A program made the position numbers and the translations under genes. This document shows, one piece after another, positions 1 to 64,000 of a DNA stretch of 64,000 bases. Under the pieces are notes generated by a model. The model was not told where the DNA came from. It was given only the letters and a program-made list of their open reading frames with translations, and did no database searches. The stretch is from IMG/VR virus record IMGVR_UViG_3300025141_008848, positions 62,001-126,000 of that record. One strand, 5' to 3'. Source of the DNA: a virus. How positions within the stretch are numbered: the stretch's first letter is position 1; each line of letters begins with the position of its first letter.

Positions 1-2
1 AT

Positions 3-416
3 ACAAACACCCTAGTTGTGGTAAATCAACCCTGGGTGGAATTACCCGACAACCCATTTGGACAACCAAAAATTAAAGCAAAAGGAGGAGAATCTTTATG
101 GTTAAACTCTACTTTAGTTTTTAGGTTTGGGAACCAAAAAAATGCAGGAACTACAAATATTTCTGCTGTTAAAGATAAAAGAAAAGTAAAATTTGCCACT
201 AGGACAAAAATAACTATTATGAAAAATCACGTAAATGGTTTAGGTTATGAGGATGGTAAAATTTTAATAACCCCACACGGTTTTGTTTCAGGCAGAGAAC
301 CGGTAGAAGAGAAAAAATCAATTGAAAAATATAAACAAGAATACGCTACATTTTGGAGTGACCAACTAGGTTCCGGTGGTGAATTCGACTTAAAAATAGA
401 AAAAGAAAATGACTAA
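3..416 (+). CDS. RecA/UvsX-like recombinase, C-terminal part (5' end outside window)
   Basis: Probable strand-exchange recombinase that coats single-stranded DNA in phage recombination and replication. The frame is open to the left edge, so the GTG at 18 is an internal codon and the N-terminal ATPase core is missing. What remains starts with a hydrophobic strand ending in Asn-Gln (LVVVNQ), as in the RecA strand that senses ATP. A GG-containing loop and a strand with S-x7-FG follow, then the basic segment KDKRKVKFATRTKI, matching the late core of RecA/UvsX, where a 'KNR' segment follows the DNA-binding loop. The acidic C-terminus (EKEND) is also RecA-like. It overlaps the next gene by 8 nt and lies near a helicase and exonuclease, as expected. 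A distant RecA-fold ATPase is the alternative. Confidence 0.7.
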   Translation, partial: TNTLVVVNQPWVELPDNPFGQPKIKAKGGESLWLNSTLVFRFGNQKNAGTTNISAVKDKRKVKFATRTKITIMKNHVNGLGYEDGKILITPHGFVSGREPVEEKKSIEKYKQEYATFWSDQLGSGGEFDLKIEKEND

Positions 417-843
417 ATTAAAAACAGGAGATAAAGTAAAAGTACACTATATAGGCACTTTAAAGGATGGTACTACATTTGATAATTCTAGAGACCATGG
501 AGATGGGTTAGAATTTATTATTGATGACGGAAAATTACTTAAAGGTTTTAATGATACAGTAAAAGAATTAAATGTTGGTGAAAAAAATACTGTAGCATTA
601 AAAGCAAAAGAAGCTTATGGTGAATACATTCCAGAAGCTATCATTACTGTAAAAAAGACAGAACTCCCACCAGATTTAAAGTATGATATAGATGGGTTTA
701 TTCACGGACAGGACGACCAAGGAAGACCAGTCCAAGGACAGGTAGTGAAAATCAATGAAGAGGACATTAATTTAAATATGAATCACCCACTAGCTGGTGA
801 AGATTTAAATTTTGAAATTGAGTTGTTAGAAGTAGTAAAGTAA
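409..843 (+). CDS. SlyD-like FKBP-type peptidyl-prolyl cis-trans isomerase
   Basis: Probable proline isomerase and folding helper, cytoplasmic. At 144 residues it has the SlyD layout: an N-terminal FKBP half (GDKVKVHYIGTLKDGTTFD), a flap-like region with G-(H/D)-G, then AYGEY, an inserted chaperone domain at about residues 70-120, and the closing FKBP strand NHPLAGEDLNFEIELLEV, which is nearly diagnostic. It lacks SlyD's His-rich metal-binding tail. The start ATG lies inside the end of the recombinase gene (8-nt overlap), so translation is probably coupled. An FKBP in a phage is likely host-derived. It may help fold the large proline-rich, Cys-rich tail proteins encoded downstream (inference). 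Confidence 0.9.
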   Translation: MTKLKTGDKVKVHYIGTLKDGTTFDNSRDHGDGLEFIIDDGKLLKGFNDTVKELNVGEKNTVALKAKEAYGEYIPEAIITVKKTELPPDLKYDIDGFIHGQDDQGRPVQGQVVKINEEDINLNMNHPLAGEDLNFEIELLEVVK

Positions 844-873
844 AAAAATTGTTTAACCTTTTAAAAATGTGTT

Positions 874-1881
874 TTGACAAGAACATTATTAGTTGACGGA
901 AATTCCTTATTAAGTACTGGTTTTCATGGCATAAAAAATATGTATAATGGTACAGACCATATAGGTGGTTTGTACCATTTTTTAAATACCATTAGAAAAC
1001 ATATTGATGGTTATCTTATAACTAAGGTTGTGGTGCTATGGGATGGAGAAGAAAATTCTTCTTCACGACTTAGTTTATACCCTGACTATAAGTTAAATAG
1101 AAGACTAAGAAAGAAATCTACAGATGACATACAGTCCTATAACAAACAAAAATTACGGATACAAGAGTACCTAGAAGAACTTTACGCGAGACAGGCAACA
1201 TTTGATAAGTGTGAAGCTGACGATGGGATAGGGTACTACTGTGAAAAATCCAACGACAATAATATTATTATACTTACGTCCGATAGAGACCTATTACAAT
1301 TAATATCCCCTAAAGTATCCTTACATATAATATCTTTAAATAAACTCTTTAAAGAGGGAGACAAGGTTCCACTAAACGGGGTAAATATTCCATCAAGTAA
1401 TGTAAGACTAGTTAAAACTATTTGTGGGGACACTTCCGATAATATATATGGGATAAAAATGGTTGGTGTAAAATCACTAATAAAAATAAAACCAGAAATA
1501 CTACAAGAAAAAGTAACACTAAAAGAGGTTATAGAGACGATTAGCTCAAAAGACAAACTTAGTCAAAAAGAAAAAAATATATTAGAAGGTAAAACTAAAA
1601 ATAAAGAACAAAAACTTAATATATTAGATATTAACTATAATATTATAGGAGTGGGAAAACAATTCCTCACTCAAGAAGCAATAAATGGGATAAAAGAATT
1701 AGCCAAAGATGCGATAGACCCAGAAGGTAGACACTGGAAAAATGCTTTAGGCTTGATGATGTCAGATGGAATTCTTAATATTTTACCTAAGAAAGATGAT
1801 TCTTGGGTAGACTTTATAAGACCATTTTTAAGATTAACTAGAATAGAAAAAGATTTTTATAAAAATGAAAAAAATAATTAA
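874..1881 (+). CDS. 5'-3' exonuclease / flap endonuclease (T4 RNase H-like)
   Basis: Likely removes RNA primers and 5' flaps during lagging-strand synthesis. The N-terminus LLVDGNSLL has the first metal-binding Asp of the PIN/FEN fold. A second acidic patch follows (CEADDGIGYYC, about residue 113), then LTSDRDLLQLI (about residue 135) and the helix-hairpin region TICGDTSDNIYGIKMVGVKS (about residues 185-205). These are the classic FEN motifs ExDD, TxDxD and GDxxDNI-GV-G. The length of 335 is close to T4 RNase H (305). No in-frame ATG precedes the conserved Asp, so TTG at 874 is the likely start. The gene ends one base before a second possible start of the next gene. Confidence 0.88.
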   Translation: MTRTLLVDGNSLLSTGFHGIKNMYNGTDHIGGLYHFLNTIRKHIDGYLITKVVVLWDGEENSSSRLSLYPDYKLNRRLRKKSTDDIQSYNKQKLRIQEYLEELYARQATFDKCEADDGIGYYCEKSNDNNIIILTSDRDLLQLISPKVSLHIISLNKLFKEGDKVPLNGVNIPSSNVRLVKTICGDTSDNIYGIKMVGVKSLIKIKPEILQEKVTLKEVIETISSKDKLSQKEKNILEGKTKNKEQKLNILDINYNIIGVGKQFLTQEAINGIKELAKDAIDPEGRHWKNALGLMMSDGILNILPKKDDSWVDFIRPFLRLTRIEKDFYKNEKNN

Positions 1882-2326
1882 AATGAGACAAACAATAGAT
1901 AACGCACAAAAGTGTGAAGTGGTATTAAAATTAGAAAATAATATAGTATGCCAAAGATTCTTTTCAGTAAGGAATTTTAACAATAGAGCATGCAATTCAT
2001 TAGATTTACATTGGACAGTTAGTAACATTATTGATGATATAGTTAGTATGTTAAAACTTAAAACTTTATTTATTATGGAGTCACACCATAAAGTTACTGC
2101 GATGGATGAGGCACAAAATGATGAATATTTTACGCTAACAATTAAAAAAGGAAATAAGATAATTTACGATACAATTACACCTGCCAATGTCTACCCCCCG
2201 AAAGTGAGGTATACAGTGGACATCAGACCCCAAATCTCTTCTATTATAAGAGAATTAACAAAAACGTTATCACAGAAAAAAGTTGTGACACACTACCAAG
2301 ATTATGAATTAAACACTAACTATTAA
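1865..2326 (+). CDS. Conserved hypothetical protein between exonuclease and helicase genes
   Basis: I do not recognise this 153-residue protein. It has no signal peptide, membrane segment or obvious catalytic motif; it looks like a mixed alpha/beta soluble protein with strands such as EYFTLTIKKGNKIIYDTI. ATG at 1865 overlaps the exonuclease by 17 nt; ATG at 1883, one base after that gene's stop, starts with MRQTIDNAQK and is an equally good choice. Its place between replication genes suggests an accessory replication role, for example a small recombination mediator or helicase loader, but nothing in the sequence proves it. Confidence 0.6.
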   Translation: MKKIIKMRQTIDNAQKCEVVLKLENNIVCQRFFSVRNFNNRACNSLDLHWTVSNIIDDIVSMLKLKTLFIMESHHKVTAMDEAQNDEYFTLTIKKGNKIIYDTITPANVYPPKVRYTVDIRPQISSIIRELTKTLSQKKVVTHYQDYELNTNY

Positions 2327-2328
2327 GG

Positions 2329-2335
2329 TATTTAT
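2329..2335 (+). promoter_or_regulatory. TATTTAT element upstream of the helicase gene
   Basis: TATTTATATTAA lies in the 26-bp gap before the helicase ATG (2353), 17 nt from it. It is preceded by GG like the copy before gp25. Confidence 0.4.
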
Positions 2336-2352
2336 ATTAAACAAATTTATAT

Positions 2353-3732
2353 ATGAGTGAAAATAAAAATTTCGGGTACCTAGGTCACTCGTTTCAGCTA
2401 AAACTAATTAATTTACTAATTACAGACCGTACATTCTTCCAATCAATAATTGATGCTATCTTAGCAAAATATTTCGATAATCAGTACTTTAAATTAATTA
2501 TGCAATTAATTAAAGAATATTACGAAAAATATCAGACTTCACCTTCATTTGATGCTTTAGACCAGCTAAGTAGAATTGAAATTACTTCCGAAATGGCAAG
2601 AAAAAATATAGTAGATGTGTTGAAAGAAGTTAAAGAAGCTTCTTTTGAAGACCACCTTTTTATTAAGGAAAAATCTATTAAATTCTGTAAACAAATGGAA
2701 CTAAAAAAAGCTATTCGTAAGGTAGAAGGTATAATGGAAAAAGGTGATTTTGAGAACTATGATAAATGTGAGGAGTATATTAGAGATGCGATTAAAATAG
2801 GTGACGGAGATGTGGGGAGTTTTGAGATATTTACAGAATTAGAGAAATTACTTGAAGAAGATTATAGACACCCAGTACCAACAGGAGTAGACGGACTAGA
2901 TAATATATTAAATGGAGGTCTCGCAAAAGGTGAGATAGGTGTTATATTAGCCCCAACAGGGGTTGGTAAAACAACACTGTTAACAAGATTTGCTAATACC
3001 GCTTTTAATATGGGGTATAATGTACTACAAATATTTTTTGAGGATAACCCTAAAATTATACAAAGAAAACATTTCACATGTTGGACAGGCATAGTTAATG
3101 ATGAGTTAAGTAAACATAAAGAAACAGTTTTAGAAAAAGCAGATGAGATGAAAAAATCTGGAGGAAGACTAATCTTAAAAAAATTACCATCGGACGAAAT
3201 GACTATGTTACAGATTAAAAACCAAGTAAGAAAGATTATTTCAGAAGGCACAAAAATTGATATGGTTTTAATAGATTATATAGATTGTATAATACCAGAC
3301 AGGTCTTTTAATGATGAATGGAAAGGTGAAGGTTCTGTTATGAGAAAATTTGAAGGTATGTGTCATGAATTAGATATAGTTGGGTGGACAGCAACCCAGG
3401 GAAATAGGTCATCTATAAGTTCTGAAGTTGTAACCACCGATATGATGGGTGGGTCAATTAAAAAAGCACAGGTTGGTCACGTTATTATATCTGTAGCTAA
3501 AACTTTACAACAAAAAGAATTGGGGTTAGCCACAATCGCTATTGTTAAATCTAGATTAGGGAAAGACGGTATCATATTTGAAAATTGTAAATTTGATAAT
3601 GGTACATTAGAAATTAACACTGATTCGACTTCTACATTCCTAGGTTTTGAGGAAGACAAAATACAAAGAAACAGAGAAAGAGTTACACAAGCACTCGAAA
3701 GAAGACAACAAATAATAAATAAAAATAATTAA
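2353..3732 (+). CDS. Replicative DNA helicase, DnaB/T4 gp41 type
   Basis: Hexameric 5'-3' helicase that unwinds the replication fork and works with the primase encoded at 43747. The N-terminal half (about residues 1-150) is the helical DnaB-N-like region. The RecA-type core starts with GVDGLDNILNGGL and continues with Walker A APTGVGKTT (about residue 200), an acidic catalytic segment FFEDNP, Walker B MVLIDYID (about residue 308), and an ATQGNR segment corresponding to DnaB motif H4. The length of 459 fits the family (T4 gp41 475). It is preceded by TATTTAT at 2329, 17 nt before the ATG. Confidence 0.93.
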   Translation: MSENKNFGYLGHSFQLKLINLLITDRTFFQSIIDAILAKYFDNQYFKLIMQLIKEYYEKYQTSPSFDALDQLSRIEITSEMARKNIVDVLKEVKEASFEDHLFIKEKSIKFCKQMELKKAIRKVEGIMEKGDFENYDKCEEYIRDAIKIGDGDVGSFEIFTELEKLLEEDYRHPVPTGVDGLDNILNGGLAKGEIGVILAPTGVGKTTLLTRFANTAFNMGYNVLQIFFEDNPKIIQRKHFTCWTGIVNDELSKHKETVLEKADEMKKSGGRLILKKLPSDEMTMLQIKNQVRKIISEGTKIDMVLIDYIDCIIPDRSFNDEWKGEGSVMRKFEGMCHELDIVGWTATQGNRSSISSEVVTTDMMGGSIKKAQVGHVIISVAKTLQQKELGLATIAIVKSRLGKDGIIFENCKFDNGTLEINTDSTSTFLGFEEDKIQRNRERVTQALERRQQIINKNN

Positions 3733-3745
3733 TAAAGATTAAAAT

Positions 3746-5656
3746 ATGGAAGTATCAAATAGAATCCTTTCGGACATTACTGTGTATATGAAGTACGCTA
3801 AGTATATACCGGAATTAAATAGAAGAGAGACATGGGACGAATTAGTGACACGTAATAAAAATATGCATATTAAAAAATATCCACAACTAAAGGAGGAAAT
3901 AGAAGAAAAATATGAATTTGTATACGACAAAAAGGTGTTACCATCTATGAGGTCCATGCAATTTGGAGGTAAACCGATTGAGATATCACCAAACCGAATT
4001 TATAATTGTGCGTACCTACCAATCGAACATGTGGATTCATTTTCCGAAACAATGTTTTTATTATTAGGAGGAACAGGTGTTGGGTACTCAGTACAAAAAC
4101 ATCACGTAGAAAAATTACCAGTAATACAAAAACCATACCCAAAAAGAAAGAAAAGATTTCTTATTGGAGATTCAATAGAAGGATGGGCAGATTCCATAAA
4201 AGTTTTAATGAAATCATATATGAATGGTGGTGGGTCAAGTATTGAATTTGATTTTTCAGATATTAGAGCAAAAGGTGCAAGACTTGTAACCTCTGGTGGA
4301 AAAGCTCCCGGACCACAACCATTAAAAGAATGTTTAGTAAAAATTAAAGGTATATTAGATGAAAAAGAAAACGGGGACCAATTAACGACACTAGAAGTTC
4401 ATGATATTGTTTGTTATATCGCAGACGCGGTACTAGCGGGAGGAATTAGAAGAGCAGCACTTATTAGTTTATTTTCAGCGGATGATGAACAAATGATTTC
4501 ATGTAAAACAGGAAATTGGTGGGAACTAAACTCCCAAAGAGGTAGAGCAAACAACTCAGCATGTTTAATGAGACATAAAATAACAAAAGAGTTCTTTATG
4601 GATTTATGGAAAAGAGTTGAATTATCAGGAGCAGGAGAACCAGGAATATATCTTAATAACGATAAAGATTGGGGGACTAATCCATGTTGTGAGATTGCTT
4701 TAAGACCAAACCAATTCTGTAATCTTTGTGAAGTTAATGTGAGTAATATTGAATCACAAGAAGACCTAAATACAAGAGTAAAAGTAGCAGCATTTATAGG
4801 GACACTACAAGCAGGATACACTAATTTCCATTATTTAAGAGAAATATGGCAAGAGACAACCGAGAAAGACGCTCTTATAGGGGTATCAATGACTGGTATT
4901 GGTTCTGGTAAAGTATTAGAATATGACATGTCAAAATCCGCAAGTTTAGTTAAGAGAGAAAACACCAGAGTATCTAAATTAATAGGGATAAATCAATCAG
5001 CAAGATGCACAACAGTTAAACCAGCCGGAACAACTTCTTTAACATTAGGTACTTCATCTGGTATTCATGCATGGCATAATGATTATTATATCCGAAGAAT
5101 TAGAGTTGGTAAAAACGAATCAATATATCACTATCTATTACATAACCATCCATCATTAGTGGAAGATGAATACTTTAGACCACACGATACAGCGGTAATT
5201 GAAATACCACAAAAGGCTCCTGAAGGGTCAATAATGAGAACTGAATCTCCATTCCAACTACTAGAAAGAGTTAAAAAAGTAGCACAAGAATGGGTAAAAT
5301 CTGGGCATAGGAAAGGTTCAAACACTCATAATGTATCAGCTACAATTTCATTAAGAGACCATGAATGGGATTCTGCAGGTGAATGGATGTGGGAAAATAG
5401 AAAATATTATAACGGACTTTCAGTTCTTCCCTATAATGGAGGGACGTATACCCAAGCACCGTTTGAGGACATCACAGAAGAAAAATATAATGAAATGTTA
5501 GAAACTCTTAAAGATGTAGACCTATCCCAAGTAATAGAGATAGACGATAATACAAATTTATCTGGGGAGTTAGCTTGCGCGGGGGGAACCTGTGAAATAG
5601 ATGTAGATTTAAAAAGTATTGAGAAAAAAAAAGTAGAAGAACTTAATGAAGCATAA
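3746..5656 (+). CDS. nrdJ: Adenosylcobalamin-dependent (class II) ribonucleotide reductase, RTPR/NrdJ-like
   Basis: Reduces ribonucleotides to deoxyribonucleotides using coenzyme B12, so it needs neither oxygen nor a second subunit. Visible signatures are the N-terminal reducible Cys in YNCAYLP (about residue 90), the substrate loop LLGGTGVGYSVQ, and NPCCEI (about residue 312), where the radical-forming Cys sits. FCNLCEVNVSN follows with a second Cys, then KPAGTTSLTLGTSSGIH, typical of the C-terminal barrel. The tail CAGGTC is a C-x4-C pair like the redox-relay cysteines of Lactobacillus RTPR. At 636 residues it is about 100 shorter than that enzyme. Marine phages often carry class II enzymes. 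The glutaredoxin-like protein at 53762 might serve as reductant (inference). Confidence 0.92.
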   Translation: MEVSNRILSDITVYMKYAKYIPELNRRETWDELVTRNKNMHIKKYPQLKEEIEEKYEFVYDKKVLPSMRSMQFGGKPIEISPNRIYNCAYLPIEHVDSFSETMFLLLGGTGVGYSVQKHHVEKLPVIQKPYPKRKKRFLIGDSIEGWADSIKVLMKSYMNGGGSSIEFDFSDIRAKGARLVTSGGKAPGPQPLKECLVKIKGILDEKENGDQLTTLEVHDIVCYIADAVLAGGIRRAALISLFSADDEQMISCKTGNWWELNSQRGRANNSACLMRHKITKEFFMDLWKRVELSGAGEPGIYLNNDKDWGTNPCCEIALRPNQFCNLCEVNVSNIESQEDLNTRVKVAAFIGTLQAGYTNFHYLREIWQETTEKDALIGVSMTGIGSGKVLEYDMSKSASLVKRENTRVSKLIGINQSARCTTVKPAGTTSLTLGTSSGIHAWHNDYYIRRIRVGKNESIYHYLLHNHPSLVEDEYFRPHDTAVIEIPQKAPEGSIMRTESPFQLLERVKKVAQEWVKSGHRKGSNTHNVSATISLRDHEWDSAGEWMWENRKYYNGLSVLPYNGGTYTQAPFEDITEEKYNEMLETLKDVDLSQVIEIDDNTNLSGELACAGGTCEIDVDLKSIEKKKVEELNEA

Positions 5657-5831
5657 ATTTAGTAAAGAAATTTTATACCACTTTAATTGTGGTAAATGTA
5701 ATAAATGGTGGTCAATTGCTGACCACCATTTATTATCTAATAATGTACCAAAAAGCAAAGAAAAGGTACCTAATTTAATTATATGTCCCCATTGTGGACA
5801 CAAAGAAGAAGTAACAGATGAGAAGAAGTGA
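5646..5831 (+). CDS. Small zinc-ribbon protein
   Basis: This 61-residue protein has two CxxC knuckles, CGKC (about residue 15) and CPHC (about residue 48), separated by about 30 residues. That is the spacing of a zinc ribbon that binds one Zn ion. The function is unknown; such proteins often bind nucleic acid or partner with transcription complexes. It overlaps the reductase by 11 nt, and its own end is overlapped by 14 nt by the next gene, so the three genes are probably translated as a unit. Its central part is encoded by a near-perfect 16-bp DNA palindrome (5699-5735). Confidence 0.7.
   Translation: MKHKFSKEILYHFNCGKCNKWWSIADHHLLSNNVPKSKEKVPNLIICPHCGHKEEVTDEKK
5698..5736 (+). repeat. Long perfect inverted repeat / RNA hairpin inside the zinc-ribbon gene
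   Basis: TAATAAATGGTGGTCA (5699-5714), loop ATTGC (5715-5719), and TGACCACCATTTATTA (5720-5735) form a 16-bp stem with no mismatch, plus a closing G-T pair at 5698/5736. A smaller hairpin lies just upstream: TACCAC (5676-5681), 7-nt loop, GTGGTA (5689-5694). Its arms share ACCAC/GTGGT with the large stem, so the two could in principle rearrange. No T-run follows, so this is not a simple intrinsic terminator. A regulatory, processing or DNA-binding role is inference. Confidence 0.75.
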
Positions 5832-6012
5832 CGATTGGATTACAGAATTACATTATAAAGAATTTATAAAACCAAAATTACAACCGAAAGACTTTTATTG
5901 GGAAAATGGAAATATGGTAATGACGAAATACTTTCATGAAAGAAGAGGTAGTTGTTGTGGTAACAACTGCAGACACTGTCCCTATCACCCCCAACATATA
6001 AAAAATAACTAG
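5818..6012 (+). CDS. DUF5522-like small cysteine-cluster protein
   Basis: 64 residues. The centre and end read (FYWENGNMVMTKYFHERRG)-SCCGNNCRHCPYHP. This resembles the DUF5522 family, in which a 'G..VFT..yH..RG.CCG..CRHCPY' signature covers most of the protein; such proteins are common in Bacteroidota. Four closely spaced cysteines suggest a metal site. The function is unknown. It closes the reductase operon and overlaps the zinc-ribbon gene. It was probably acquired from the host. Confidence 0.75.
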   Translation: MRRSDDWITELHYKEFIKPKLQPKDFYWENGNMVMTKYFHERRGSCCGNNCRHCPYHPQHIKNN

Positions 6013-6067
6013 TAATTAATATAATACAATCTTAAAATCAAAACCAACCATAAAGTAATATAGGAAG

Positions 6068-6074
6068 TATTTAT
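6068..6074 (+). promoter_or_regulatory. TATTTAT element upstream of the gp25 gene
   Basis: TATTTATTATAAAA begins 19 nt before the ATG of the first baseplate gene, inside the 74-bp gap that separates the replication and tail blocks. This is the most complete form of the recurring element and would be well placed to start transcription of the tail operon. Confidence 0.5.
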
Positions 6075-6086
6075 TATAAAAAAGAA

Positions 6087-6554
6087 ATGCCAACTCAAAG
6101 ATACGGTATAACATTCCCATTTGTAGATAGCTCTGAAGGTTTTTTTCTAGGCTTAAATACAGACATAGATAGTGAAGTAAGGTCTAACCTTGTTCATCTA
6201 GTTCTTACCCGTAAAGGTACAAGGTATTTTTTACCGGATTTTGGCACTAACTTACCCACCTATGTATTCGAACAAATGGATACGACTACTAAGCTATCTA
6301 TTGATAGAGAAATACGGGAGGCGGTAGATAAATATCTTCCTAGTCTAACAATTAATAATGTTGAGGTAAAAACATTAGAAGATTTACTAGCGGAAGAAAA
6401 ACTTAACGAACAAAATACTGATTTATCTATGGATGATGGAAATATGAGTTTTGTAGGGGAAGCCCAAAGAAACTATTCTATGAGAGTAAGAATTGATTAT
6501 ACCGCGGGTGACGGTGTATTGGAAAGTAAAGATTTTGTTATAATAGACTTATAA
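6087..6554 (+). CDS. Baseplate wedge protein gp25 (lysozyme-like GPW/gp25 family)
   Basis: gp25 sits at the inner ring of the contractile-tail baseplate and starts sheath assembly together with gp6. The protein has the family layout. A hydrophobic/aromatic N-terminus (PFVDSSEGFFLG) is followed by the long helix VRSNLVHLVLTRKGTRYFLPDFGTNL, with the conserved 'L..r.G.r.f.p.fG..L' core at about residues 35-60. Helix and strand segments such as TINNVEV close the protein. The length of 155 fits (T4 gp25 132). The next gene, gp6, starts 3 nt downstream, the order found in T4-like phages, P2 (W-J) and type VI secretion systems. Confidence 0.9.
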   Translation: MPTQRYGITFPFVDSSEGFFLGLNTDIDSEVRSNLVHLVLTRKGTRYFLPDFGTNLPTYVFEQMDTTTKLSIDREIREAVDKYLPSLTINNVEVKTLEDLLAEEKLNEQNTDLSMDDGNMSFVGEAQRNYSMRVRIDYTAGDGVLESKDFVIIDL

Positions 6555-6556
6555 TT

Positions 6557-8395
6557 ATGGCAGAAAAAAAAATAGCATACACAGAAAGAGATTTTTTAGG
6601 GGTTAGGAACGAACTTCTAAGGTTAACAAACACATATTATCCAGACCTAATTAAAAATGCTAACGACGCCTCCATATACTCCGTATTTTTAGACCTAAAT
6701 GCTGCAGTCGCAGACAACCTAAATTTTCAAATAGACAGAACCTTCCAAGAAACAGTCTTACAATATGCTCAAGAAAGAAGTTCTTTATATAATATAGCTA
6801 AAACTTACGGTTTAAAAATTCCAGGAAATAGGCCTTCGGTAACGGTTTGTGATTTATCTATCATAGTTCCAGTTTTAGGTGATAAAGAAGATTTTAAATA
6901 TTTGGGAACCATAAGGGCTGGAGGACAGTTTAGAGGTGGGGGACAAGTATTTGAATTAATAGAGGATTGTGATTTTTCATCTCAGTACAGTGCAGAAGGA
7001 ATACCAAATCAAACAAAAATACCAAATTATAATGCTAACGGGATTATACAGAATTATACAATTGTAAAAAAAGAAGTACTAATTAACGGAGTAACTAAAG
7101 TATTCAAAAAAGAAATTAATGACGCTGACAGTAACCCATTTTTTAAACTTTTTTTACCAGAAAAAAATGTTATAGGGGTAACCAGTGTAATACAAAAAGA
7201 CGGGTTAGGGTACCAAACAATACCTAGTACGACAGAATTTCTATCAACTACAGCAAATAAATGGCATGAAGTCGAAGCTTTAGCACAAAATGAAGTTTTT
7301 GTTGTAGACCCTTCTATGCCACCAGATACTCCAGGTATAAAAGTAGGTAAGTATGTTACTGTACCACAAAGATTTATTACTGAGTTTACACCAGAAGGAT
7401 TCTTCCACCTAACTTTTGGTAGTGGAAACCAAACTTCACAAGACTCACTAGATGGTTTTGCGTCAAAAGGTGTTAAATTAGATATGTCACAATTTTTGAA
7501 TAATATATCTTTAGGTAATGCTGTGAAAGGAAATAGCACTTTATTTGTACAATATAGAATTGGTGGTGGGAAATCATCCAATATTGGTGCTGGAGCAATA
7601 AACACAGTAGGTAATGTGGATTTTGTGGTAGCAGGACCTAGTCAACAGATAAACCAAACAGTAAAGAATAGTTTAGCTATAACAAATACTACATCAGCTA
7701 TAGGGGGTGCAAATCAAATGTCCCCAGATGAGATAAGAAATTATATAGCTTTTAATTTTACAGCACAGAATAGAGGTGTTACCATTAATGATTATGTTTC
7801 TAAGTTAAGAACAATGCCGGCTACATTTGGTGCACCTGCTAAAGTAGGGGTTACTGAAATAGAAAATAAAGTTAACCTAAATGTTTTATCTTATACACCC
7901 GACGGTAAATTAACATCATTAGTTAGTGAAACACTTAAGAACAATATAGCTAACTACCTATCTAATTATAGGATGTTAAATGATTATATAGTAGTTGGTC
8001 CAGCAAGAGTTATAGATGTGGCACTAAGTGTAGATTTAATTTTAGAAAAATCCGCTAATGAAGGTAGTATAGTTACTAACGTGATAACAAAAATTAGTGA
8101 GTATTTTGCAATAGATAGGTTAGAGCTAGGAGAAGACCTGACGTTAGGAACACTAAGGAGTTTTATAATGTCACAACCAGGTGTACTTAATATAACAGGG
8201 TTATATGTGTTTAATAAAGTTGGTGGAGAATACTCTCAATCCATCACTACACAACCATATATAAATGCTACCACCAAACAAATCGGGTTAATAGATGACA
8301 CTATTTATGCTCAACCTAATGAGATATTACAAATTCGTTTCCCAGACAAAGATATATCGGTAAGATTTAAAAAACCAAGTAAACCAGTATTTTAA
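6557..8395 (+). CDS. Baseplate wedge protein gp6 / baseplate J-like
   Basis: Forms the ring of the baseplate that dimerises around the hub and triggers sheath contraction. 612 residues (T4 gp6 660). The N-terminus has the typical gp6 pattern: YTERDFLGVRNELLRLTNTYYPDL, then VFLDLNAAVADNLNFQIDRTFQE (helices that embrace gp25). A second conserved part, ITNTTSAIGGANQMSPDEIRNYIAFNFTAQNRGVTINDY (about residues 375-415), matches the baseplate-J core 'a.GG.d.es.eeir...p......raVt..DY'. It starts 3 nt after gp25. Confidence 0.88.
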   Translation: MAEKKIAYTERDFLGVRNELLRLTNTYYPDLIKNANDASIYSVFLDLNAAVADNLNFQIDRTFQETVLQYAQERSSLYNIAKTYGLKIPGNRPSVTVCDLSIIVPVLGDKEDFKYLGTIRAGGQFRGGGQVFELIEDCDFSSQYSAEGIPNQTKIPNYNANGIIQNYTIVKKEVLINGVTKVFKKEINDADSNPFFKLFLPEKNVIGVTSVIQKDGLGYQTIPSTTEFLSTTANKWHEVEALAQNEVFVVDPSMPPDTPGIKVGKYVTVPQRFITEFTPEGFFHLTFGSGNQTSQDSLDGFASKGVKLDMSQFLNNISLGNAVKGNSTLFVQYRIGGGKSSNIGAGAINTVGNVDFVVAGPSQQINQTVKNSLAITNTTSAIGGANQMSPDEIRNYIAFNFTAQNRGVTINDYVSKLRTMPATFGAPAKVGVTEIENKVNLNVLSYTPDGKLTSLVSETLKNNIANYLSNYRMLNDYIVVGPARVIDVALSVDLILEKSANEGSIVTNVITKISEYFAIDRLELGEDLTLGTLRSFIMSQPGVLNITGLYVFNKVGGEYSQSITTQPYINATTKQIGLIDDTIYAQPNEILQIRFPDKDISVRFKKPSKPVF

Positions 8396-8511
8396 TAATC
8401 TTTACTATATTCCATTGTTAAGTACTTTTAGTTTTAATGGTGGAACTATTTATTTTATAGCCACTATAAAAATAATAAAATTATTTTATGGGGTAACAAA
8501 TAATATTAAAT
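8396..8511 (+). promoter_or_regulatory. 116-bp non-coding leader before the large hydrophobic-core tail protein
   Basis: One of the two largest gaps in the window. It contains TATTTAT at 8447-8453, far from the ATG (58 nt), and an 8-bp A/T stem, AAAATAAT (8469-8476), loop AAA, ATTATTTT (8480-8487). No G/C-rich terminator and no TAnnTTTG box are seen. If TATTTAT is a promoter, the mRNA would have an unusually long leader holding that hairpin. Confidence 0.4.
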
Positions 8512-11500
8512 ATGGGTCAATCATTTAGGGTAAGAACAGACATTAATACAAGTGGAGCAAAAGATAAAAATGTAACATTTGAATTAAAACAAGATTTTGA
8601 TTTATTAGAGATTTTAAGTCTTTCATTAACACAACAAGATGTTTACACACGTATGTGTGCAGATTTTGGTGTTGTTGTGGGTAGAGTTGTGGCTAATGGT
8701 GGTTTTGGTATCCCTAATGCAAAAGTTTCTATATTTGTACCTTTAGATACTAAAGATGAAGAAAATGAGGTAATAAAATTTTTATACCCATTTAAACAAC
8801 CTTTTGATACTGACAATGAAGGAAAGAGATATAATTTACTTAGTACTGAAAAAACATTTAATTGTCATGTAAATGTTGGAACATTCCCAGTTTTAAATGA
8901 TGTACTAAACAAACAAGAAGTTAAATATGTCTACGACAAATATTACAAGTATACGGTAAAAACAAATGAGTCGGGAGACTTTATGATATATGGTGTCCCA
9001 GTGGGTGACCAAACTATCATTATGGATGTGGATGTAAGTGATATTGGGTGTTTTTCGTTATTACCAGAAGATTTTAAAATAAAAGGATTTCCAGATTCAG
9101 ATTTTGATGGCCCAAGATTTAGAGATGACACAAGTATTGATTCATTACCTCAGATATTAAATCTACAAAAATCTATAGATGTTAGGCCTTTTTGGGGCGA
9201 TGAGGAATTTTGTAGAGCTGCTATTACAAGGGTAGATTTTGATTTATCACAAACTGGATTCAAACTCGAACCAAGAGCTGTATTTATGGGTAGTACAGCT
9301 TCAGATACTGACAAAGATTCGGTAAACAATAACTGTAGACCTAAAGCTCATATGGGAGACCTATGTAGTTTAATATCAAAACCTGGAATTATAGACTGTA
9401 TAAGGTATACTCCATTTTTTGAAAATGACCCTCTCGCTTATCCCGCATATACTGCTGGGGGATGGGGAGCACCACTAGGTGGTGAAGTACCTATCTTAGA
9501 AAGGTATTATCTTGAAGATGGTGGTAGGGTTATTGATAATACAGGGTCCTTCCTTATCCACCTACCAATGAATCTTGACTACATGATTACCAACGAGCTT
9601 GGTGAGATGGTGTTATCCGATGACCCAACACTAGGGGTAGCTACAAGAACTAGAGTTAGATTTAGAATAAGACCCGAACAAGCAAAAGGTGGGGCACGAC
9701 AACGAAGAATAGGTTCTCACTTAGTCCCCAATATTAGAGAATTTTATCAACATTGGGCAGGAGATAGTAATGGTGATTGGCCCGGCATCGAACCAAGTTC
9801 CTACACTTTTTCGGTAAAGTATAGTGATTACCACCCCTGGGCACAAAGAAATCTGATGCCAGGAGGAGAAGATGTTTTTTATGATATGACTTTTAATAGG
9901 GTTTATACTTATGCACAATTTCATGACCACATAAAACATGGTGGTAGGAGACAATTTGTGGGGATAAAAGAGATATTACCAGAAATGGACCAACAATGTT
10001 CCACCACAGCAATGTTCTTCCCAATTAATAGTGCGGTTAGAAGTCCCAATCTTATGGTTTTCTTATGGATGTTTTTAATAGATTTTCTTGGACTATTTTA
10101 TCAGTTAATTGCGTATTTTGTTACCATATTAGCTGCATTCTTAAGTCTTATATTAGCCATAGTATTGTTTATAATATGGGTGTTATGTATAATGTGGTGT
10201 TTTCTATATTGTCTCTATATTAGTATATGGGGTGTAACAATATTTCGGATGACCTGGATACTACCTAGTAGTGCGGCACCGCCAGACATATGCGGCCAAG
10301 TAAACATACAGGGTTTTGGTTGTAATGCTGACTGTGCATTTTTTGGTTTAAGAATGGGTATGGTCTTATTTAAACTTAGACAAACCAAATACCCCGAATG
10401 TGAAAAATGTATGTGTAGGACAAATGTTGGGAGTATTTCCACCCCCGATAGTATGAGGTATTTAACTGAAGGACCAAACAGATGGCCATGTCCAGAAGGA
10501 TTTCCAGGTGACCCACTTGCTCAAACTGGTGCTTCAACAGGGACAAGTTGTGTTCCACAATGCCCACCAGGTAACGGGGCTACTGGAGATGACTTCGGAG
10601 GTAAGTTCCAACACGATTGTTGTGAAGAGTCAGATGATATTAGGGTTTGTTGTCATGATAACTATGGGTATAATTCCGATGGTAGTATGAATGCACAATC
10701 AGTTGATGAAAAAGATGGTATAGCTGGTGGAGGTTGTTATGTAAAAATAATATGTTTTGCAACTGGTTGTATAGATGAAAATTTCAATATGACAGTATTG
10801 AGGGAATGGACAAGAAGAGAAAAAATTGCAGTTGCTTTATGTAATGGGATAATGAATTATTTTTGGGAAAACAATTGGGTGAATGGGTTCCTATACCAAT
10901 TCCAATTTAACGCAAAATTAGAATATAACCCGACTACCGAATCTTACGCAACGAACTCAAAATGGTGTAAAAAATTAACATATCTACACCCAACACAACA
11001 TACTTTCTATTATAGGTCTACACCATTTCAGGTTACTGGTATTGGTAAAAATGATGGTAATTTTATAGGGGATACGGACGGTGTTTATAAACCGTGGTGG
11101 ATGATTGGTGGTGGGAACGCTACTAGTGATTTGCATGCAAAAGGAGACATGGATAGGCACATATTATTCCCAACAACGATTGTAGATATGGGTTCTAGAA
11201 ACCAATGTATACAACAAATATGTCTTGACCCTAAATTCAACGAGGAGTGTTCAGTTACAGACCAAATAGGTAGTACAACATTCCAAGACATAACAAACTT
11301 AGTTTCAGATATATACAATATTAAAATGATGTATAGTAAAGCTTCTATGTCTACATTTTTCCCTAGACCAGAATATGAAATAGGTGGAGATGTTGCACAA
11401 GCATTAATGCAGAATTGCATGTTAGGGGTGTATGGGTATGAAGCAAATGTTGGTGATATTGGATGTGAGTGTGATTATGATTTAGACATATCAACCGGTG

Positions 11501-12177
11501 GTGGTGATGCAGACCAGTCCGGAGCTTTAGGTGGACTAGAATATCCATCTCCTAATTTTACTGCTGGTACATATATACAACATGCAGTTAATGTTAATCA
11601 GTTAGGGGGTACCGCACCATTTAATCATACAATTTTATGGGAACCAATCCTTTTTACAGGCTCAACAGAAACCATTATGGACGGGCAAAATTTGATAGAT
11701 TGTGTGACTGTAGACTTATCCAAGTCCAGTCAATATGTCCCATTCTATCCTTGGCATATGAGAAGTGGTGCTCCAGGTGGGTTTGGTGATGCGTGGAATG
11801 ATTGGATTGGTACAATGGGTAAATATAGATATGTATATGGTGTACCAGGACCAGCAATGTCTATCTTACCTGCGTTATCAACGGGTAATGTAGCATGGGG
11901 AGACGATAGTAATATGCATCCCGTAGGAAATTTAGGTGGTGCTCCACCCCTTATTTTTGATGGGAATTACCAAAGCAATATGGGTAACCCACCATTTTCA
12001 GGTACGTCAGGTCAACTAGGGTTCCCAGATTACCCAGTATTAACACCAGCTAGTTCCAAAAGTGTTGTTTTTTCACAACCACTATTTTATTATTTTGGAT
12101 TAAGACCTGGACAAACATCTTTTAACACATTTGTAAGAAAATATATTGATGAAGAAATGGCAGATAACGTAATATAA
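8512..12177 (+). CDS. Large baseplate/tail structural protein with Ig-like N-terminus, hydrophobic core and Cys-rich region
   Basis: 1221 residues, in the position where T4-like phages carry gp7. Residues about 50-170 resemble a carboxypeptidase-regulatory/Cna-B-like beta-sandwich: GRVVANGGFGIPNAKVSIF, later NESGDFMIYGVPVGDQ. Residues about 515-583 form an almost unbroken hydrophobic stretch, long enough for two or three membrane passes. The next ~160 residues are rich in cysteine (CNADC, CEKCMC, CCEE, VCCHD). A hydrophobic core of this size is unusual for a virion protein. It might be buried in the assembled baseplate or inserted into a host membrane during DNA delivery (inference). The stop overlaps the next ATG by one base. 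The baseplate assignment rests on gene order only. Confidence 0.65.
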   Translation: MGQSFRVRTDINTSGAKDKNVTFELKQDFDLLEILSLSLTQQDVYTRMCADFGVVVGRVVANGGFGIPNAKVSIFVPLDTKDEENEVIKFLYPFKQPFDTDNEGKRYNLLSTEKTFNCHVNVGTFPVLNDVLNKQEVKYVYDKYYKYTVKTNESGDFMIYGVPVGDQTIIMDVDVSDIGCFSLLPEDFKIKGFPDSDFDGPRFRDDTSIDSLPQILNLQKSIDVRPFWGDEEFCRAAITRVDFDLSQTGFKLEPRAVFMGSTASDTDKDSVNNNCRPKAHMGDLCSLISKPGIIDCIRYTPFFENDPLAYPAYTAGGWGAPLGGEVPILERYYLEDGGRVIDNTGSFLIHLPMNLDYMITNELGEMVLSDDPTLGVATRTRVRFRIRPEQAKGGARQRRIGSHLVPNIREFYQHWAGDSNGDWPGIEPSSYTFSVKYSDYHPWAQRNLMPGGEDVFYDMTFNRVYTYAQFHDHIKHGGRRQFVGIKEILPEMDQQCSTTAMFFPINSAVRSPNLMVFLWMFLIDFLGLFYQLIAYFVTILAAFLSLILAIVLFIIWVLCIMWCFLYCLYISIWGVTIFRMTWILPSSAAPPDICGQVNIQGFGCNADCAFFGLRMGMVLFKLRQTKYPECEKCMCRTNVGSISTPDSMRYLTEGPNRWPCPEGFPGDPLAQTGASTGTSCVPQCPPGNGATGDDFGGKFQHDCCEESDDIRVCCHDNYGYNSDGSMNAQSVDEKDGIAGGGCYVKIICFATGCIDENFNMTVLREWTRREKIAVALCNGIMNYFWENNWVNGFLYQFQFNAKLEYNPTTESYATNSKWCKKLTYLHPTQHTFYYRSTPFQVTGIGKNDGNFIGDTDGVYKPWWMIGGGNATSDLHAKGDMDRHILFPTTIVDMGSRNQCIQQICLDPKFNEECSVTDQIGSTTFQDITNLVSDIYNIKMMYSKASMSTFFPRPEYEIGGDVAQALMQNCMLGVYGYEANVGDIGCECDYDLDISTGGGDADQSGALGGLEYPSPNFTAGTYIQHAVNVNQLGGTAPFNHTILWEPILFTGSTETIMDGQNLIDCVTVDLSKSSQYVPFYPWHMRSGAPGGFGDAWNDWIGTMGKYRYVYGVPGPAMSILPALSTGNVAWGDDSNMHPVGNLGGAPPLIFDGNYQSNMGNPPFSGTSGQLGFPDYPVLTPASSKSVVFSQPLFYYFGLRPGQTSFNTFVRKYIDEEMADNVI

Positions 12178-13988
12178 TGAGTAACGAAAAAAATATAAGA
12201 ATAGTAAGAGGAGAATCTAGATTTGCTGGGTCATCCAATGTAGAAATGGTTGTGCACCCTTTCCTAGAATCTACTACGAAAGAGTTAACACAAGGAGACA
12301 GAAACCTAGTTTTAGATTTAAGAGACCAATTCGATTTTGAACGGGAGTATTGCACAAATTATAGGCTCCATGGTAAAATAGATATTTTATATAATAATAT
12401 TGTTACAGGAGAAACAAATGAACAAGATTTTAAAACATCCATGTATTTTTTACCTGACTGGACAGGGTGTCCACAAGTAGGGGGGGTACCACCAGGAAGT
12501 TGTGTTGGATTAACCCCAGCTTCTACGTTCTCATTTATGCCAGAAAAAAGATTTGGTATTAATGCTAGTTTAAATGGTTGGGAACCATTATTAGCATATC
12601 AGGATAATTGGGTACAATATATTTCTTATATTCACGATGCGGATAGTGGACAAACAATGGAGTACTATATAGACTATGGAACCTCATCAGGACTGAGTTT
12701 CATTGCAGGAGACGGAATCCCATTCCAACCCACAACTAATACCATAGACGGGAAAGAAGTTTTACAATTAATTACACCAGTACCACATGGTATACTACCT
12801 GGGGAATATGTTGAGTTACAATCTACAGCTTTAGTATTTGGGGGTGGAGCAACATTAATGGTTGATGTTCCCATAACTTCTATATTCAACCCTGTTATAA
12901 TGGGCACAAGTACACCCGCACCTCCACAAAACACATTTAAAGTAGATTCGTTAGGTAATAATTTAGCAAACTCGGAAAATTATATCATAAATGTTCAAAC
13001 CAACGGGCTAGACGTAGCATCTATACCAGCTAATGGTCCAGTAGGGACCTTAAAAAGAATAATAAATATAGATAACCCTAATGAAACAAGGTCAGAATAT
13101 TATACACAGATTCACAAATTAATAACTAACCCTAACGATTATACTTTTGATAGAACTGGATTTGAATTGGGAATATACGCTAAAAAAGGTAGAGTATATA
13201 GAGCAAAGAGAACACCAGATAATATAGAAAAAACTATAATAAAAGAACAATACGAATCTTATTTATGGAACTCAAACCAAAATATAAACATTGATAATTA
13301 TTATGATAATTTAAACCGCCCTTTAACTGATGTGTATTTAACCATTTTAACCACAAATAGAAATTTAATTTGGGACTGGAATCCAGGTGGGGTGTCTAGT
13401 CCAGCTGGTTTTGGTTGGGGTTGGAATTTTAAGAAAAATGGGACAGTTGACCCATTTGTAGATAATACACTTAATCCCATAAATTTAACACAAAACGGTA
13501 CTTTGGGTGTTACTCCATTACCAGTTAGTGGAAGTACTTTTAGAGGTGCATTTGCGGAATACAACCCATTTGAATTAAAAGAAAGAGTAATCTCTAATAT
13601 AGGTCATTCTCTAAAGTTTAATAGGGACACATTATATATGTCAGGAGGAACACCATATGATTTTGTGCCCACCATTTACAAATACCAACCACACCATAAA
13701 ATATCTTTAAAAAAATTCTCTAATTATATAAGTTATAATGATAGTTTATTTACATCACCCCAGTATGCTGTTTATTCTTCATCAGAGGAAACATTTAGGT
13801 GGAGAGAAATTTTACCTATTGAATTTTATGAAGATGGTACAAACGGTGTTAGTTATCCCTATCTAAATGATGCACATTATCCGTACCTAAATCTAGAATT
13901 TACAATAGAGGCTGTAGGACCCGCATTAATACCATATAGTTCTGGTAGCATAAACATATTATCTGAATACACTGATGGCTGTCAATAG
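12177..13988 (+). CDS. Putative tail/baseplate structural protein
   Basis: 603 residues, not recognised by sequence. It looks like a beta-rich virion protein: many Thr/Asn/Gly turns, aromatic strands, and no signal peptide or membrane segment. The N-terminal part is more charged (RGESRFAGSS, LRDQFDFEREYC). It sits between the hydrophobic-core protein and another structural gene with tight overlaps on both sides (1 nt upstream, 14 nt downstream), so it is part of the same assembly operon. By order it lies where T4 has gp8, but I see no direct match. Confidence 0.55.
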   Translation: MSNEKNIRIVRGESRFAGSSNVEMVVHPFLESTTKELTQGDRNLVLDLRDQFDFEREYCTNYRLHGKIDILYNNIVTGETNEQDFKTSMYFLPDWTGCPQVGGVPPGSCVGLTPASTFSFMPEKRFGINASLNGWEPLLAYQDNWVQYISYIHDADSGQTMEYYIDYGTSSGLSFIAGDGIPFQPTTNTIDGKEVLQLITPVPHGILPGEYVELQSTALVFGGGATLMVDVPITSIFNPVIMGTSTPAPPQNTFKVDSLGNNLANSENYIINVQTNGLDVASIPANGPVGTLKRIINIDNPNETRSEYYTQIHKLITNPNDYTFDRTGFELGIYAKKGRVYRAKRTPDNIEKTIIKEQYESYLWNSNQNINIDNYYDNLNRPLTDVYLTILTTNRNLIWDWNPGGVSSPAGFGWGWNFKKNGTVDPFVDNTLNPINLTQNGTLGVTPLPVSGSTFRGAFAEYNPFELKERVISNIGHSLKFNRDTLYMSGGTPYDFVPTIYKYQPHHKISLKKFSNYISYNDSLFTSPQYAVYSSSEETFRWREILPIEFYEDGTNGVSYPYLNDAHYPYLNLEFTIEAVGPALIPYSSGSINILSEYTDGCQ

Positions 13989-14943
13989 AATACAAATAAA
14001 AGCTTCTTTAAGTGATAAATCTGTCACTATACCTATAGGTCAAACTTTTGAAGAAATAGGCCAAGAAGAATTAATCAAAACTTGGGAAGAAGTAGAATTA
14101 CAAGATAATATAAATGTTATACAAGATTATGAAACTACAAGATATGCATATAAAAATAATGCAGCTCCAGTGGGCTCAGGAGGTAGTAATACAATATCGT
14201 ATAAATTTCATTTTTGGGATGCTGCAAATCAATGGTATACTGGCACAGGTGGAAACCCCCATACATTTAATGTTGTTGGGTACCTAAACAAAGATTTAGC
14301 AAAACCAAAGAAGGCATTTACTAAAAGCTTTTTTAAATTTGATTTTTACGACTCACCTAAAAAAGAAGAACAAAAAATAATGTTTACCAATATAATGCCA
14401 TTAAATAATTGTATAAAAGTAACAACAGAAGTTGACGAACTAGAAGACCCGATAGAGTACTACTCACAAATCGCAAATGACATTATTCCACCTACCTATG
14501 GGGTATACGTACCAACAGCGATATTAAGTCCATTAAAAGGTAAAAATGAGAATTTCTATATACAATGGTTAAAAGATAGAGAATTGACACCCATTGATAC
14601 TTTTTATATGTCTTGTAAATTCTTTAATGCAAAAACTGGTAAGGTAACGAATATGATAAATGACAACCCAACACCAAGTCAAATTAATAATGGGTTAGTT
14701 CTTAATAATTTAGATTGGTTTTATTATAAAGTAAAACTTTTCATTGGACCATCCAATACTTCCACAATTATACCAAAATATAGGTATGTGGTGACTAAGT
14801 TCAATGAAGTCGCGATGCTCACCAATACTGGTGGGGTTGCGGGGACAGGACTTCCAGGTGGGACACCTGCAGACGCTGTACCAAACACACCACAAGTACC
14901 AAATGCGGTACCAATAAAATTTTATGAATATGTAAACCCTTAA
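13975..14943 (+). CDS. Putative tail/baseplate structural protein
   Basis: 322 residues, not recognised. The start ATG is inside the preceding gene (14-nt overlap). The N-terminus IQIKASLSDKSVTIPIGQTF is followed by an acidic helix (EEIGQEELIKTWEEVEL). The middle contains FKFDFYDSPKKEEQKIMFTN-type strands, and the tail is rich in Pro, Gly and Ala (GGTPADAVPNTPQVPNAVP), like the flexible end of a fibre-attachment or connector protein. It is followed after 3 nt by the giant Cys-rich gene, so it may be the anchor for that protein (inference). Confidence 0.5.
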   Translation: MAVNRIQIKASLSDKSVTIPIGQTFEEIGQEELIKTWEEVELQDNINVIQDYETTRYAYKNNAAPVGSGGSNTISYKFHFWDAANQWYTGTGGNPHTFNVVGYLNKDLAKPKKAFTKSFFKFDFYDSPKKEEQKIMFTNIMPLNNCIKVTTEVDELEDPIEYYSQIANDIIPPTYGVYVPTAILSPLKGKNENFYIQWLKDRELTPIDTFYMSCKFFNAKTGKVTNMINDNPTPSQINNGLVLNNLDWFYYKVKLFIGPSNTSTIIPKYRYVVTKFNEVAMLTNTGGVAGTGLPGGTPADAVPNTPQVPNAVPIKFYEYVNP

Positions 14944-14946
14944 TAT

Positions 14947-17900
14947 ATGGAAGTATATAAATACCGAATAAAAAGAACCAACCCAAGTATATATTGGACA
15001 GTGCCCTGTACAGGAGGGACAGATTTTTGGCCTATAAACTTGAGTACTAATTGTTCTGGAATAACCATGTTTAATTCTACCTTTAGTCAAGTTAGGGATG
15101 CATTAGAGGGGGATATGAATAATTTCCCACAAGAACTAACAGGGTGCTCTATAGCTAATCCATGTGTGATTTTAAATGACACAGTAGTGTTACCAATGTT
15201 CCCTTCCCCAGACCCATTTTGTATAGATTCCTCATCTCACCCATATATTTTATTTACGGGGCTAAATCTAATCCAAATGGGGGTCCAAACATTTACGGGT
15301 GAAAGTTATAATGATATGATAAGTGTTTTTGACTTAACCAACTCAACACTATCACAACCACTAAACACTCAAACATCGGCTAATCTAATGCCGAATTCTA
15401 ATTCTTGTTTTTGTCAAAACCCTTTAGGTACAAACTTAAACCAAATACCTATTCTATTAGACCAAGATTTTAATGATATTGGTCACTACGATATTTGGGA
15501 TGGGAATATTGGACAAAAAGATATTTTTTCTAATTTTGTTGTTACAGCGACTACGACTGCGGGAAATAAAATAAAAATATTTAACTCTACAGATTTTGGT
15601 TATTATAAAACATTTCAGGATTCACCATATACTATAAATTGGGGTGATTGTAATTGTAATTGTCCTGTCCCCCCATGTGTTAATTCATTTGGTGACCCTT
15701 GTTGTGAAACTTTACAATTTCCTAATTTGACAAATCCGGTAGACCATACTTATGGTGGGGTTGGTTCTCGAAAAATTACCATAACCCATGAAAGTCCATG
15801 GGGACCTACTTCGGTGTCACAAATGATTACTGTCCCCTTCATGAATTATAACGCATTATTAGCGACAGGAAATATACCTTCTTTTGTGTCCCCAGTTATT
15901 GGACCTAATGGTCCAGTTGGAACTAATTCTTATTTTGGAGCTTACCCATCTACCCCATTAGATTCCGGTACGGATATAATGCAATATAGTGGAATGTCAC
16001 CTATCTTTGCTGGGGGAAATAATAATGACTGTTTTGATGTCACAGGAAATACCGAAAGTTTATTAGGAGCATTCCAAAACTATACAACATCAAGTACTGC
16101 GGGCTTACCACCAGGATACCAACAAGGTATCACAGTACCTCTTATGGGGCAGGTTTTAAATCCAATCACTAATACATTAGTACAAGGAGTTTCTGGTAAA
16201 ATAACACAAGTAAATGCACAATATACGGCATATACAATTAGTATTGGAACCAACACACCAATAACCTTTTATGATTTTAGTAATGGTGTTACTCTCTATG
16301 AAGCTGTAAGTTGCGGGTTAGACGCGTTTGCGTTTGCAGCATTTGATTGTGTTAAATGTGAACTAGGGGATTGTACATATTGTGAAACAAAAGATGAATA
16401 TATTGATAGGATTACATTTTTACCAGAATCCATAACGTTTAATGCCCAACATGGGGAGTGGTTACCTACTACTAATTATGTTGTTGGGGATATTGTTTTT
16501 GATAGTACTTGGGGGGAATGTTGTTGTTATATGGCAGTAAAAGATATAACACAAAGCGCTACTACTCTTTCCCCATGGGCAGGAGTAAAACCAACAGATA
16601 CATTCCAAGGTGTGTGGTGGTATAATGGACAACCAACTGAACATATTTGGGAAGCGTGTACGCCAGAATGTGAAAGTTGTCCTGATTATACCGCAATACC
16701 TTGTTATGACCCAACAAACTGGTTAAACGCATATCCTACATTTGGTCCTCCAGGACCTGCAGGGGTTTATAGTAATGGTAACAATTATACTGCAGGAACA
16801 TTTACGGTTAGTCAATTCGGTAATTGTTATAGAGCATTACAAACAGGAACACTACCACCACCAACAGGACTAACTAATAACGCATATTGGGATTACATAG
16901 GGTGTTCTAGTTGGATATGCCCACCAGTATCCGCTTTGACAGCTGGAACTGTAGCGTGTGAACTGGTTCCTGGAACTGGGTCTACCAGTACTGGACCATG
17001 TACAACTATAGGTTATACCTCATACAATGATTGTTTTGACGATTTTTTAAATGGTGAGTGTTGTGAAGATAGGTATATATGTACTGACCAGTATTCATGT
17101 CAAGGGTGTACAGGGATAACTTCAGCTCATCCATTATATAATGACCCAAGTGGTTTAGACCCCTTACAAGGTCCAGTTTTTGACTCTGAGCTAGATTGTA
17201 ATGCGTGGTGTAACCCACCAGCATTTTCGTGTACTACTCAGATAGCGTCATCTAATAATTGTTGTGTTTCACTTTCATGTGCTGAGGATAACTTAAATGG
17301 AACCCCAGGATATTATAGTAGTGTGGTATTACCCGTTATTGCTGCCGCTGGTACAAACCCAGCACCTTTCTCAAATATGATTGATTACATAGCGTCTAAT
17401 TATGCTTTATGGTTCGTAAGCCCTCTTACAACACCTAACCCATACGACATTAACGATTGTAATTTAGGTGTGGTAGGGATTGCTACTGCATGTTGTGATT
17501 ATACAATATGGGTTTATAATTGTGAAGATGGGTGTATTCCCGCATTTGCTGGTGCAGGGTGGCCAACACCAGGTGATTGTTGGGCTGCTAATCCACAATG
17601 GGCGGGTTATGGGACAACCCCATGTGGTTGGATATGTGACCCTGTTTGTGAACCCTGTGTCGAGGTATACCAACTTGGTGTGGGATACCCCTACACCCCA
17701 CAAGGATTACTTGATTGTGAAATGAATTGTTCTTGTGTTACTGACTGTTACATATGTGACTGTACCGCAACAACAACAGGGGTAAATATAAATTGTGATT
17801 TATACCACGACCCTATTACAGGTCTAGCCGGTTGTCCCCATTGGCCACCAAATGAAGGTATCCCAGTAAACCCAGGAGACCCATTAACCTACTTATACCA

Positions 17901-20900
17901 AACTAATTGTCTATCCGCGTGTACTTGTGAAGGTGGTATTGATTGCTTTATATCCTCTATTGATGGAACACAGATGGGTGGATGTAGTTCATACCCAAGT
18001 TTGTGGCATATGGCACAACAAAATGCAACATGGAGTTTAGGGTCACCAACAGACGCTGCGGGTAACCCTACGGGGTATACCACTGTAGAAGAATGTTGTT
18101 TGGCCACCGAGTGTTGTTGGGCTGTATGTGAAGAAGACCCAGCTGTTTATGACCCTGGTTATTTTGGTATTACCCCTTCAGTTAATCCAGCGTTACAAGG
18201 TGGTGGTGGTGGTACTTACCCATGTTGGTGGTATTCACAGTCAGTACCAGATGTGTATAGTGATTTCGGGGGTGGACAACCTTCTAATTGTTGTAGTCCC
18301 TTATATATTAATAATGCAGGAGCTAATACGGGATTAGCTGGTTGTATTCAAGACCATCCAAATCACCCATATTGTGATATGATAGATTGTATAAATTCAT
18401 TATGTCCACAACCCGCCCCTTCTAATGAAATGATGTGTTGTGTCCCACCAGAAAACTCATGTATATGTGCATGTGATACTTGGATAGCACAAAATGGTAG
18501 TATATTAGTGCCTAGTTGGGAAGGACCTTGGAACGTAGGAATTTATTTAGAAGGAGATACTGTAAGTTACGGTGATGGTAATACACCAGACTGTTGTTGG
18601 ATATGTACATGTCCATATGACCCATTATCACAAGTATTTGGGAGTGGTGTGTTTGATTGTAGTAGTTCACCACCAGATGATGGACCATACAGTAATGGTC
18701 AACCCAACTGTTGGCAAACTTGTGAAAGGTTACCAGCTACGTTCCCTTCTCCACCATCAAATATAGTAGGTGACCCATGTGGACCTTGTAGTGGTCATGT
18801 TCCACCTGTAACGTATTCTTGTAGTACGGCAGGTTGTTTAGCTTCTACTTGTGTTTTTAATCCAGGTGGGATGAACCCGTCTATATGGGCAACACAAATG
18901 AATTGTTATGATAATCCTATGTGTGACACACCAGCATATCCAGGATATGACCAGTGTAGAGCAGATTGTTATTGTGCAGACCCAAATCCACTTGCTGAAG
19001 TTACAAGTTGTACCGTATTACAAGATTATTTAAATGATATATACTCCCCAGGGGCTCTGGGAGGTGTTAATGGCTGGATTGCAGGTACCGGATGGTACTC
19101 AACTTGGCCAATGACTTATCCACCAGTACAACCAGGACTTATATTTAATACTAGTGGTTCATTTTGGTGGCAATATTCATCGTTCGATGATTGTGTGTTG
19201 GGGGTAAATGCTGGTGTAGATTGTTGTGACACCTCAGGATTTACATACGCTTGTGATGATACATGTAATTGCCCAACGGTAAATGGAAATCCATGTGTTG
19301 GTGGTACAGGATGTTACGTAGTAACGAGTGGTCCTCCAGGACCTTTCACATCAATGGGTCAATGTCAAGCCTGGTGCACATGGGAATGTGACCCAACAGG
19401 ACCACAAATATGTATATTTAATGCATTATCGATAGCAGCTACTACATATCCATCGGCATTAGCATGTAGCGTCGCTAATACTAATTGTGAATGTGTTAAT
19501 GGTACTGTAGAGTACTGGTGTGATTGGGCAGGTGCAGACGCAGGATATTATAACACATTGGGAGCAGTCCCTTGTGTAGACAGTGTATATATGTCCAGCC
19601 AAGTTCCAGCATATCAAGCTATGGCGATAGGACAAGGAGCTACAGGACCTGCAGACCCGGCAAATAATTATCATGACGCGGTAGTCTTAGGGAATAATCC
19701 TACGGGACAAGGATTCCCAACAATACAACAATGTCAAGAAAAGTGTAGATTCTGTTGTGATTGTGCACCTCCAGGTTCAGGTATTTGTGATTTATGTGGA
19801 GACCCCGCTGTCACAATATGTAGTTGGGGTGACCAATTCTGTAGTGCAGGTACTGCCTGTCAATATGGAAGTAGTTACCTATCACCTTATGACTGCCAAC
19901 AAAATACAACTCCATATCCTTGTGCAGCACCGATTACTGAATATTGTTGTCATGCAGTAGATGGGTGTCTATCATATATGGGGGCGTATGTAGCGGGGAC
20001 CAACCCAGTTACAAGTGATGGTGTGGGTTGTGTAAGTTTCCATACCATAGCAGGATGTGATGGGGAATGTAATTTTGTATGTGGGGATTGTACACCAACC
20101 GGAGGACAATGTGATTGTACTTTTGTAAATACATTAACACCTAATTGTCTTGCACCTTATCCATTTACTACGATGGCAGACTGTCAATTCTATCTTAGTA
20201 CAGCTGTCAACCTTTTATATGATGCTGGGTCTTGTTGTAGATGTTATGATTGTTTTTTAAATAGTCCTATAACATATTCCGCATATGATGTGGGAAGTAG
20301 TACATGGATAACAATGAGTACCCCTATACCTACGTTTACCACTAGTGCACTAGCATGGGTAGCAGGTACCCAATATAATACGGGAGATGTTGTTAGTGAA
20401 CTTTTTGATGGTGATGACTGTTGTTATGTTTGTGTTTGGGGAGCTAATGAAACAGGAGGTATAACAACTAACTGGACATGGAATCCTTCTTTCTATTATA
20501 CAGCGTATGTTAATGATGTTGGGTTAGGTAACCCAGTTTGGCCAGGTGGTGGTACTGGAAGTTTGGCGTGGATACCTTGTGACGCAGGATGTGTAAATGT
20601 CCAAATAATTACATATAATTGTATTCCAGGAGCAATCTTCGATAGTTGTGAGTATGATACAAATGGTAATCTAATGAATTTAATAGTACCAACCACAGTA
20701 TTTTTATCTCAAAATGATGTAGTAAGGAGATTAGCGGACCCACTGGGGACACCAAATCTTCAATCAACTAATATATTTACAATTAAATTTCCATATGGTG
20801 GATGGCCAGTAGGTTATCCAGCAAACCCTTGTCTATATAATGGATTTCCCCTAGCTATTGCGGGAGGTTTTCTCAGCATAGATAGTGATATGGCAATGCA

Positions 20901-23900
20901 ATACGGCATCCCACAAGATTATGTATCCTGGTCCCAACTTATTGCAGCTCTGGTAAGTGTAGGTGTTGTGGATTACAGTGGTACCCTGGTAAGTCTAACT
21001 AGTACTTTTGACGAAGTATGTGAAGCAATATGGCTAGCAATTGGGTCGATGCCAGGTTCACTACCAAAGTGTATTACCATTACGATAGACCCATGTGAGT
21101 GTACTCAAAGTACATGTGATTGTGTAGCAGTTAATGGACCAGGAGGACAATTCACTAATCTTGGAGATTGTCAATCACTTCTAAATAACGTACCTTGTTG
21201 TGGTACCTGGTATTGTCCAGGACAAACTAACTGTACCTGCGTATTCCAACCTAATATATTAACTGGGTTTGCCACCCAAATAGATTGTTATAACGCTGTT
21301 AATTGTTGTGAAATACAAGAACCAGAATATGCCTGTATAGTAACAGCTCCATCTCCATCATTCGGAATACCTGATGTGTGTGACTGCATACAAACACCAG
21401 GAGGACCTTATACCGGACCAAACGCACTACTTGATTGTCAAACTGACCCAAATACTTGTTGTTCAGGTACTACAATGCCAGACTACTGGAAATGTGAATT
21501 ACAACCTGGGGGTAACTGTCTGTGTGTACTAGACCCCTCACCAACGATTAATTCTTTTACTAGTCTATTTGATTGTCAATCAACACCAGTCTCCAATTGT
21601 TGTTGGACAGGAGTAAGCTACACACATTATTGGGAGTGTATAGATTTCGGAGGTACCATAGGGTGTGAGTGTGTACAAACATCAACAGGTGCATGGCCTA
21701 CATCTGGAGACTGTGAAGCTCAACAAAGTCTATGTTGTTACAGTGGGGTTACAAAATGGGATTGTAAAGACCCGGGGAATGGTAATTGTACGTGCGTACA
21801 ATCAATATTTGGATTCTATACCAGTTTATATAATTGTGAACATAGTATACCTGCAGTAGTCCCACACCCAAACTGTTGTGAAAAAATTTATGGAAATTGT
21901 AAAACATGTGATGGAGCACAGCTAATCCATACAACAGGTAAACATTACGGTCCCCTAGGTGGGCTAGGTATAGCTTCTACAAATGGTGTAACCCTAGCAC
22001 CAATTGTGGATAGGGGTTTATGGGTTACAGGAACGAATAACTACGTATACTTAGATGTGGTAGAAGACCCATTGGATGGTTGTTGTTACGCACTTATTCA
22101 AACGACAAATCATAGTGGGGTTAATATGTTAGGGCCAGGAAGCCCACTTCTAACCTACTCACCAAGTATTGTGTATAATAACCACATTAACGGTTATTTT
22201 GCTGATGGTTCATATAATTCAGCTCCAGGTCCATGTGCAACAATACAACAAGTTTTTTGTCCATGGTGGCCTTGTGACCCTAGTTGTGTAGGAACAGTAA
22301 AAGGGTATGATTGTGATAATTGTCCCGGAACGTGTGTTTGTAACCCTAATAATACCGCAGGTGCTACGTTCCAAGGTCCAGGAGCATTAGCAGCGTGTCA
22401 AGCAGTTTGTATACAAGGGTGTGATGATTGTGCAGTTAGTTTAGCTGGTTATCTCACCGGACCAGTACAGTATGAGGGTGTATGGAGTGCTACTTTTAAT
22501 CCTCCATGGCATGTGTATGATATTAATGATTGTGTGGTAGACCCTGCAGACAACTGTTGTTATTGTTGTGTTGAAGACCCTACCGTTCTCAATCCGTGTA
22601 CACCAAACACACCACCACAACTATGTAAAGTGGCTGGGGAGGTATGGCATCCATTCCCAATATGTAAGTGTATGAAGCCAAATATACAACAATCCAAATC
22701 GAAAGCTAATCCGTGCATACCACAACCTTGTGCTCCTAATGAAACTTGGTTCGGAAACCCAATATGTGATTGTGTCCCGAACGGTCCTGGTGGTTCAGGT
22801 CCTGGTGGTTCAGGAAATATTAACGGATGTGCCGCCAAACATCAACCATCACTCAATCTTGGTGTGAGTGTTGGTGGTGTTGGGTCTATACCAGTAACAT
22901 GGGCAGATTGTAAACAAGATATAAATGGAGACCCATGTGGTCCTGGTGGCTCGAATCCAATTTGCAAGGACTGTGGTCCTGGTGCGATTACCTTCGATTA
23001 CTATGACCACAATACCAGTACCTGGCAGACGGCTAATATCACTGCCACACCCACCCTCCCAATTCCAGTATGGACACCAGGCACTTACACACCTACCGGT
23101 CAACAGGGTAACGTTGTTATGCATAACGGGTGTTGTTTTGTTGTTTGTAACACACACTCAACACCGACAACATATCTCAACCTATCTCCGACAGATGATT
23201 ATATGGAATACTTATGGTGTATGTCACAACACCCTGGAGGAAATCCACTTGATTGGCCAACACTAATGTCTGCCTTTGGTCAAAATCCTATGGCACAAGT
23301 TGTATATTTCCCATGTGATAAAGATTGTGTACCAAGTGTCCCTATAAGAAACAAGAGATATGATTGTAAACGACAAGCAACGTTGGGGAACCCAAATAAT
23401 ATGGGATGCGTACCAAACCCAAATGGAGTTTATGTAGATTTACCAACATGTCAAATTAACTGTAACCAACAGGAAGAATGTAAACAATGTTGTCAAAATA
23501 CTAATTGGGAACCAGGATTATCTGATGCAATGTCAATGACGAGCTCGTATACACTCCTACAATCAAACGCAAATCCGTGTGATTGTGAATTTTGGTTAGG
23601 TGTTGGTTGGGTTCCAGTACCACTTTCAAAATGTAAGGTACGAGATGGTTGTGTACAAGTTAAGGTATGTGACTCACCTTATGTGTGGGCAGGACAACCG
23701 ATATGTGATTGTGTTCTCCCAAACGATATCCCACACGAGGACTGGGCCCATGATGATGGTTGTGTACAAGATAAGGAATGTGAGAATGGTTGGACCTGGT
23801 CATGGAAATTATGTGACTGTGTTATTGAAACCAGAGAAAGATGTATGGAAAGAGAATGTGCAGCAGGAAAATTTTGGGATAAGGAAGTATGTAATTGTGT

Positions 23901-23922
23901 ACCACATAAAAAAATACCCTAA
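14947..23922 (+). CDS. Giant modular cysteine-rich tail/adhesin protein (2991 residues)
   Basis: I know no named family for the whole protein. Well over 200 cysteines (about 100 in the last 960 residues) are arranged in repeated modules. Residues about 233-300 look PKD-like (NWGDC ... HTYGGVGSRKITITHESPWG). Residues 2050-2312 hold six tandem copies of a 38-50-residue unit, (Y/W)xC...CxCV...(Y/F)xSxxxC...CC; divergent copies occur throughout. Seven segments read 'Y..GD.V......CCY..' (near residues 503, 609, 1192, 1801, 2359, 2511, 2708), recalling CBM5/12 chitin-binding folds. The end has C-x4-C..W....C-D-C-V units (near 2590, 2902, 2939, 2966). A GPGGS linker repeats at about residue 2613. 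There is no signal peptide, so it is made in the cytoplasm, as virion proteins are. Likely a disulfide-hardened receptor-binding appendage. Confidence 0.7.
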   Translation: MEVYKYRIKRTNPSIYWTVPCTGGTDFWPINLSTNCSGITMFNSTFSQVRDALEGDMNNFPQELTGCSIANPCVILNDTVVLPMFPSPDPFCIDSSSHPYILFTGLNLIQMGVQTFTGESYNDMISVFDLTNSTLSQPLNTQTSANLMPNSNSCFCQNPLGTNLNQIPILLDQDFNDIGHYDIWDGNIGQKDIFSNFVVTATTTAGNKIKIFNSTDFGYYKTFQDSPYTINWGDCNCNCPVPPCVNSFGDPCCETLQFPNLTNPVDHTYGGVGSRKITITHESPWGPTSVSQMITVPFMNYNALLATGNIPSFVSPVIGPNGPVGTNSYFGAYPSTPLDSGTDIMQYSGMSPIFAGGNNNDCFDVTGNTESLLGAFQNYTTSSTAGLPPGYQQGITVPLMGQVLNPITNTLVQGVSGKITQVNAQYTAYTISIGTNTPITFYDFSNGVTLYEAVSCGLDAFAFAAFDCVKCELGDCTYCETKDEYIDRITFLPESITFNAQHGEWLPTTNYVVGDIVFDSTWGECCCYMAVKDITQSATTLSPWAGVKPTDTFQGVWWYNGQPTEHIWEACTPECESCPDYTAIPCYDPTNWLNAYPTFGPPGPAGVYSNGNNYTAGTFTVSQFGNCYRALQTGTLPPPTGLTNNAYWDYIGCSSWICPPVSALTAGTVACELVPGTGSTSTGPCTTIGYTSYNDCFDDFLNGECCEDRYICTDQYSCQGCTGITSAHPLYNDPSGLDPLQGPVFDSELDCNAWCNPPAFSCTTQIASSNNCCVSLSCAEDNLNGTPGYYSSVVLPVIAAAGTNPAPFSNMIDYIASNYALWFVSPLTTPNPYDINDCNLGVVGIATACCDYTIWVYNCEDGCIPAFAGAGWPTPGDCWAANPQWAGYGTTPCGWICDPVCEPCVEVYQLGVGYPYTPQGLLDCEMNCSCVTDCYICDCTATTTGVNINCDLYHDPITGLAGCPHWPPNEGIPVNPGDPLTYLYQTNCLSACTCEGGIDCFISSIDGTQMGGCSSYPSLWHMAQQNATWSLGSPTDAAGNPTGYTTVEECCLATECCWAVCEEDPAVYDPGYFGITPSVNPALQGGGGGTYPCWWYSQSVPDVYSDFGGGQPSNCCSPLYINNAGANTGLAGCIQDHPNHPYCDMIDCINSLCPQPAPSNEMMCCVPPENSCICACDTWIAQNGSILVPSWEGPWNVGIYLEGDTVSYGDGNTPDCCWICTCPYDPLSQVFGSGVFDCSSSPPDDGPYSNGQPNCWQTCERLPATFPSPPSNIVGDPCGPCSGHVPPVTYSCSTAGCLASTCVFNPGGMNPSIWATQMNCYDNPMCDTPAYPGYDQCRADCYCADPNPLAEVTSCTVLQDYLNDIYSPGALGGVNGWIAGTGWYSTWPMTYPPVQPGLIFNTSGSFWWQYSSFDDCVLGVNAGVDCCDTSGFTYACDDTCNCPTVNGNPCVGGTGCYVVTSGPPGPFTSMGQCQAWCTWECDPTGPQICIFNALSIAATTYPSALACSVANTNCECVNGTVEYWCDWAGADAGYYNTLGAVPCVDSVYMSSQVPAYQAMAIGQGATGPADPANNYHDAVVLGNNPTGQGFPTIQQCQEKCRFCCDCAPPGSGICDLCGDPAVTICSWGDQFCSAGTACQYGSSYLSPYDCQQNTTPYPCAAPITEYCCHAVDGCLSYMGAYVAGTNPVTSDGVGCVSFHTIAGCDGECNFVCGDCTPTGGQCDCTFVNTLTPNCLAPYPFTTMADCQFYLSTAVNLLYDAGSCCRCYDCFLNSPITYSAYDVGSSTWITMSTPIPTFTTSALAWVAGTQYNTGDVVSELFDGDDCCYVCVWGANETGGITTNWTWNPSFYYTAYVNDVGLGNPVWPGGGTGSLAWIPCDAGCVNVQIITYNCIPGAIFDSCEYDTNGNLMNLIVPTTVFLSQNDVVRRLADPLGTPNLQSTNIFTIKFPYGGWPVGYPANPCLYNGFPLAIAGGFLSIDSDMAMQYGIPQDYVSWSQLIAALVSVGVVDYSGTLVSLTSTFDEVCEAIWLAIGSMPGSLPKCITITIDPCECTQSTCDCVAVNGPGGQFTNLGDCQSLLNNVPCCGTWYCPGQTNCTCVFQPNILTGFATQIDCYNAVNCCEIQEPEYACIVTAPSPSFGIPDVCDCIQTPGGPYTGPNALLDCQTDPNTCCSGTTMPDYWKCELQPGGNCLCVLDPSPTINSFTSLFDCQSTPVSNCCWTGVSYTHYWECIDFGGTIGCECVQTSTGAWPTSGDCEAQQSLCCYSGVTKWDCKDPGNGNCTCVQSIFGFYTSLYNCEHSIPAVVPHPNCCEKIYGNCKTCDGAQLIHTTGKHYGPLGGLGIASTNGVTLAPIVDRGLWVTGTNNYVYLDVVEDPLDGCCYALIQTTNHSGVNMLGPGSPLLTYSPSIVYNNHINGYFADGSYNSAPGPCATIQQVFCPWWPCDPSCVGTVKGYDCDNCPGTCVCNPNNTAGATFQGPGALAACQAVCIQGCDDCAVSLAGYLTGPVQYEGVWSATFNPPWHVYDINDCVVDPADNCCYCCVEDPTVLNPCTPNTPPQLCKVAGEVWHPFPICKCMKPNIQQSKSKANPCIPQPCAPNETWFGNPICDCVPNGPGGSGPGGSGNINGCAAKHQPSLNLGVSVGGVGSIPVTWADCKQDINGDPCGPGGSNPICKDCGPGAITFDYYDHNTSTWQTANITATPTLPIPVWTPGTYTPTGQQGNVVMHNGCCFVVCNTHSTPTTYLNLSPTDDYMEYLWCMSQHPGGNPLDWPTLMSAFGQNPMAQVVYFPCDKDCVPSVPIRNKRYDCKRQATLGNPNNMGCVPNPNGVYVDLPTCQINCNQQEECKQCCQNTNWEPGLSDAMSMTSSYTLLQSNANPCDCEFWLGVGWVPVPLSKCKVRDGCVQVKVCDSPYVWAGQPICDCVLPNDIPHEDWAHDDGCVQDKECENGWTWSWKLCDCVIETRERCMERECAAGKFWDKEVCNCVPHKKIP
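22783..22812 (+). repeat. 15-bp tandem duplication encoding a Gly-Pro-Gly-Gly-Ser linker
   Basis: GGTCCTGGTGGTTCA occurs twice in a row (22783-22797, 22798-22812), and a near copy (GGTCCTGGTGGCTCG) appears at about 22939. It encodes a flexible linker between the Cys modules of the giant tail protein. Confidence 0.85.
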
Positions 23923-23930
23923 AAAAGATA

Positions 23931-24572
23931 ATGGAAAAAATAAGTACACCACTAGAAAAAGAATGGGGTAAGGTTTTTAAATTTGAAGTAGGCCCCATTA
24001 AAGTAACTAAAAAACTTTATAGGCCTACCATTAAAAGATTTGAAAAGTGGTTAAATATAATAGAAAAAGAAGAGTATTTTAATAAATTTGATTTCCTACT
24101 AACAGGTTCTTTCCCTAACTATATTAATAATAATCTACCTTGGCAAACTTGGGATATAGATATTATTTTAATTGATAACGGAAATAATAGTTTAGAATTA
24201 ATTAGAGATACACTGGTACATCTATCTACAATAGCATTAGAACAATGTGATTTTTATATAGATGTTTATTACCAGAATAAAAAAAATGTGGAATTAAACA
24301 AAGTTTGTTATAGAGGAGGTATAAAAAATTGTAAACCTTACAGTTTTGAAAAAGTAGGATTATCTTACGCACCTCATGTTAAAAGAGACGGTGTTATAGT
24401 ATCTAATTGGAATATTGATGAAGAGGTTATAAATGGATTATGGGTTACCAGACTACAATTTCCTTCCGCAAAACAAATCCAAAGAATCAATACTGGATTT
24501 AAATATGATGACGAGATTTACTTAAGTGAGTACAAAAAACATTTTCCACTAATAGAAACAGTAGATAAATAA
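23931..24572 (+). CDS. Putative nucleotidyltransferase-fold protein
   Basis: 213 residues. The motif LLTGSFPNYINN (about residues 57-68) followed by TWDIDIILID (about residues 74-83) is the hG(S/G)...D-h-D signature of the nucleotidyltransferase (Pol beta) fold. FYIDVYY (about residue 115) can supply the third acidic residue. I see no family-specific motif for a tRNA enzyme, antibiotic-modifying enzyme or toxin MNT. It sits alone in the tail block between the giant Cys-rich gene and a small unknown gene. It might modify a virion or host component, but that is only inference. A chance match to the motif cannot be excluded. Confidence 0.5.
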   Translation: MEKISTPLEKEWGKVFKFEVGPIKVTKKLYRPTIKRFEKWLNIIEKEEYFNKFDFLLTGSFPNYINNNLPWQTWDIDIILIDNGNNSLELIRDTLVHLSTIALEQCDFYIDVYYQNKKNVELNKVCYRGGIKNCKPYSFEKVGLSYAPHVKRDGVIVSNWNIDEEVINGLWVTRLQFPSAKQIQRINTGFKYDDEIYLSEYKKHFPLIETVDK

Positions 24573-24581
24573 GTGTTATGA

Positions 24582-24588
24582 TATTTAT
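24582..24588 (+). promoter_or_regulatory. TATTTAT element upstream of the 24602 operon
   Basis: TATTTATTATAAAATAA lies in the 29-bp gap after the nucleotidyltransferase-like gene and ends 13 nt before the next ATG. It is nearly identical over 14 bases to the copy before gp25. Confidence 0.5.
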
Positions 24589-24601
24589 TATAAAATAAGT
24601 A

Positions 24602-24823
24602 ATGGGACTGAGTGAAGTAAAAGTAACGGGATGTATATTACCTTTAACTAAATTAGAGGTTTTAATGAATATGGTACAAAGACCAGAAGTAAGGTCAAAT
24701 ATATTTATTGAAAGAGGTAAAGTGACAGTTTTTGAGAAAGCACAAAGGTTAGGACAAATAAACAGTATAGGTGAATTAGAATTACACGGATACGGATACT
24801 ATAAAGTAGAAAAACAACCATAA
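24602..24823 (+). CDS. Small hypothetical protein in the tail block
   Basis: 73 residues, not recognised. Predicted as one helix (PLTKLEVLMNMVQRPEV) followed by short strands (NIFIERGKVTVF, LELHGYGYYKVE). It has no membrane segment and no Cys pairs. It is the first gene after a TATTTAT element and sits 3 nt before a structural gene, so it is probably a small virion component or assembly factor. Confidence 0.55.
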   Translation: MGLSEVKVTGCILPLTKLEVLMNMVQRPEVRSNIFIERGKVTVFEKAQRLGQINSIGELELHGYGYYKVEKQP

Positions 24824-24826
24824 ATT

Positions 24827-25750
24827 ATGGCATTAGGAGCATACGGAATTAAGAGACCAGCAGATGTAAAAGTAGAAGACGTACAAATACTTGTTCATCA
24901 ACAAGCTAGTAGAGACTCATCAGCAGCACCTTCAGTCTATGAGGTACCAGCAACCACAGTATTAACCCCAATACTCCACGCTTCACCTACTCAAACTGGA
25001 GGACCCGCAGGTGAAATTTTGGGGGGACTTTACGATTTACAATTACCCTCAGCAGTATTCGCTAGTAGAGGGATTTATACGGTATATATTAGACCAGTAG
25101 AAATCAGAACAACAATATTGGATTGTGGGATTTTATCGTCACTACCAAATGTAAAAGGACTTGTATTTGACCTTAACTCGATACCACTACAGTATAGAAA
25201 TAGGTTTTCCCCTATGGATTTAGTGGGGTATAGAATAGAATATCTAGATTCAGACAGTGGTGCAAAAATTAATAACTTTTTTAGGATAGTTACCTCTAAT
25301 TTTTATTGTGCGACAGTAGAACAAAATAACACCAACCCAAATCAAACATCACCTAGATATGTTTATACAAACGCAAAAACTAATTTAGTATATTGTACAC
25401 TAACACCAACCAGTGCACCATCTAATAACCCTAACGCAATACCATTTATAGGACAACCAGGACAATCTGTAATAATCACAAACACTTATTTTAACCCTAT
25501 AGTACTTGATATAGAAATGGTAGACCATGATTTCGACACTCTAGCTATTGCACTTTATGGTAATCAAGCAAAATCTATAGATAGTGGAATTTACACCCTT
25601 TATGATTTAAGTGGTGCGGATAACATATACATGCAATATGATTTATATGAGGTTAGAGACCAATTTAACGGACAATTATTCGAAATTAAACAAAATAGAG
25701 GAAACAATATTGATTTTAGTCAAATGTTTGGTACAATAACTAACTTTTAA
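24827..25750 (+). CDS. Putative tail structural protein
   Basis: 307 residues, not recognised. The N-terminus GAYGIKRPADVKVEDVQILV is followed by beta-rich sequence with few charges, and near the end an acidic strand pair (LDIEMVDHDFDTLAIALYG). It lacks signal peptide, membrane helix and enzyme motifs. Tight spacing (3 nt before, 5 nt after) places it with the 1055-residue tail protein that follows. It may be a baseplate or tail-terminus component. Confidence 0.55.
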   Translation: MALGAYGIKRPADVKVEDVQILVHQQASRDSSAAPSVYEVPATTVLTPILHASPTQTGGPAGEILGGLYDLQLPSAVFASRGIYTVYIRPVEIRTTILDCGILSSLPNVKGLVFDLNSIPLQYRNRFSPMDLVGYRIEYLDSDSGAKINNFFRIVTSNFYCATVEQNNTNPNQTSPRYVYTNAKTNLVYCTLTPTSAPSNNPNAIPFIGQPGQSVIITNTYFNPIVLDIEMVDHDFDTLAIALYGNQAKSIDSGIYTLYDLSGADNIYMQYDLYEVRDQFNGQLFEIKQNRGNNIDFSQMFGTITNF

Positions 25751-25755
25751 AAATT

Positions 25756-28700
25756 ATGGCTAGTAATAGATTTAGATACCCACCGGCCCCTAATCACGGA
25801 GGGGATACATTTAGTGACTATCTTGTAGGTAACCAATTTATGGGTAGCCAACAAATGACACTGGGTAATTTCTATAGTATGCCACCCTACGGTAAACCAA
25901 ACTCACCAGAATATAATGTAGGTACATTCTCCACCCCAATAACCCTAGAATCACTAAATATAGAAAATTTAGCTCTAGCACAACAATTATCTAGTAATAA
26001 TCTTGAGGTGTTTGTCAATAACAATATAAGTGATATTTCTAGTTTTGTTTTATATGGGTCATTAAAGAAAAGATTATCTATTGCGGTCCAAAATATAGTT
26101 AATTTTTTTCCAGGAGCTTTATTTGTTGATGGGATAGATACTAATTACTTACCAGGTAATACTACAGCATATGATATATTATATAACTTAGCGACAGAAG
26201 AAACGACATTTAAAACTAATGTTAATATCTTATCTAACCCATTTAGTATAGAATTTACTACCAACGGAAATCAGATGAATGAAAATATTAGTCCAGAACA
26301 AATATTGAATAATTTTGAAATGTTTGGGATTTCTGCAAATACTTTGATAAATATAGCAGATGGAACCACGTCCTCATTAAGAAACCTAACTAAAGAATTT
26401 AAAAAATACTCATTAAGTTTTAGTGGGAAAGTGGGTGAAAAAGAATATAGGATAACCAACCTAGAACCACAAAACACAAATAATAATTATCTAGTTTTTA
26501 CTGTTAAAGGGAACCCGTTTAATGTATCAACACTAGCTGGTGCATCCCCAACACTAACAACCAATACATTTTATATTAAACCCACCCAACAACAAACAGA
26601 AGAAGAATTTAAAAAATTCCAGAGTATAGAAGCATTTTTGGTTAATAGAGGAGTTTCACCCATATACACGGCTACATTTAATACCATTAAAGAAACCACT
26701 GAAGGTGTTAAATATTATGATAAAATAAAAAAGACATGGCCACTAGAGGATAATGTCAATATAGATACCACAACTGAAAATTATACTAACTACCTAATAT
26801 CATTATCTGAGTTAGGTGAAGAGTTAGACCAAGAAAAAACAAATTTAATTTCTAGATTTTTAACTTCACCTATATTAAAAGAATTTGATGGTACTAACCA
26901 AAAAATAGAAAAAACATTACAGATATATGGGAGAAGTTTTGATGACATCAAAACTTTTGTAGATGGAATATCTTATATGACTAATGTGAGTTATGATGGT
27001 GAAAATAATATACCTAATGAACTCATCAAGAATTTTGCACAAACTTTAGGATGGTCTACACCAAGTACACTAAACAACACTACCTTCTTAGACAGTGTCT
27101 TAGGTGTAAACACACCACAGTATTCCGGAACAAGTGTATCCAAAACACCTGCAGAACTGGACATAGAATTATATAGAAGAATATTACTCAATACAGGATA
27201 CCTATTTAAATCTAAAGGAACAAGAAAATCTATAGAATTTTTATTAGGACTTTTAGGTGCACCTGAAGCACTAGTTGAGTTTAATGAGTATGTTGTATTA
27301 GCAGATGCACCAATTAAATTAGACTCAGGGGTTAAATTTGTTTGGGCCTCTCAACCAAACGCAGTTACAGAACCTTCCTACGAAAAGGTAGAAAGTAAAT
27401 TTACAAACCAATGGCAAAAAATATCCGGAGGGTCATATACCACTACTACTATAAATTATAGCATACCATTTGGGCAATACTACTATTCTACCGGAACAAC
27501 ACAAAACCCATTTACACTCGTAGATTATCCTATTGATAGTCAGGGATATCCAACAACTCCTCGAATCACTAATAACTATTTTTTCCAGAGAGGAGCAGGA
27601 TGGTTTGAAATGACGGATAAACATAAGTCGGAATTAGTAATTAACATTAGTGCATCCACCCTTACAGGATGTACCCCAAACATAGTAAATAAATTTAGTG
27701 AATTTACATGGGGTGGTTTTTGGACACTCGGACAGTATTCTAATTCAGTAAAATGTCCTTATTTAGATAGGTTTAGAAGGTTTCCACATATGTCATTTGG
27801 TTTTGGATTAACCAGAATGATAGACGATAAAAAATCTTGGGTTCTAAAGGAAGGTACCCAGTATAGGGATTACTCCTTTAATAATAGAGACGCGTACTAC
27901 CAAACACAAAATGAAAAGTTAGTTCTAAATGTTAAAAATGTTGAATTAGGATTAAATATTGGGCAAGGACTAACATATGATGTGTGGAAACAATCAGCCC
28001 AATCAGACTGTTTTTTTAGTGGGGGAACATTACCTTATCCATATCCTACCACAGGAGGAAGGTGGGACTCCACAAACCCAAAAATTAACGCAAAAACTAC
28101 CGACTTTAAAACGTTTAAAGACCATTTTTGGAAAGTGTTTATTGATGCCAAAAATCGAATGACCATAAATGATGGTAAAACAGGGGGATATCCTACCTTA
28201 CAAAAAATATATCTAGACTATCTCTATAAAAGTTGTGGGGAAAATAATAAGTACACATATAATAAAATGATTGAGTATGCACAATCGATGGGAGACTATT
28301 GGATAAAGATTATCGAACAAATGGTTCCAGCCACTACATTATGGACAAGTGGAGTTAAAATACAAAACTCTGCTTTTCATAGAGATAAGTTTGTATACCA
28401 ATGTTTTAATGTTACAGGGACAAGTCTATCTACAGTATTAAGTTCTACACTTTTAGTATCCAGTACAGGATTTACTGGGTTTCCCGCACCACAATTTATG
28501 AGTGCCCCACCATCATTAAGAATAGCAGCACCCCCACAGTCAGGTACAACGTTCTATAATAATTTATTAAGTGGGGCTCTTGTAATTCCACGTTCCACTT
28601 ACGCAAATTCTTATAATATAGATAACCAAGGAAAGACATTTGGTGGTGCCTTAACGAGTAAAGAAACCAATAAACTCGCTAATAAGTTTCATAGTAATAA

Positions 28701-28923
28701 AAAAGAATATATAGATAAATCCGTATTTACAAAAAAAGGTAGTACTAGTAATTTATTATGTATACATGGTATGAAGGAGCTACGTGGTGGAGATACAACA
28801 TGGTTAGAAAGTTATCGATTAACCCCTAGACCAAGTACACAAAGAGGCGGAATTGAGGGTGGTACCACTATAAATACTAGTAGTCAAGTGAACCACTCTG
28901 GGAGAATGGGTGGTAGTTATTAA
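25756..28923 (+). CDS. Large tail structural protein with tail-protein-I-like segment
   Basis: 1055 residues. The most recognisable part is at about residues 470-510: ELYRRILLNTGYLFKSKGTR, then SIEFLLGLLGAPEALVEFNEY. This resembles the 'LyRriL.n...L.ksKGT...i..lL...G.p' stretch of phage tail protein I-like and related baseplate proteins. The N-terminus (NRFRYPPAPNHGGDTFSDYL) is proline-rich. The last 60 residues are rich in Arg, Gly and Thr (GGIEGGTTINTSSQ). There is no membrane segment. It is likely a baseplate protein that links to the fibres encoded downstream; the exact role is unknown. Confidence 0.6.
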   Translation: MASNRFRYPPAPNHGGDTFSDYLVGNQFMGSQQMTLGNFYSMPPYGKPNSPEYNVGTFSTPITLESLNIENLALAQQLSSNNLEVFVNNNISDISSFVLYGSLKKRLSIAVQNIVNFFPGALFVDGIDTNYLPGNTTAYDILYNLATEETTFKTNVNILSNPFSIEFTTNGNQMNENISPEQILNNFEMFGISANTLINIADGTTSSLRNLTKEFKKYSLSFSGKVGEKEYRITNLEPQNTNNNYLVFTVKGNPFNVSTLAGASPTLTTNTFYIKPTQQQTEEEFKKFQSIEAFLVNRGVSPIYTATFNTIKETTEGVKYYDKIKKTWPLEDNVNIDTTTENYTNYLISLSELGEELDQEKTNLISRFLTSPILKEFDGTNQKIEKTLQIYGRSFDDIKTFVDGISYMTNVSYDGENNIPNELIKNFAQTLGWSTPSTLNNTTFLDSVLGVNTPQYSGTSVSKTPAELDIELYRRILLNTGYLFKSKGTRKSIEFLLGLLGAPEALVEFNEYVVLADAPIKLDSGVKFVWASQPNAVTEPSYEKVESKFTNQWQKISGGSYTTTTINYSIPFGQYYYSTGTTQNPFTLVDYPIDSQGYPTTPRITNNYFFQRGAGWFEMTDKHKSELVINISASTLTGCTPNIVNKFSEFTWGGFWTLGQYSNSVKCPYLDRFRRFPHMSFGFGLTRMIDDKKSWVLKEGTQYRDYSFNNRDAYYQTQNEKLVLNVKNVELGLNIGQGLTYDVWKQSAQSDCFFSGGTLPYPYPTTGGRWDSTNPKINAKTTDFKTFKDHFWKVFIDAKNRMTINDGKTGGYPTLQKIYLDYLYKSCGENNKYTYNKMIEYAQSMGDYWIKIIEQMVPATTLWTSGVKIQNSAFHRDKFVYQCFNVTGTSLSTVLSSTLLVSSTGFTGFPAPQFMSAPPSLRIAAPPQSGTTFYNNLLSGALVIPRSTYANSYNIDNQGKTFGGALTSKETNKLANKFHSNKKEYIDKSVFTKKGSTSNLLCIHGMKELRGGDTTWLESYRLTPRPSTQRGGIEGGTTINTSSQVNHSGRMGGSY

Positions 28924-28928
28924 AAGTT

Positions 28929-31900
28929 ATGGCAAATAAATCATATAAAACAAATATAGACTTAAGAATATTAGGGGAAAGAATAAAATTTTTATTTTTT
29001 GTTTCTAATACAGTGGGTAATACCACAAGTCACTCATACAATAAGAAAAAATGTATGGTTATAGAGTATGATACTCAGATTATGGTAGAAGCTATTTGTT
29101 TGGTTACCGAGATTGGTGAAAGAATGTTTTTAAGATTTAGGGGTGATAATTTAAAAATAGAAAATACTTTAAATCTATTTGGGTTAAGAAAGTCGGATAT
29201 GTTTTTAGAAGTTTTTAAAAATAGTAAAGGTGTGTATGGGTTTGAAAGTATTAGAGGTAATGGTGTAGGAGCATTTTTATCACACCCTAATTATTTTTCT
29301 ACTACTATACCTAAAAATAATTCTAGAGGGGTCGGTGCTTTATTACCATTTGAAAATGGGGTAATGGGAAAAAATCACTCATTACAAATGGTATTACCCG
29401 GTGCAAATATAACTAAAAATATATCAGCTGGTATTTCTTTTGATATGGATATACATATAGAATCAGGGGGTCAATACATACAGTCATTAGGGTTTAAATT
29501 ATATAAGGAAAACATAATAATAATAGAGGGAGAAACACTAGACGTAAAAAATACAAAACAAATTATCAATACAACCCCTAATATTTCCTTAGAGACTACC
29601 TATATACCCTTAACTAGTAATGATTTAGCGTCTCGTAAAGTGATGTATGATTATAAAAAAGTACTTACACCACAAAATGTAGACGCCGACTCAATCACTT
29701 TAATAGAAAGTAATGTCTATACCATCCAAAACCCAAAGAACCTTAATACTAATTTAGATAAGTTAAAGTTAACAAAAAATAATATAATAGAAATTCCTTA
29801 TAATATTTCACGTGTTGTTGAAGATGGTAAGATAAAAACAACTAAAAAAGTTATAAAAAATGGTAAAGAAATTTATCCTTTAGGGTGGATAAATGAATTA
29901 AGAGATAATGAGATAGTGTCGAGTGCTAATAAATGTATTTCTCTTAAATTTAATAATAGAGAACAATTAATTGCTTTTAGTGAAAAACTAAAACAACAAC
30001 AAATAGGTAATATAGAAACTTACCCACTAATGAATACTAGTGCAGAGGGAACCAACACAGTTAGAGGCATGAAAAAAACCTACAGTAAGATATCTCAATG
30101 GATAGAAAGAAGTACCCTAGATGAATATAATGATGTTAAATTTAGTTATGACTCCGATAATTATATTAAAAGTATTTTAATCTGCCCCAGAAAGAAAACT
30201 AAAGTAGATAATACAAATAAAGGAAAACAGAATGGTCTATACAGTGATGGAACCCAATACACCAGATTAAATGGTGAAGCATATAAAGGGTATTTCCACA
30301 TAGACTCTAACCTAGGACCAGTTACCGGAAAAGATAGTGGTGAACCTAGAAGACAAGTACTAATTGGGTTATATAATTATGCACCCATTAGTGCAAATAC
30401 ATCTACAGATTTTTATTTAAGTACTGTAGGTAAGAAAAATAGTGGTTTATATTCAGCATTTACAGCAACGACTACCGATATATATGAAGCTGATAATACT
30501 TATGATTTACATATAAGTGCTTCTTCTTTTTCTGCACATTCCGCAAGTACCGGAACCACAACAATACCAATAAGTAATATAGATAGAGAAGTTGTATTAC
30601 CTATGATTGGTGATATAAATAAACAATACAAACCATATGCCTTTGGTGAAGTTTACGCTAGTAACCCTAATGGGTCACTAGGGTTAAATAACGATAACCC
30701 ACAACACTATATGACTTATAGGGTTAAAAGTAACGGTATATATAGATTCACATACAAAGCCTTTTTAAATGTTACATATACGGATACAAAATGGTGTGAT
30801 TATGTAAGTAGATTAGCACCTAGTGGTGTTACCGCCACAACTGGAATTTACCCCCAAAATGACTATGAGATAAAAAGATTAATAAATACTTCTATTATAC
30901 AAGGAGGTGTGGAAGAAACTGCTACTACTTTACAAGATACTAAGTTTAAATTAAATACGGGTCCTAGATATATAAAATTAGCGGACAGGAAAGAAACCGA
31001 CCCACCTGAGAGTGGTTTATTAACATTTAATTTTACCACCTCATTGTTGAAATATAGGGTAGGTACTGGTACAACTGATAGTATTATATCCGGTACACCA
31101 ACCACATTACAAACAGTTAAAGTATTAAGGTCAACAGAGGATGGTGATGCCAACCACTATTTAACTTTGGACGTGAATGAAAATGATAAATTTTCTAACA
31201 CGTACAATACATGTATTACTGATGGTGTCTCGGCGACCACTATTTTTAAAAGACAAATTCCTATTGTAATTGATACTGGACTTATTAGTTTATTGGAAGG
31301 TGAGGTCATAGAATTAGCTTATGATACAAATTGGGTATCCACATCCAAAGGAAATTATTTTGGTGGAGGAGGAACTACAAATGTGGATATTAATCTCGGA
31401 CATAAACTAGATAAACATGGTAATACTATAGAATCCCCATGGTATAGAGGGATAAAATTATCTAGTGCCGTAGTTAATAAAAATTTATTCTTCGACCAAA
31501 GTAAAAAGTCCAAAGAATTCCAAATGAATACTTCTGGTAATAAACAAAAAATAAGGTTAGATGGTACATTATACTTATCAGACCAGAAATGTGGAAATAT
31601 CCTAAGACCACATATAAACGAAGAATGTTTTGGACAACAGATTTTCTGGGATAGTACAGGAGTGGACGGTAAATTAGTTTGGAATGAAACATCCACCAAA
31701 CCAACTAATAAGTGGCAAAAGCTAATAGAAAGTAATATAATAAAAGATTATCAGATAACTACTAGTCCACATAATAAATTAACGGAGATGGAGAAAGACG
31801 GCGTATTCTCCTTTCACATACCAACTTACGATAGTGATTATGGGGTAAAATGTAATTTTAATTTCCCACAAACAACCCAATCCTATATAATAGTTAATAA

Positions 31901-32705
31901 ATTTAAAAATTATTTTGGGTCGGACTTTAGACATTATATAGTTTTAACACCAGAATGTAATTTTTACAAACCATGTTCAGAAACTAAACTTTTATCCTGT
32001 TATGATATTTTACATAGAACTAGACCAGATAAATGGAAAATACAAAATGTAGGCAATAAAATAACGATAAATGGTAAGGAAATAATGATTATATCGGATA
32101 GGTCAGACGCCAATTCAAAACCAACAACCCTTCCCAACCAAACCATATGCAAGTATTTTTGTGACTGTGGACAAAGTATTGCTGAAGATTTAGAGATAGA
32201 CCCAATATACGGTATTACAGATGTATTTACTGATATTAATGGAAAAGATTGTAACGAATGTGTTAAAAATTCTAGAGCTCATTGTGCAAAAATACATGCG
32301 GCATGTAAACCGATAATCATAGAAGATTGTTCAGAACTAAAAGATTATGCGTTAAGTAATGAGGGGGATGAAGAGAGTATTCCTATTAAGATGAAAGGTA
32401 TGGTTGATGTTGGTGTTGGTGGTGGAGATAGTGATGGCCCTGGAGACCCTAGAGGAGGTTCTACATACTTTTCATGTATAGAAGGGGTATGTCAAGAAGA
32501 TGATGACGGAATATACACATCATTTAGTAGTTGTCAGGAGAGTTGTGAACCAACGGGACCACCAACTCCCCCGCTAGGACCCGATGATGGTGATGACCGA
32601 GGAGGTGATGAATCATACGAAGAAGGTGATGAAGAGATTTGTAAGGAAGGGACCTACTGGTGTGAGAGTAGAAAAGCGTGTATACCACTAAATGAAAAAT
32701 GTTAA
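28929..32705 (+). CDS. Large tail structural protein with Cys-rich acidic C-terminus
   Basis: 1258 residues. The body is beta-rich and unrecognised. The last ~150 residues change character. A Cys cluster (CKYFCDCGQS, CNECVKNS) comes first. Then a single copy of the repeat seen many times in the giant Cys protein appears: YFSCIEGVCQ...GIYTSFSSCQESC (about residues 1178-1206). An acidic Gly/Asp linker (GPDDGDDRGGDESYEEGDEE) follows, and the end is CKEGTYWCESRKACIPLNEKC-like. It thus shares a module with the 2991-residue protein, and the two may act in the same appendage. It lies 5 nt after the preceding gene. Confidence 0.6.
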   Translation: MANKSYKTNIDLRILGERIKFLFFVSNTVGNTTSHSYNKKKCMVIEYDTQIMVEAICLVTEIGERMFLRFRGDNLKIENTLNLFGLRKSDMFLEVFKNSKGVYGFESIRGNGVGAFLSHPNYFSTTIPKNNSRGVGALLPFENGVMGKNHSLQMVLPGANITKNISAGISFDMDIHIESGGQYIQSLGFKLYKENIIIIEGETLDVKNTKQIINTTPNISLETTYIPLTSNDLASRKVMYDYKKVLTPQNVDADSITLIESNVYTIQNPKNLNTNLDKLKLTKNNIIEIPYNISRVVEDGKIKTTKKVIKNGKEIYPLGWINELRDNEIVSSANKCISLKFNNREQLIAFSEKLKQQQIGNIETYPLMNTSAEGTNTVRGMKKTYSKISQWIERSTLDEYNDVKFSYDSDNYIKSILICPRKKTKVDNTNKGKQNGLYSDGTQYTRLNGEAYKGYFHIDSNLGPVTGKDSGEPRRQVLIGLYNYAPISANTSTDFYLSTVGKKNSGLYSAFTATTTDIYEADNTYDLHISASSFSAHSASTGTTTIPISNIDREVVLPMIGDINKQYKPYAFGEVYASNPNGSLGLNNDNPQHYMTYRVKSNGIYRFTYKAFLNVTYTDTKWCDYVSRLAPSGVTATTGIYPQNDYEIKRLINTSIIQGGVEETATTLQDTKFKLNTGPRYIKLADRKETDPPESGLLTFNFTTSLLKYRVGTGTTDSIISGTPTTLQTVKVLRSTEDGDANHYLTLDVNENDKFSNTYNTCITDGVSATTIFKRQIPIVIDTGLISLLEGEVIELAYDTNWVSTSKGNYFGGGGTTNVDINLGHKLDKHGNTIESPWYRGIKLSSAVVNKNLFFDQSKKSKEFQMNTSGNKQKIRLDGTLYLSDQKCGNILRPHINEECFGQQIFWDSTGVDGKLVWNETSTKPTNKWQKLIESNIIKDYQITTSPHNKLTEMEKDGVFSFHIPTYDSDYGVKCNFNFPQTTQSYIIVNKFKNYFGSDFRHYIVLTPECNFYKPCSETKLLSCYDILHRTRPDKWKIQNVGNKITINGKEIMIISDRSDANSKPTTLPNQTICKYFCDCGQSIAEDLEIDPIYGITDVFTDINGKDCNECVKNSRAHCAKIHAACKPIIIEDCSELKDYALSNEGDEESIPIKMKGMVDVGVGGGDSDGPGDPRGGSTYFSCIEGVCQEDDDGIYTSFSSCQESCEPTGPPTPPLGPDDGDDRGGDESYEEGDEEICKEGTYWCESRKACIPLNEKC

Positions 32706-32719
32706 AAAATAAATAATAT

Positions 32720-35700
32720 ATGGCAATATTCGACGGAGATATAAAACTGATTGGTTATGTATTAACAAATGCTTTAAGTGGTAGTTGTGATGGGGGTATA
32801 ATAGGTTCCCAAATTTCAGCAACTACGAGCACTACATCCCCCTATTTAGTTAGTTGGTCAGGGACCAACCTAGGATATACCGCGTGTACTTTTGATATAT
32901 TTAATTTATGTCCCGATACCTATGTTGCAACCGTAACGGATGCCACAGGTGCAACCGGTACCACTAGTATTGTTGTAAGTGCTTTTACAGTACCAACCTT
33001 AACAGGAAGGCTTAGCAAAAATGACTGTATTCTAGACCCCAATAAATTGTGTGATATAACAATTTCATCAGCTGTAGTTGACACCCCAACGTACAAGTAC
33101 GAATTGAGAAAAGATAATAAGTTAATAGATACCCATTATGGTAATAGTGCTGATACTAGTCATCTTTTTAGTGACCTAGAGAATGGGATGTATACTGTGA
33201 CGTTGATTGAGAATGAGATAATTAGTTATACACAGGAACAATCTTGTAGTGGGTGCACCGCATATATGTTTAATGATGAGGGAAATTATGAAATCAGTGG
33301 TGAACCATACGGATGGGAGTTAGACAAAGTGATAGGTACTAACTGGGAAAACTTCATACCAGATGCCCCATTTCACCTTGACTTTTATGGTGGAGTTTCG
33401 GGATTGACTGGGTGGGGTCCCGCAACGGGAGGAACCAACATATACTATGAAGCTGGAATATTAGAAGATGGGACTATAGATTCTTCTAATCCGTATGTGT
33501 GGTTTTATACGGGAGCTACTCATACTAGAATGTCTGACACAGGTCAAGATTGGTATTTAGGTGTTAGTGCACTAACTAAAGAAGAAGGACAAAATTGGAT
33601 AGGTCCGGACATTGCAAAAACTACACCCAACATAGGTAAATTTTACTATAATAGTGTCATTAATAAATTTGAATATTTGTACCCTAGTTATTCTAATTTG
33701 GTTAGTTGGGTAACTTATGACCCTAGAATAAATTATGGTATACCAGGAAATCCTAGAGCTGCAACCTTAACTGGTGGAACCTCAGGACTCACACTTATGG
33801 ATTTATCACCGATAGATGTTACAATAAATGCATCAAATGTGGTTATCGAGGCTAGTAGTATTTGCTGGTTGGCGGGTCCGGGAAATCTTGGAAAATTATT
33901 TTCACATTCAAATAATGGACTAATAACGGGAATGTTAAGTAAGTGTTCATATAACAACTATACTTGGCAAACTAGTTTTAATGCAACTTCTGATAATGAT
34001 GCTATCTATTCTATTCTTGCTGCGTTTAGGGATGATGACGCTAAATATGGTCCTTCCGGAGCCACACATAGTCTTTTTATGAGTTTTAATGGGACAAATG
34101 GTCAGATTAGACTTGGTATAGACCTAGGAGCAAGTGGTTTTGGGTTAAGAAAAGATAGTAATCCAGGTTTTAGGAATTGTCTAAATGGAAGTGGGTGTAC
34201 ATCCTACAACCCTGATTATGGAAAAGTTAGCTTGGCAACTTTTGATGGGTCCCGAACCCCTTTTAGTGCGGGAAGTGATTGGAATTCAAGAGGAGCGATA
34301 AGAATGAAAGTAATCCGTTCCGGAACAGTAGGAGAACAATTCAAGATACAGTTTACTGAAACTATGGGTACTGGGTCTAGTGCTACAGTAGCTATAGGAG
34401 ACACTAACCCATATGCTTCACAGTATGATATTAATTTTAATCTTCTAGATAAAACTACTTGGTCTGGGAATAGTTGGTCCGCATATGATACTATAAGTTG
34501 GTTAGATGATTATGACCTATGTAAATTTTTAGGGTCTAAAAAAATTGGATACGCACAGAATTCACAAGCTGAGGCTAGTTGGTATCATATATCATTTAGT
34601 GCTACACCATCACAACAAAATATTATAGCTCCACTATGTGAAAATTTAAACGGTCCATCAACAACCATAGAAATAACGGCAACAACAGGTACCACAACTA
34701 ATATAATTCAGACTAATGATACCACTAGTTATACTTCAGTAGAACCTGGGGTACCTAAAGTTAAACCAAGAGTAAATGTTTCACTACAAACAATGCCTTT
34801 ACCTGCACTAACAATTGCAGGTCTCAGCAGACCGGACACTAGTTTAACCACCGATATTGGTGGAATACCTAGTTTAGCGGTATATAATAAGTCACAAGGT
34901 GGTGGAACCCATGTACAATTTTATTATGGGGGTAATAATACAGATATGATATTTGGTAATATGTATCCTAAATTTAGAATATATACTTACATGAGTGAAT
35001 TAGAACAAATAGCTACTAGTCCAGTATATGAGGCAATATTCGATACACTACCACAGTATTATGATACATCTAGTCAAAGTATTATATTAAGTGCTAATAC
35101 TTTTATCCCGTGGTCTGGATTTTCCACTGGGACTAGTTGGGAGTACATAATTCGTCCTAGTTACTTATTTAAAGATAAGAAGTCACGTCACGATGTCTGG
35201 TTAGACACTACACCCTACCCACCTCATAAATTAGTTAGTAATAATAATGATTTTTATATGGCCTTGGTGAGTGACCCACCAACGCCTAATCTAATGTTAA
35301 ATGATTTTGCTATACCATTTACACCTCCACAGATGATGATAGAGAGGACAGTTGTATCTGGCTTGCCTAATGCTGATACTGACTTTAAAGCGTATTCCAC
35401 CGCAACCTATTCATTTCAGATTAGAAGTAATCATGTTAGTAAACCATTAGTTACGGTTAACGGTTTAACGGTAGCGGAGGGAGATTCGGCGGTTACACGT
35501 ACTACAGCAACATATACAAATTCCGAAACACAATCTGGATATAATTTAAATGTAAATACAAAATTAGCTACTGGTGATTATAAAACAACAAACGGACATA
35601 GATATATAACTTTCTTTCCACAAACAGTGGTAAATGGGGACCAGTTAACATTTATGTATGATACAGATAGTGGTTCTTGGGGTCAGTTCTTTACATTACC

Positions 35701-36298
35701 AGCTACAGTATCAACACTCAACACTGAGATTATATATGAAGAAAATGGTTATTATTATATAAATTTAGATAAACAATCTGTTGGTTCGGTAGTCATAGCA
35801 GTAAATGGTCTAACACAATCCCAATATAATAAAGTTAGTGACACTAAAATACAATTACTCACTTCCCTAAGTGATTATAAAGAAGGTGATGTATTTGCTT
35901 TATTCTATAAGACAATATACACCCTTATTGGTTCTAGTATGAATAAAGAACCACAAATTCCAGTTACATACCAGAAAAATCAAACTTTAAATGATACTAT
36001 TCATGTTAAATTATTTAATGAGAATGGGGATTTGGTACAACATCTAACCCAGGGAGTTCCTAATTATGAATTAGGGGCAATATATAAAAGTTTTAAACTA
36101 ACACCACCAGCACCAGGTAACTATAAATACCGGGTGTCTGTTGATAGACAATATCCATTATTAAATGGTGAGAGTATATACTCAACCAGTCAAACTGACA
36201 TAATTTCTTTCGAAATAACGAGGGATACATTTTATTCTCCATCAGGTATAGCACTTGGTAATAACTTAAACCCCGGAAACAACGCAACAATAACCTAA
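32720..36298 (+). CDS. Tail-fibre/adhesin protein with SprB-like repeats
   Basis: 1192 residues. Residues about 20-88 match the SprB/PKD-like repeat pattern: SCDGGIIGSQI start, PYLVSWSG middle, then NLCPDTYVATVTDATGATG. A weaker second copy covers about 100-170 (DLENGMYTVTLIENE). SprB is the mobile gliding adhesin of Flavobacterium, where this repeat is abundant. The rest is beta-rich with Thr/Ser/Gly, including possible lectin-like segments (about 240-620), and ends in strands with VVNGDQLTFMYD and VAVNGLTQSQYN-like repeats. No signal peptide. Probably a fibre that contacts the host envelope. Confidence 0.6.
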   Translation: MAIFDGDIKLIGYVLTNALSGSCDGGIIGSQISATTSTTSPYLVSWSGTNLGYTACTFDIFNLCPDTYVATVTDATGATGTTSIVVSAFTVPTLTGRLSKNDCILDPNKLCDITISSAVVDTPTYKYELRKDNKLIDTHYGNSADTSHLFSDLENGMYTVTLIENEIISYTQEQSCSGCTAYMFNDEGNYEISGEPYGWELDKVIGTNWENFIPDAPFHLDFYGGVSGLTGWGPATGGTNIYYEAGILEDGTIDSSNPYVWFYTGATHTRMSDTGQDWYLGVSALTKEEGQNWIGPDIAKTTPNIGKFYYNSVINKFEYLYPSYSNLVSWVTYDPRINYGIPGNPRAATLTGGTSGLTLMDLSPIDVTINASNVVIEASSICWLAGPGNLGKLFSHSNNGLITGMLSKCSYNNYTWQTSFNATSDNDAIYSILAAFRDDDAKYGPSGATHSLFMSFNGTNGQIRLGIDLGASGFGLRKDSNPGFRNCLNGSGCTSYNPDYGKVSLATFDGSRTPFSAGSDWNSRGAIRMKVIRSGTVGEQFKIQFTETMGTGSSATVAIGDTNPYASQYDINFNLLDKTTWSGNSWSAYDTISWLDDYDLCKFLGSKKIGYAQNSQAEASWYHISFSATPSQQNIIAPLCENLNGPSTTIEITATTGTTTNIIQTNDTTSYTSVEPGVPKVKPRVNVSLQTMPLPALTIAGLSRPDTSLTTDIGGIPSLAVYNKSQGGGTHVQFYYGGNNTDMIFGNMYPKFRIYTYMSELEQIATSPVYEAIFDTLPQYYDTSSQSIILSANTFIPWSGFSTGTSWEYIIRPSYLFKDKKSRHDVWLDTTPYPPHKLVSNNNDFYMALVSDPPTPNLMLNDFAIPFTPPQMMIERTVVSGLPNADTDFKAYSTATYSFQIRSNHVSKPLVTVNGLTVAEGDSAVTRTTATYTNSETQSGYNLNVNTKLATGDYKTTNGHRYITFFPQTVVNGDQLTFMYDTDSGSWGQFFTLPATVSTLNTEIIYEENGYYYINLDKQSVGSVVIAVNGLTQSQYNKVSDTKIQLLTSLSDYKEGDVFALFYKTIYTLIGSSMNKEPQIPVTYQKNQTLNDTIHVKLFNENGDLVQHLTQGVPNYELGAIYKSFKLTPPAPGNYKYRVSVDRQYPLLNGESIYSTSQTDIISFEITRDTFYSPSGIALGNNLNPGNNATIT

Positions 36299-36308
36299 AA
36301 CCAATAAA

Positions 36309-36332
36309 CATTTTAAAATGAAATGTATTTAT
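36309..36332 (+). promoter_or_regulatory. Palindrome plus TATTTAT element upstream of the 36350 fibre gene
   Basis: CATTTTAAAATG (36309-36320) is a perfect 12-bp palindrome, and TATTTATCTATAAAG starts 6 nt later (36326), 17 nt before the ATG. The palindrome could be an operator-like site beside the putative promoter, although A/T-rich palindromes arise easily by chance. Confidence 0.4.
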
Positions 36333-36349
36333 CTATAAAGTAAAAAACT

Positions 36350-38764
36350 ATGAGTTATATAATTAAAAACAGTACACAAGGAGCTATCGCAGCTAGATTA
36401 ACTGACGCTGGGAGAAGAAAACTATCAGAAGGTAAATTAAATATCGGGCTTTTCCAAATAGGTGATAGTGAAGTCAACTATGATTGTTATACCCAACAAC
36501 CAGGAGCAAGTGATGGGTTATTTATTTTACAAGCAGAACATAACGCACAAAATCTTAACCCTTTACCAGAAAAAAATAAAGGACATATAAAATATCCCTT
36601 AGTTGGTGGGATGAGTAGCGGGGATACATTTGGCCCTACAATCCCACAACATCAACAGAATGATGTTTACAATACAGCCGCATCAAGAGGGTTTTTTACT
36701 GGTACTACAGACAATTCAACGGGGGGTAACGGTTCTTATAGTTACTTTTATGCAAATATCGATAGTTCTTATACGCTATCTTCGAATTGGTTATTCTGTG
36801 CATCCGCGATGACAGGAAGTAGTCAAATGGTATTACTTACAGCTAGTACTATGTGTTCATCACAACTTTACTCCCCAGTTGTTGGAGACTTATTATCAGT
36901 CACATATGAATTTTCTGGAGCAAATTGTTCACAATTAAATTATAGTGCTGCATCTACCACTTTATTTTATCAAGTAGAAAGTGGTAATAATGATTCAGCT
37001 CAGACAAACTCGTGGTTATCCCTAACAGTAGACAGAGCTTTACCTAATTTTAGTGGGGTGACAACAGATATGAAAAATATTTGTATGAGAGTCAGGGTCT
37101 ATCCTGCAAGTTCAGCGACCCCAATGACCACATCCAGTATATATAATACTGCAAATACTGTAACTTGTTGGTGTGACGAAACACTATCATTCAATAATTG
37201 TTGTGACGTATCCAATTCTGACGTTAAAATATGGAATATGAATATAAACTGGACCCACCAAGTAGCAGGAGTATGGTCACCAGCAGCAGGTGTTGACGAA
37301 AGCTTCAATAGCTATGGGTCAAGTGGATATTGTGGCTCCAAAGAATATTTTGGGCTAGAAAGTAATAATGGACAATCTTTTACAAATCAAGTTAATGATA
37401 CTTACCACCCTTCGGTTATAGGTGGGACCTTTTACTTTGATTCTTTTTATAATACTAGGGTAGTTTTACCAGAAGAACAAAAAATGGCAGGATTTATCCA
37501 TTATACCAACAATTCAACAACAGATTTTTATGGTGAAAAGTTTGCTCTTAAAGATTCTACCTTTACTGGTATTGGTGAAGCCAAAAACCTAAAATTACAT
37601 TTACCTTGGTTAATGTGGCATAAGAAATCAGTCCAAGGAAGTGGAACTGGGACCGGAGCTGGTAATGAAACTCTTCTAGGACAAACATTTTACGTTGACC
37701 CACAATCATATCCACTAGTATTCCCAATTAATCCACATCTTATGTTATCTAGTATGAATACTAATATGAATGATGATGGATTAAGGTATTATCATTTATG
37801 GGATGACAATATTGGAAGTGGGGCAACACCTAATAGAGTTGGAAAAGTATTTCCAGATTATAAAATGATTGTTATTGATGATGAAGAATTATTGACAGCT
37901 ATGTCTTATAAATCTAATAGAAGTTGGACTTTGCCAGCCCCTAAAACACAAAAATTTCCATCCGGTACGGGATGTCCTACGGGTTGTACTACGGGGGTAA
38001 TACAAACACCAGGAACCACACTTTGGATGACTTACATGTTCGAGAATAAAGTACTTGGAGGTGCGGGTGTAACAACAGGAGTTCATTGTAACTATTTTGT
38101 GTCCGAAAATCTACAACCAGGAGAAGGATTTTTTGATATAGGATTTACTTTAGGTCCGGAGTTCCCTTATTTGAGAAGTGACTTTGCATTAGTGGGTACA
38201 GGTTGGGAAGCAGATACCTTATATATATTAACACAAAAAGTCCCTAACGGTCAAAAACCAGCACCACAAGGATGGAATCTAAAAGACGTAACTTCTGAAA
38301 TTCCAAACCATACTGTAGGAACTAAAATATCCGCAACAAATATAATAAACCATACATTCTATCTTACAGCAAATGACCTAGACCCAGGATGTACATACTA
38401 TACAACACCAACTCCGTACTACTTAAATAATTTTATAGACATACCAACCGCGGCATCACCAGGACCAACACAACTACAATTTGGGGACGAATACTTTTTT
38501 TATGGTAGTCTAGAGACAGATATAATGGCAACGATTTATGAGATGAAACATGTGGTACAGTTAGGAGCACAACAATATATAACTTCTACGAACCCAACAT
38601 GGGTAGATTATACTACTAATGCTGGTTATACTAACCCTAGAATAACTGAAATTGGTTTATATGATAATGAGAATGGGTTCCCAGACTTGATGGCTATCGC
38701 AAAATTACAGTCACCAGTTCAAAGACAAAGTACTCAGCAATTTACAATATCTATTGATTTTTAA
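36350..38764 (+). CDS. Tail-fibre protein with shared N-terminal anchor domain and 'ITEIGLYD' C-terminus
   Basis: 804 residues. The N-terminus AIAARLTDAGRRKLSEGKLN...GDSEVNYDC matches the starts of the proteins at 38764 and 39599 (consensus L(S/T)(D/E)xGRx(R/K)...F.(I/L).D..(I/V)(D/N)Y). It is probably the anchor to the tail. The C-terminus RITEIGLYDNENGFPDLMAIAK is a common phage-fibre ending and is also found at the end of the 41909 protein. The middle is beta-rich, with a Cys-rich patch (CWCDE, NNCCDV) near residue 265. It overlaps the next gene by 1 nt. Confidence 0.6.
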   Translation: MSYIIKNSTQGAIAARLTDAGRRKLSEGKLNIGLFQIGDSEVNYDCYTQQPGASDGLFILQAEHNAQNLNPLPEKNKGHIKYPLVGGMSSGDTFGPTIPQHQQNDVYNTAASRGFFTGTTDNSTGGNGSYSYFYANIDSSYTLSSNWLFCASAMTGSSQMVLLTASTMCSSQLYSPVVGDLLSVTYEFSGANCSQLNYSAASTTLFYQVESGNNDSAQTNSWLSLTVDRALPNFSGVTTDMKNICMRVRVYPASSATPMTTSSIYNTANTVTCWCDETLSFNNCCDVSNSDVKIWNMNINWTHQVAGVWSPAAGVDESFNSYGSSGYCGSKEYFGLESNNGQSFTNQVNDTYHPSVIGGTFYFDSFYNTRVVLPEEQKMAGFIHYTNNSTTDFYGEKFALKDSTFTGIGEAKNLKLHLPWLMWHKKSVQGSGTGTGAGNETLLGQTFYVDPQSYPLVFPINPHLMLSSMNTNMNDDGLRYYHLWDDNIGSGATPNRVGKVFPDYKMIVIDDEELLTAMSYKSNRSWTLPAPKTQKFPSGTGCPTGCTTGVIQTPGTTLWMTYMFENKVLGGAGVTTGVHCNYFVSENLQPGEGFFDIGFTLGPEFPYLRSDFALVGTGWEADTLYILTQKVPNGQKPAPQGWNLKDVTSEIPNHTVGTKISATNIINHTFYLTANDLDPGCTYYTTPTPYYLNNFIDIPTAASPGPTQLQFGDEYFFYGSLETDIMATIYEMKHVVQLGAQQYITSTNPTWVDYTTNAGYTNPRITEIGLYDNENGFPDLMAIAKLQSPVQRQSTQQFTISIDF

Positions 38765-39546
38765 TGGGATATTTAGGCATTCATAATGATACTATATCGG
38801 GTAACACTTTTAGAATGTATTTATCGGATTATGGTAGAAGTAGACTAGGGTCTGGAAGTGGGATATTAGAATCTCTTGAACAATTTGGACTTGGGGATTC
38901 TGATATTGATTATCGTAGATTTGTGGGAAGTGGGAGTTGTAGTGGACAAACTAGTTTAAGTGCCTTAACCGAAGATTGTTTTTATGACCTAACAGACGCA
39001 AGAGGAGGGGAACCAAATTCCGTCAAAAGAATATTTGGTATAACTCCGTCGATATTTAGAGGACCGAGAGTTCAACTTAATAATGGAGTTATTTCTTTAA
39101 GTAATACATCATTAGGTGTAAATCCAACCAACACAACAACTTTATGGGCAAAACATAGAGAATCTGAAGCAGACACTAATATAGAAGAACCTAATAGTGG
39201 AAATTATACAACCTGTTGGGAAGTAGGGGCGGCGGTAAACGTATTTTATCCATCCTTTTGTATAACATGTGCAGATTTTAATGGTGACGGGGTTGTAGAC
39301 TTTAAAGATTTAATAACATTTTTAAATCTTATGGGTACTGAAGGTAAAGTAGGTAATGAACTTGTTGGGGATTTTAATGGTGATGGTAAGGTAGATAAAA
39401 AAGATTTAATGATTTTTATAGATTGTCTAAAGTATAACAATAAAAATATATTAAAATATTGTACTAATAAAGAAATCTATTGTTTACTATGTAAACATTT
39501 AGGTTCAGCTTCACTATGTAATGGTGACTGTTTAAAATGTATATAA
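38764..39546 (+). CDS. Tail protein with anchor domain and C-terminal dockerin-like module
   Basis: 260 residues. The N-terminal ~55 residues carry the shared anchor (MYLSDYGRSRLGSG ... FGLGDSDIDYR). Residues about 168-222 form a type I dockerin-like pair of calcium loops: DFNGDGVVDFKDLITFLNLMG and, after ~10 residues, DFNGDGKVDKKDLMIFIDCLK. Both have the D-x-N-x-D-G-x-V-D-x-x-D pattern. A short Cys-rich end follows (CLLCKHLG, CNGDCLKC). Dockerins bind cohesins in cellulosomes and in bacterial surface complexes. On a phage protein this could dock another virion part or a host surface protein (inference). Confidence 0.7.
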   Translation: MGYLGIHNDTISGNTFRMYLSDYGRSRLGSGSGILESLEQFGLGDSDIDYRRFVGSGSCSGQTSLSALTEDCFYDLTDARGGEPNSVKRIFGITPSIFRGPRVQLNNGVISLSNTSLGVNPTNTTTLWAKHRESEADTNIEEPNSGNYTTCWEVGAAVNVFYPSFCITCADFNGDGVVDFKDLITFLNLMGTEGKVGNELVGDFNGDGKVDKKDLMIFIDCLKYNNKNILKYCTNKEIYCLLCKHLGSASLCNGDCLKCI

Positions 39547-39598
39547 GAATGATAAGAAATCGTTTAACTAGATAATTATATAATAAGAGAATAATAAT

Positions 39599-41470
39599 AT
39601 GGGCTATATAAGTGCACAAACCGCAACAACACTAACTATTCAGTTAACTGAAGAAGGGCGTCAGAGAATGCTAACATCAGGTAACTTTATAGATATGTTT
39701 AATAAATTTGGTATTTCTGATGGTGATATAGATTATAGAAATACACAGCAACATGCAGACACTACAAGTACTTCTAATGACTCTGCACAATTAGGTTATT
39801 TACCCGATGCTACTGGCCAAGACAGCAATTACAAAAACTCTATAAGTAACGGGTTTACACAGAATAATATAGTGTGGCAAACACCCGAAGCAAATAAAGT
39901 TTTTAACTCAGTTAAGGAGTACGTATCAATTGGTGTTAGAGGAAGTGATAATTTAGTAAAATACTATAGAAATGAAGTAGAGATAGATGTTTATTTATCC
40001 GACTACTATGTTTTATGTAAATTATTCGCTGCAAAGTATGTGAATGACCACAAAGACATCCTATCTTCCGCAGCTACTACAATTGCTAGTGCAACTACAA
40101 GCTACTTTGAAAATACTTTAAATATCTATAAGGATAGTGATTACTTAAATTTTTTAAATTCATTATCAGAACATGGAATTGGACAATATATTGATTATGT
40201 TGATTCAGTTAAGGTTTATGATGGAAGTAACTTCAGAACACAGAATATAAAATTAGTCCCAACAACAGACAGTAGTTATTATAATGCTCTAGCTTTAGCA
40301 GGGGGTGCATTTATGAATAGAGGTCAACATACAGGAATTGATTTCTTGGGTACAAATTTAAAAGGTATGCAACTACCATCACCCTTTTCTTTGGTGTTTT
40401 CACCGGGATTAAATAATGGTGCCACCAAATACTTAAGAGGAGCGGGTAAATATGGTATAGGTTTCGCAGCTTTTGATGTGGGTTACTTAAATTGTGGGGG
40501 TATAAACGCGTGGAACCAAACTGGTGAGTCGTACCCAACATTTGTAATGAACTCAATCACTAACGGGTGGGTAAGTGAGTTAGCGGGTGACGCACAGCCC
40601 CTAATAGGGTTTGTGAGTAGTATTGATATGGAAAGAGAAATTAATCTAACCCAAAGTGGGTTCGGTAGTGAAGCGTATAAAAATATTAACACGACAATTC
40701 CAACAACTAGATTAGTTACTAATGTTACAAATACTAATTTTTCACCAGTATACTACCCTATTAAACTTAAACGATTAACAGAAAATCAAGGAGCATATAT
40801 AAATATTAATAACACCCAAAACAAAGGAATTAGAATAACATATACAACTCATCCTTCTGATACATTTGGTTTGTTGATGGGTAGTATGGAGTATACCGCT
40901 AATTGGAATAATAATGAACAGGGGTTAAAAACAGGAGGTGCTTCTTTTTCACTATACCCATCTAAGGATAATGGGTTAGGTACGGTAGCAAGTAGAGTAT
41001 CAGATAAAACTGAACCATATTATACTCTTTATACTAGACAAGCAAAAATGGCAGATGATATATTTTTAACTATAGCTTCACAAAATAATAATTTTTGGAA
41101 AACAGATACATATTCCGGAGGGTATATTGCTGGTCTGAGTGGAAGTGGACAAACTTCATACAATGTATCCATTCCTATTACGTGGGATGTATATAGTTCG
41201 GATAATGCAGGGGCAACCCCGTGTAAACTAACAGTCAGATTTAAATTTAATAAACCTGCAATCACACCATCAATCGCTTACGAAACGACGGACTCTCAAA
41301 GCTATTATAGAATATATGATAATGCAACATTCCGTTTTTATGGGGAAGCGGGTGTGGATAAGAGTTCCTATTCTGAAGACCCTCGAGGACACAACAGTTC
41401 AAATCAATGGCAAACTAGTGCTGGAAAGGCATTATTTTATAAAGTAACATACGGACAAGTAATAAATTAA
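39599..41470 (+). CDS. Tail-fibre protein with shared N-terminal anchor domain
   Basis: 623 residues. The N-terminus TIQLTEEGRQRMLTSG...FNKFGISDGDIDYR is the third copy of the anchor seen at 36350 and 38764. The remainder is a beta-rich fibre-like sequence with a glycine-rich central part (about residues 225-300). It lacks the 'ITEIGLYD' ending; that ending appears instead on the protein two genes downstream. It is preceded by a 52-bp gap (39547-39598) in which I see only A/T-rich sequence and no clear promoter. Confidence 0.6.
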   Translation: MGYISAQTATTLTIQLTEEGRQRMLTSGNFIDMFNKFGISDGDIDYRNTQQHADTTSTSNDSAQLGYLPDATGQDSNYKNSISNGFTQNNIVWQTPEANKVFNSVKEYVSIGVRGSDNLVKYYRNEVEIDVYLSDYYVLCKLFAAKYVNDHKDILSSAATTIASATTSYFENTLNIYKDSDYLNFLNSLSEHGIGQYIDYVDSVKVYDGSNFRTQNIKLVPTTDSSYYNALALAGGAFMNRGQHTGIDFLGTNLKGMQLPSPFSLVFSPGLNNGATKYLRGAGKYGIGFAAFDVGYLNCGGINAWNQTGESYPTFVMNSITNGWVSELAGDAQPLIGFVSSIDMEREINLTQSGFGSEAYKNINTTIPTTRLVTNVTNTNFSPVYYPIKLKRLTENQGAYININNTQNKGIRITYTTHPSDTFGLLMGSMEYTANWNNNEQGLKTGGASFSLYPSKDNGLGTVASRVSDKTEPYYTLYTRQAKMADDIFLTIASQNNNFWKTDTYSGGYIAGLSGSGQTSYNVSIPITWDVYSSDNAGATPCKLTVRFKFNKPAITPSIAYETTDSQSYYRIYDNATFRFYGEAGVDKSSYSEDPRGHNSSNQWQTSAGKALFYKVTYGQVIN

Positions 41471-41475
41471 ATAAA

Positions 41476-41907
41476 ATGGATACAAAAGCTTTAGAATTTT
41501 ATAGAAATAATAGTAAATGTACTGAAAATAGTATTTTAGCGGGAAAAGAACCTATCTTATATGTTGATACCCAAAGAATTAAGGGAGCAAGAAATAGATT
41601 TATTGACCAAAGCAAAAGTAGTTCAGGTAATAAATATTTCGGTACCCCTGGTGAATTTAATGCGGTTTATGCACCCTCTAAATATTTATCAGTGGTAAGT
41701 CCACCAGACAAAGGCAAGTATATGTTTGTAAGTTACCCAAAAAATATTGTATTAACAAAAAAAACTGTATTCCCCGGAATACAAAATAATAATGCTGGTA
41801 AGACGGACGGTAGCCCTTTTCATATAACACCCCTTTACTTTGCGGGTAGAGCTTCACTAGTCTTAGATAGAACTATAAACTCACGTAACTATAAAAGCTG
41901 GACTTAA
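41476..41907 (+). CDS. Hypothetical protein between fibre genes
   Basis: 143 residues, not recognised. Basic and aromatic, without Cys pairs or membrane helix (segments such as ILYVDTQRIKGARNRFIDQS and KYMFVSYPKNIVLTKKT). It lies 5 nt after one fibre gene and 1 nt before another, so it is probably a virion part or fibre assembly factor. Confidence 0.5.
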   Translation: MDTKALEFYRNNSKCTENSILAGKEPILYVDTQRIKGARNRFIDQSKSSSGNKYFGTPGEFNAVYAPSKYLSVVSPPDKGKYMFVSYPKNIVLTKKTVFPGIQNNNAGKTDGSPFHITPLYFAGRASLVLDRTINSRNYKSWT

Positions 41908-41908
41908 A

Positions 41909-43105
41909 ATGGGAAAATTTAAAACAATACAAACAAACGAAAAAAGGTTAGAAAGTGTTCTAGTACCTTATAATAGTACATCTGGTGGTACCGGGTGGAA
42001 TTCAATAAGTGGAGCAACATTACCATTTACAGTGATACAACGTAACCCATCTAACGGAAGAGCGTTTTCTAATTTATATTCTTCTTTTAATATGCCCACC
42101 ATATCTGGGGACGTTACTAGTTTTTTATCTACTTGGTCAAACACTAACTTCAGTGGGCTATCACAAGCACAAGCAATTGTTGCCGATATACCTAAAAGTG
42201 AATATGGAATACTCATAGACGGACGAACATTAAAACTAACAGTTCCAAAACACAATGGTGGGGTATACACTATCTATAGTTCTTACTACAACCCAATCCC
42301 AACATCCTCTGACAATTCTGATGAAGCAGAATATTTTGGTAACCCTAAAATAGGGGGTCAAATAGCAGGTGCACCTGGATTACCCTCTACTAATGTAGCT
42401 TTTTTATTTTGTGATGCAATCGCGGGACCATCATTATCAGCATCTAATACTAGTATTACTAGTTGGTCCAATGGGTGGATAACCGACACCACACCAACAG
42501 GATATCCTGGTGGGGGAGTAGACAACTTTAAATTTACACAGACCGTTTCTTCTTCTAATACACCTAAAGCTTATGCACAAGTACAGGATAAACCAGTAGG
42601 GATTGCATATTTAGATAAAGGATTTGCAGTTATAACTGACCCTATTATTATTAGTAATTTTAATTATAGTGGTGCTTCTACAGGTGGTACTTATACATAT
42701 GAACAAGGGGATTATATTTCCGCTGACAGTTCTGGGATAACACAAGTTTATTTTACTGCGAGTACCTCAGCAGCTTGTAGTTATTATTCATTTGAAAAAG
42801 AATGGAGTGTAGTAGTTGATATTGTTGCTGGGGCTGGGGAATTTTATATTACTGAAAATCAAACCGCTGCGGAAGCTCAGACACCCTACTATGGTGCTGG
42901 AGGGAGTGACACAGGAATACAATTTCAAACACCATTTGGGGACGTACACAATATCTGGGATTTATCTAATGTAACCTCAGCTTTTATAACAGAAATAGGT
43001 TTATACGACTCATCAAATCGACTAATTGCTGTCGCTATACCAGATAGACCAATAGCTAAATCAAAAAACACTCCACTCACTTTACAATTGGTACTTACTT
43101 TCTAA
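41909..43105 (+). CDS. Tail-fibre protein, distal type
   Basis: 398 residues. The C-terminus AFITEIGLYDSSNRLIAVAI ... LTLQLVLTF closely parallels the end of the 36350 protein and is a common end of phage fibre proteins. The N-terminus (MGKFKTIQTNEKRLESVLV) is not the anchor domain. The middle is rich in Ser, Thr, Gly and Pro. Together with 39599 and 41476 it may be a split version of the single-gene fibre at 36350. It is the last gene of the tail block; the resolvase gene starts 9 nt downstream. Confidence 0.6.
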   Translation: MGKFKTIQTNEKRLESVLVPYNSTSGGTGWNSISGATLPFTVIQRNPSNGRAFSNLYSSFNMPTISGDVTSFLSTWSNTNFSGLSQAQAIVADIPKSEYGILIDGRTLKLTVPKHNGGVYTIYSSYYNPIPTSSDNSDEAEYFGNPKIGGQIAGAPGLPSTNVAFLFCDAIAGPSLSASNTSITSWSNGWITDTTPTGYPGGGVDNFKFTQTVSSSNTPKAYAQVQDKPVGIAYLDKGFAVITDPIIISNFNYSGASTGGTYTYEQGDYISADSSGITQVYFTASTSAACSYYSFEKEWSVVVDIVAGAGEFYITENQTAAEAQTPYYGAGGSDTGIQFQTPFGDVHNIWDLSNVTSAFITEIGLYDSSNRLIAVAIPDRPIAKSKNTPLTLQLVLTF

Positions 43106-43114
43106 CTTTAGTAC

Positions 43115-43711
43115 ATGGATAATATTGGAACTACACCAAAAGTACTAGGATTGGATATCTCTACCAAAACTATAGGATGGGCTTTATTTAATTTACAAAC
43201 CGAAGAATTATTAGAACTAACTCATTTTTCTCCTAAGATTAAACCAAAGCGAGAAGACAAAATAGAAGAGATGTTGATAAAGGCAGACCAGTTTAGAAAT
43301 AAATTAATTGATTATAAAAATATAGGTATAACGAAAATTATAATTGAAGAACCATTAATCAATTCTAATAATATCAGAACCGTAGCTATTTTATTGAGAT
43401 ACAACTCCTTTATTACTCGAATTATATATGATGTTTTAGGGTTAGTACCGGAATTTATATCTACCTATAATTCTAGGAAATTTGCTTTTCCCGATTTATT
43501 TACCGAAAACCCTAAAGGAAGAAAAGTTTTATTTGGGAAATATAAGATTGGGTGTGATAAAAAACATATTATTTGGGAAAAAGTTTCAGATAAGGAACCA
43601 CACCTTACATGGACTTATACCAGAAACAATACACTAAAAAAAGAAAATTTTGATATGTGTGATGCTTATACTTGTGTCTTAGGGCATATGAAACAAAAAG
43701 AAATTTGGTAA
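43115..43711 (+). CDS. RuvC-like Holliday-junction resolvase / RNase H-fold nuclease
   Basis: Probably cuts branched DNA during recombination or before packaging. The RNase H-fold acidic residues are visible: VLGLDISTKTIGWALF (first Asp, about residue 13), KIIIEEPL (Glu, about residue 75), and the late helix FDMCDAYTCVLGHMK (last Asp pair, about residue 182). The spacing and length (198) fit the RuvC/poxvirus A22-like group. T4 uses the unrelated endonuclease VII for this job. It is followed directly by a promoter and the primase gene. Confidence 0.85.
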   Translation: MDNIGTTPKVLGLDISTKTIGWALFNLQTEELLELTHFSPKIKPKREDKIEEMLIKADQFRNKLIDYKNIGITKIIIEEPLINSNNIRTVAILLRYNSFITRIIYDVLGLVPEFISTYNSRKFAFPDLFTENPKGRKVLFGKYKIGCDKKHIIWEKVSDKEPHLTWTYTRNNTLKKENFDMCDAYTCVLGHMKQKEIW

Positions 43712-43742
43712 TTGATTACCCATAAAAAATTCCATACATTTA
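43712..43742 (+). promoter_or_regulatory. Host-type promoter (TTG-N20-TACATTTA) for the primase operon
   Basis: TTG (43712-43714), exactly 20 nt, then TACATTTA (43735-43742). The Bacteroidota housekeeping consensus is TTG-N19/20-TAnnTTTG; only the last base differs. The promoter fills the whole 35-bp gap. The box ends 4 nt before the ATG, so the mRNA would be leaderless or nearly so. Confidence 0.6.
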
Positions 43743-43746
43743 TCAC

Positions 43747-44661
43747 ATGGAAGACTCACCACTATTATTAGAATTACTACAAGATGTTTTGGGGGACATA
43801 AATACCCACTACCCAAATAAAGGACAGATATCATTTGATTGTCCTGTATGTTCTTATGATATAAAAGGTTTAGATAATGGTGATGGAAAGGGTAATTTCG
43901 AGGTCAACTATCTCCAAGGAGTTTATAAATGTTGGTCTTGTTGTGAAACTTATGGAACCCATGGCTCTCTAAATAAATTATTTTTAAAATGGGGGAGCAC
44001 GAGAAATAAATCTACATGGTCATTAATAGGGGGAGACTTCATTAAAAAAACTGTAAGGAAGTATGAAGACGTAAAGTTACCTAAGGAGTATACTTCATTC
44101 GAAAAAGGAAATAAATTAACCATCCCCTTCAAAGAGGCATATAACTACCTCAGAAAAAGAAATATAACAGATAAAATAATAAGTAAATACTCAATAGGGT
44201 ATACGACGGAAGGAAAATATAGAGGTAGGATTATAGTGCCATCATTTGATGAAAATGAAGAAATAAATTATTTTGTCTCCCGTTCGTATGTTGGGCATAA
44301 AAATAAATATAAAAATCCAGAAGCGGAAAAAGATAAAATTATTTTTAATGAACACTTAATAAACTGGGAAGAAGATGTATATTTGGTAGAGGGTGTCTTT
44401 GATATGTTCTTTATAGATAATTCCATACCTATATTGGGAAAAAGTGTTAGTGAAAAATTATGGTCTAAACTATATGATAATTGTAAAAAGAATGTTATTA
44501 TTTGTCTAGATGGGGATGCATGGGAAGACGCTCAAAAACTATATAGAAAATTAGAAGGTGGGAGACTAACCAGAAAAATAAGATTGATTAAACTACCAAA
44601 AGATAAAGATGTTGGTGAACTAGGTACCATTGAAGGGTTAAAAGAAATAACATTACTGTAA
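43747..44661 (+). CDS. DNA primase with zinc finger and TOPRIM domain (T4 gp61/DnaG-like)
   Basis: Makes RNA primers at the fork with the helicase at 2353. The N-terminal zinc-binding region has CPVC (about residue 34) and CWSCC (about residue 66), a C-x2-C ... C-x2-C arrangement. The middle has the RNA polymerase-like segment YLRKRNITDKIISKYSIGY and GRIIVPSFDE. The TOPRIM motifs are VYLVEGVFDMFF (catalytic Glu, about residue 216) and VIICLDGDAWEDA (DxD, about residue 257). At 304 residues it is compact, near T4 gp61 (342). ATG lies 4 nt after a host-type promoter box. Confidence 0.9.
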   Translation: MEDSPLLLELLQDVLGDINTHYPNKGQISFDCPVCSYDIKGLDNGDGKGNFEVNYLQGVYKCWSCCETYGTHGSLNKLFLKWGSTRNKSTWSLIGGDFIKKTVRKYEDVKLPKEYTSFEKGNKLTIPFKEAYNYLRKRNITDKIISKYSIGYTTEGKYRGRIIVPSFDENEEINYFVSRSYVGHKNKYKNPEAEKDKIIFNEHLINWEEDVYLVEGVFDMFFIDNSIPILGKSVSEKLWSKLYDNCKKNVIICLDGDAWEDAQKLYRKLEGGRLTRKIRLIKLPKDKDVGELGTIEGLKEITLL

Positions 44662-44662
44662 A

Positions 44663-45430
44663 ATGAAAATAACAAAAGAATTAGCTAAATTTAATAATAT
44701 TAAGTTTCATGATAAGGAACATATCTATTATTTAGATGGGATTAGAACAAAATCAGTAACAGGAGTGTTATCTGAATATAAACATCCTTTTGATAAGGAA
44801 TATTGGTCACAAAAAAAAGCAGATGAAAGAGGAATAACGAAAGAAGAGATACTAAAAGAATGGAAATATAAAGCAGATTTTTCGTGTGAAAAAGGTTCGG
44901 CTTTTCACGAATACGCAGAAAATTTTTTAACTAATAAATTATTTCCATTTCCAGAACATAAAATAACAAAAATATTAGGTAGTGTAGAAAATATGTTAAC
45001 TTGTAAGGAAGCTGTAATCACCCTACAAGGAATGTTTAAAGAATTTTATGATAAATCCTTTGGTAGGTTAATACCCGTAAGAGCTGAAATAGTGGTGGGG
45101 GACGCAGAATGGGGCGTTACAGGAATGATTGACCAGTTATTTTATAATGAAAAATCTAAGAAATTAGAAATATGGGATTGGAAAACTAATAAAGCTATAA
45201 AAGATAAAAATAAATGGCAACAATTTAAAGAACCACTTTCACACCTTGATGTTTGTGAATTAAATACATATTCCCTACAATTATCCTTTTATAAATTAAT
45301 AGTAGAACGAAATACTGACTTACAACTAGGTGAGTGTTATATAGTTTGGTTTAATGAAAATAACGACACATATAAAGTTATAAAATGTTATGATTTTAGT
45401 GATGAAATATTAAAAATAATGAATAAATGA
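44663..45430 (+). CDS. RecB-like PD-(D/E)XK nuclease
   Basis: Probable DNA exonuclease or endonuclease. It shows the RecB/Cas4-type order: a His motif, EKGSAFHEYAE (about residue 77); an Asp motif, WGVTGMIDQLFY (about residue 155); then IWDWKTNK with D-x-K (about residue 172), followed by a helix with YSLQLSFYKLIV (about residue 208), which is the Q-x3-Y motif. It overlaps the next gene by 4 nt (ATGA), so translation is probably coupled. It lacks helicase domains. It could process ends for recombination with gp46/47 or degrade host DNA. Confidence 0.82.
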   Translation: MKITKELAKFNNIKFHDKEHIYYLDGIRTKSVTGVLSEYKHPFDKEYWSQKKADERGITKEEILKEWKYKADFSCEKGSAFHEYAENFLTNKLFPFPEHKITKILGSVENMLTCKEAVITLQGMFKEFYDKSFGRLIPVRAEIVVGDAEWGVTGMIDQLFYNEKSKKLEIWDWKTNKAIKDKNKWQQFKEPLSHLDVCELNTYSLQLSFYKLIVERNTDLQLGECYIVWFNENNDTYKVIKCYDFSDEILKIMNK

Positions 45431-46296
45431 TAGAGCCACCACAGTATACGTCGATAAAAAGTAGTGTACTTAAAAAAGTTAAATTAAGCCAGACCTTTGG
45501 AAGGTATGGAGGTTGGTTTGGTAAACTTATGGGGAAGATTGTATTAAAATATAATTTGAGATTTAGCTATTGGAAAAAATTAAGAAAAAGTTTAGAAGAA
45601 GGATATAACCCAGAAAAATATGGGTACATCCAGGTACTAGAGAAAGAAAAAGAAAATAGCAGGACCTCAACAGAAGGAAAGATATTAAATGTTTTAGATA
45701 CCGCAGGTGCGGTTCTTTCTCTTGATACTGAAGAACACTCTTATTATGTGGTAGATGGTAATCACAGAATAAAAATATTAAAAGAATTATATGGGGATGA
45801 TTATGAGGTTACGGTAGAGGTAGTTATAAACAACCCTGAAGATGGGGCAATAAATGCTGGGGACGGACCAATTAAAACCTTACGAAAAGGTATTAAGACC
45901 ATCCCATTAATATATTACCCCTCAATAGTATTTTTTCTTATATACTTATTGGTACCTGTTCTCCTATTCTCATTATTTTGCTACGTATTTATGATGTTTA
46001 CAAAAAATCACCAACAAAAATACTATACGGATACACACCCTAAAAAAGGTTTTGTATGGTTATATAATAAATCTAAATTTTTATATGAAATGGTTATGAC
46101 TGTTTACTATAATGCTAGGAATGGGGTTTTATTAATAGCGTTTTTAGTATACCTTTATCATATATTAAGTGTTAATTTTTATGGTATATTAATTATGACT
46201 GGAATTTCATTCTTAATTATGATTATTTTCAGGATTCTAAACATACCTAATACAATTCATCTACTAGATTTAATAAAAAAAATAAAAAGATTATAA
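45427..46296 (+). CDS. ParB/Srx-like domain fused to membrane segments
   Basis: 289 residues. The N-terminal half contains SYYVVDGNHRIKILKELYG (about residues 108-127), the 'vvDGnHR..al' core of ParB/sulfiredoxin-like nuclease folds, preceded by a helix-rich region. The C-terminal half has three or four hydrophobic stretches (about residues 160-190, 230-250, 255-275) typical of membrane helices. This combination is unusual: a nucleotide- or DNA-handling fold tethered to the membrane. It sits between a nuclease and gp47 with overlaps on both sides (4 nt and 1 nt), so it may act in DNA processing at the membrane (inference). Confidence 0.6.
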   Translation: MIEPPQYTSIKSSVLKKVKLSQTFGRYGGWFGKLMGKIVLKYNLRFSYWKKLRKSLEEGYNPEKYGYIQVLEKEKENSRTSTEGKILNVLDTAGAVLSLDTEEHSYYVVDGNHRIKILKELYGDDYEVTVEVVINNPEDGAINAGDGPIKTLRKGIKTIPLIYYPSIVFFLIYLLVPVLLFSLFCYVFMMFTKNHQQKYYTDTHPKKGFVWLYNKSKFLYEMVMTVYYNARNGVLLIAFLVYLYHILSVNFYGILIMTGISFLIMIIFRILNIPNTIHLLDLIKKIKRL

Positions 46297-47078
46297 TGAT
46301 TGAAAAAATTATACATTATTCAGATTTACACTTAAAACCCTATAAACAACATGAGAGGGATAAGAAAGTATTAAAAAAAGCTATACAAGAATGGAAAGAG
46401 ATTAAACCAGATAGGATAGTTTTTACTGGGGACTTTGTACATTCGAAAAATCAAATGACACCAGAATTAATAAATTTAATGTCTTGGGTTATGACTGAAA
46501 CAGCAAAAATTTGTAAGTGTGTGTATATTATTGGCAATCATGATTTTTTAGAAAATAATATGGATAGGATGGATGCACTATCTCCCATAGTAGAAAGTTT
46601 AAATAACCCAAATATAGTGTACTATAAAGACAGGGGTTGTCATGAAGACGAAAATATTTTATGGTGTGTCTACTCACTTAGAAGTAATAATGTAAGTCCT
46701 AATATACCACAAGAAACCGATAAATATAAAGTGGGGTTATTCCATGGACCAATAGAAGGAGCCTCTAATGATTGGGGATTTGTCTTTGATGATGGATTTA
46801 GTGTTGATAGGTTTGAAGGGTGTGATGTGGTTTTTGCGGGGGATATACATAAAAAACAAACCTTTAAAATTCCAGGCGGTAAAAAAGCATATATGGTAGG
46901 GTCCACCATAATACAAAATTTTGGTGAAAGTGTTAAAAACCATGGATACGGGCTATATAATGTAACCACAGAAAAATATAAATTCTTTACTCTTGATAAC
47001 CCACAACCATATCTTAATTTTAAGATAACAGATATTGGGGATATAGAAAATAAAAAAGAAATTTTAACAAATGGTTAA
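46296..47078 (+). CDS. Recombination nuclease subunit gp47 (SbcD/Mre11-like phosphoesterase)
   Basis: Calcineurin-type metallophosphoesterase that resects DNA ends with gp46. The metal motifs are in order: YSDLHLK (D-x-H, about residue 9), FTGDFVHS (GD, about residue 49), IIGNHDF (GNHD, about residue 83), LFHGPI (about residue 150), and FAGDIHKKQ (GDxH, about residue 183). The length of 260 is shorter than T4 gp47 (339); the C-terminal region is reduced. Its partner gp46 lies 3.8 kb downstream rather than adjacent, with six genes between. Confidence 0.92.
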   Translation: MIEKIIHYSDLHLKPYKQHERDKKVLKKAIQEWKEIKPDRIVFTGDFVHSKNQMTPELINLMSWVMTETAKICKCVYIIGNHDFLENNMDRMDALSPIVESLNNPNIVYYKDRGCHEDENILWCVYSLRSNNVSPNIPQETDKYKVGLFHGPIEGASNDWGFVFDDGFSVDRFEGCDVVFAGDIHKKQTFKIPGGKKAYMVGSTIIQNFGESVKNHGYGLYNVTTEKYKFFTLDNPQPYLNFKITDIGDIENKKEILTNG

Positions 47079-47517
47079 TATAGATAAAGAATTACAGAAA
47101 GAATTTGATTTATATTCTAAATTAAATGAAATTGAAAATACAGAAGAATTTATTATAAAATGTGCAAAAGATGGTTTAACATTAGATAAGTATGGGGTTG
47201 CACCTTTTTTACCTAAGTCACAAATACAAGAAGTACCAGTAGAGAAAGAAGTAGTTAAAGAAGTTATTAAAGAGGTTATTGTAGAAAAAGAGGTTATAGT
47301 TGAAAAAATAGTAACTAAAGAAATTGACAATAAAGAATTACTTAATAAATTAGAAGAGTGTAAAAAAACCGAGAAGGAAAAAGACAATAAAATAAAACAA
47401 CAACAAAATAAAATAAAAGAACAGGATGATGTACTCGAACACTTCAAAAATGTTACTGTAAATAGAAGAGCCAAGTATATGAAAACATCAAACCTAGACG
47501 ATACTTATATAGATTAA
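47071..47517 (+). CDS. Coiled-coil hypothetical protein with charged repeat
   Basis: 148 residues. The middle is a low-complexity heptad-like run of Lys/Glu/Val/Ile units (KEVVKEVIKEVIVEKEVIVEK), followed by a Gln/Lys/Glu coiled coil and a basic tail (NRRAKYMKT). The start overlaps gp47 by 8 nt. Similar 'EVIKEV' coiled coils occur in many phage proteins without known function; it could be an oligomerising adaptor. Confidence 0.6.
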   Translation: MVNIDKELQKEFDLYSKLNEIENTEEFIIKCAKDGLTLDKYGVAPFLPKSQIQEVPVEKEVVKEVIKEVIVEKEVIVEKIVTKEIDNKELLNKLEECKKTEKEKDNKIKQQQNKIKEQDDVLEHFKNVTVNRRAKYMKTSNLDDTYID

Positions 47518-47521
47518 TATT

Positions 47522-47851
47522 ATGGAAACACTTATATGGATTTTAGCAGCTTACGGAATGTCACAAATTTTGGTATTTGGAGCTATATTTGACAAACCAA
47601 GAAATTGGATAACGAGACACTCAACATTTTTTGGGGACTTACTAGGATGTATGATGTGTACATCTACATGGGTCGGATTCTTTTTTGCCCTTACATTTTT
47701 TTCACCCACAGAAAGTATGACAACATTACCGTATGTTAATATCTTTTTTGATGGTATGTTAGCAAGCGGTTCTGTCTGGGCACTTAATGCGATAGTTGAG
47801 TGGTTCGAAGAAAATAAACCTAAAGGTGATGACGGTCCCGGAATAACATAG
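47522..47851 (+). CDS. Small membrane protein (DUF1360-like)
   Basis: 109 residues with an N-terminal hydrophobic helix (LIWILAAYGMSQILVFGAIF), then GDLLGCMMCTSTWVGFFFAL, a C-x2-C-x3-W-V-G pattern reminiscent of DUF1360 membrane proteins, and a third hydrophobic stretch before an acidic tail. The function of that family is unknown. It is followed by a promoter gap. Confidence 0.55.
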   Translation: METLIWILAAYGMSQILVFGAIFDKPRNWITRHSTFFGDLLGCMMCTSTWVGFFFALTFFSPTESMTTLPYVNIFFDGMLASGSVWALNAIVEWFEENKPKGDDGPGIT

Positions 47852-47852
47852 T

Positions 47853-47883
47853 TTGATTTATTATCCTTAATATTTTATATTTA
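47853..47883 (+). promoter_or_regulatory. Host-type promoter (TTG-N20-TATATTTA) for the aminotransferase-glycosyltransferase pair
   Basis: TTG (47853-47855), 20-nt spacer, TATATTTA (47876-47883). The geometry matches the primase promoter exactly: same spacer and the box again ends 4 nt before the ATG. Confidence 0.6.
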
Positions 47884-47887
47884 AAAT

Positions 47888-49075
47888 ATGGATAATCCAA
47901 AAATACCTCTATTTAAAGTTTTTATGTCAGACGATGCACCTACGGAAGTGGGTAAAGTTTTGATGTCCGGATTTGTCGGGGAAGGGCCTAAAGTCAAAAA
48001 ATTTGAGAAAAAATTAAAAGAATATTTTGATAACCCTAATTTAGTTTCTTTAAATTCTGCTACCTCCGCTTTACACCTCACTCTACATTTATTAAAAAAA
48101 CCCACAAATAGTATTGAAACTTCCTATAGTTATGCACCACAATTAAGTGAATGGCCTGGACTAAAAGATGGTGATGAAGTTTTAACTTGTCCATTGACAT
48201 GCACTGCGACTAATTGGCCAATATTGGCTAATAATTTAAATATAAAATGGGTAGACGTAGACCCGACCACCTGTAACATGTGTCTAGAAGATTTAGAAAA
48301 GCAGATATCAGAAAAAACCAAAGTAATAATGTTGGTACATTGGGGTGGTAACTCTATAGATTTGGATAGGGTGGAAAAAATACAAGAAAAATGCAAAGAT
48401 AAATACGGATTCCGCCCAGCAGTAATCCAAGACGGGGCTCATGGATTCGGGTCCGAATATAAAGGCAAAAAACTAGGAAATACCAAACACGATATTTTTA
48501 CTATATACAGTTTTCAAGCTATAAAACACCTAACCACAGTAGATGGGGGTTGTCTCATTTTACCAGATAACAGATTTTATAAAAGAGCAAAACTATTAAG
48601 GTGGTACGGTATTGATAGAGATGATAATAGGAAAGATTTTAGGTGTGAAAATGATATATCAGAATGGGGGTTTAAATTTCATATGAATGATATTGCAGCA
48701 ACTATAGGGTTATGTAACCTTAAACATATAGAAAATATATTAGAAAAACACAAACAAAATGCTTTATATTATAATAAAGAATTAAAAGGTGTAAAAGGAA
48801 TTGACCTAATAAAGAGTAAAGATGAATGTTCTTATTGGATTTACACCATTAAAGTTAAGAACCAAAGAAGATTTATGGATGTAATGGAGTCAAAAGGTAT
48901 TATGGTAAGTAGAATACATGAACGTAATGATAAACATTCATGTGTGAAAAAATATAAAAGAGACTTACCTAATTTAGATAAATTAGTTAAGGAAATGATT
49001 TGTATCCCAGTGGGTTGGTGGTTAAGTAAAGAAGATAGGGAATATATTGTTAACACCATAAAAGAAATATGTTAA
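47888..49075 (+). CDS. DegT/DnrJ/EryC1-family sugar aminotransferase
   Basis: PLP-dependent enzyme that aminates keto-sugar nucleotides for glycan synthesis. 395 residues, usual for the family. The N-terminus has GEGPKVKKFEKKLKEYF and the substrate loop VSLNSATSALHLTLHLL. AVIQDGAHGFGSEYKGKKLG contains the Asp that holds PLP, and YSFQAIKHLTTVDGG contains the Schiff-base Lys (about residue 213). The product sugar cannot be told from sequence. It overlaps the following glycosyltransferase gene by 7 nt, so the pair may make and attach an amino sugar, to a host surface glycan, phage protein or phage DNA (inference). Confidence 0.9.
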   Translation: MDNPKIPLFKVFMSDDAPTEVGKVLMSGFVGEGPKVKKFEKKLKEYFDNPNLVSLNSATSALHLTLHLLKKPTNSIETSYSYAPQLSEWPGLKDGDEVLTCPLTCTATNWPILANNLNIKWVDVDPTTCNMCLEDLEKQISEKTKVIMLVHWGGNSIDLDRVEKIQEKCKDKYGFRPAVIQDGAHGFGSEYKGKKLGNTKHDIFTIYSFQAIKHLTTVDGGCLILPDNRFYKRAKLLRWYGIDRDDNRKDFRCENDISEWGFKFHMNDIAATIGLCNLKHIENILEKHKQNALYYNKELKGVKGIDLIKSKDECSYWIYTIKVKNQRRFMDVMESKGIMVSRIHERNDKHSCVKKYKRDLPNLDKLVKEMICIPVGWWLSKEDREYIVNTIKEIC

Positions 49076-50100
49076 ATAATAGTATCTCTTGTGTGGTAGT
49101 AACTAATGGACTAAATAATAAGTTTTTAACAGAAAGAACTTTATTTAGTATTATAAAAACTACCGATAATATAGGGTGGGATGTAGAATTAATACTAGTT
49201 GACAATAGTCCAGGACAAAATATTAAAGATATTCTAATAGAAGAAGGATATGCACCCATAGTATGTAAAAGAATAAAAGTTGTAAAATCCACACCAAACC
49301 ACCTACCCAAAGCTTTTAATAATGGTGTTAGAGAAGCAACTAAAAAATATATAGCTATTTTTCATGATGACTGTGAAGTACTCGACAAAGAGTGGATAGA
49401 AAAACTCACCAACGAGTTAAATGACGATGTCTATATGGTGGGACCAGAAACACATACCGACATTGTACCTCATAAGAAGATAAGAAAGAAAATATATTTT
49501 AAAGAAGTACCGGTAGTGTTAGAAAGAGATAAATTTTTAGAAATAGGTGGGTATGATGAAGAGTATTATTGGGGGTTCGAAGACGTGTTATTTTCCGCAA
49601 AAATAATAAATAAAGGAAAATACCTAAAACAAGTTCCTATAAAATATATACATTTTGACGGCATGTCCACCATTCTCCTCCAAAAAAAATTAACTACAAC
49701 ACCAAAAGAGTTTTTAGAAATACAGAATAAATTTGTTAAAATGAAAAGTAAAAAGGAATTTGTTAATTTTAAAGAACAAACAATGGGGTATACAAAGGTT
49801 AAAATTAAATATGTAACACATAATATATTATTATATTTATTCTTAGTAATAGTCAATAAGTCGTTTAGTATAAAGGTACCACTAAATATGGGGGTTAATC
49901 TGGGGTATTTCCAAACCTTCAAATACTGGAAAACCACACCCAAGATACCAACTGAGATTATAATAGGGTTAATGCCAAAAACTAAAAATGATATAAAAGT
50001 TTTCCTAAAAGATATCCAAGAAGAAAAAGGGGGTAACCTCTATAGTAAATTAGAAAAACACAAAGGAGAGTTATTTAAAAACTATTTTAGGGTTATTTAG
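49069..50100 (+). CDS. Family 2-like glycosyltransferase (GT-A fold)
   Basis: 343 residues. The N-terminus has SCVVVTNGLNNK ... VELILVDNSPG, the GT2 nucleotide-sugar-binding pattern. IFHDDCEVLD (about residue 98) supplies the DxD-type metal motif, and GGYDEEYYWGFEDVLFSAKI (about residue 160) is the acceptor-site segment with the conserved E-D. The C-terminal third is basic and less typical. The gene converges on the reverse-strand M23 gene with an 8-nt overlap. It likely uses the sugar made by the preceding aminotransferase. Confidence 0.87.
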   Translation: MLNNSISCVVVTNGLNNKFLTERTLFSIIKTTDNIGWDVELILVDNSPGQNIKDILIEEGYAPIVCKRIKVVKSTPNHLPKAFNNGVREATKKYIAIFHDDCEVLDKEWIEKLTNELNDDVYMVGPETHTDIVPHKKIRKKIYFKEVPVVLERDKFLEIGGYDEEYYWGFEDVLFSAKIINKGKYLKQVPIKYIHFDGMSTILLQKKLTTTPKEFLEIQNKFVKMKSKKEFVNFKEQTMGYTKVKIKYVTHNILLYLFLVIVNKSFSIKVPLNMGVNLGYFQTFKYWKTTPKIPTEIIIGLMPKTKNDIKVFLKDIQEEKGGNLYSKLEKHKGELFKNYFRVI

Positions 50101-50818
50101 CATCGGGGTCACAGAACTCACCAGACCTATTCTCATCTCCTCCAGCCGTAATAGAATACCCATTGGCAATTACTGATATAGGGTTAACTTTTACATCACC
50201 TTTCCATGTTATATAATGTAGATGAGGACCCAGGGAGTTACCACTTAAATTTTCATCTTTTCCACCACCCGAAACACCTATAGGAAAACCCTTGGGCACC
50301 CTCAAACCAATCAAATTGTCATTAACAACCCTTAGATGACAATACCCTACAGCATCACCATTATTACAGTTTATTTTTATAAACCCTCCACAATCACCCA
50401 CTTCTTCTGCGTTAACCACCACACCAGAACAAGCCGCCATTAAAGGTTGGTTACTTTTTAACCCAGTAGTATCTAAATCTACACCTGCATGTAATCTATT
50501 CGTACCTGTCGCTCTCCTAAAACCATAACAACTATTAATGTGTTTCTTGAGTTCACCGACTAGGGGTATGGGATATAAATCTGGGAGATTTACATTACTT
50601 TTCCCGGGAACCAGTTTTAAAACAGCCTGTAACTTCCTACCACTCAGATTAGTCAAAAACTCAAAATCTTTTTCAGTAGGTTTTCTGAGTCTAGAAATTA
50701 ACTCCTGAACTTTATCCCAGCTAACACCTAGTTTCTCTAAAGCAGCTTTTTTAAGTCTATCTTTATAACTTTGTTCCACTAACTCACTGTATTGATTTTC
50801 GGTAATTCTAATTTTCAT
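50093..50818 (-). CDS. M23-family metallopeptidase (putative tail lysin or endolysin)
   Basis: Probable peptidoglycan endopeptidase. 241 residues. The zinc ligands are in RLHAGVDLD (His110 and Asp114) and GPHLHY (His199, His201), with YCHL (His161) as the usual extra His. The N-terminal MKIRITENQYSELVEQ is a short segment seen at the start of assorted phage proteins. No signal peptide. It is one of only two reverse-strand genes. It has its own TATTTAT element (50844-50838 on the minus strand), 19 nt before the ATG, in the correct direction. It may open the wall at infection or at lysis. Confidence 0.88.
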   Translation of the reverse strand: MKIRITENQYSELVEQSYKDRLKKAALEKLGVSWDKVQELISRLRKPTEKDFEFLTNLSGRKLQAVLKLVPGKSNVNLPDLYPIPLVGELKKHINSCYGFRRATGTNRLHAGVDLDTTGLKSNQPLMAACSGVVVNAEEVGDCGGFIKINCNNGDAVGYCHLRVVNDNLIGLRVPKGFPIGVSGGGKDENLSGNSLGPHLHYITWKGDVKVNPISVIANGYSITAGGDENRSGEFCDPDAK

Positions 50819-50837
50819 TTCATATTGATTTATACTA

Positions 50838-50844
50838 ATAAATA
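50838..50844 (-). promoter_or_regulatory. TATTTAT element in the divergent gap, facing the M23 gene
   Basis: On the minus strand the 41-bp gap reads TATATTTATTAGTATAAATC ahead of the M23 ATG. The plus-strand gp46 gene has only an imperfect GATATTTACC 3 nt before its ATG. The element turns with the gene, which supports a directional promoter. Confidence 0.5.
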
Positions 50845-50859
50845 TACGATATTTACCTT

Positions 50860-53187
50860 ATGGAAATAGATAAATTAGAAAACCCATTTATTAAAGTAAC
50901 ATGGGAGGACATACCAGAAAATTTTACTCAGGAAAGGATTAAAAGAGCAAGAAGCTATTTCCAAAATAAGTACAATTCTAAAAATGTAACCGTTTTAACT
51001 AGGGTTATAGATAAAAAATCAGGTAAAGAATTAGATATAGATTTAGATAAAAATGTAATGGACCCAGCATACCAAAGAAATCTAATGTCACAGTTTGTCA
51101 TGGCAAATGATATGGGGGTGGACATAGAACTATTAAAAAGATTGGATGATAAAGTAAACGCAAAAATATCTGATGAAGTAGAGATAGATACTAAATACAA
51201 AAGGGTGTATATTAAAAATATAAAATTTTCTAATTTTATATCTTTTGGTGACTCAAACACACTAGATTTTAAAAAGTTAGGGGGAATCACAGTAATAGAC
51301 TCTAACCCACCCAACTTCGGAGGTAAATCAGTCTTAGCGGTCGACCTAATACTATTCTTATTTTTTAATACTACAACCAAAACAACTAAAGCTTTGGATA
51401 TCTTTAATAGATTTAGAAAAAGTAACGAAGTTTTTGTTCAAGGAGAAATAGAAATAGACGGTTCAGACTATATAATTTTAAGAAAAATTAAAAGAAAAAA
51501 AACTAAAAAGGGGGATTGGTCAGTTAGTACTAGTTTAGAGTTTCTAGAAAGAAAAAAAGACGGGTCATTACAAAATTTTACTGGTGAACAAAGAAGAGAA
51601 ACAGAAAAATTTATAAAAGAGTCCATAGGTACCATGAATGACTTTTTACTTACCGTATTATCTACAGCAGGAAATCTGGAGTCCCTAATAGAATCCAAAC
51701 CAACAGAAAGGGGGAATATACTCAGTAGATTTATTGGCCTTGAAGTTTTAAAAGATAAAGAAACTACTTGTAAAAAAATGTATTCGGAATGGTCCAAAAA
51801 ATTAATATCTAATGTTTACAATATAGAAGAGTTAAAACAGGACATTAAAAAAGAAAAACAAGAAAAAATAACATTGTCTGAAAAAAATATAGACAACCAA
51901 AAAAAATTAAATAAAGTAGAGAGTGAGTTAATACAGAATAATAAAACTAGGGATGAATTAATTGGTAAAAAATTTTTAGATATAGATAGGGAAATACAAA
52001 AAGTTAACCCTCGATTAGTAAAAGAAAGTTTAGATGAAAATAATTTAAATTTATTAAGTTTAGATTTAAAATTAAAAGCCTATGGTGATAAAGAGATTCC
52101 AGAAGAGGTAGACTTAGAGATTTTAAATATTAAAACAAAAGAGAGAGATAAAACACTACATAAAAAAATACAAAATACGACCAACTTAAAAAGTCTAAAT
52201 AAAACTTTAAAAAATTTAATAGAATCAGAAATATGCCCAACCTGTAAACAACCACTAAAAGATGTTGACCACACAACCGAAATAAAATCTTTAAAAAAAG
52301 AAGTAAGTACGTTAAACACCCTAATAAAAAACCAACAAATCAAACTAACCAATCTAAATGAGGATGTGGAAAATATAACCACAAAAAAAATTATTTTTGA
52401 TGACTATGAAAAAGAATTACTAAAAAAAGAAAGAGTTATATTAGAAATAGGTAAAAAAGAATTAGAAATTAATAAAATTAAAGAAAAATTAAAAAAGTGG
52501 GAAAATAATAAAAATAAACTAGAGGAAAATGCAAACCTAGACAAAAAAATACTAACCATTGATTCAAAACTCGACATACTTAAGTCCGACAAAGATACTC
52601 TAATACGAGAAATAGAAGGAAATGTTAATAAAATAAAAAACTCTGAAGATTTAATAGGGGAACATAATATTAAAATAGATAAGATTAAAAAAGAGAATGA
52701 TTTAGAAAAAATTTTTAGAGCTTATTTAACTGTATTTGGTAAAAATGGTATTATAAAAACTATAGTTAAAAGTGTGGTCCCTAAATTAAACAATGAATTA
52801 ATGAGGTTATTATCTGATGTTACTAATTTTATGGTTGAGATAAAAGTAAACGAAAAAAATGAGGTAGAGTTTTGGATGGTAGATAACAATACAAATATTG
52901 AAAAGCTATTATCGAGTGGTAGTGGGTTCGAAAAGACCCTAGCTTCCCTCGCTATCAGGACAGTCCTCACGAAAGTCTCTTGTCTCCCCAGACCAAATGT
53001 GACGGTATTTGATGAAGTATTGGGAAAAGTAAGTAATGAAAATTTAGACCAGGTGGGGGTTTTCTTTAGTAGGGTTAAAGATTATTTTGAAAACGTGTTT
53101 TTAATAACCCACAATCCCTTAGTTAGAGAATGGTCAGATAATATCATAACAATAACTAAAGAAAATAATATTTCTAAGTTAAGATAA
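50860..53187 (+). CDS. Recombination ATPase gp46 (SbcC/Rad50-like)
   Basis: ATPase partner of gp47 in DNA-end resection. 775 residues. Residues 1-110 are a basic extra N-terminal part. The ATPase starts with VYIKNIKFSNFISFGD and Walker A PPNFGGKSVL (about residue 149), where GG replaces the usual G-x-G. Long coiled coils flank the zinc hook ICPTCKQPL (CxxC, about residue 459). The C-terminal half has the signature LSSGSGFEKTLASLAIR (about residue 685), Walker B NVTVFDEVLGKV (about residue 714) and the His switch FLITHN. T4 gp46 is 560 residues; the extra length is N-terminal and coiled coil. Confidence 0.92.
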   Translation: MEIDKLENPFIKVTWEDIPENFTQERIKRARSYFQNKYNSKNVTVLTRVIDKKSGKELDIDLDKNVMDPAYQRNLMSQFVMANDMGVDIELLKRLDDKVNAKISDEVEIDTKYKRVYIKNIKFSNFISFGDSNTLDFKKLGGITVIDSNPPNFGGKSVLAVDLILFLFFNTTTKTTKALDIFNRFRKSNEVFVQGEIEIDGSDYIILRKIKRKKTKKGDWSVSTSLEFLERKKDGSLQNFTGEQRRETEKFIKESIGTMNDFLLTVLSTAGNLESLIESKPTERGNILSRFIGLEVLKDKETTCKKMYSEWSKKLISNVYNIEELKQDIKKEKQEKITLSEKNIDNQKKLNKVESELIQNNKTRDELIGKKFLDIDREIQKVNPRLVKESLDENNLNLLSLDLKLKAYGDKEIPEEVDLEILNIKTKERDKTLHKKIQNTTNLKSLNKTLKNLIESEICPTCKQPLKDVDHTTEIKSLKKEVSTLNTLIKNQQIKLTNLNEDVENITTKKIIFDDYEKELLKKERVILEIGKKELEINKIKEKLKKWENNKNKLEENANLDKKILTIDSKLDILKSDKDTLIREIEGNVNKIKNSEDLIGEHNIKIDKIKKENDLEKIFRAYLTVFGKNGIIKTIVKSVVPKLNNELMRLLSDVTNFMVEIKVNEKNEVEFWMVDNNTNIEKLLSSGSGFEKTLASLAIRTVLTKVSCLPRPNVTVFDEVLGKVSNENLDQVGVFFSRVKDYFENVFLITHNPLVREWSDNIITITKENNISKLR

Positions 53188-53188
53188 A

Positions 53189-53195
53189 TATTTAT
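53189..53195 (+). promoter_or_regulatory. TATTTAT element upstream of the 53201 gene
   Basis: TATTTATATTATATGG: the element ends 5 nt before the ATG, one of the two closest copies. If it is a -10-like box the mRNA would be leaderless. The stop of gp46 is 2 nt upstream. Confidence 0.4.
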
Positions 53196-53200
53196 ATTAT

Positions 53201-53758
53201 ATGGAAGGAAGAATTAGAGAATATCTTTTATTTATGTTTGGTGACTGGAACCGGATAGAAAAAAATGTAGAAGTGGTAAATAATATCAAGGATATTATGG
53301 AAACCATAGTAGTACAGGAGGAGTTTAGTTTTATAACCGGCAAAGACATTATAATAATGTGTATAAAATCAAGAATGACTTTTGAGGAGATAGATGGGAT
53401 AATAAAAGAATTTTTAACACCATTTATTAATACATTATTTTTAATGCCTAAACCTAGAAAGTTATCGTATAGATTAGATGACAATTTAAAAAATCTACTT
53501 TTTGGGAAGACAACCAAAAAACCAAAACCAATAGACCCTAAAGTAGCAGAAACACTATCCAAACAATTAAAAGCTATTATGCTTGCCAAGGTTGAAAAAC
53601 TTAATAAAGAACTTGACAAATCCAAACAAATATCTAAATTTAAAAAAACAACTCTTACACCAATGACTATGGATTCACTTTTGGATAAAATAATAGATGA
53701 AGGCATTGGCAGTCTAACACTACAAGAAACAGAGTTTTTAAATAACCTTAATAAGTAA
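53201..53758 (+). CDS. Hypothetical protein with DUF6576-like C-terminal motif
   Basis: 185 residues. The N-terminal part is an alpha/beta region of unknown type. The last ~25 residues, LLDKIIDEGIGSLTLQETEFLNNL, resemble the 'LdKI...Gi.SLt..E...L' motif found at the ends of Bacteroidota rhomboid proteins (DUF6576), there thought to be a short protein-binding tail. A long open frame also exists on the other strand (53868-53197), but the plus-strand frame has the promoter-like element, a normal start and tight spacing to the next gene. Confidence 0.6.
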   Translation: MEGRIREYLLFMFGDWNRIEKNVEVVNNIKDIMETIVVQEEFSFITGKDIIIMCIKSRMTFEEIDGIIKEFLTPFINTLFLMPKPRKLSYRLDDNLKNLLFGKTTKKPKPIDPKVAETLSKQLKAIMLAKVEKLNKELDKSKQISKFKKTTLTPMTMDSLLDKIIDEGIGSLTLQETEFLNNLNK

Positions 53759-53761
53759 GAT

Positions 53762-54112
53762 ATGAAATTAAATACAGAAAAATACAAATTAACTTTAATG
53801 ACAGAGGACATATGTCCTGATTGTATTGAGTTAAAAAAGAAACTAACGGAATTAAAAATACCTTTCATAAATAAATCAATAACCGCTAATAATGGGGTGG
53901 TGAGTAATACAGATTTCGATAAAGATAAATCCGCAAATAGATGGGAATTTATTGATTTATCTAAAGAATTCCCAACAGAAATTAAATATTCTCCTGTAAT
54001 GGTGATAGAAAATGTGACGGGAGAACAAGAAGTTTTTAGTTTAGAAGGGGAAAATGGTTTTAAAAATACAGATGAAGCAGTAAATATTATAACTGAAAAC
54101 TACTGTATCTAA
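53762..54112 (+). CDS. Glutaredoxin/thioredoxin-like protein
   Basis: 116 residues. The strand YKLTLMTEDICPDCIELKKKL carries the redox motif CPDC (about residues 18-21) at the start of a helix, as in glutaredoxins. YSPVMVIEN supplies the cis-Pro loop (SPV, about residue 79). An insertion of about 20 residues (NGVVSNTDFDKDKSANRW) separates the two halves, making it slightly larger than typical phage glutaredoxins (85-100). It might reduce the B12 reductase or guard cysteines of tail proteins before assembly (inference). Confidence 0.78.
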   Translation: MKLNTEKYKLTLMTEDICPDCIELKKKLTELKIPFINKSITANNGVVSNTDFDKDKSANRWEFIDLSKEFPTEIKYSPVMVIENVTGEQEVFSLEGENGFKNTDEAVNIITENYCI

Positions 54113-54128
54113 AATAACCTCAAAAATC

Positions 54129-54159
54129 TTGGTAGACTCAGATTAATTTTTTATATTTG
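54129..54159 (+). promoter_or_regulatory. Host-type promoter (TTG-N20-TATATTTG) for the sigma factor gene
   Basis: TTG (54129-54131), 20-nt spacer, TATATTTG (54152-54159): a full match to the Bacteroidota consensus TTG-N19/20-TAnnTTTG. It lies in the largest gap of the window (141 bp). Transcription would start near 54165, giving a leader of about 90 nt with a small hairpin, CTGAC (54176-54180), loop AAAAA, GTCAG (54186-54190). Confidence 0.75.
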
Positions 54160-54175
54160 TACTCAGACAATAAAC

Positions 54176-54190
54176 CTGACAAAAAGTCAG
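54176..54190 (+). promoter_or_regulatory. Small hairpin in the sigma-factor leader
   Basis: A 5-bp stem, CTGAC/GTCAG, with an A5 loop about 11 nt after the expected transcription start. Too weak for a terminator and without a T-run; it could stabilise the 5' end of the mRNA. Confidence 0.35.
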
Positions 54191-54253
54191 TTAATAATAC
54201 TGTGGTACACTAATTGTACTATATAAAATAGTAACCAATAAAAAATTAATATA

Positions 54254-55051
54254 ATGAATAAAAATGCGTTTATAGACCAAGCTGAAATATCACATTATCT
54301 AAAAGATGTGAGAAAAAGAAAAGTTCTAACACCAGCAAGAGAAAAAGAACTCGCTAAAATAATCTTAAGTGAAAATCCTACATTAGAAGAAATACAAAAA
54401 GTACATCTAGAATTACTAGAAGGTAATCTTAGGTTTGTAATCAGTGTCGCAAAGGACTACCAAGGACAAGGTCTTTCACTAAGTGATTTAATTGCTGAGG
54501 GAAACTACGGACTTTTAAAAGCGATTAAAAACTTTGACTGGAATAAAGGATTTAGGTTTATTTCTTATGCAGTATGGTGGGTAAAACAATCCATATTACA
54601 AAGTTTAAATGAAAATGCGAGGACTATTCGCCTCCCAGTCAATATCATACAAGAACTTCAGAGAGAAAGGAAAAAAGTAGTGCAAGAAATACAAATATGG
54701 GACACTAAGTTATCCAGACTACCAACCACTATTAATTATGATAGACCCATTAATGAAGAAGGTGACACACTAATTGATATACTGGTCAATGAAGATGCGG
54801 ATAACCCAGAAGATATTTTTGCTGATGAGGTTAACCTAAAAGATGAACTTTACAAGTTAATGTCTAACTTAGATGAAAGAGAAAGAAATATAATTATTGA
54901 CTATTATGGGTTATGTGGTACACCGATGACTTTACAAGAAATAGGTGACGGATTAAACCTAACCAAGGAAAGAGTAAGACAGATTAAAGAAAAGGTATTG
55001 AGAAAGTTAAGAAATGATAGTTACCAACTACTCGAATACCTAAGTGACTAA
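54254..55051 (+). CDS. RpoD-like sigma-70 factor
   Basis: Directs RNA polymerase to promoters. 265 residues, nearly the size of the short Bacteroidota RpoD and far longer than T4 gp55. It contains region 1.2 (LTPAREKELAKIIL), region 2.1-2.4 (NLRFVISVAKDYQGQG, LIAEGNYGLLKAI, FRFISYAVWWVKQSIL), region 3 (RTIRLPVNIIQELQRER), a typical acidic spacer (EDADNPEDIFADE), and region 4.2 with the helix-turn-helix LQEIGDGLNLTKERVRQIKEK. All DNA-binding parts look intact. The gene has a host-type promoter, so it may be made early and later redirect transcription to phage promoters (inference). Confidence 0.95.
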   Translation: MNKNAFIDQAEISHYLKDVRKRKVLTPAREKELAKIILSENPTLEEIQKVHLELLEGNLRFVISVAKDYQGQGLSLSDLIAEGNYGLLKAIKNFDWNKGFRFISYAVWWVKQSILQSLNENARTIRLPVNIIQELQRERKKVVQEIQIWDTKLSRLPTTINYDRPINEEGDTLIDILVNEDADNPEDIFADEVNLKDELYKLMSNLDERERNIIIDYYGLCGTPMTLQEIGDGLNLTKERVRQIKEKVLRKLRNDSYQLLEYLSD

Positions 55052-55058
55052 TATTTAT
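55052..55058 (+). promoter_or_regulatory. TATTTAT element upstream of the 55073 membrane-protein operon
   Basis: TATTTATTAATAAAATAA begins immediately after the sigma-factor stop and ends 14 nt before the next ATG. It could start transcription of the membrane/amidase cluster. Confidence 0.45.
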
Positions 55059-55072
55059 TAATAAAATAATAA

Positions 55073-56488
55073 ATGAAAAAAAGACTATTTCCATTACTAA
55101 TTACACTAGCTGCTCTCTTAGTTTCTGGGTCAGCAGCATTCTATTCGGTATTTGGACTGAGTAAATTATTTGCTGGAGCATCTACACAAGTAATTATAAT
55201 GGCGGGTTCATTAGAATTTGCAAAATTAGTTGTAGCATCTCTTTTATATCAGTATTGGGGTACTATAAATAAAATATTAAAAGGTTATCTGATGATAGCC
55301 TGTTTTGTTTTAATGGTAATTACTAGTGGTGGTATATATGGATTCCTTTCAGGCGCCTATCAATCAACAGCAACTCAATCTGAATTATTAGACAAGTCAT
55401 TAATGATTCTAAATCAAAAACAAGTCAGGTTTCAAGAAACGAAAGAAGATTTAACACTTGAGAAGACTCAAATAAATAAATCAATTTCAGACTTAAGAGT
55501 ATCATTATCTAATCCACAACAAGTATCGTGGTTTGATAAAAATTCTCAAACAGTAATCACATCAACATCTAGTTCAGCAAGAAGAGCATTACAAGCAGAA
55601 TTAAAAACTACAATTGTTGATAGAGATGTTATAAATCTAAAGTTAGAAGCCGTATTAGACTCAATAGGTAAAACAGATGTAGCTTTACTAGAAAAGGAAA
55701 TAGATAATGAAGACCAAAGAGAATTAGGACCACTTAAATATCTAGCTAGTACAACAGGTTGGCCAATGGATAAGGTAGTTAATTATTTCTTACTCTTAAT
55801 TGTATTTGTGTTTGACCCACTAGCAATAGCATTAGTTGTAGCAGCTAATATGGCATTTGCACAGATAAATCCTCAACGTAAGGAAGGGGAATTAGGAGAT
55901 GGAGTATTTAATCCAGATGGCCATTATACAAATCCAGCAATTGGAGATACTACTCCAGGAGCGTTAAAAGAAGAAGAAATAGACGAAGACTATTTTAGTG
56001 AGTTACAGGATTACATACAAGCTACGACAGAAGAACCATTAGACGATTTAACCTACCCACAATTCAGAGAAAAACATTACCCTAAAGTTGAACCTGATAT
56101 AAATACTTATGGAGACGATGAGTGGGCAACACCACAATCTGAGGAGAAGGAAAAAGAAGATGAAAGACGAATGGATATTATTGGGCAGAATGGTAATGAG
56201 GGGTTACATTATGATAATGAAGAATATGAGGGTGATATAGAACGATTAACTGACACTACCCAGACACTAATAGTAGAAAAAAAAGATAATGTACGAGTAA
56301 TTAAAAAAGATACGGACCTCACCGAAGAAGAACTAATAGAATTAAGTAAAGAAGTAGGTAAAAAAGAAACTCAGACAGAAGAACCAATTAATCCAAGTAC
56401 AGAAGAACTTGAAAAATTAGCCAAAATACTTAGTATTAGTAAAAAAGAAGATGATGAAACTAAAAGACTTAGATATAAAGGAAGGTAA
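55073..56488 (+). CDS. Membrane protein with coiled coil and long acidic tail
   Basis: 471 residues. Three N-terminal hydrophobic helices (about residues 7-28, 38-60, 72-98) are followed by a coiled coil (about 105-215), a fourth helix FLLLIVFVFDPLAIALVVAANMAFA (about 240-264) and a Glu/Asp-rich tail of ~200 residues. I do not recognise the family, though multi-helix phage proteins with this 'FDPLAIALVVAANMAF'-type helix occur elsewhere. Role unknown; possible holin-related, superinfection or membrane scaffold function, as it is followed by an amidase-like gene. Confidence 0.65.
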   Translation: MKKRLFPLLITLAALLVSGSAAFYSVFGLSKLFAGASTQVIIMAGSLEFAKLVVASLLYQYWGTINKILKGYLMIACFVLMVITSGGIYGFLSGAYQSTATQSELLDKSLMILNQKQVRFQETKEDLTLEKTQINKSISDLRVSLSNPQQVSWFDKNSQTVITSTSSSARRALQAELKTTIVDRDVINLKLEAVLDSIGKTDVALLEKEIDNEDQRELGPLKYLASTTGWPMDKVVNYFLLLIVFVFDPLAIALVVAANMAFAQINPQRKEGELGDGVFNPDGHYTNPAIGDTTPGALKEEEIDEDYFSELQDYIQATTEEPLDDLTYPQFREKHYPKVEPDINTYGDDEWATPQSEEKEKEDERRMDIIGQNGNEGLHYDNEEYEGDIERLTDTTQTLIVEKKDNVRVIKKDTDLTEEELIELSKEVGKKETQTEEPINPSTEELEKLAKILSISKKEDDETKRLRYKGR

Positions 56489-57008
56489 AGCCAACCAAAT
56501 ACTACTCTGCAATACAAACAGGAACAGTAAAGACTATATAAAAAGTTTAGAAATAAGAAATAACGGAAAGTACAAAAAAAAACCAAATTACTTAATAGAT
56601 AAAAAAGGTAAGGTACATGAATTAAACAATAGTGATGTATCTGAAGAATATTTATATGGTTACAGAAAAGACGGCGTTATTGTGGTTTGTCTAGAGAATA
56701 GAGGGTGGTTAAATAGAAGAAGTAGTGATGGTGGGTATGTTGATTGGTTAGGGGATATTTATAATAATAAAGTATTCTCTAAAAAATGGAGAAATAAATT
56801 GTTTTGGGATAAATATAACGATAAACAAATAGGAATGACAAAAAAATTAATAAAAGAAATTTGTAAGAAGAATGGTATACTTAATGATTTTATAGGCCAT
56901 AATGTTTTAGTTGATGGTGTAGAAAATTTTAAAGGTATAGTAACCCGAAGTAATTATAATGAGTATTGGACTGATATTAATCCGTCATTTAATTTTGAAA
57001 TACTATGA
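56451..57008 (+). CDS. Amidase_2-like (N-acetylmuramoyl-L-alanine amidase fold) protein, possibly inactive
   Basis: 185 residues. Fold markers of the amidase_2/PGRP family: PNYLIDKKGKVHEL (the 'yhylId..G.i..l' strand pair, about residue 45), VVCLENRGWL (about residue 75) and FIGHNVLV (second zinc His, about residue 146). The first zinc His expected near the N-terminus is missing (LLCNTNRNS), and the usual DPG..F end is replaced by TDINPSFNF. It may be a degenerate amidase, bind muropeptides only, or use other ligands. The start overlaps the membrane-protein gene by 38 nt (35 if ATG 56454 is used). Confidence 0.6.
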   Translation: MMKLKDLDIKEGKANQILLCNTNRNSKDYIKSLEIRNNGKYKKKPNYLIDKKGKVHELNNSDVSEEYLYGYRKDGVIVVCLENRGWLNRRSSDGGYVDWLGDIYNNKVFSKKWRNKLFWDKYNDKQIGMTKKLIKEICKKNGILNDFIGHNVLVDGVENFKGIVTRSNYNEYWTDINPSFNFEIL

Positions 57009-57538
57009 AAAAAATAACAAAAATAAAAAACTACACTGATTATAATAATAATCGGTATGATGAGATGAAATCTCTATTAAATAAGTCTAGACAATTATTT
57101 GAACAAGTAACGGATGTAGAAGATATAACTTTAGATAGAGAAGAAGAGAAAACAAAAGAGTATGATGTGTCAAGTGGTAAAATTGTCGTACACGGATATA
57201 CCACCACAGACGTAACCCTAACGGACGAAGAAAAAAATACGTACCAAGAGACAATGGACGATTTTATGGAACAAGTATCTGATTTAGTAGATTATAATTC
57301 ATTAAATATGTATGAAAATAATGTTGAATGGTCTGGTATTCTAGTAAAATTTGATACCGAATTTTTTTATACCGTAGGTGAACAAAATGGTGTATATATT
57401 ACAGGGAGTATGATTAATTTAGATGTGGAAGCGTTGGATACCTTAACTAAACTAAAGGAATATTATAAAATATTCTCTGCAAAATGGGCCGGAGTATTAG
57501 CGGAAAGGAAATCAACACAAAAAATAGAAGAAGAATAA
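57005..57538 (+). CDS. Hypothetical protein
   Basis: 177 residues, not recognised. Acidic and soluble, with a helical N-terminus (YDEMKSLLNKSRQLFEQV) and a strand-rich centre (SGKIVVHGYTTTDVTL, GILVKFDTEFFYTVGEQNGVYITG). It is translationally coupled to the amidase-like gene by a 4-nt ATGA overlap and lies 2 nt before a small membrane protein. Confidence 0.55.
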   Translation: MKKITKIKNYTDYNNNRYDEMKSLLNKSRQLFEQVTDVEDITLDREEEKTKEYDVSSGKIVVHGYTTTDVTLTDEEKNTYQETMDDFMEQVSDLVDYNSLNMYENNVEWSGILVKFDTEFFYTVGEQNGVYITGSMINLDVEALDTLTKLKEYYKIFSAKWAGVLAERKSTQKIEEE

Positions 57539-57540
57539 TT

Positions 57541-57858
57541 ATGGAATTTTTAAGGAAATCGTGGAAATGGGTATTAGGTTTTATAGGGTTCTTTGTAGGT
57601 CTTGTTTGGATGATGAATGCAAACAGTAGTAAAAAAGTTAAAAAGATTAAAAAGAATATTAAATCTAACGAAAAGAAAACAAAAGAAGTTAATAAGAAGA
57701 TAGAAAACGTAAAAAAGAAAAAGAAGGTAACAAAGAAAAAAATTGCGGATACAAATAAGGAATTAAAAGATATTAAAAAGAAAAAACCTAAAGTAAAAAA
57801 GAAGGACGGAAAACAGGCGGTTAATTCATTAAAGAAGAGACTTAAAAAACGTAACTAA
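57541..57858 (+). CDS. Small N-anchored membrane protein with Lys-rich coiled tail
   Basis: 105 residues when started at ATG 57541, which follows the previous stop by 2 nt in the TTATGG context common here; an in-frame ATG at 57484 would overlap the previous gene by 55 nt. A single hydrophobic helix (WVLGFIGFFVGLVWMM, about residues 10-26) is followed by ~80 residues with very high Lys content and heptad-like spacing. This could be an inner-membrane spanin-like or DNA/RNA-tethering protein; I cannot decide. Confidence 0.6.
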   Translation: MEFLRKSWKWVLGFIGFFVGLVWMMNANSSKKVKKIKKNIKSNEKKTKEVNKKIENVKKKKKVTKKKIADTNKELKDIKKKKPKVKKKDGKQAVNSLKKRLKKRN

Positions 57859-57859
57859 G

Positions 57860-58234
57860 ATGAAAAAATTAGTATTAATACTATTATTGCTTACCCCAGT
57901 ATGGGCCTTTACTCAGACACACACCTTTACTGAAAAAGAAGTGGTTGAAATGGACTCATTATTTCAAGTATACGAACAAAATGATAGTTTACAGAAAATA
58001 GAGATTAATCTTCTTAACACACAAATCACCAATTATAAGACATTACATATACAAGATAGTTTACATATAGCTTTTATGGGTGAAAAAACTGACCTATTAA
58101 ATCAGAGAATAGATTTATATATAGATTTAACTAAAGAATTGAGACCTAAATGGTATAATAAACCTGTAATTCACTTCTTTTTAGGGGCGGCAACAATTGT
58201 TACAGCTTCTTGGGTCGTATCTAACGTTAAGTAG
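57860..58234 (+). CDS. Signal-peptide protein with coiled coil and C-terminal membrane helix
   Basis: 124 residues. The N-terminus MKKLVLILLLLTPVWAFTQT is a clear signal peptide (likely cut after WAF or TQT). A coiled-coil middle (about residues 25-95) and a C-terminal hydrophobic helix (FFLGAATIVTASWVV) follow. An exported protein that is membrane-anchored at the far end and spans the periplasm through a coiled coil looks like a spanin, although there is no lipobox Cys. It lies 1 nt after the Lys-rich membrane gene, so the two may be a lysis pair (inference). Confidence 0.6.
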   Translation: MKKLVLILLLLTPVWAFTQTHTFTEKEVVEMDSLFQVYEQNDSLQKIEINLLNTQITNYKTLHIQDSLHIAFMGEKTDLLNQRIDLYIDLTKELRPKWYNKPVIHFFLGAATIVTASWVVSNVK

Positions 58235-58241
58235 TATTTAT
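58235..58241 (+). promoter_or_regulatory. TATTTAT element upstream of the 58247 gene
   Basis: TATTTATAGTATATGG sits in the 12-bp gap, ends 5 nt before the ATG and starts directly after the previous stop. The geometry is identical to that before 53201. Confidence 0.4.
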
Positions 58242-58246
58242 AGTAT

Positions 58247-58489
58247 ATGGCACTAACTAACACAGATAAAAAAGAAATAGAGAGAATCGCTAGAAAGGAA
58301 ATAAAAGATTTTGTCACTAAACCACAGTTTAAAAAGGAGATTGAAAAATTAATCGATGTACAAATTAAAAGTGGGAGAAAAACTAGAAGTGAGATTGTTG
58401 ATATTGTGAGTAAAGTAACATTAGAGCTCTATAAGACATTTTGGTTTAGAAGAAGTATGTGGCAATCAGAACTTAAAAGAATAAGATAA
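58247..58489 (+). CDS. Small helical hypothetical protein
   Basis: 80 residues, all helical and basic: NTDKKEIERIARKEIKDFV, then FKKEIEKLIDVQIKS and LELYKTFWFRRSMWQSEL. It has no membrane segment. Its stop overlaps the next ATG by one base. Role unknown; possibly a small head or scaffold component. Confidence 0.6.
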   Translation: MALTNTDKKEIERIARKEIKDFVTKPQFKKEIEKLIDVQIKSGRKTRSEIVDIVSKVTLELYKTFWFRRSMWQSELKRIR

Positions 58490-59181
58490 TGGGAATAAAA
58501 GATAACTTTGATAATGCATTAAGAAAAGCAATTGCTCTTGACCCGATTGGGTACAAAGAAATATTAAAGAATTCTAATGATATTGAAGAAGTAAAAACAC
58601 ATAAAGGAAAAAAATGTAATGAGGTACATCCAGGGGTCCTACATTCCAAATGGGTAAATCAAAAACCAGAAGAAGAAATGGATGAAGCTACTACTTCCGC
58701 AAGTGCCGGAGCTTTTATGGCTCCTTTAGGTGTAGACCCTAGATTTACAAAAAAGAAAAGAAAAGAAGAGGTAGGTGAAGCGACAGGAGCATCAAGTGCA
58801 GGAGCATACGAAACACCACAAATGTGGGCAAAAAATCCAAAGAATTGGAGAGGAGCCGCAAAAACACAATGGCCAGGTGGACAATTTGTGAAAGTAAAAA
58901 AGAAATGCAGTACTTTCCCATACTGTAACCAAGGAGATATAAATGCTTTAGATTTAAGTGAGAATAAAATAGTAAAACATGCCATACAAGAGGTAGCCAA
59001 TAAGACGGGAAAAGATAAAAACTATATTAAAAAATTAGTTAAAAAAGAGATGGAAGAGATTATAAGAAGAAGCATTTACAAATCTCCGATAACCTCGATA
59101 CTAGGTCCTGAGACTAAAATGGATAAACCTATAGGTAAAATTTATAGCATGGGGTCAAATGTTGGAGGGAAATACGAATAA
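58489..59181 (+). CDS. Hypothetical protein with repeated 'EATxxxSAGA' motif and Cys pair
   Basis: 230 residues. Two copies of a short motif, DEATTSASAGAFMAPLG (about residue 64) and GEATGASSAGAYETPQMW (about residue 96), are followed by PGGQFVKVKKKCSTFPYCNQGD, with two Cys spaced C-x5-C. The C-terminus is helical (KHAIQEVANKTGKDKNYIKKLVKKEMEEI). The repeated Ala/Ser/Gly motif could be a processing or assembly sequence, but I do not recognise the family. The next gene, at 59208, also has a Lys-rich helical end. Confidence 0.55.
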   Translation: MGIKDNFDNALRKAIALDPIGYKEILKNSNDIEEVKTHKGKKCNEVHPGVLHSKWVNQKPEEEMDEATTSASAGAFMAPLGVDPRFTKKKRKEEVGEATGASSAGAYETPQMWAKNPKNWRGAAKTQWPGGQFVKVKKKCSTFPYCNQGDINALDLSENKIVKHAIQEVANKTGKDKNYIKKLVKKEMEEIIRRSIYKSPITSILGPETKMDKPIGKIYSMGSNVGGKYE

Positions 59182-59186
59182 ATAGA

Positions 59187-59193
59187 TATTTAT
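59187..59193 (+). promoter_or_regulatory. TATTTAT element upstream of the MORN-repeat gene
   Basis: TATTTATAATAAAAAGAAATT occupies the 26-bp gap before ATG 59208 and ends 14 nt from it. Confidence 0.45.
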
Positions 59194-59207
59194 AATAAAA
59201 AGAAATT

Positions 59208-60551
59208 ATGTCAATATTAGCAAAACAACCGGATTTGGAAAAAATTATTAATAAAGCAATCAAAAGAATTGGTGAAAATCATGCATTAGCGAGAGATAAT
59301 AAAGGTGTAGAAATGAAAGCCGTCGAAATTGAAGAAGATAGAAAAGAGTTTAGAAAGGGTAGAAATACGATGACGAGTGTAATAGAAGAGTCGTTAAAAG
59401 CGGTCGCTGACGAAATGGCAGAAAAAATGGTATTAGAAAACACAATTGATGGAATGATAAAAGATGTTATCCAAGAACAAGAAACAGTAACAATTGGAGG
59501 TAAAAAATATAGTATCACTAAAACCGTTTGGGACCTGATTGCCCAAGAGGGAGTAAACCTAGAAAAGCTAGAGGCCTTCAGCGCGGTTGACTTAGAAACT
59601 TTAAGGCAACAACTAATAAAACCAATAGGGTGGAAGAGTAAATTGGGGGAGGAGATTGACGCCATATTTAAACCATTGATAAACGCAGCAAAACAAAATG
59701 AAGATGGAAGTTTAACTACTAAATATGGGTGTATTGATGGAAACTGTGAAAATGGAACAGGAACTTTTGTGTATGAAAATGGAGATAAATATGTAGGAGA
59801 ATGGAAGGATGGCAAACGACATGGCCAAGGTACAATGACATATGCTAAGGGCAGTGAAGCTAAGGGACAATTAGACCAAGTCGAGTACGATAAGATAGAC
59901 TATAAGAACCTGGACGAATCAACAACAGATACTATTAAAAAATTAGTAAATAAGAAATTAAAAGATAAATTAGCAGAAGCAAGAGGCGGTTTCTCTACTG
60001 CAAAACATCCAGGTCTGGATACATATGAAAAGTCGGTTAAGAAATCAAAGACGGAAAACAACAAAGCGATGAAAGACACTGATAAGAAGTTTAAGGAATA
60101 TAATAAGTTTGAGTATAACGATAATCCAGAATTCCCACACCAAGAACTATCTAAAACTAATGCAGATGGACAATTCCAGTACTATAGAAATAGTGAGGAA
60201 GACCAAGAGTTTGTTGACGATTTTGCACATCCAGGTTTAATCGATTTTGATATAAATAATTTAAATTTAGATAGGTTGACTAAGTACCTAGAAGGCTCGT
60301 CGGAAACTGGTAATGCACAAACAGATAAAGATGGAAACGGATTAGGGAATGTAGTACCAAGTGACCTAGGGAAAAAAATGATGAAATCCGCAGAAAACCG
60401 AAAAGAAAAGATAGCACAACAAAAAGCTTCTATGAGTAATTTAAGAGGGTACACACCAGATGTACAAAAAGTAAAACAAGTAAAAGAAGGTACGGAGAAA
60501 GATATGGACAAAATGAAGAAATTATGGTCCTACAACAAAAAGACTCAATAA
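59208..60551 (+). CDS. MORN-repeat-containing hypothetical protein
   Basis: 447 residues. Residues about 175-215 contain MORN units: GNCENGTGTFVYENG, then DKYVGEWKDGKRHGQGTMTY, matching the 'Y.G.w.nGk.hG.G...y..G' consensus. MORN repeats form beta hairpins that bind lipids or proteins and are common in bacteria and eukaryotes but unusual in phage proteins. The rest is helical and highly charged: N-terminal DNKGVEMKAVEIEEDRKEF, C-terminal KKMMKSAENRKEKIAQQKA. No membrane segment. Possibly a head or internal virion protein; function unknown. Confidence 0.6.
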   Translation: MSILAKQPDLEKIINKAIKRIGENHALARDNKGVEMKAVEIEEDRKEFRKGRNTMTSVIEESLKAVADEMAEKMVLENTIDGMIKDVIQEQETVTIGGKKYSITKTVWDLIAQEGVNLEKLEAFSAVDLETLRQQLIKPIGWKSKLGEEIDAIFKPLINAAKQNEDGSLTTKYGCIDGNCENGTGTFVYENGDKYVGEWKDGKRHGQGTMTYAKGSEAKGQLDQVEYDKIDYKNLDESTTDTIKKLVNKKLKDKLAEARGGFSTAKHPGLDTYEKSVKKSKTENNKAMKDTDKKFKEYNKFEYNDNPEFPHQELSKTNADGQFQYYRNSEEDQEFVDDFAHPGLIDFDINNLNLDRLTKYLEGSSETGNAQTDKDGNGLGNVVPSDLGKKMMKSAENRKEKIAQQKASMSNLRGYTPDVQKVKQVKEGTEKDMDKMKKLWSYNKKTQ

Positions 60552-61072
60552 ATCTATTTACCTCAGCAGCTCTTATAACCTATCTTATATATATAAAAGA
60601 TATGGAAAGAAGAAGACTATTACCAGAACAATTTTTAAAATACGTAACTAAACCCGTAAGTCGCGATGATGTTAACTTATGGGTTAGAATTAATGGTATA
60701 GGGATAGAAAAAATAAATTTATTTGGTGAGTACTTAACTTTTTTATATAGTTTAATAGTAGATACGTATTTGGGGAAAGATACTATTACAACTGATGAGG
60801 AAATTGAAGGACATTTTAATTGGTGTTGGAAAAAAATTATAAATAATTTTAGAGAAGAAAACATTATCTTTAAAAATGAAGGAAAACATAAAGAATATTT
60901 CTTTAATTTTTTTTACGAATCTTTTTATAAAGGGAAAGAAGAACAAATAGAAAAAATTGACTCATTTTTAAATATATTATTTGTGTTACATATAACTAAA
61001 ACAAAGTCCGAATTAGATATGTTATTAGAAATGTACACTATTTTAAATGATAACTTGACAGTTAAGAAATAA
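60524..61072 (+). CDS. Hypothetical helical protein
   Basis: 182 residues from ATG 60524, which overlaps the MORN gene by 28 nt; ATG 60602 (MERRRLLPEQF) would give 156 residues without overlap and is plausible. Helix-rich and aromatic, with EEIEGHFNWCWKKIINNF in the middle. No motif recognised. It is followed by a 17-bp gap. Confidence 0.55.
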   Translation: MVLQQKDSINLFTSAALITYLIYIKDMERRRLLPEQFLKYVTKPVSRDDVNLWVRINGIGIEKINLFGEYLTFLYSLIVDTYLGKDTITTDEEIEGHFNWCWKKIINNFREENIIFKNEGKHKEYFFNFFYESFYKGKEEQIEKIDSFLNILFVLHITKTKSELDMLLEMYTILNDNLTVKK

Positions 61073-61089
61073 TTTTATAGAATTAACAC

Positions 61090-61293
61090 ATGAGAATAAT
61101 TACTATTATCAATAATGAACTGGTCAGCCAAAAACAAAAATTGGAAGCTGAACTAGAAAGAGTATTAAACTTACCAACAATTACAACTGAAGATAAATTA
61201 AAAAAATCTTTGGAACTAATAAATAAATTAAGTGGGGTAAACGCAAGTTTTGCTACTTGGGAATCCTACCAGAGTAAAGAAAAACAAAAATAA
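61090..61293 (+). CDS. Small coiled-coil protein
   Basis: 67 residues, two helices (VSQKQKLEAELERVLNL and EDKLKKSLELINKLSG) and a basic tail. Unknown function. It is one nucleotide upstream of the histone-like gene. Confidence 0.55.
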   Translation: MRIITIINNELVSQKQKLEAELERVLNLPTITTEDKLKKSLELINKLSGVNASFATWESYQSKEKQK

Positions 61294-61294
61294 T

Positions 61295-61468
61295 ATGGAA
61301 ACATTAACACAATTAGAAACACTAGTGACATCTATTAAAGTAGATGCTGAAAAATTTTTTGATAAAAAAAATAAAAGTGCTGGTATTAGAGCCAGAAAAT
61401 CTGCACAAGAATTAAAAGGAGTATTACAAATACTAAGAAAAGAGATTTTAGAAGAAAGTAAAAAATAA
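61295..61468 (+). CDS. Histone H1-like Hc1 family DNA-binding protein
   Basis: 57 residues from ATG 61295 (in-frame ATG 61250 would overlap the previous gene by 44 nt). The sequence is nearly all family motif: LETLVTSIKVDAEKFFDKKN, then KSAGIRARKSAQELKGVLQ and LRKEIL. This matches the Hc1-like pattern 'l..lv.si..Da.kFydKgNkaAG.RvRk.lqelK....eiRkei' known from chlamydial Hc1 and small Bacteroidota homologues. The family condenses DNA. The Lys/Ala-rich tail of chlamydial Hc1 is absent. It may coat phage or host DNA. Confidence 0.8.
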   Translation: METLTQLETLVTSIKVDAEKFFDKKNKSAGIRARKSAQELKGVLQILRKEILEESKK

Positions 61469-61648
61469 ATGATACACTGGGGATTTACATTAGTTTTTAT
61501 ATTTTCTTTATTGGTAGTAACTAGAAATACGGTACTACTAATAAGAAAATTATATTCTGCCGAACCAACGACCTACGTATTACCAAAAGAAGAATTGGTA
61601 TTATTAGGGGTGAGTTTATCTTACATTATAACCTACTTAATAAATTAA
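61469..61648 (+). CDS. Small protein with two membrane helices
   Basis: 59 residues from ATG 61469, directly after the histone-like stop, ending directly before the next ATG. An N-terminal helix (GFTLVFIFSLLVVT) and a C-terminal helix (LVLLGVSLSYIITYLI) flank a short loop (SAEPTTYVLPKEE). Its stop and start abut both neighbours, which supports it as a real gene. Two-helix proteins of this size include holins, but nothing specific is visible. Confidence 0.6.
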   Translation: MIHWGFTLVFIFSLLVVTRNTVLLIRKLYSAEPTTYVLPKEELVLLGVSLSYIITYLIN

Positions 61649-62071
61649 ATGAAATTATACGATAATATATTAGAATTTGGGGATTTATTTCATAGCATTA
61701 GAAAACATGATGATTTTCTAGTTGTTGATTTAAAATTACCTGTTGGTTGGGAAGATAAAAAGATAATTGATAGTAGGGGTAGTAAAATACAAATGAAGAG
61801 TGCGGATAGTAACGATACCCATAAATTGGTGTCCTTTTTTAATTTATATACCTCAGAGGAATGTGGGGTACTCGTAGGAGAGATAAAATCTATAATTAAA
61901 TGGAATAAGGACGTAGAAGAAAAGAATAACTTATTAAGCCTAAAAATGTTAGAGTTAAAAAAAGTATTCTCGGAAAATGATGTAGCAGCTTTAAGAAAAT
62001 TAGATTTTGAGTTTAACAAGGATAAAATAAGTTTAAATGGAGAAGAAGAAAATAGAGGACTGGTTCCGTAA
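61649..62071 (+). CDS. Hypothetical protein
   Basis: 140 residues, not recognised. The N-terminal half is beta-rich (DDFLVVDLKLPVGWEDKKI) and the C-terminal half helical (WNKDVEEKNNLLSLKMLELKKVF). Soluble. The end is overlapped by 35 nt by the next gene. Confidence 0.55.
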   Translation: MKLYDNILEFGDLFHSIRKHDDFLVVDLKLPVGWEDKKIIDSRGSKIQMKSADSNDTHKLVSFFNLYTSEECGVLVGEIKSIIKWNKDVEEKNNLLSLKMLELKKVFSENDVAALRKLDFEFNKDKISLNGEEENRGLVP

Positions 62072-62243
62072 GGAAGTAGCGAAAGACCATAGGGAAGTCC
62101 TCCAACATAAGAGAAAGGTAATTGAAGAGATAAAGAAAAGCAGCATCCAAGAGTTTTTGGATAAAAGAAAAATTACTGAAAAAGAACCAAAAAAAGAAAA
62201 TAAATCGTGGTGGAAGAAAATCAAAAATATTCTAAAGTACTAG
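62037..62243 (+). CDS. Small basic hypothetical protein
   Basis: 68 residues, strongly charged helix (EDWFRKEVAKDHREVLQHKR) with a Lys/Trp end (KSWWKKIKNILKY) that could bind membranes or nucleic acid. It overlaps both neighbours (35 and 37 nt) in different frames, but without it about 135 bp would be empty in this dense genome. Confidence 0.5.
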   Translation: MEKKKIEDWFRKEVAKDHREVLQHKRKVIEEIKKSSIQEFLDKRKITEKEPKKENKSWWKKIKNILKY

Positions 62244-62443
62244 AAGATTGTGCTCAACTGTCCAAAACTATTCACGATAATCCATATTTAAAAACCGGCC
62301 AAGTCACTTTAATGGTGGATGATGTAAAATTTGGTGAAATTCTATCAGAAATCGAAGAATTTGTGAGGATAAAAGTGGATAAAACACAAAACAAAATATC
62401 TATAGATATTGGGGATACAGAATTTATATTTATACGAGACTAA
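62207..62443 (+). CDS. Small hypothetical protein
   Basis: 78 residues beginning with GTG (62207 or 62210; no ATG is available near the start). Helix, then strands VTLMVDDVKFGEI and KISIDIGDTEFIFI. Unknown. Its stop TAA overlaps by 3 nt the stop of the reverse-strand gene that follows, so transcription converges here. I see no terminator hairpin. Confidence 0.5.
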   Translation: MVEENQKYSKVLEDCAQLSKTIHDNPYLKTGQVTLMVDDVKFGEILSEIEEFVRIKVDKTQNKISIDIGDTEFIFIRD

Positions 62444-63075
62444 TAGGTGAACTGTTTCCTTAAAAATCCTCTACTATATCCCGCACTTTCTAATAAATTA
62501 TATAATTGTTTCCGTTGAATTGTGTTAGTGTCAACAACAAATAAACAATCATACCTACCCTTATTTAAATATTCTAATTCTATAACGGTTAATAATCTTA
62601 AAGCGTCGGAAACGGTCTTTAAACTAAATACATTAAATAAGTCATCTTTCTGTATTATTACTTTATTATTTAAAGTAAAAACTTGTTTAAAAGACTTATC
62701 CTCCAAATAAAGAGACATTAACCCCTCAAAACTAACTTTCTTACTTAATGTATGGTCATAAATCTTTTCCTCTTTCCAGTAAGGCAGCATTTTTATGAAG
62801 GTATAATCCGAATCCCCCAGAGTCACCTCCCGAGTCCTACCAACAGAATCTTTTACATGTAGAGTATTTTCACTAAGTTCAGTAGTGATAATAGCAAGCT
62901 CAAACATTACCTTTTTTCTAGAAATATATTCTGTCACAAACTTAGGTTTCTTTTCCTCAATAAGTTTAGTATACTTACGAAAGATACTTTTTTTACTGTT
63001 GGAAGAAAAAAATACTTTATTTCTTTCACCATTTTTAAATAAAACAATTTTATATTTATTTCGATTATAAGTCAT
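62440..63075 (-). CDS. Hypothetical protein on the reverse strand
   Basis: 211 residues, not recognised. The N-terminus is a basic beta hairpin (YKIVLFKNGERNKVFFS), followed by strand-rich sequence (ELAIITTELSENTLHVKD), and the C-terminal part reads DCLFVVDTNTIQRKQLYNLLESAGYSRGFLRKQF, like a small alpha/beta domain. It is one of two reverse-strand genes. Its ATG abuts, back to back, the ATG of dnaJ on the other strand, leaving no intergenic DNA, so each promoter must lie inside the other gene. Confidence 0.6.
   Translation of the reverse strand: MTYNRNKYKIVLFKNGERNKVFFSSNSKKSIFRKYTKLIEEKKPKFVTEYISRKKVMFELAIITTELSENTLHVKDSVGRTREVTLGDSDYTFIKMLPYWKEEKIYDHTLSKKVSFEGLMSLYLEDKSFKQVFTLNNKVIIQKDDLFNVFSLKTVSDALRLLTVIELEYLNKGRYDCLFVVDTNTIQRKQLYNLLESAGYSRGFLRKQFTY
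63053..63059 (+). promoter_or_regulatory. TATTTAT element for dnaJ, inside the reverse-strand gene
   Basis: TATATTTATTTCGATTATAAG on the plus strand ends 16 nt before the dnaJ ATG. It lies within the first codons of the opposite gene, where it could occur by chance, but its position and direction match the other copies. Confidence 0.35.
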
Positions 63076-64000
63076 ATGAACAAAGATTACTACAAAATTC
63101 TAAATATCAATAGAAACGCCACCCAAGATGATATAAAAAAGTCATTTAGAACTTTATCCAAAACTCACCACCCAGATAAAGGCGGTGATGAAAATACATT
63201 TAAAGAAATTTCAGAAGCCTATGATACTTTAGGTGATGGTAATAAACGTGCAGACTATGATAATAAACTAAATAATCCTTTTCATGGGAGACAACACCAC
63301 AGTAGAGGACCTAGTATGGACGACGTCTTCAATCAGTTTTTTCGTCAGAACCAACACCAACACCAACAACGAAGAAAAGGAAGGAATTTAAGTATATCCT
63401 TAAAAGTTAGTTTGGAGGATGTTTATTTTGGGAAGGTTAAAAAATTAAAATATAATAGAGAAATGAAGTGTGGCACATGTAGTGGTAGTGGTGGTAATGT
63501 TCACACATGTCATATCTGTAAGGGTAGTGGTCATATAGAAAATATGGTAGGGAATGCATTTTTTAGGCAAATACGTAGAGATGTGTGTACACAATGTAAT
63601 GGTGCAGGGAAGATAGTGGTACAAGCATGTAAGGTGTGTGTGGGGAAAGGGACTCAAACGAGACCCAATACTGTAGACTTTAACACACCAACCAATCTTA
63701 TGACAGGTCAAGTGTATAATTTTAGAGGTTTGGGTGATGATATCGAAAATGGGCAGTCAGGAGACTTAAGTGTGCAAGTAGTGATAGAAAGACACCCCCA
63801 TTTTAAAATAGTAGGTAATGATATACTATACCACGTTAATATTCCTATAACTAAAATGTTGTTAGGTACCGAAATAGAAATACCGTTCTTTACTGGACCA
63901 CTCAAGGCTAAAATCCCACCATTAAGCAATTTAACACAAAAGTTTAATATAAAGGGGAAAGGAATGGCCACAAATTTAGGTGCGGGAGATTTGGTAATAG
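63076..64000 (+). CDS. dnaJ: DnaJ (Hsp40) chaperone, 3' end outside window
   Basis: Stimulates DnaK-type chaperones and holds unfolded proteins. The frame runs off the right edge after 308 codons. The J domain DYYKILNINRNATQDDIKKS contains the catalytic tripeptide in HHPDKGGDE (about residue 36). A His/Gln-rich linker (QNQHQHQQRR, about residues 92-101) replaces the usual Gly/Phe region. The zinc domain has all four knuckles: CGTCSGSG, CHICKGSG, CTQCNGAG and CKVCVGKG (about residues 133-195). It is thus a type I DnaJ, the kind that binds substrates itself. With the SlyD-like protein this makes two phage-encoded folding factors in the window. Confidence 0.95.
   Translation, partial: MNKDYYKILNINRNATQDDIKKSFRTLSKTHHPDKGGDENTFKEISEAYDTLGDGNKRADYDNKLNNPFHGRQHHSRGPSMDDVFNQFFRQNQHQHQQRRKGRNLSISLKVSLEDVYFGKVKKLKYNREMKCGTCSGSGGNVHTCHICKGSGHIENMVGNAFFRQIRRDVCTQCNGAGKIVVQACKVCVGKGTQTRPNTVDFNTPTNLMTGQVYNFRGLGDDIENGQSGDLSVQVVIERHPHFKIVGNDILYHVNIPITKMLLGTEIEIPFFTGPLKAKIPPLSNLTQKFNIKGKGMATNLGAGDLVI

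Follow-up and report, generated by a model that had tools for sequence, protein, structure and literature searches.

Phage virion proteins are synthesised in a reducing cytoplasm, and cysteine is usually scarce in them. A literature search returned one precedent for the use of disulfides in a tail, the Agrobacterium phage Milano, a myovirus whose tail parts are disulfide-hardened in the finished particles (PMC10811340, PMC10491603). Cysteine makes up 2.1% of the Milano structural proteins, and this phage demonstrates that a contractile-tail virion can be hardened by disulfides (PMC10811340). The same search gave no published description of the protein reported here, a giant product of a phage tail locus with 8.5% cysteine. 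Disulfide-hardened tail parts would be common to both systems. Conversely, Milano employs a few interface cysteines in ordinary proteins, whereas the giant is a single protein with modular arrays. The locus does not display a Milano-type spread of interface cysteines, as a gp6-like baseplate protein contains 0.25% and other flanking tail proteins 0.7–1.0% cysteine; of the proteins compared between clades, only the giant and a 1,221-aa neighbour are enriched.

The nearest annotated cultured relatives found for the gp6-like protein are those of Flavobacterium phage immuto and Microcystis phage Mel-JY01 (25–27% identity), but neither phage revealed a giant or cysteine-rich homologue at the corresponding locus. 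Comparison of the compact relatives of the giant (see below) with immuto or Mel-JY01 tail proteins gave nothing better than E 0.01. No relative of the giant turned up among 50,697 cultured-phage records, and queries with the module block, the CBM region and the compact form likewise gave no hit in cultured phages. Against known tail fibre and spike families, the protein had no PHROGs hit (E 1e-3) and no Pfam hit (0.1), and its head fragment matched just one weak PHROG of unknown function (E 0.015). None of the cultured phages searched has a described part of this kind, in line with an earlier note on this DNA, whose author knew of no described phage fibre of this type.

Results and discussion

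Genomic setting

The window, i.e. the whole stretch of 64,000 nucleotides analysed here, covers positions 62001–126000 in the record of an uncultured virus, which is 128,462 bases long. Its main features are collected in Table 1.

Table 1 Features of the window (coordinates in the window; residues of the giant protein)
Feature	Coordinates	Strand	Evidence
FKBP-type prolyl isomerase	409..843	+	Pfam FKBP_C, E 3e-18
gp25-like baseplate wedge protein	6087..6554	+	PHROG baseplate wedge, E 1e-16
gp6-like baseplate wedge protein (independent tree marker)	6557..8395	+	PHROG baseplate wedge, E 1e-17
Giant gene, 2,991 aa, 255 Cys	14947..23922	+	Open frame; intact homologues of 2,440–2,966 aa elsewhere
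Head domain, residues 164–473	15436..16365	+	14-compact-protein profile matches residues 166–472, E 2e-34; alignment A3
PKD-like domain, about residues 228–298, within head domain	15628–15840	+	Sub-threshold PKD hits in relatives
CBM5/12-like module 1, residues 503–571	16453..16659	+	A3 profile vs PDB, E 7e-4; family HMM, E 4e-18
CBM5/12-like module 2, residues 606–669	16762..16953	+	Family HMM, E 4e-5
Two divergent Cys mini-modules, residues 1421–1524	19207..19518	+	Iterated module HMM, E about 1e-7
Divergent Cys mini-module, residues 1573–1611	19663..19779	+	Iterated module HMM, E 9e-6
CBM5/12-like module 3, residues 1803–1878	20353..20580	+	Family HMM, E 1e-14
Six tandem six-Cys mini-modules, residues 2048–2315	21088..21891	+	Profile; AF2 of one module
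CBM5/12-like module 4, residues 2357–2443	22015..22275	+	Family HMM, E 1e-12
Divergent Cys mini-module, residues 2441–2500	22267..22446	+	Iterated module HMM, E 1e-8
CBM5/12-like module 5, residues 2511–2570	22477..22656	+	Family HMM, E 2e-10
CBM5/12-like module 6, residues 2707–2790	23065..23316	+	Family HMM, E 5e-8
Divergent four-Cys mini-module, residues 2788–2855	23308..23511	+	Iterated module HMM, E 2e-6; pattern
73-aa companion gene, compact C-terminal domain	24602..24823	+	Compact profile positions 318–376, E 2e-22
Thioredoxin/glutaredoxin-like CPDC protein	53762..54112	+	Pfam Thioredoxin_2, E 0.003 (below cut-off)

The gp25-like and gp6-like baseplate genes lie upstream of the giant gene (6087–8395), and a tail-tube gene was found in the wider record. 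This combination identifies a contractile-tailed phage and places the giant within the tail block; the order of the surrounding tail and baseplate genes is conserved between contigs. A Bacteroidota host is plausible, considering the relation to immuto, dockerin-like hits in one relative, and the presence of GCTDP-type repeats also in two Flavobacteriales MAGs.

Several further genes of these records deserve mention. A 213-aa gene without family match (23931–24572) separates the giant gene from its 73-aa companion and occurs in part of the giants, being missing e.g. from L019 and L035. A 260-aa tail-block protein (38764–39546) has 12 cysteines and scores above the Pfam cut-off for a type I dockerin domain (E 1e-7), and a 1,049-aa protein from the same phage record (L009:4626–7772; 42 cysteines, 4%) lacks any Pfam or PHROG match. 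In L008 (record 1–20000), inspection of N-terminal sequences by eye revealed a long minus-strand stretch of sugar-nucleotide and glycosyltransferase-like genes, which suggests glycan modification by the phage.

Cysteine content and conservation

The earlier note had described a 9-kb frame with well over 200 cysteines, a content regarded as far beyond normal for a phage virion protein. Both observations hold: the frame is open from 14947 to 23922, and its 255 cysteines among 2,991 residues, distributed along the full length, compare with means of 1.41% in other tail-block genes and 1.12% in non-virion genes of the window. Full-length giants were found on 20 further contigs (2,440–2,966 residues, 181–251 cysteines). 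Close homologues are 2,902–2,919 aa long with 246–251 cysteines, more distant ones 2,440–2,966 aa with 181–243. The intact full-length versions in separately assembled contigs, together with a dN/dS of about 0.22–0.33, exclude the assembly artefact against which the note had cautioned.

Among four close full-length giants, 94% of the cysteine columns are invariant, followed by tryptophan with 45%. In a set of 18 diverse giants, 71% of majority-cysteine columns are invariant vs 2–25% for other residues. Judged from these alignments, the conservation of cysteine is not explained by chance or composition. The parity of cysteine changes between sister proteins (20 even and 15 odd clusters) gave no clear signal.

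The cysteine mini-module

Six tandem modules, placed at residues 2050–2312 in the earlier note, were recovered at residues 2048–2315 (E 1e-11 to 1e-14) by a profile that was seeded from the same six modules. The accompanying remark on many divergent copies is fair, an iterated profile having located five more (at residues 1421, 1477, 1573, 2441 and 2788), but no more than 11 copies can be detected in total. Much of the cysteine falls outside stretches recognisable as mini-module. The consensus pattern is [YW]xC ... CxC ... G.[YF]..(L).C ... CC; in four-cysteine variants, one cysteine of CxC and one of CC are absent jointly. Both optional cysteines are present in 25 mini-modules, neither in 33, and four are mixed, including two overlapping sub-matches and one GCTDP-type repeat. 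For divergent representatives, the corresponding table reads 10, 0, 1 and 12 (Fisher p 1e-5, a value that overstates independence because the copies are related). That these residues occur together or not at all supports disulfide pairing, and a bond between the two would be the simplest cause of their joint presence and absence.

AlphaFold2 modelled one mini-module with a mean pLDDT of 91.7 from an alignment of 35 rows, predicting a hairpin and a short helix (strands 2–6 and 13–17, helix 26–30). No PDB sequence matched at E up to 10, and Foldseek searches of the PDB and BFVD gave nothing better than E 4, the 39-residue query making Foldseek insensitive. In these searches, the mini-module showed no sequence or fold match to known small cysteine-rich folds (Kunitz, EGF, knottin and others). 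A resemblance to Kunitz domains, i.e. a hairpin followed by a Y.S...C...C helix, was considered and dropped, as the PDB sequence and Foldseek searches gave no support. No module was found in 299 genomes from the order to which a Flavobacteriales MAG belongs; applied to viral records, this profile was positive in 4/5. Mini-modules were also found in other large phage genes, in the records of L054 (191858–191950) and L060 (121435–121518), where they sit in open frames of 1,741 and 1,389 aa.

CBM5/12-like, PKD-like and head domains

The assignment of carbohydrate-binding-like modules relies on a profile of residues 164–583 built from 13 relatives (alignment A3). Searched against the PDB, this profile matched the CBM region of chitin-oligosaccharide deacetylases, a sequence match to the CBM5/12 family (E 7e-4). 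The likeness to the Vibrio chitin-oligosaccharide deacetylase extends over about 50 positions (E 7e-4 to 2e-3) and includes a W..Y..GD.V..CCY..W pattern. Conversely, the modules of the giant score under the Pfam gathering threshold, have a vicinal CC in the core strand and end in W..C. All Pfam CBM hits are sub-threshold (E 0.001–0.07), as is the CBM_5_12 hit in the orthologue P0004 at the position corresponding to module 3 (E 0.016, below cut-off). With the CBM family HMM, six copies were picked up in the window protein, as against zero in the compact proteins L076 and L089.

Sub-threshold Pfam hits in relatives comprise PKD, CBM_5_12 and dockerin, with PKD confined to L021 and L028. The PKD-like domain shares the WGDG and HTY..(G)..Y.I.I pattern with PKD domain proteins, and most sequences of alignment A3 other than the giants have WGDG; in giants only, a cysteine-rich insert replaces the WGDG loop. 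The head domain was modelled poorly (pLDDT 58.5), and a search for its relatives in bacterial and archaeal genomes found none.

Compact, intermediate and giant states

A scan with the head profile returned at least 523 related stretches, the best 80 of which were retained. Related phages show three states at one locus. In the compact state (L074, L076–L081 and L083–L104, all uncultured phages), a single gene encodes 359–396 aa with 0–4 cysteines. The intermediate state consists of a head-and-array gene (777–1,253 aa, 28–66 cysteines) and a second cysteine-rich gene, the C-terminal end of which is the compact C-terminal domain. In L020–L029, this second gene directly follows the head gene and has GCTDPxAxNYNP repeats. 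In the giant state, a gene of 2,440–2,991 aa is followed by a separate gene of 73–77 aa.

When the window giant is compared with the profile of 14 compact proteins, the match is confined to residues 166–472 (profile positions 69–324); the remaining C-terminal part corresponds to the 73-aa companion, and the same split holds in 21/21 giants examined. Thus, some 2,500 residues lie at the point where a protein that is continuous in compact phages has been split. The giant apparently arose when a very large array of modules was inserted into a small tail protein without cysteine, a form retained by related phages. Compact proteins resemble the giant in their homologous head and C-terminal domains and in operon position, but they are encoded by one gene, lack the array and, in those tested, gave no CBM match. 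In the tree of the gp6-like protein, giants form one clade (SH-aLRT 99) adjoining the intermediates, and the compact forms fall outside. The likely direction is growth, starting from a compact protein and leading to the giant, albeit not proven given the long outgroup branch in this tree.

The gp6-like, 603-aa and 307-aa flanking proteins are low in cysteine in all three groups. As cysteine does not rise between clades in these neighbours, the enrichment is not genome-wide. The 1,221-aa neighbour (8512–12177) has 36 cysteines, and its homologues average 1.25% in compact vs 3.2% in giant records, a difference that marks it as a possible partner of the giant. The L007 homologue contains a membrane-like hydrophobic stretch.

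Candidate helper genes

The CPDC thioredoxin-like protein was detected in 10/10 giant-clade records tested. Of 13 other records, only L021 matched clearly (E 1e-6) and L085 marginally (E 0.006). FKBP occurs in 9/10 giant, 5/7 intermediate and 0/6 compact records. It is possible that the former acts as a helper of the giant protein and the latter as a folding helper. Since giants form one clade and records may be fragments, co-occurrence amounts to a single correlated event at best. Ribonucleotide reductase was ruled out as an explanation of the CPDC-protein pattern, being present in 14/15 records. In the compact-clade records L103, L087 and L089, the match to this enzyme is interrupted by between one and three in-frame stop codons; an intron, an insert or splitting of the gene may be the cause.

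Proposed function and alternative readings

Anatomy, homology, conservation and clade structure of the giant are shown here, as are the pairing in occurrence of its optional module cysteines and its CBM similarity. On this basis, we consider it probable that the giant is a baseplate-attached, disulfide-hardened, carbohydrate-binding adhesion arm, where oxidation, particle location, binding and extended shape are inferred. Head (residues 164–473) and 73-aa protein would together be equivalent to the compact tail protein and anchor the giant to the particle. In the 2,500 residues of the array at the joint, small modules stapled by disulfides would be combined with CBM5/12-like carbohydrate-binding modules. 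Following the Milano precedent, the protein would be synthesised reduced in the cytoplasm and oxidised after lysis, yielding a tough, multivalent arm that may bind glycans on the host envelope or on particles. The fibre of cysteine repeats proposed in the earlier note survives as regards the tail-locus gene, its extreme and conserved cysteine content and its repeated small modules. Still, the compact relatives, the split 73-aa gene and the additional modules of CBM5/12-like and PKD-like type shift the picture to what would rather be a protein of the baseplate region that has been opened up and bears an array of adhesive modules.

The array could instead be a non-adhesive, cross-linked structural coat or whisker that stiffens baseplate or tail, its CBM-like modules serving for packing only. 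In Milano, disulfides connect subunits within the sheath, the baseplate and the tail spikes (PMC10811340), the 1,221-aa neighbour is cysteine-enriched in giants too, and odd cysteine totals (255, 251, 243) would permit interchain bonds. Milano, however, relies on a few interface cysteines in ordinary proteins, and the cysteines of the giant sit inside small repeated modules, show internal co-occurrence and accompany carbohydrate-binding-like modules, so that we regard a coat or whisker as unlikely.

Coordination of zinc or iron, with metal-stapled instead of disulfide-stapled modules, is less probable again. A reducing cytoplasm favours thiols, and CxC and CC runs are known from metallothionein-like proteins as well. 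Yet the optional cysteines come as a pair and not as a set of four, histidine accounts for just 1.1% of the protein, no metal-binding Pfam family is matched, and the neighbouring modules are of extracellular types. Slightly more remote still is a giant that is not part of the particle and is freed at lysis, e.g. to coat glycans or block competitors in soluble form. Its CBM content would suit such a role, but no secretion signal is obvious by eye at the N-terminus (MEVYKYRIKRTNPS); moreover, head and 73-aa gene together correspond to a compact protein whose gene lies centrally in a baseplate/tail operon.

Beyond the adhesion arm preferred here, the locus might represent a new class of phage appendage, a broader proposal that we put forward tentatively and hold to be somewhat doubtful. 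A split compact baseplate-region protein would serve as the platform for a 2,500-residue array, in which a new disulfide mini-fold would alternate with carbohydrate-binding modules; oxidation would take place outside the cell, and phage-encoded FKBP and thioredoxin-like folding helpers would have been gained in parallel.

Conclusions

In this lineage, a single tail-locus protein carries nearly 200 or more strongly conserved cysteines. Its living relatives form a graded series from zero to 255 cysteines, and the family as a whole offers a natural experiment on how modules accrete. How and why phages make disulfide-armoured extracellular adhesins becomes directly testable with this family, which also offers what would be a new small disulfide module.

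Follow-up and report, generated by a model that had tools for sequence, protein, structure and literature searches.

A dockerin-like F-hand pair in a small protein of a phage tail gene cluster

The locus analyzed here raises the question of whether a phage tail protein carries a dockerin and, if so, what the module would dock. Dockerins are known for building cellulosomes. The initial annotation had placed a type I dockerin-like calcium module at the end of a phage tail protein encoded in the 64-kb stretch of viral DNA that we analyzed as a whole (the window). This protein is 260 amino acids long, contains 12 cysteines, and is encoded, with all of its parts, on the plus strand at 38764..39546 (stop included); full-length homologues are present in 18 other viral records. 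No hydrophobic signal-like N-terminus was seen in the 260-aa sequence, which begins with an anchor-like segment (residues 1-53, 38764..38922) common to its 804-aa and 623-aa neighbors and to a core phage family of 217-222-aa proteins. The dockerin-like F-hand pair, together with two invariant cysteines before it, spans residues 166-224 (39259..39435), as delimited by Pfam, the predicted model, structure comparison, and conservation. As had been proposed, it contains two putative 12-residue calcium loops, DFNGDGVVDFKD (loop 1, residues 171-182, 39274..39309) and DFNGDGKVDKKD (loop 2, residues 203-214, 39370..39405), each followed in the AlphaFold model by an F-helix (residues 180-189 and 212-224, respectively). 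However, the pair is not the C-terminal end of the protein, because about 40 residues come after it in a cysteine-rich helical tail (residues 221-260, 39424..39543) with seven invariant cysteines at positions 221, 233, 240, 243, 252, 256, and 259. A loose regular expression for the loop pattern gave four matches in the six frames of the window, two of which are the loops of this one gene.

The anticipated match to the Pfam Dockerin_1 model (PF00404) was found at residues 171-219 with a score of 32.2 bits (E 1.3e-7; curated cut-off 22.9), and it was the sole PF00404 match at E<=0.001 in the 128,462-base record. By contrast, the EF-hand_1, EF-hand_5, EF-hand_6, EF-hand_7, and EF-hand_8 models all scored below their own cut-offs on the window protein. 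PF00404 matched the homologues in all 18 two-loop records at E<=1, with 14 above the cut-off and 4 below it. Comparisons across the family leaned toward EF-hands: EF-hand_6 matched 13 of 13 members at E<=0.01, compared to 11 of 13 for Dockerin_1, and the family profile searched against PDB sequences scored troponin C (E 3.3e-6) ahead of the best dockerin (E 8.3e-5), with calmodulin also above the dockerins. The lengths of the alignments pointed the other way. PDB dockerins differed from the family by 0-1 residue, whereas calmodulin/troponin-type chains mostly needed about four more, although a few EF-hand-type chains (e.g., 2jnx) needed no extra residues. Glutamate is usual at loop position 12 in EF-hands, and calmodulin/troponin-type EF-hand pairs have E-helices. 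In both loops here, position 12 is D in 15/15 sequences, as are D at position 1, N, T, or D at position 3, and D or N at position 5; moreover, the model has a 5-residue helix at 164-168 and no helix at 190-211, the stretch that leads into loop 2. Across the 15 aligned sequences, the two loops lie 31-33 residues apart (D to D). For dockerin 2y3n, the residue numbers in PMC8063739 correspond to a spacing of 33, and the ligand set of that dockerin (positions 1, 3, 5, and 12) is the same as that of both loops here.

The AlphaFold model is confident in the C-terminal half of the protein, with block means of pLDDT of 85-92 over residues 181-220, and has pLDDT <50 in the N-terminal half. A predicted fold unlike that of dockerins had been named as grounds for giving up the proposal. 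In a second look at the Foldseek matches of the model, nine of the ten solved chains with Z>=2 were dockerins, which occupied ranks 1-9, but the scores were low: the best dockerin chain aligned over 56 residues at rmsd 1.9 with a modest Z of 5.9, in the range (Z <8) that, according to the tool's own caution, may reflect merely a common arrangement, and Foldseek's own values were weak (E 2.4, prob 0.35). A search of BFVD structures with the 260-aa protein gave no meaningful match. The Pfam score, the spacing and topology of the loops, and this ranking together support the proposed type I dockerin-like pair, and a dockerin-like F-hand pair is the best reading of the predicted fold.

IMG/VR scans provided the 18 other records with full-length two-loop homologues (L004-L018, L049, L050, and L054), at 45-71% identity, and a sister group of six records (L019-L022, L060, and L061), at ≈26-31% identity; the related phages are marine or oceanic. 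Retention of the F-hand pair in 18 related viral records implies that it is not a chance resemblance. For the conservation table, the window sequence was aligned with those of 14 of the 18 two-loop records; L007, L011, L015, and L050 were left out because their proteins are identical or almost identical to those of L008, L012, L014, and L049, respectively. In an alignment of 13 two-loop members, none of the 12 cysteines of the window protein varies. In the 15 sequences of the table, loop position 9 is D or N, except for G in loop 2 of two sequences, and six non-ligand residues (A170, F172, L200, G202, F204, and C221) are strongly conserved. Few positions of the module vary as much as 10 and 11 of the loops (entropies 2.84/2.33 and 2.87/2.28). 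dN was lower than dS in all four regions of the protein in eight of the nine pairs compared; in the ninth pair (L010/L018), the tail had no synonymous change, and hence no ratio could be given there. A tblastn search of 50,697 phage records with the whole 260-aa protein found no relative. Two unannotated fecal records that appeared in a search with the module by itself (E 0.3 and 0.6) were taken as chance or unresolved matches.

The sister group bears on the history of the module. In a tree of the 804-aa neighbor, the four sister rows formed one clade (100/100), apart from the nine two-loop rows. In sister proteins, loop 2 is recognizable (DFTGEGDINCDD and similar), and loop 1 is degenerate and not an intact calcium loop. 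The model of one sister protein (L060) has a helix at 177-188, in the place of the first hand, and a second helix at 211-227. In a second look at its PDB matches, two dockerins had Z of 2.1-2.2, tied with unrelated folds, and are not separable from chance. We set aside a simple gain of the pair from a single-loop form, since the L060 protein keeps the first-hand helix beside a degenerate loop 1; with both helices kept, loop 1 is equally likely to have been lost or gained. Moreover, the lack of an intact loop 1 and of a separable structural match in the sister group implies that the family can do without a complete pair loaded with calcium. Comparison of the two-loop and one-loop clades could show what calcium adds.

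That the module belongs to a phage tail protein, as initially proposed, is supported by the gene neighborhood and a shared N-terminus; a location in the virion is suggested by this context. A baseplate wedge subunit gene (6557..8395, plus strand; PHROG match) puts the stretch in a tail/baseplate cluster. The closest named relatives of the wedge protein, at merely 25-27% identity, are those of the isolates Flavobacterium phage immuto, where it is annotated as baseplate wedge, and Microcystis phage Mel-JY01, which infect Flavobacterium and Microcystis, respectively. A further relative occurs in an unannotated 484-kb phage record (overall identities 25-29%), and a T4-like gp20 is also annotated in the immuto record. 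Immediately upstream of the 260-aa gene is that of the 804-aa protein (36350..38764, plus strand), which has a similar N-terminus and whose stop codon overlaps the 260-aa start (TAATG). The 623-aa gene follows downstream (39599..41470, plus strand), and the N-terminus of its product matches the 260-aa family profile at E 1.6e-11. Thereafter comes a 398-aa gene (41909..43105, plus strand), whose product carries, in its C-terminal part, a TEIGLYD-type segment that recurs in tail-cluster proteins of both immuto and Mel-JY01. The gene order 1192-804-260-623-398-RuvC was present in 16/16 loci examined, comprising 12 of the 18 two-loop loci and 4 of the 6 sister loci, and the one-base overlap of the 804-aa stop and 260-aa start in 11 of the 12 two-loop loci. 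A 143-aa gene was detected in 12/12 two-loop and 0/4 sister loci at E 1e-4, with a gap of similar size in the latter.

Judged from their sequences, the three consecutive 804-aa, 260-aa, and 623-aa genes appear to share an anchor-like N-terminus. In a search of 123 proteins, the 260-aa family profile gave short, weak matches to small tail-cluster proteins of immuto (E 9e-5) and Mel-JY01 (E 4e-5). A profile of 80 immuto-type proteins, a common family with at least 493 candidate stretches, matched the N-termini of the 804-aa, 623-aa, and 260-aa proteins in descending order of strength. Thus, the 260-aa protein has both the N-terminal ≈50 residues and the tail-cluster position of an anchor-type tail family. 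Profiles of the 804-, 623-, 398-, 143-, and 1192-aa families gave no match better than E 0.13 among PDB sequences, and hence no partner candidate emerged from sequence.

Other features of the window were noted in passing. In the middle of the 1221-aa tail-cluster protein (8512-12177), a long hydrophobic stretch looks by eye as if it could span a membrane. A DegT/DnrJ/EryC1 aminotransferase (239 bits) adjoins a family 2 glycosyltransferase at 47888-50100, possibly as a sugar-modification pair. A phage-encoded sigma factor of the sigma-70 family, matched in regions 2 and 4, is located at 54254-55051; at 59208-60551 is a 447-aa protein whose MORN repeats score 37.7 bits (cut-off 22.5). No tRNA genes were found in the window.

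Dockerin-like hands also occur in other viral genes. In a sister record (G021), a dockerin-like pair is present in a different gene, which encodes a 986-aa cysteine-rich protein. This protein matches residues 156-528 of a 2991-aa protein of the window (14947..23922, plus strand) at 31% identity, and its dockerin part is 40% identical to the window 260-aa protein over 55 residues. Three genes upstream of the 986-aa gene match window proteins of 1221, 603, and 322 aa. When the genome was searched, with neighboring sequence included in the frame, the G021 pair scored 27.3 bits; in the protein scan it reached only 17.0 bits, below the cut-off. That a second tail-cluster gene also has a dockerin-like pair speaks for portability of the module. 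Of the residues of the 2991-aa protein itself, 255 (8.5%) are cysteines, and no Pfam model matched it at E<=0.01; should this reading frame encode a virion fibre, one so large and rich in cysteine would in itself be unusual. One stretch of the 2991-aa protein looks PKD-like by eye, and PKD models matched its G021 homologue weakly, below the cut-off.

On the reverse strand of the G021 segment 22000-29500 (L096), GCTDPNASNYNPN-type repeats lie at 150-3784 beside and within the dockerin-bearing 986-aa protein; such repeats are known from surface proteins of marine Bacteroidota and are a possible hint at the host. In another viral contig (L065), neighboring proteins of 349 aa (5215-6264) and 690 aa (6261-8333) both have dockerin-like calcium hands, detected by Dockerin_1 in the first (29.4 bits) and by eye as one C-terminal hand in the second. 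An unrelated 517-518-aa family, found in five records (L198-L202, reading frame near 3240-4795), has by eye a GDFNGDG-type hand in mid-protein, and its genes adjoin those of tail-like repeat proteins. A dockerin-like hand was also seen by eye, with no Pfam match, in an unrelated viral-contig protein (L067). Near the immuto terminase gene, the 841-aa protein immuto26A_192 (L097, 4007-6532) has a single dockerin-like hand, INNDGKVDKTDKYLKNRR, at 16.6 bits, below the cut-off.

The proposal that the module docks a cohesin-bearing partner in the phage found no support. Cohesin (PF00963) gave no match at E<=10 in the phage's own record and none in 24 related records, which are mostly partial contigs, with an HMM that can miss divergent cohesins. 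Cohesin-recognition positions in the window protein are FK and KK, which is not a duplicated pair, and across the family they are neither conserved nor symmetric. PMC8063739 identifies loop positions 10 and 11 as the determinants of specificity in dockerins. According to PMC4728124, canonical type I dockerins have a duplicated symmetric recognition pair and a dual-binding mode, and non-canonical single-mode dockerins also exist. Since single-mode dockerins exist, the recognition residues bear on the canonical binding mode and not on the fold. Both the scattered recognition positions and the failure to match Cohesin in any of 25 records speak against classical docking to a cohesin in cis. A dockerin without a recognized cohesin is not unusual: among 79 genomes from the phylum of a Kuenenia MAG, Dockerin_1 matched 30 (E<=0.001), of which 18 gave no Cohesin match.

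Our best reading, which we hold with a probability of roughly 0.5, is that the module is a calcium-folded and probably disulfide-locked cap, docking or structural, of a small tail adaptor, which acts in a dockerin-like manner within the virion. The 260-aa protein would be a small adaptor of the tail or baseplate, in which the first ≈53 residues may serve as the anchor-like segment used by the three genes in the row (804, 260, and 623 aa) and the last ≈95 residues would form a two-calcium F-hand pair of type I dockerin build. The invariant cysteines before, within, and after the pair would clamp the module, probably by forming disulfides after the virion has left the cell. Calcium would fold the module into a compact, rigid docking plug for a neighboring protein of the virion; the likeliest partner would be a fibre or the 804-aa protein, whose gene is translationally coupled to that of the adaptor. 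Such a plug would work as dockerins do (calcium-dependent, portable, and protein-to-protein), probably by a surface other than the one that binds cohesin. Residues 150-260 constitute a small, well-bounded domain for direct tests of calcium binding and partners.

A less probable reading, although one to be taken seriously, is that the module is purely structural, a calcium- and cysteine-stabilized terminal cap or receptor-binding tip that resembles dockerins in fold only and docks nothing specifically. This possibility is consistent with the absence of cohesin from the 25 records, the variability of loop positions 10 and 11, the dockerin-like hands in unrelated viral-contig proteins (L065, L067, and L198-L202), and the 18 of 30 dockerin-positive control genomes that lack a recognized cohesin. 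By contrast, conservation of the six non-ligand residues would also fit a functional interface, as would the pair in a second tail-cluster gene, where a sister phage seems to have put a functional module to use again. An extension of the docking reading, which we regard as doubtful, is that dockerin-like modules serve marine T4-like phages as couplers within the virion that are exchangeable and switched by calcium, on a small adaptor here and on a giant cysteine-rich fibre in the sister, with a receptor domain that cohesin models miss, as a viral counterpart of the cohesin-dockerin system. If so, viruses would use the calcium plug of dockerins, possibly to assemble or swap tail parts.

Attachment through a host-surface cohesin, bound by the virion dockerin so that adsorption would depend on calcium, is unlikely. 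The dockerin-like fold is consistent with it, variable recognition positions could follow variable host partners, and cohesins in 14 of the 79 control-phylum genomes imply that they exist outside of cellulosome makers, but FK and KK are not the canonical duplicated symmetric pair described in PMC4728124. Host-cohesin binding by the module is unsupported, and dependence of attachment on calcium can fairly be supposed as far as it concerns stability of the fold. A scan of genome contigs for the DegT aminotransferase, which was closest to that of a Lokiarchaeota MAG (61%), followed by a Gammaproteobacteria MAG (60%), actinobacteria, and others, names no host. Least probable of all is an ordinary calmodulin-type EF-hand pair with an incidental Dockerin_1 match, which the troponin C and EF-hand_6 scores of the family favor, but which the D at loop position 12, the missing E-helix before loop 2, the spacing about four residues shorter than in most EF-hand chains, and the EF-hand model scores of the window protein all speak against.

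In a search that covered mainly the open literature, we found no phage virion protein described with a dockerin domain like this one, which is weak evidence of novelty. PMC5967307 likens a portion of a phage protein to PDB 2wz8, which it calls a dockerin carbohydrate-binding module; we rejected it as a precedent, because the 2wz8-like part is not the dockerin-like module of the 260-aa protein. The phage lysin LysGH15 (PMC4022735) is similar in its reported EF-hand-like calcium site in a phage protein, and differs in being a lysin and not a tail-cluster protein with a dockerin-like pair. Closer in context are gp164 of Flavobacterium phage vB_FspM_immuto (219 aa) and a 211-aa protein of Mel-JY01, which match the N-terminal ≈50 residues and are likewise encoded in the tail cluster downstream of the homologous wedge gene, but whose remainder lacks the dockerin-like module. 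These two proteins are only tentative orthologues of the 260-aa protein, since the immuto-type profile also matches the 804-aa and 623-aa neighbors, and better. Calmodulin/troponin-type EF-hand pairs share the chemistry of the calcium loops and a general sequence similarity with the module and differ in their longer spacing. Compared to type I dockerins, the module is set in a phage tail-cluster protein that has no signal-like N-terminus and an extra cysteine-rich clamp, and it departs from canonical members in that no cohesin was found and the recognition positions of the family are variable and asymmetric. In other respects, the module resembles type I dockerins (PF00404), such as those of Clostridium perfringens NagH (2ozn) and C. 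cellulolyticum (2vn5), in its two D-x-N/D-x-D/N loops with D12 and a helix after each, its repeat spacing of 31-33 residues, its Pfam score above the cut-off, and, at a modest Z, its best matches in the second look at structures.
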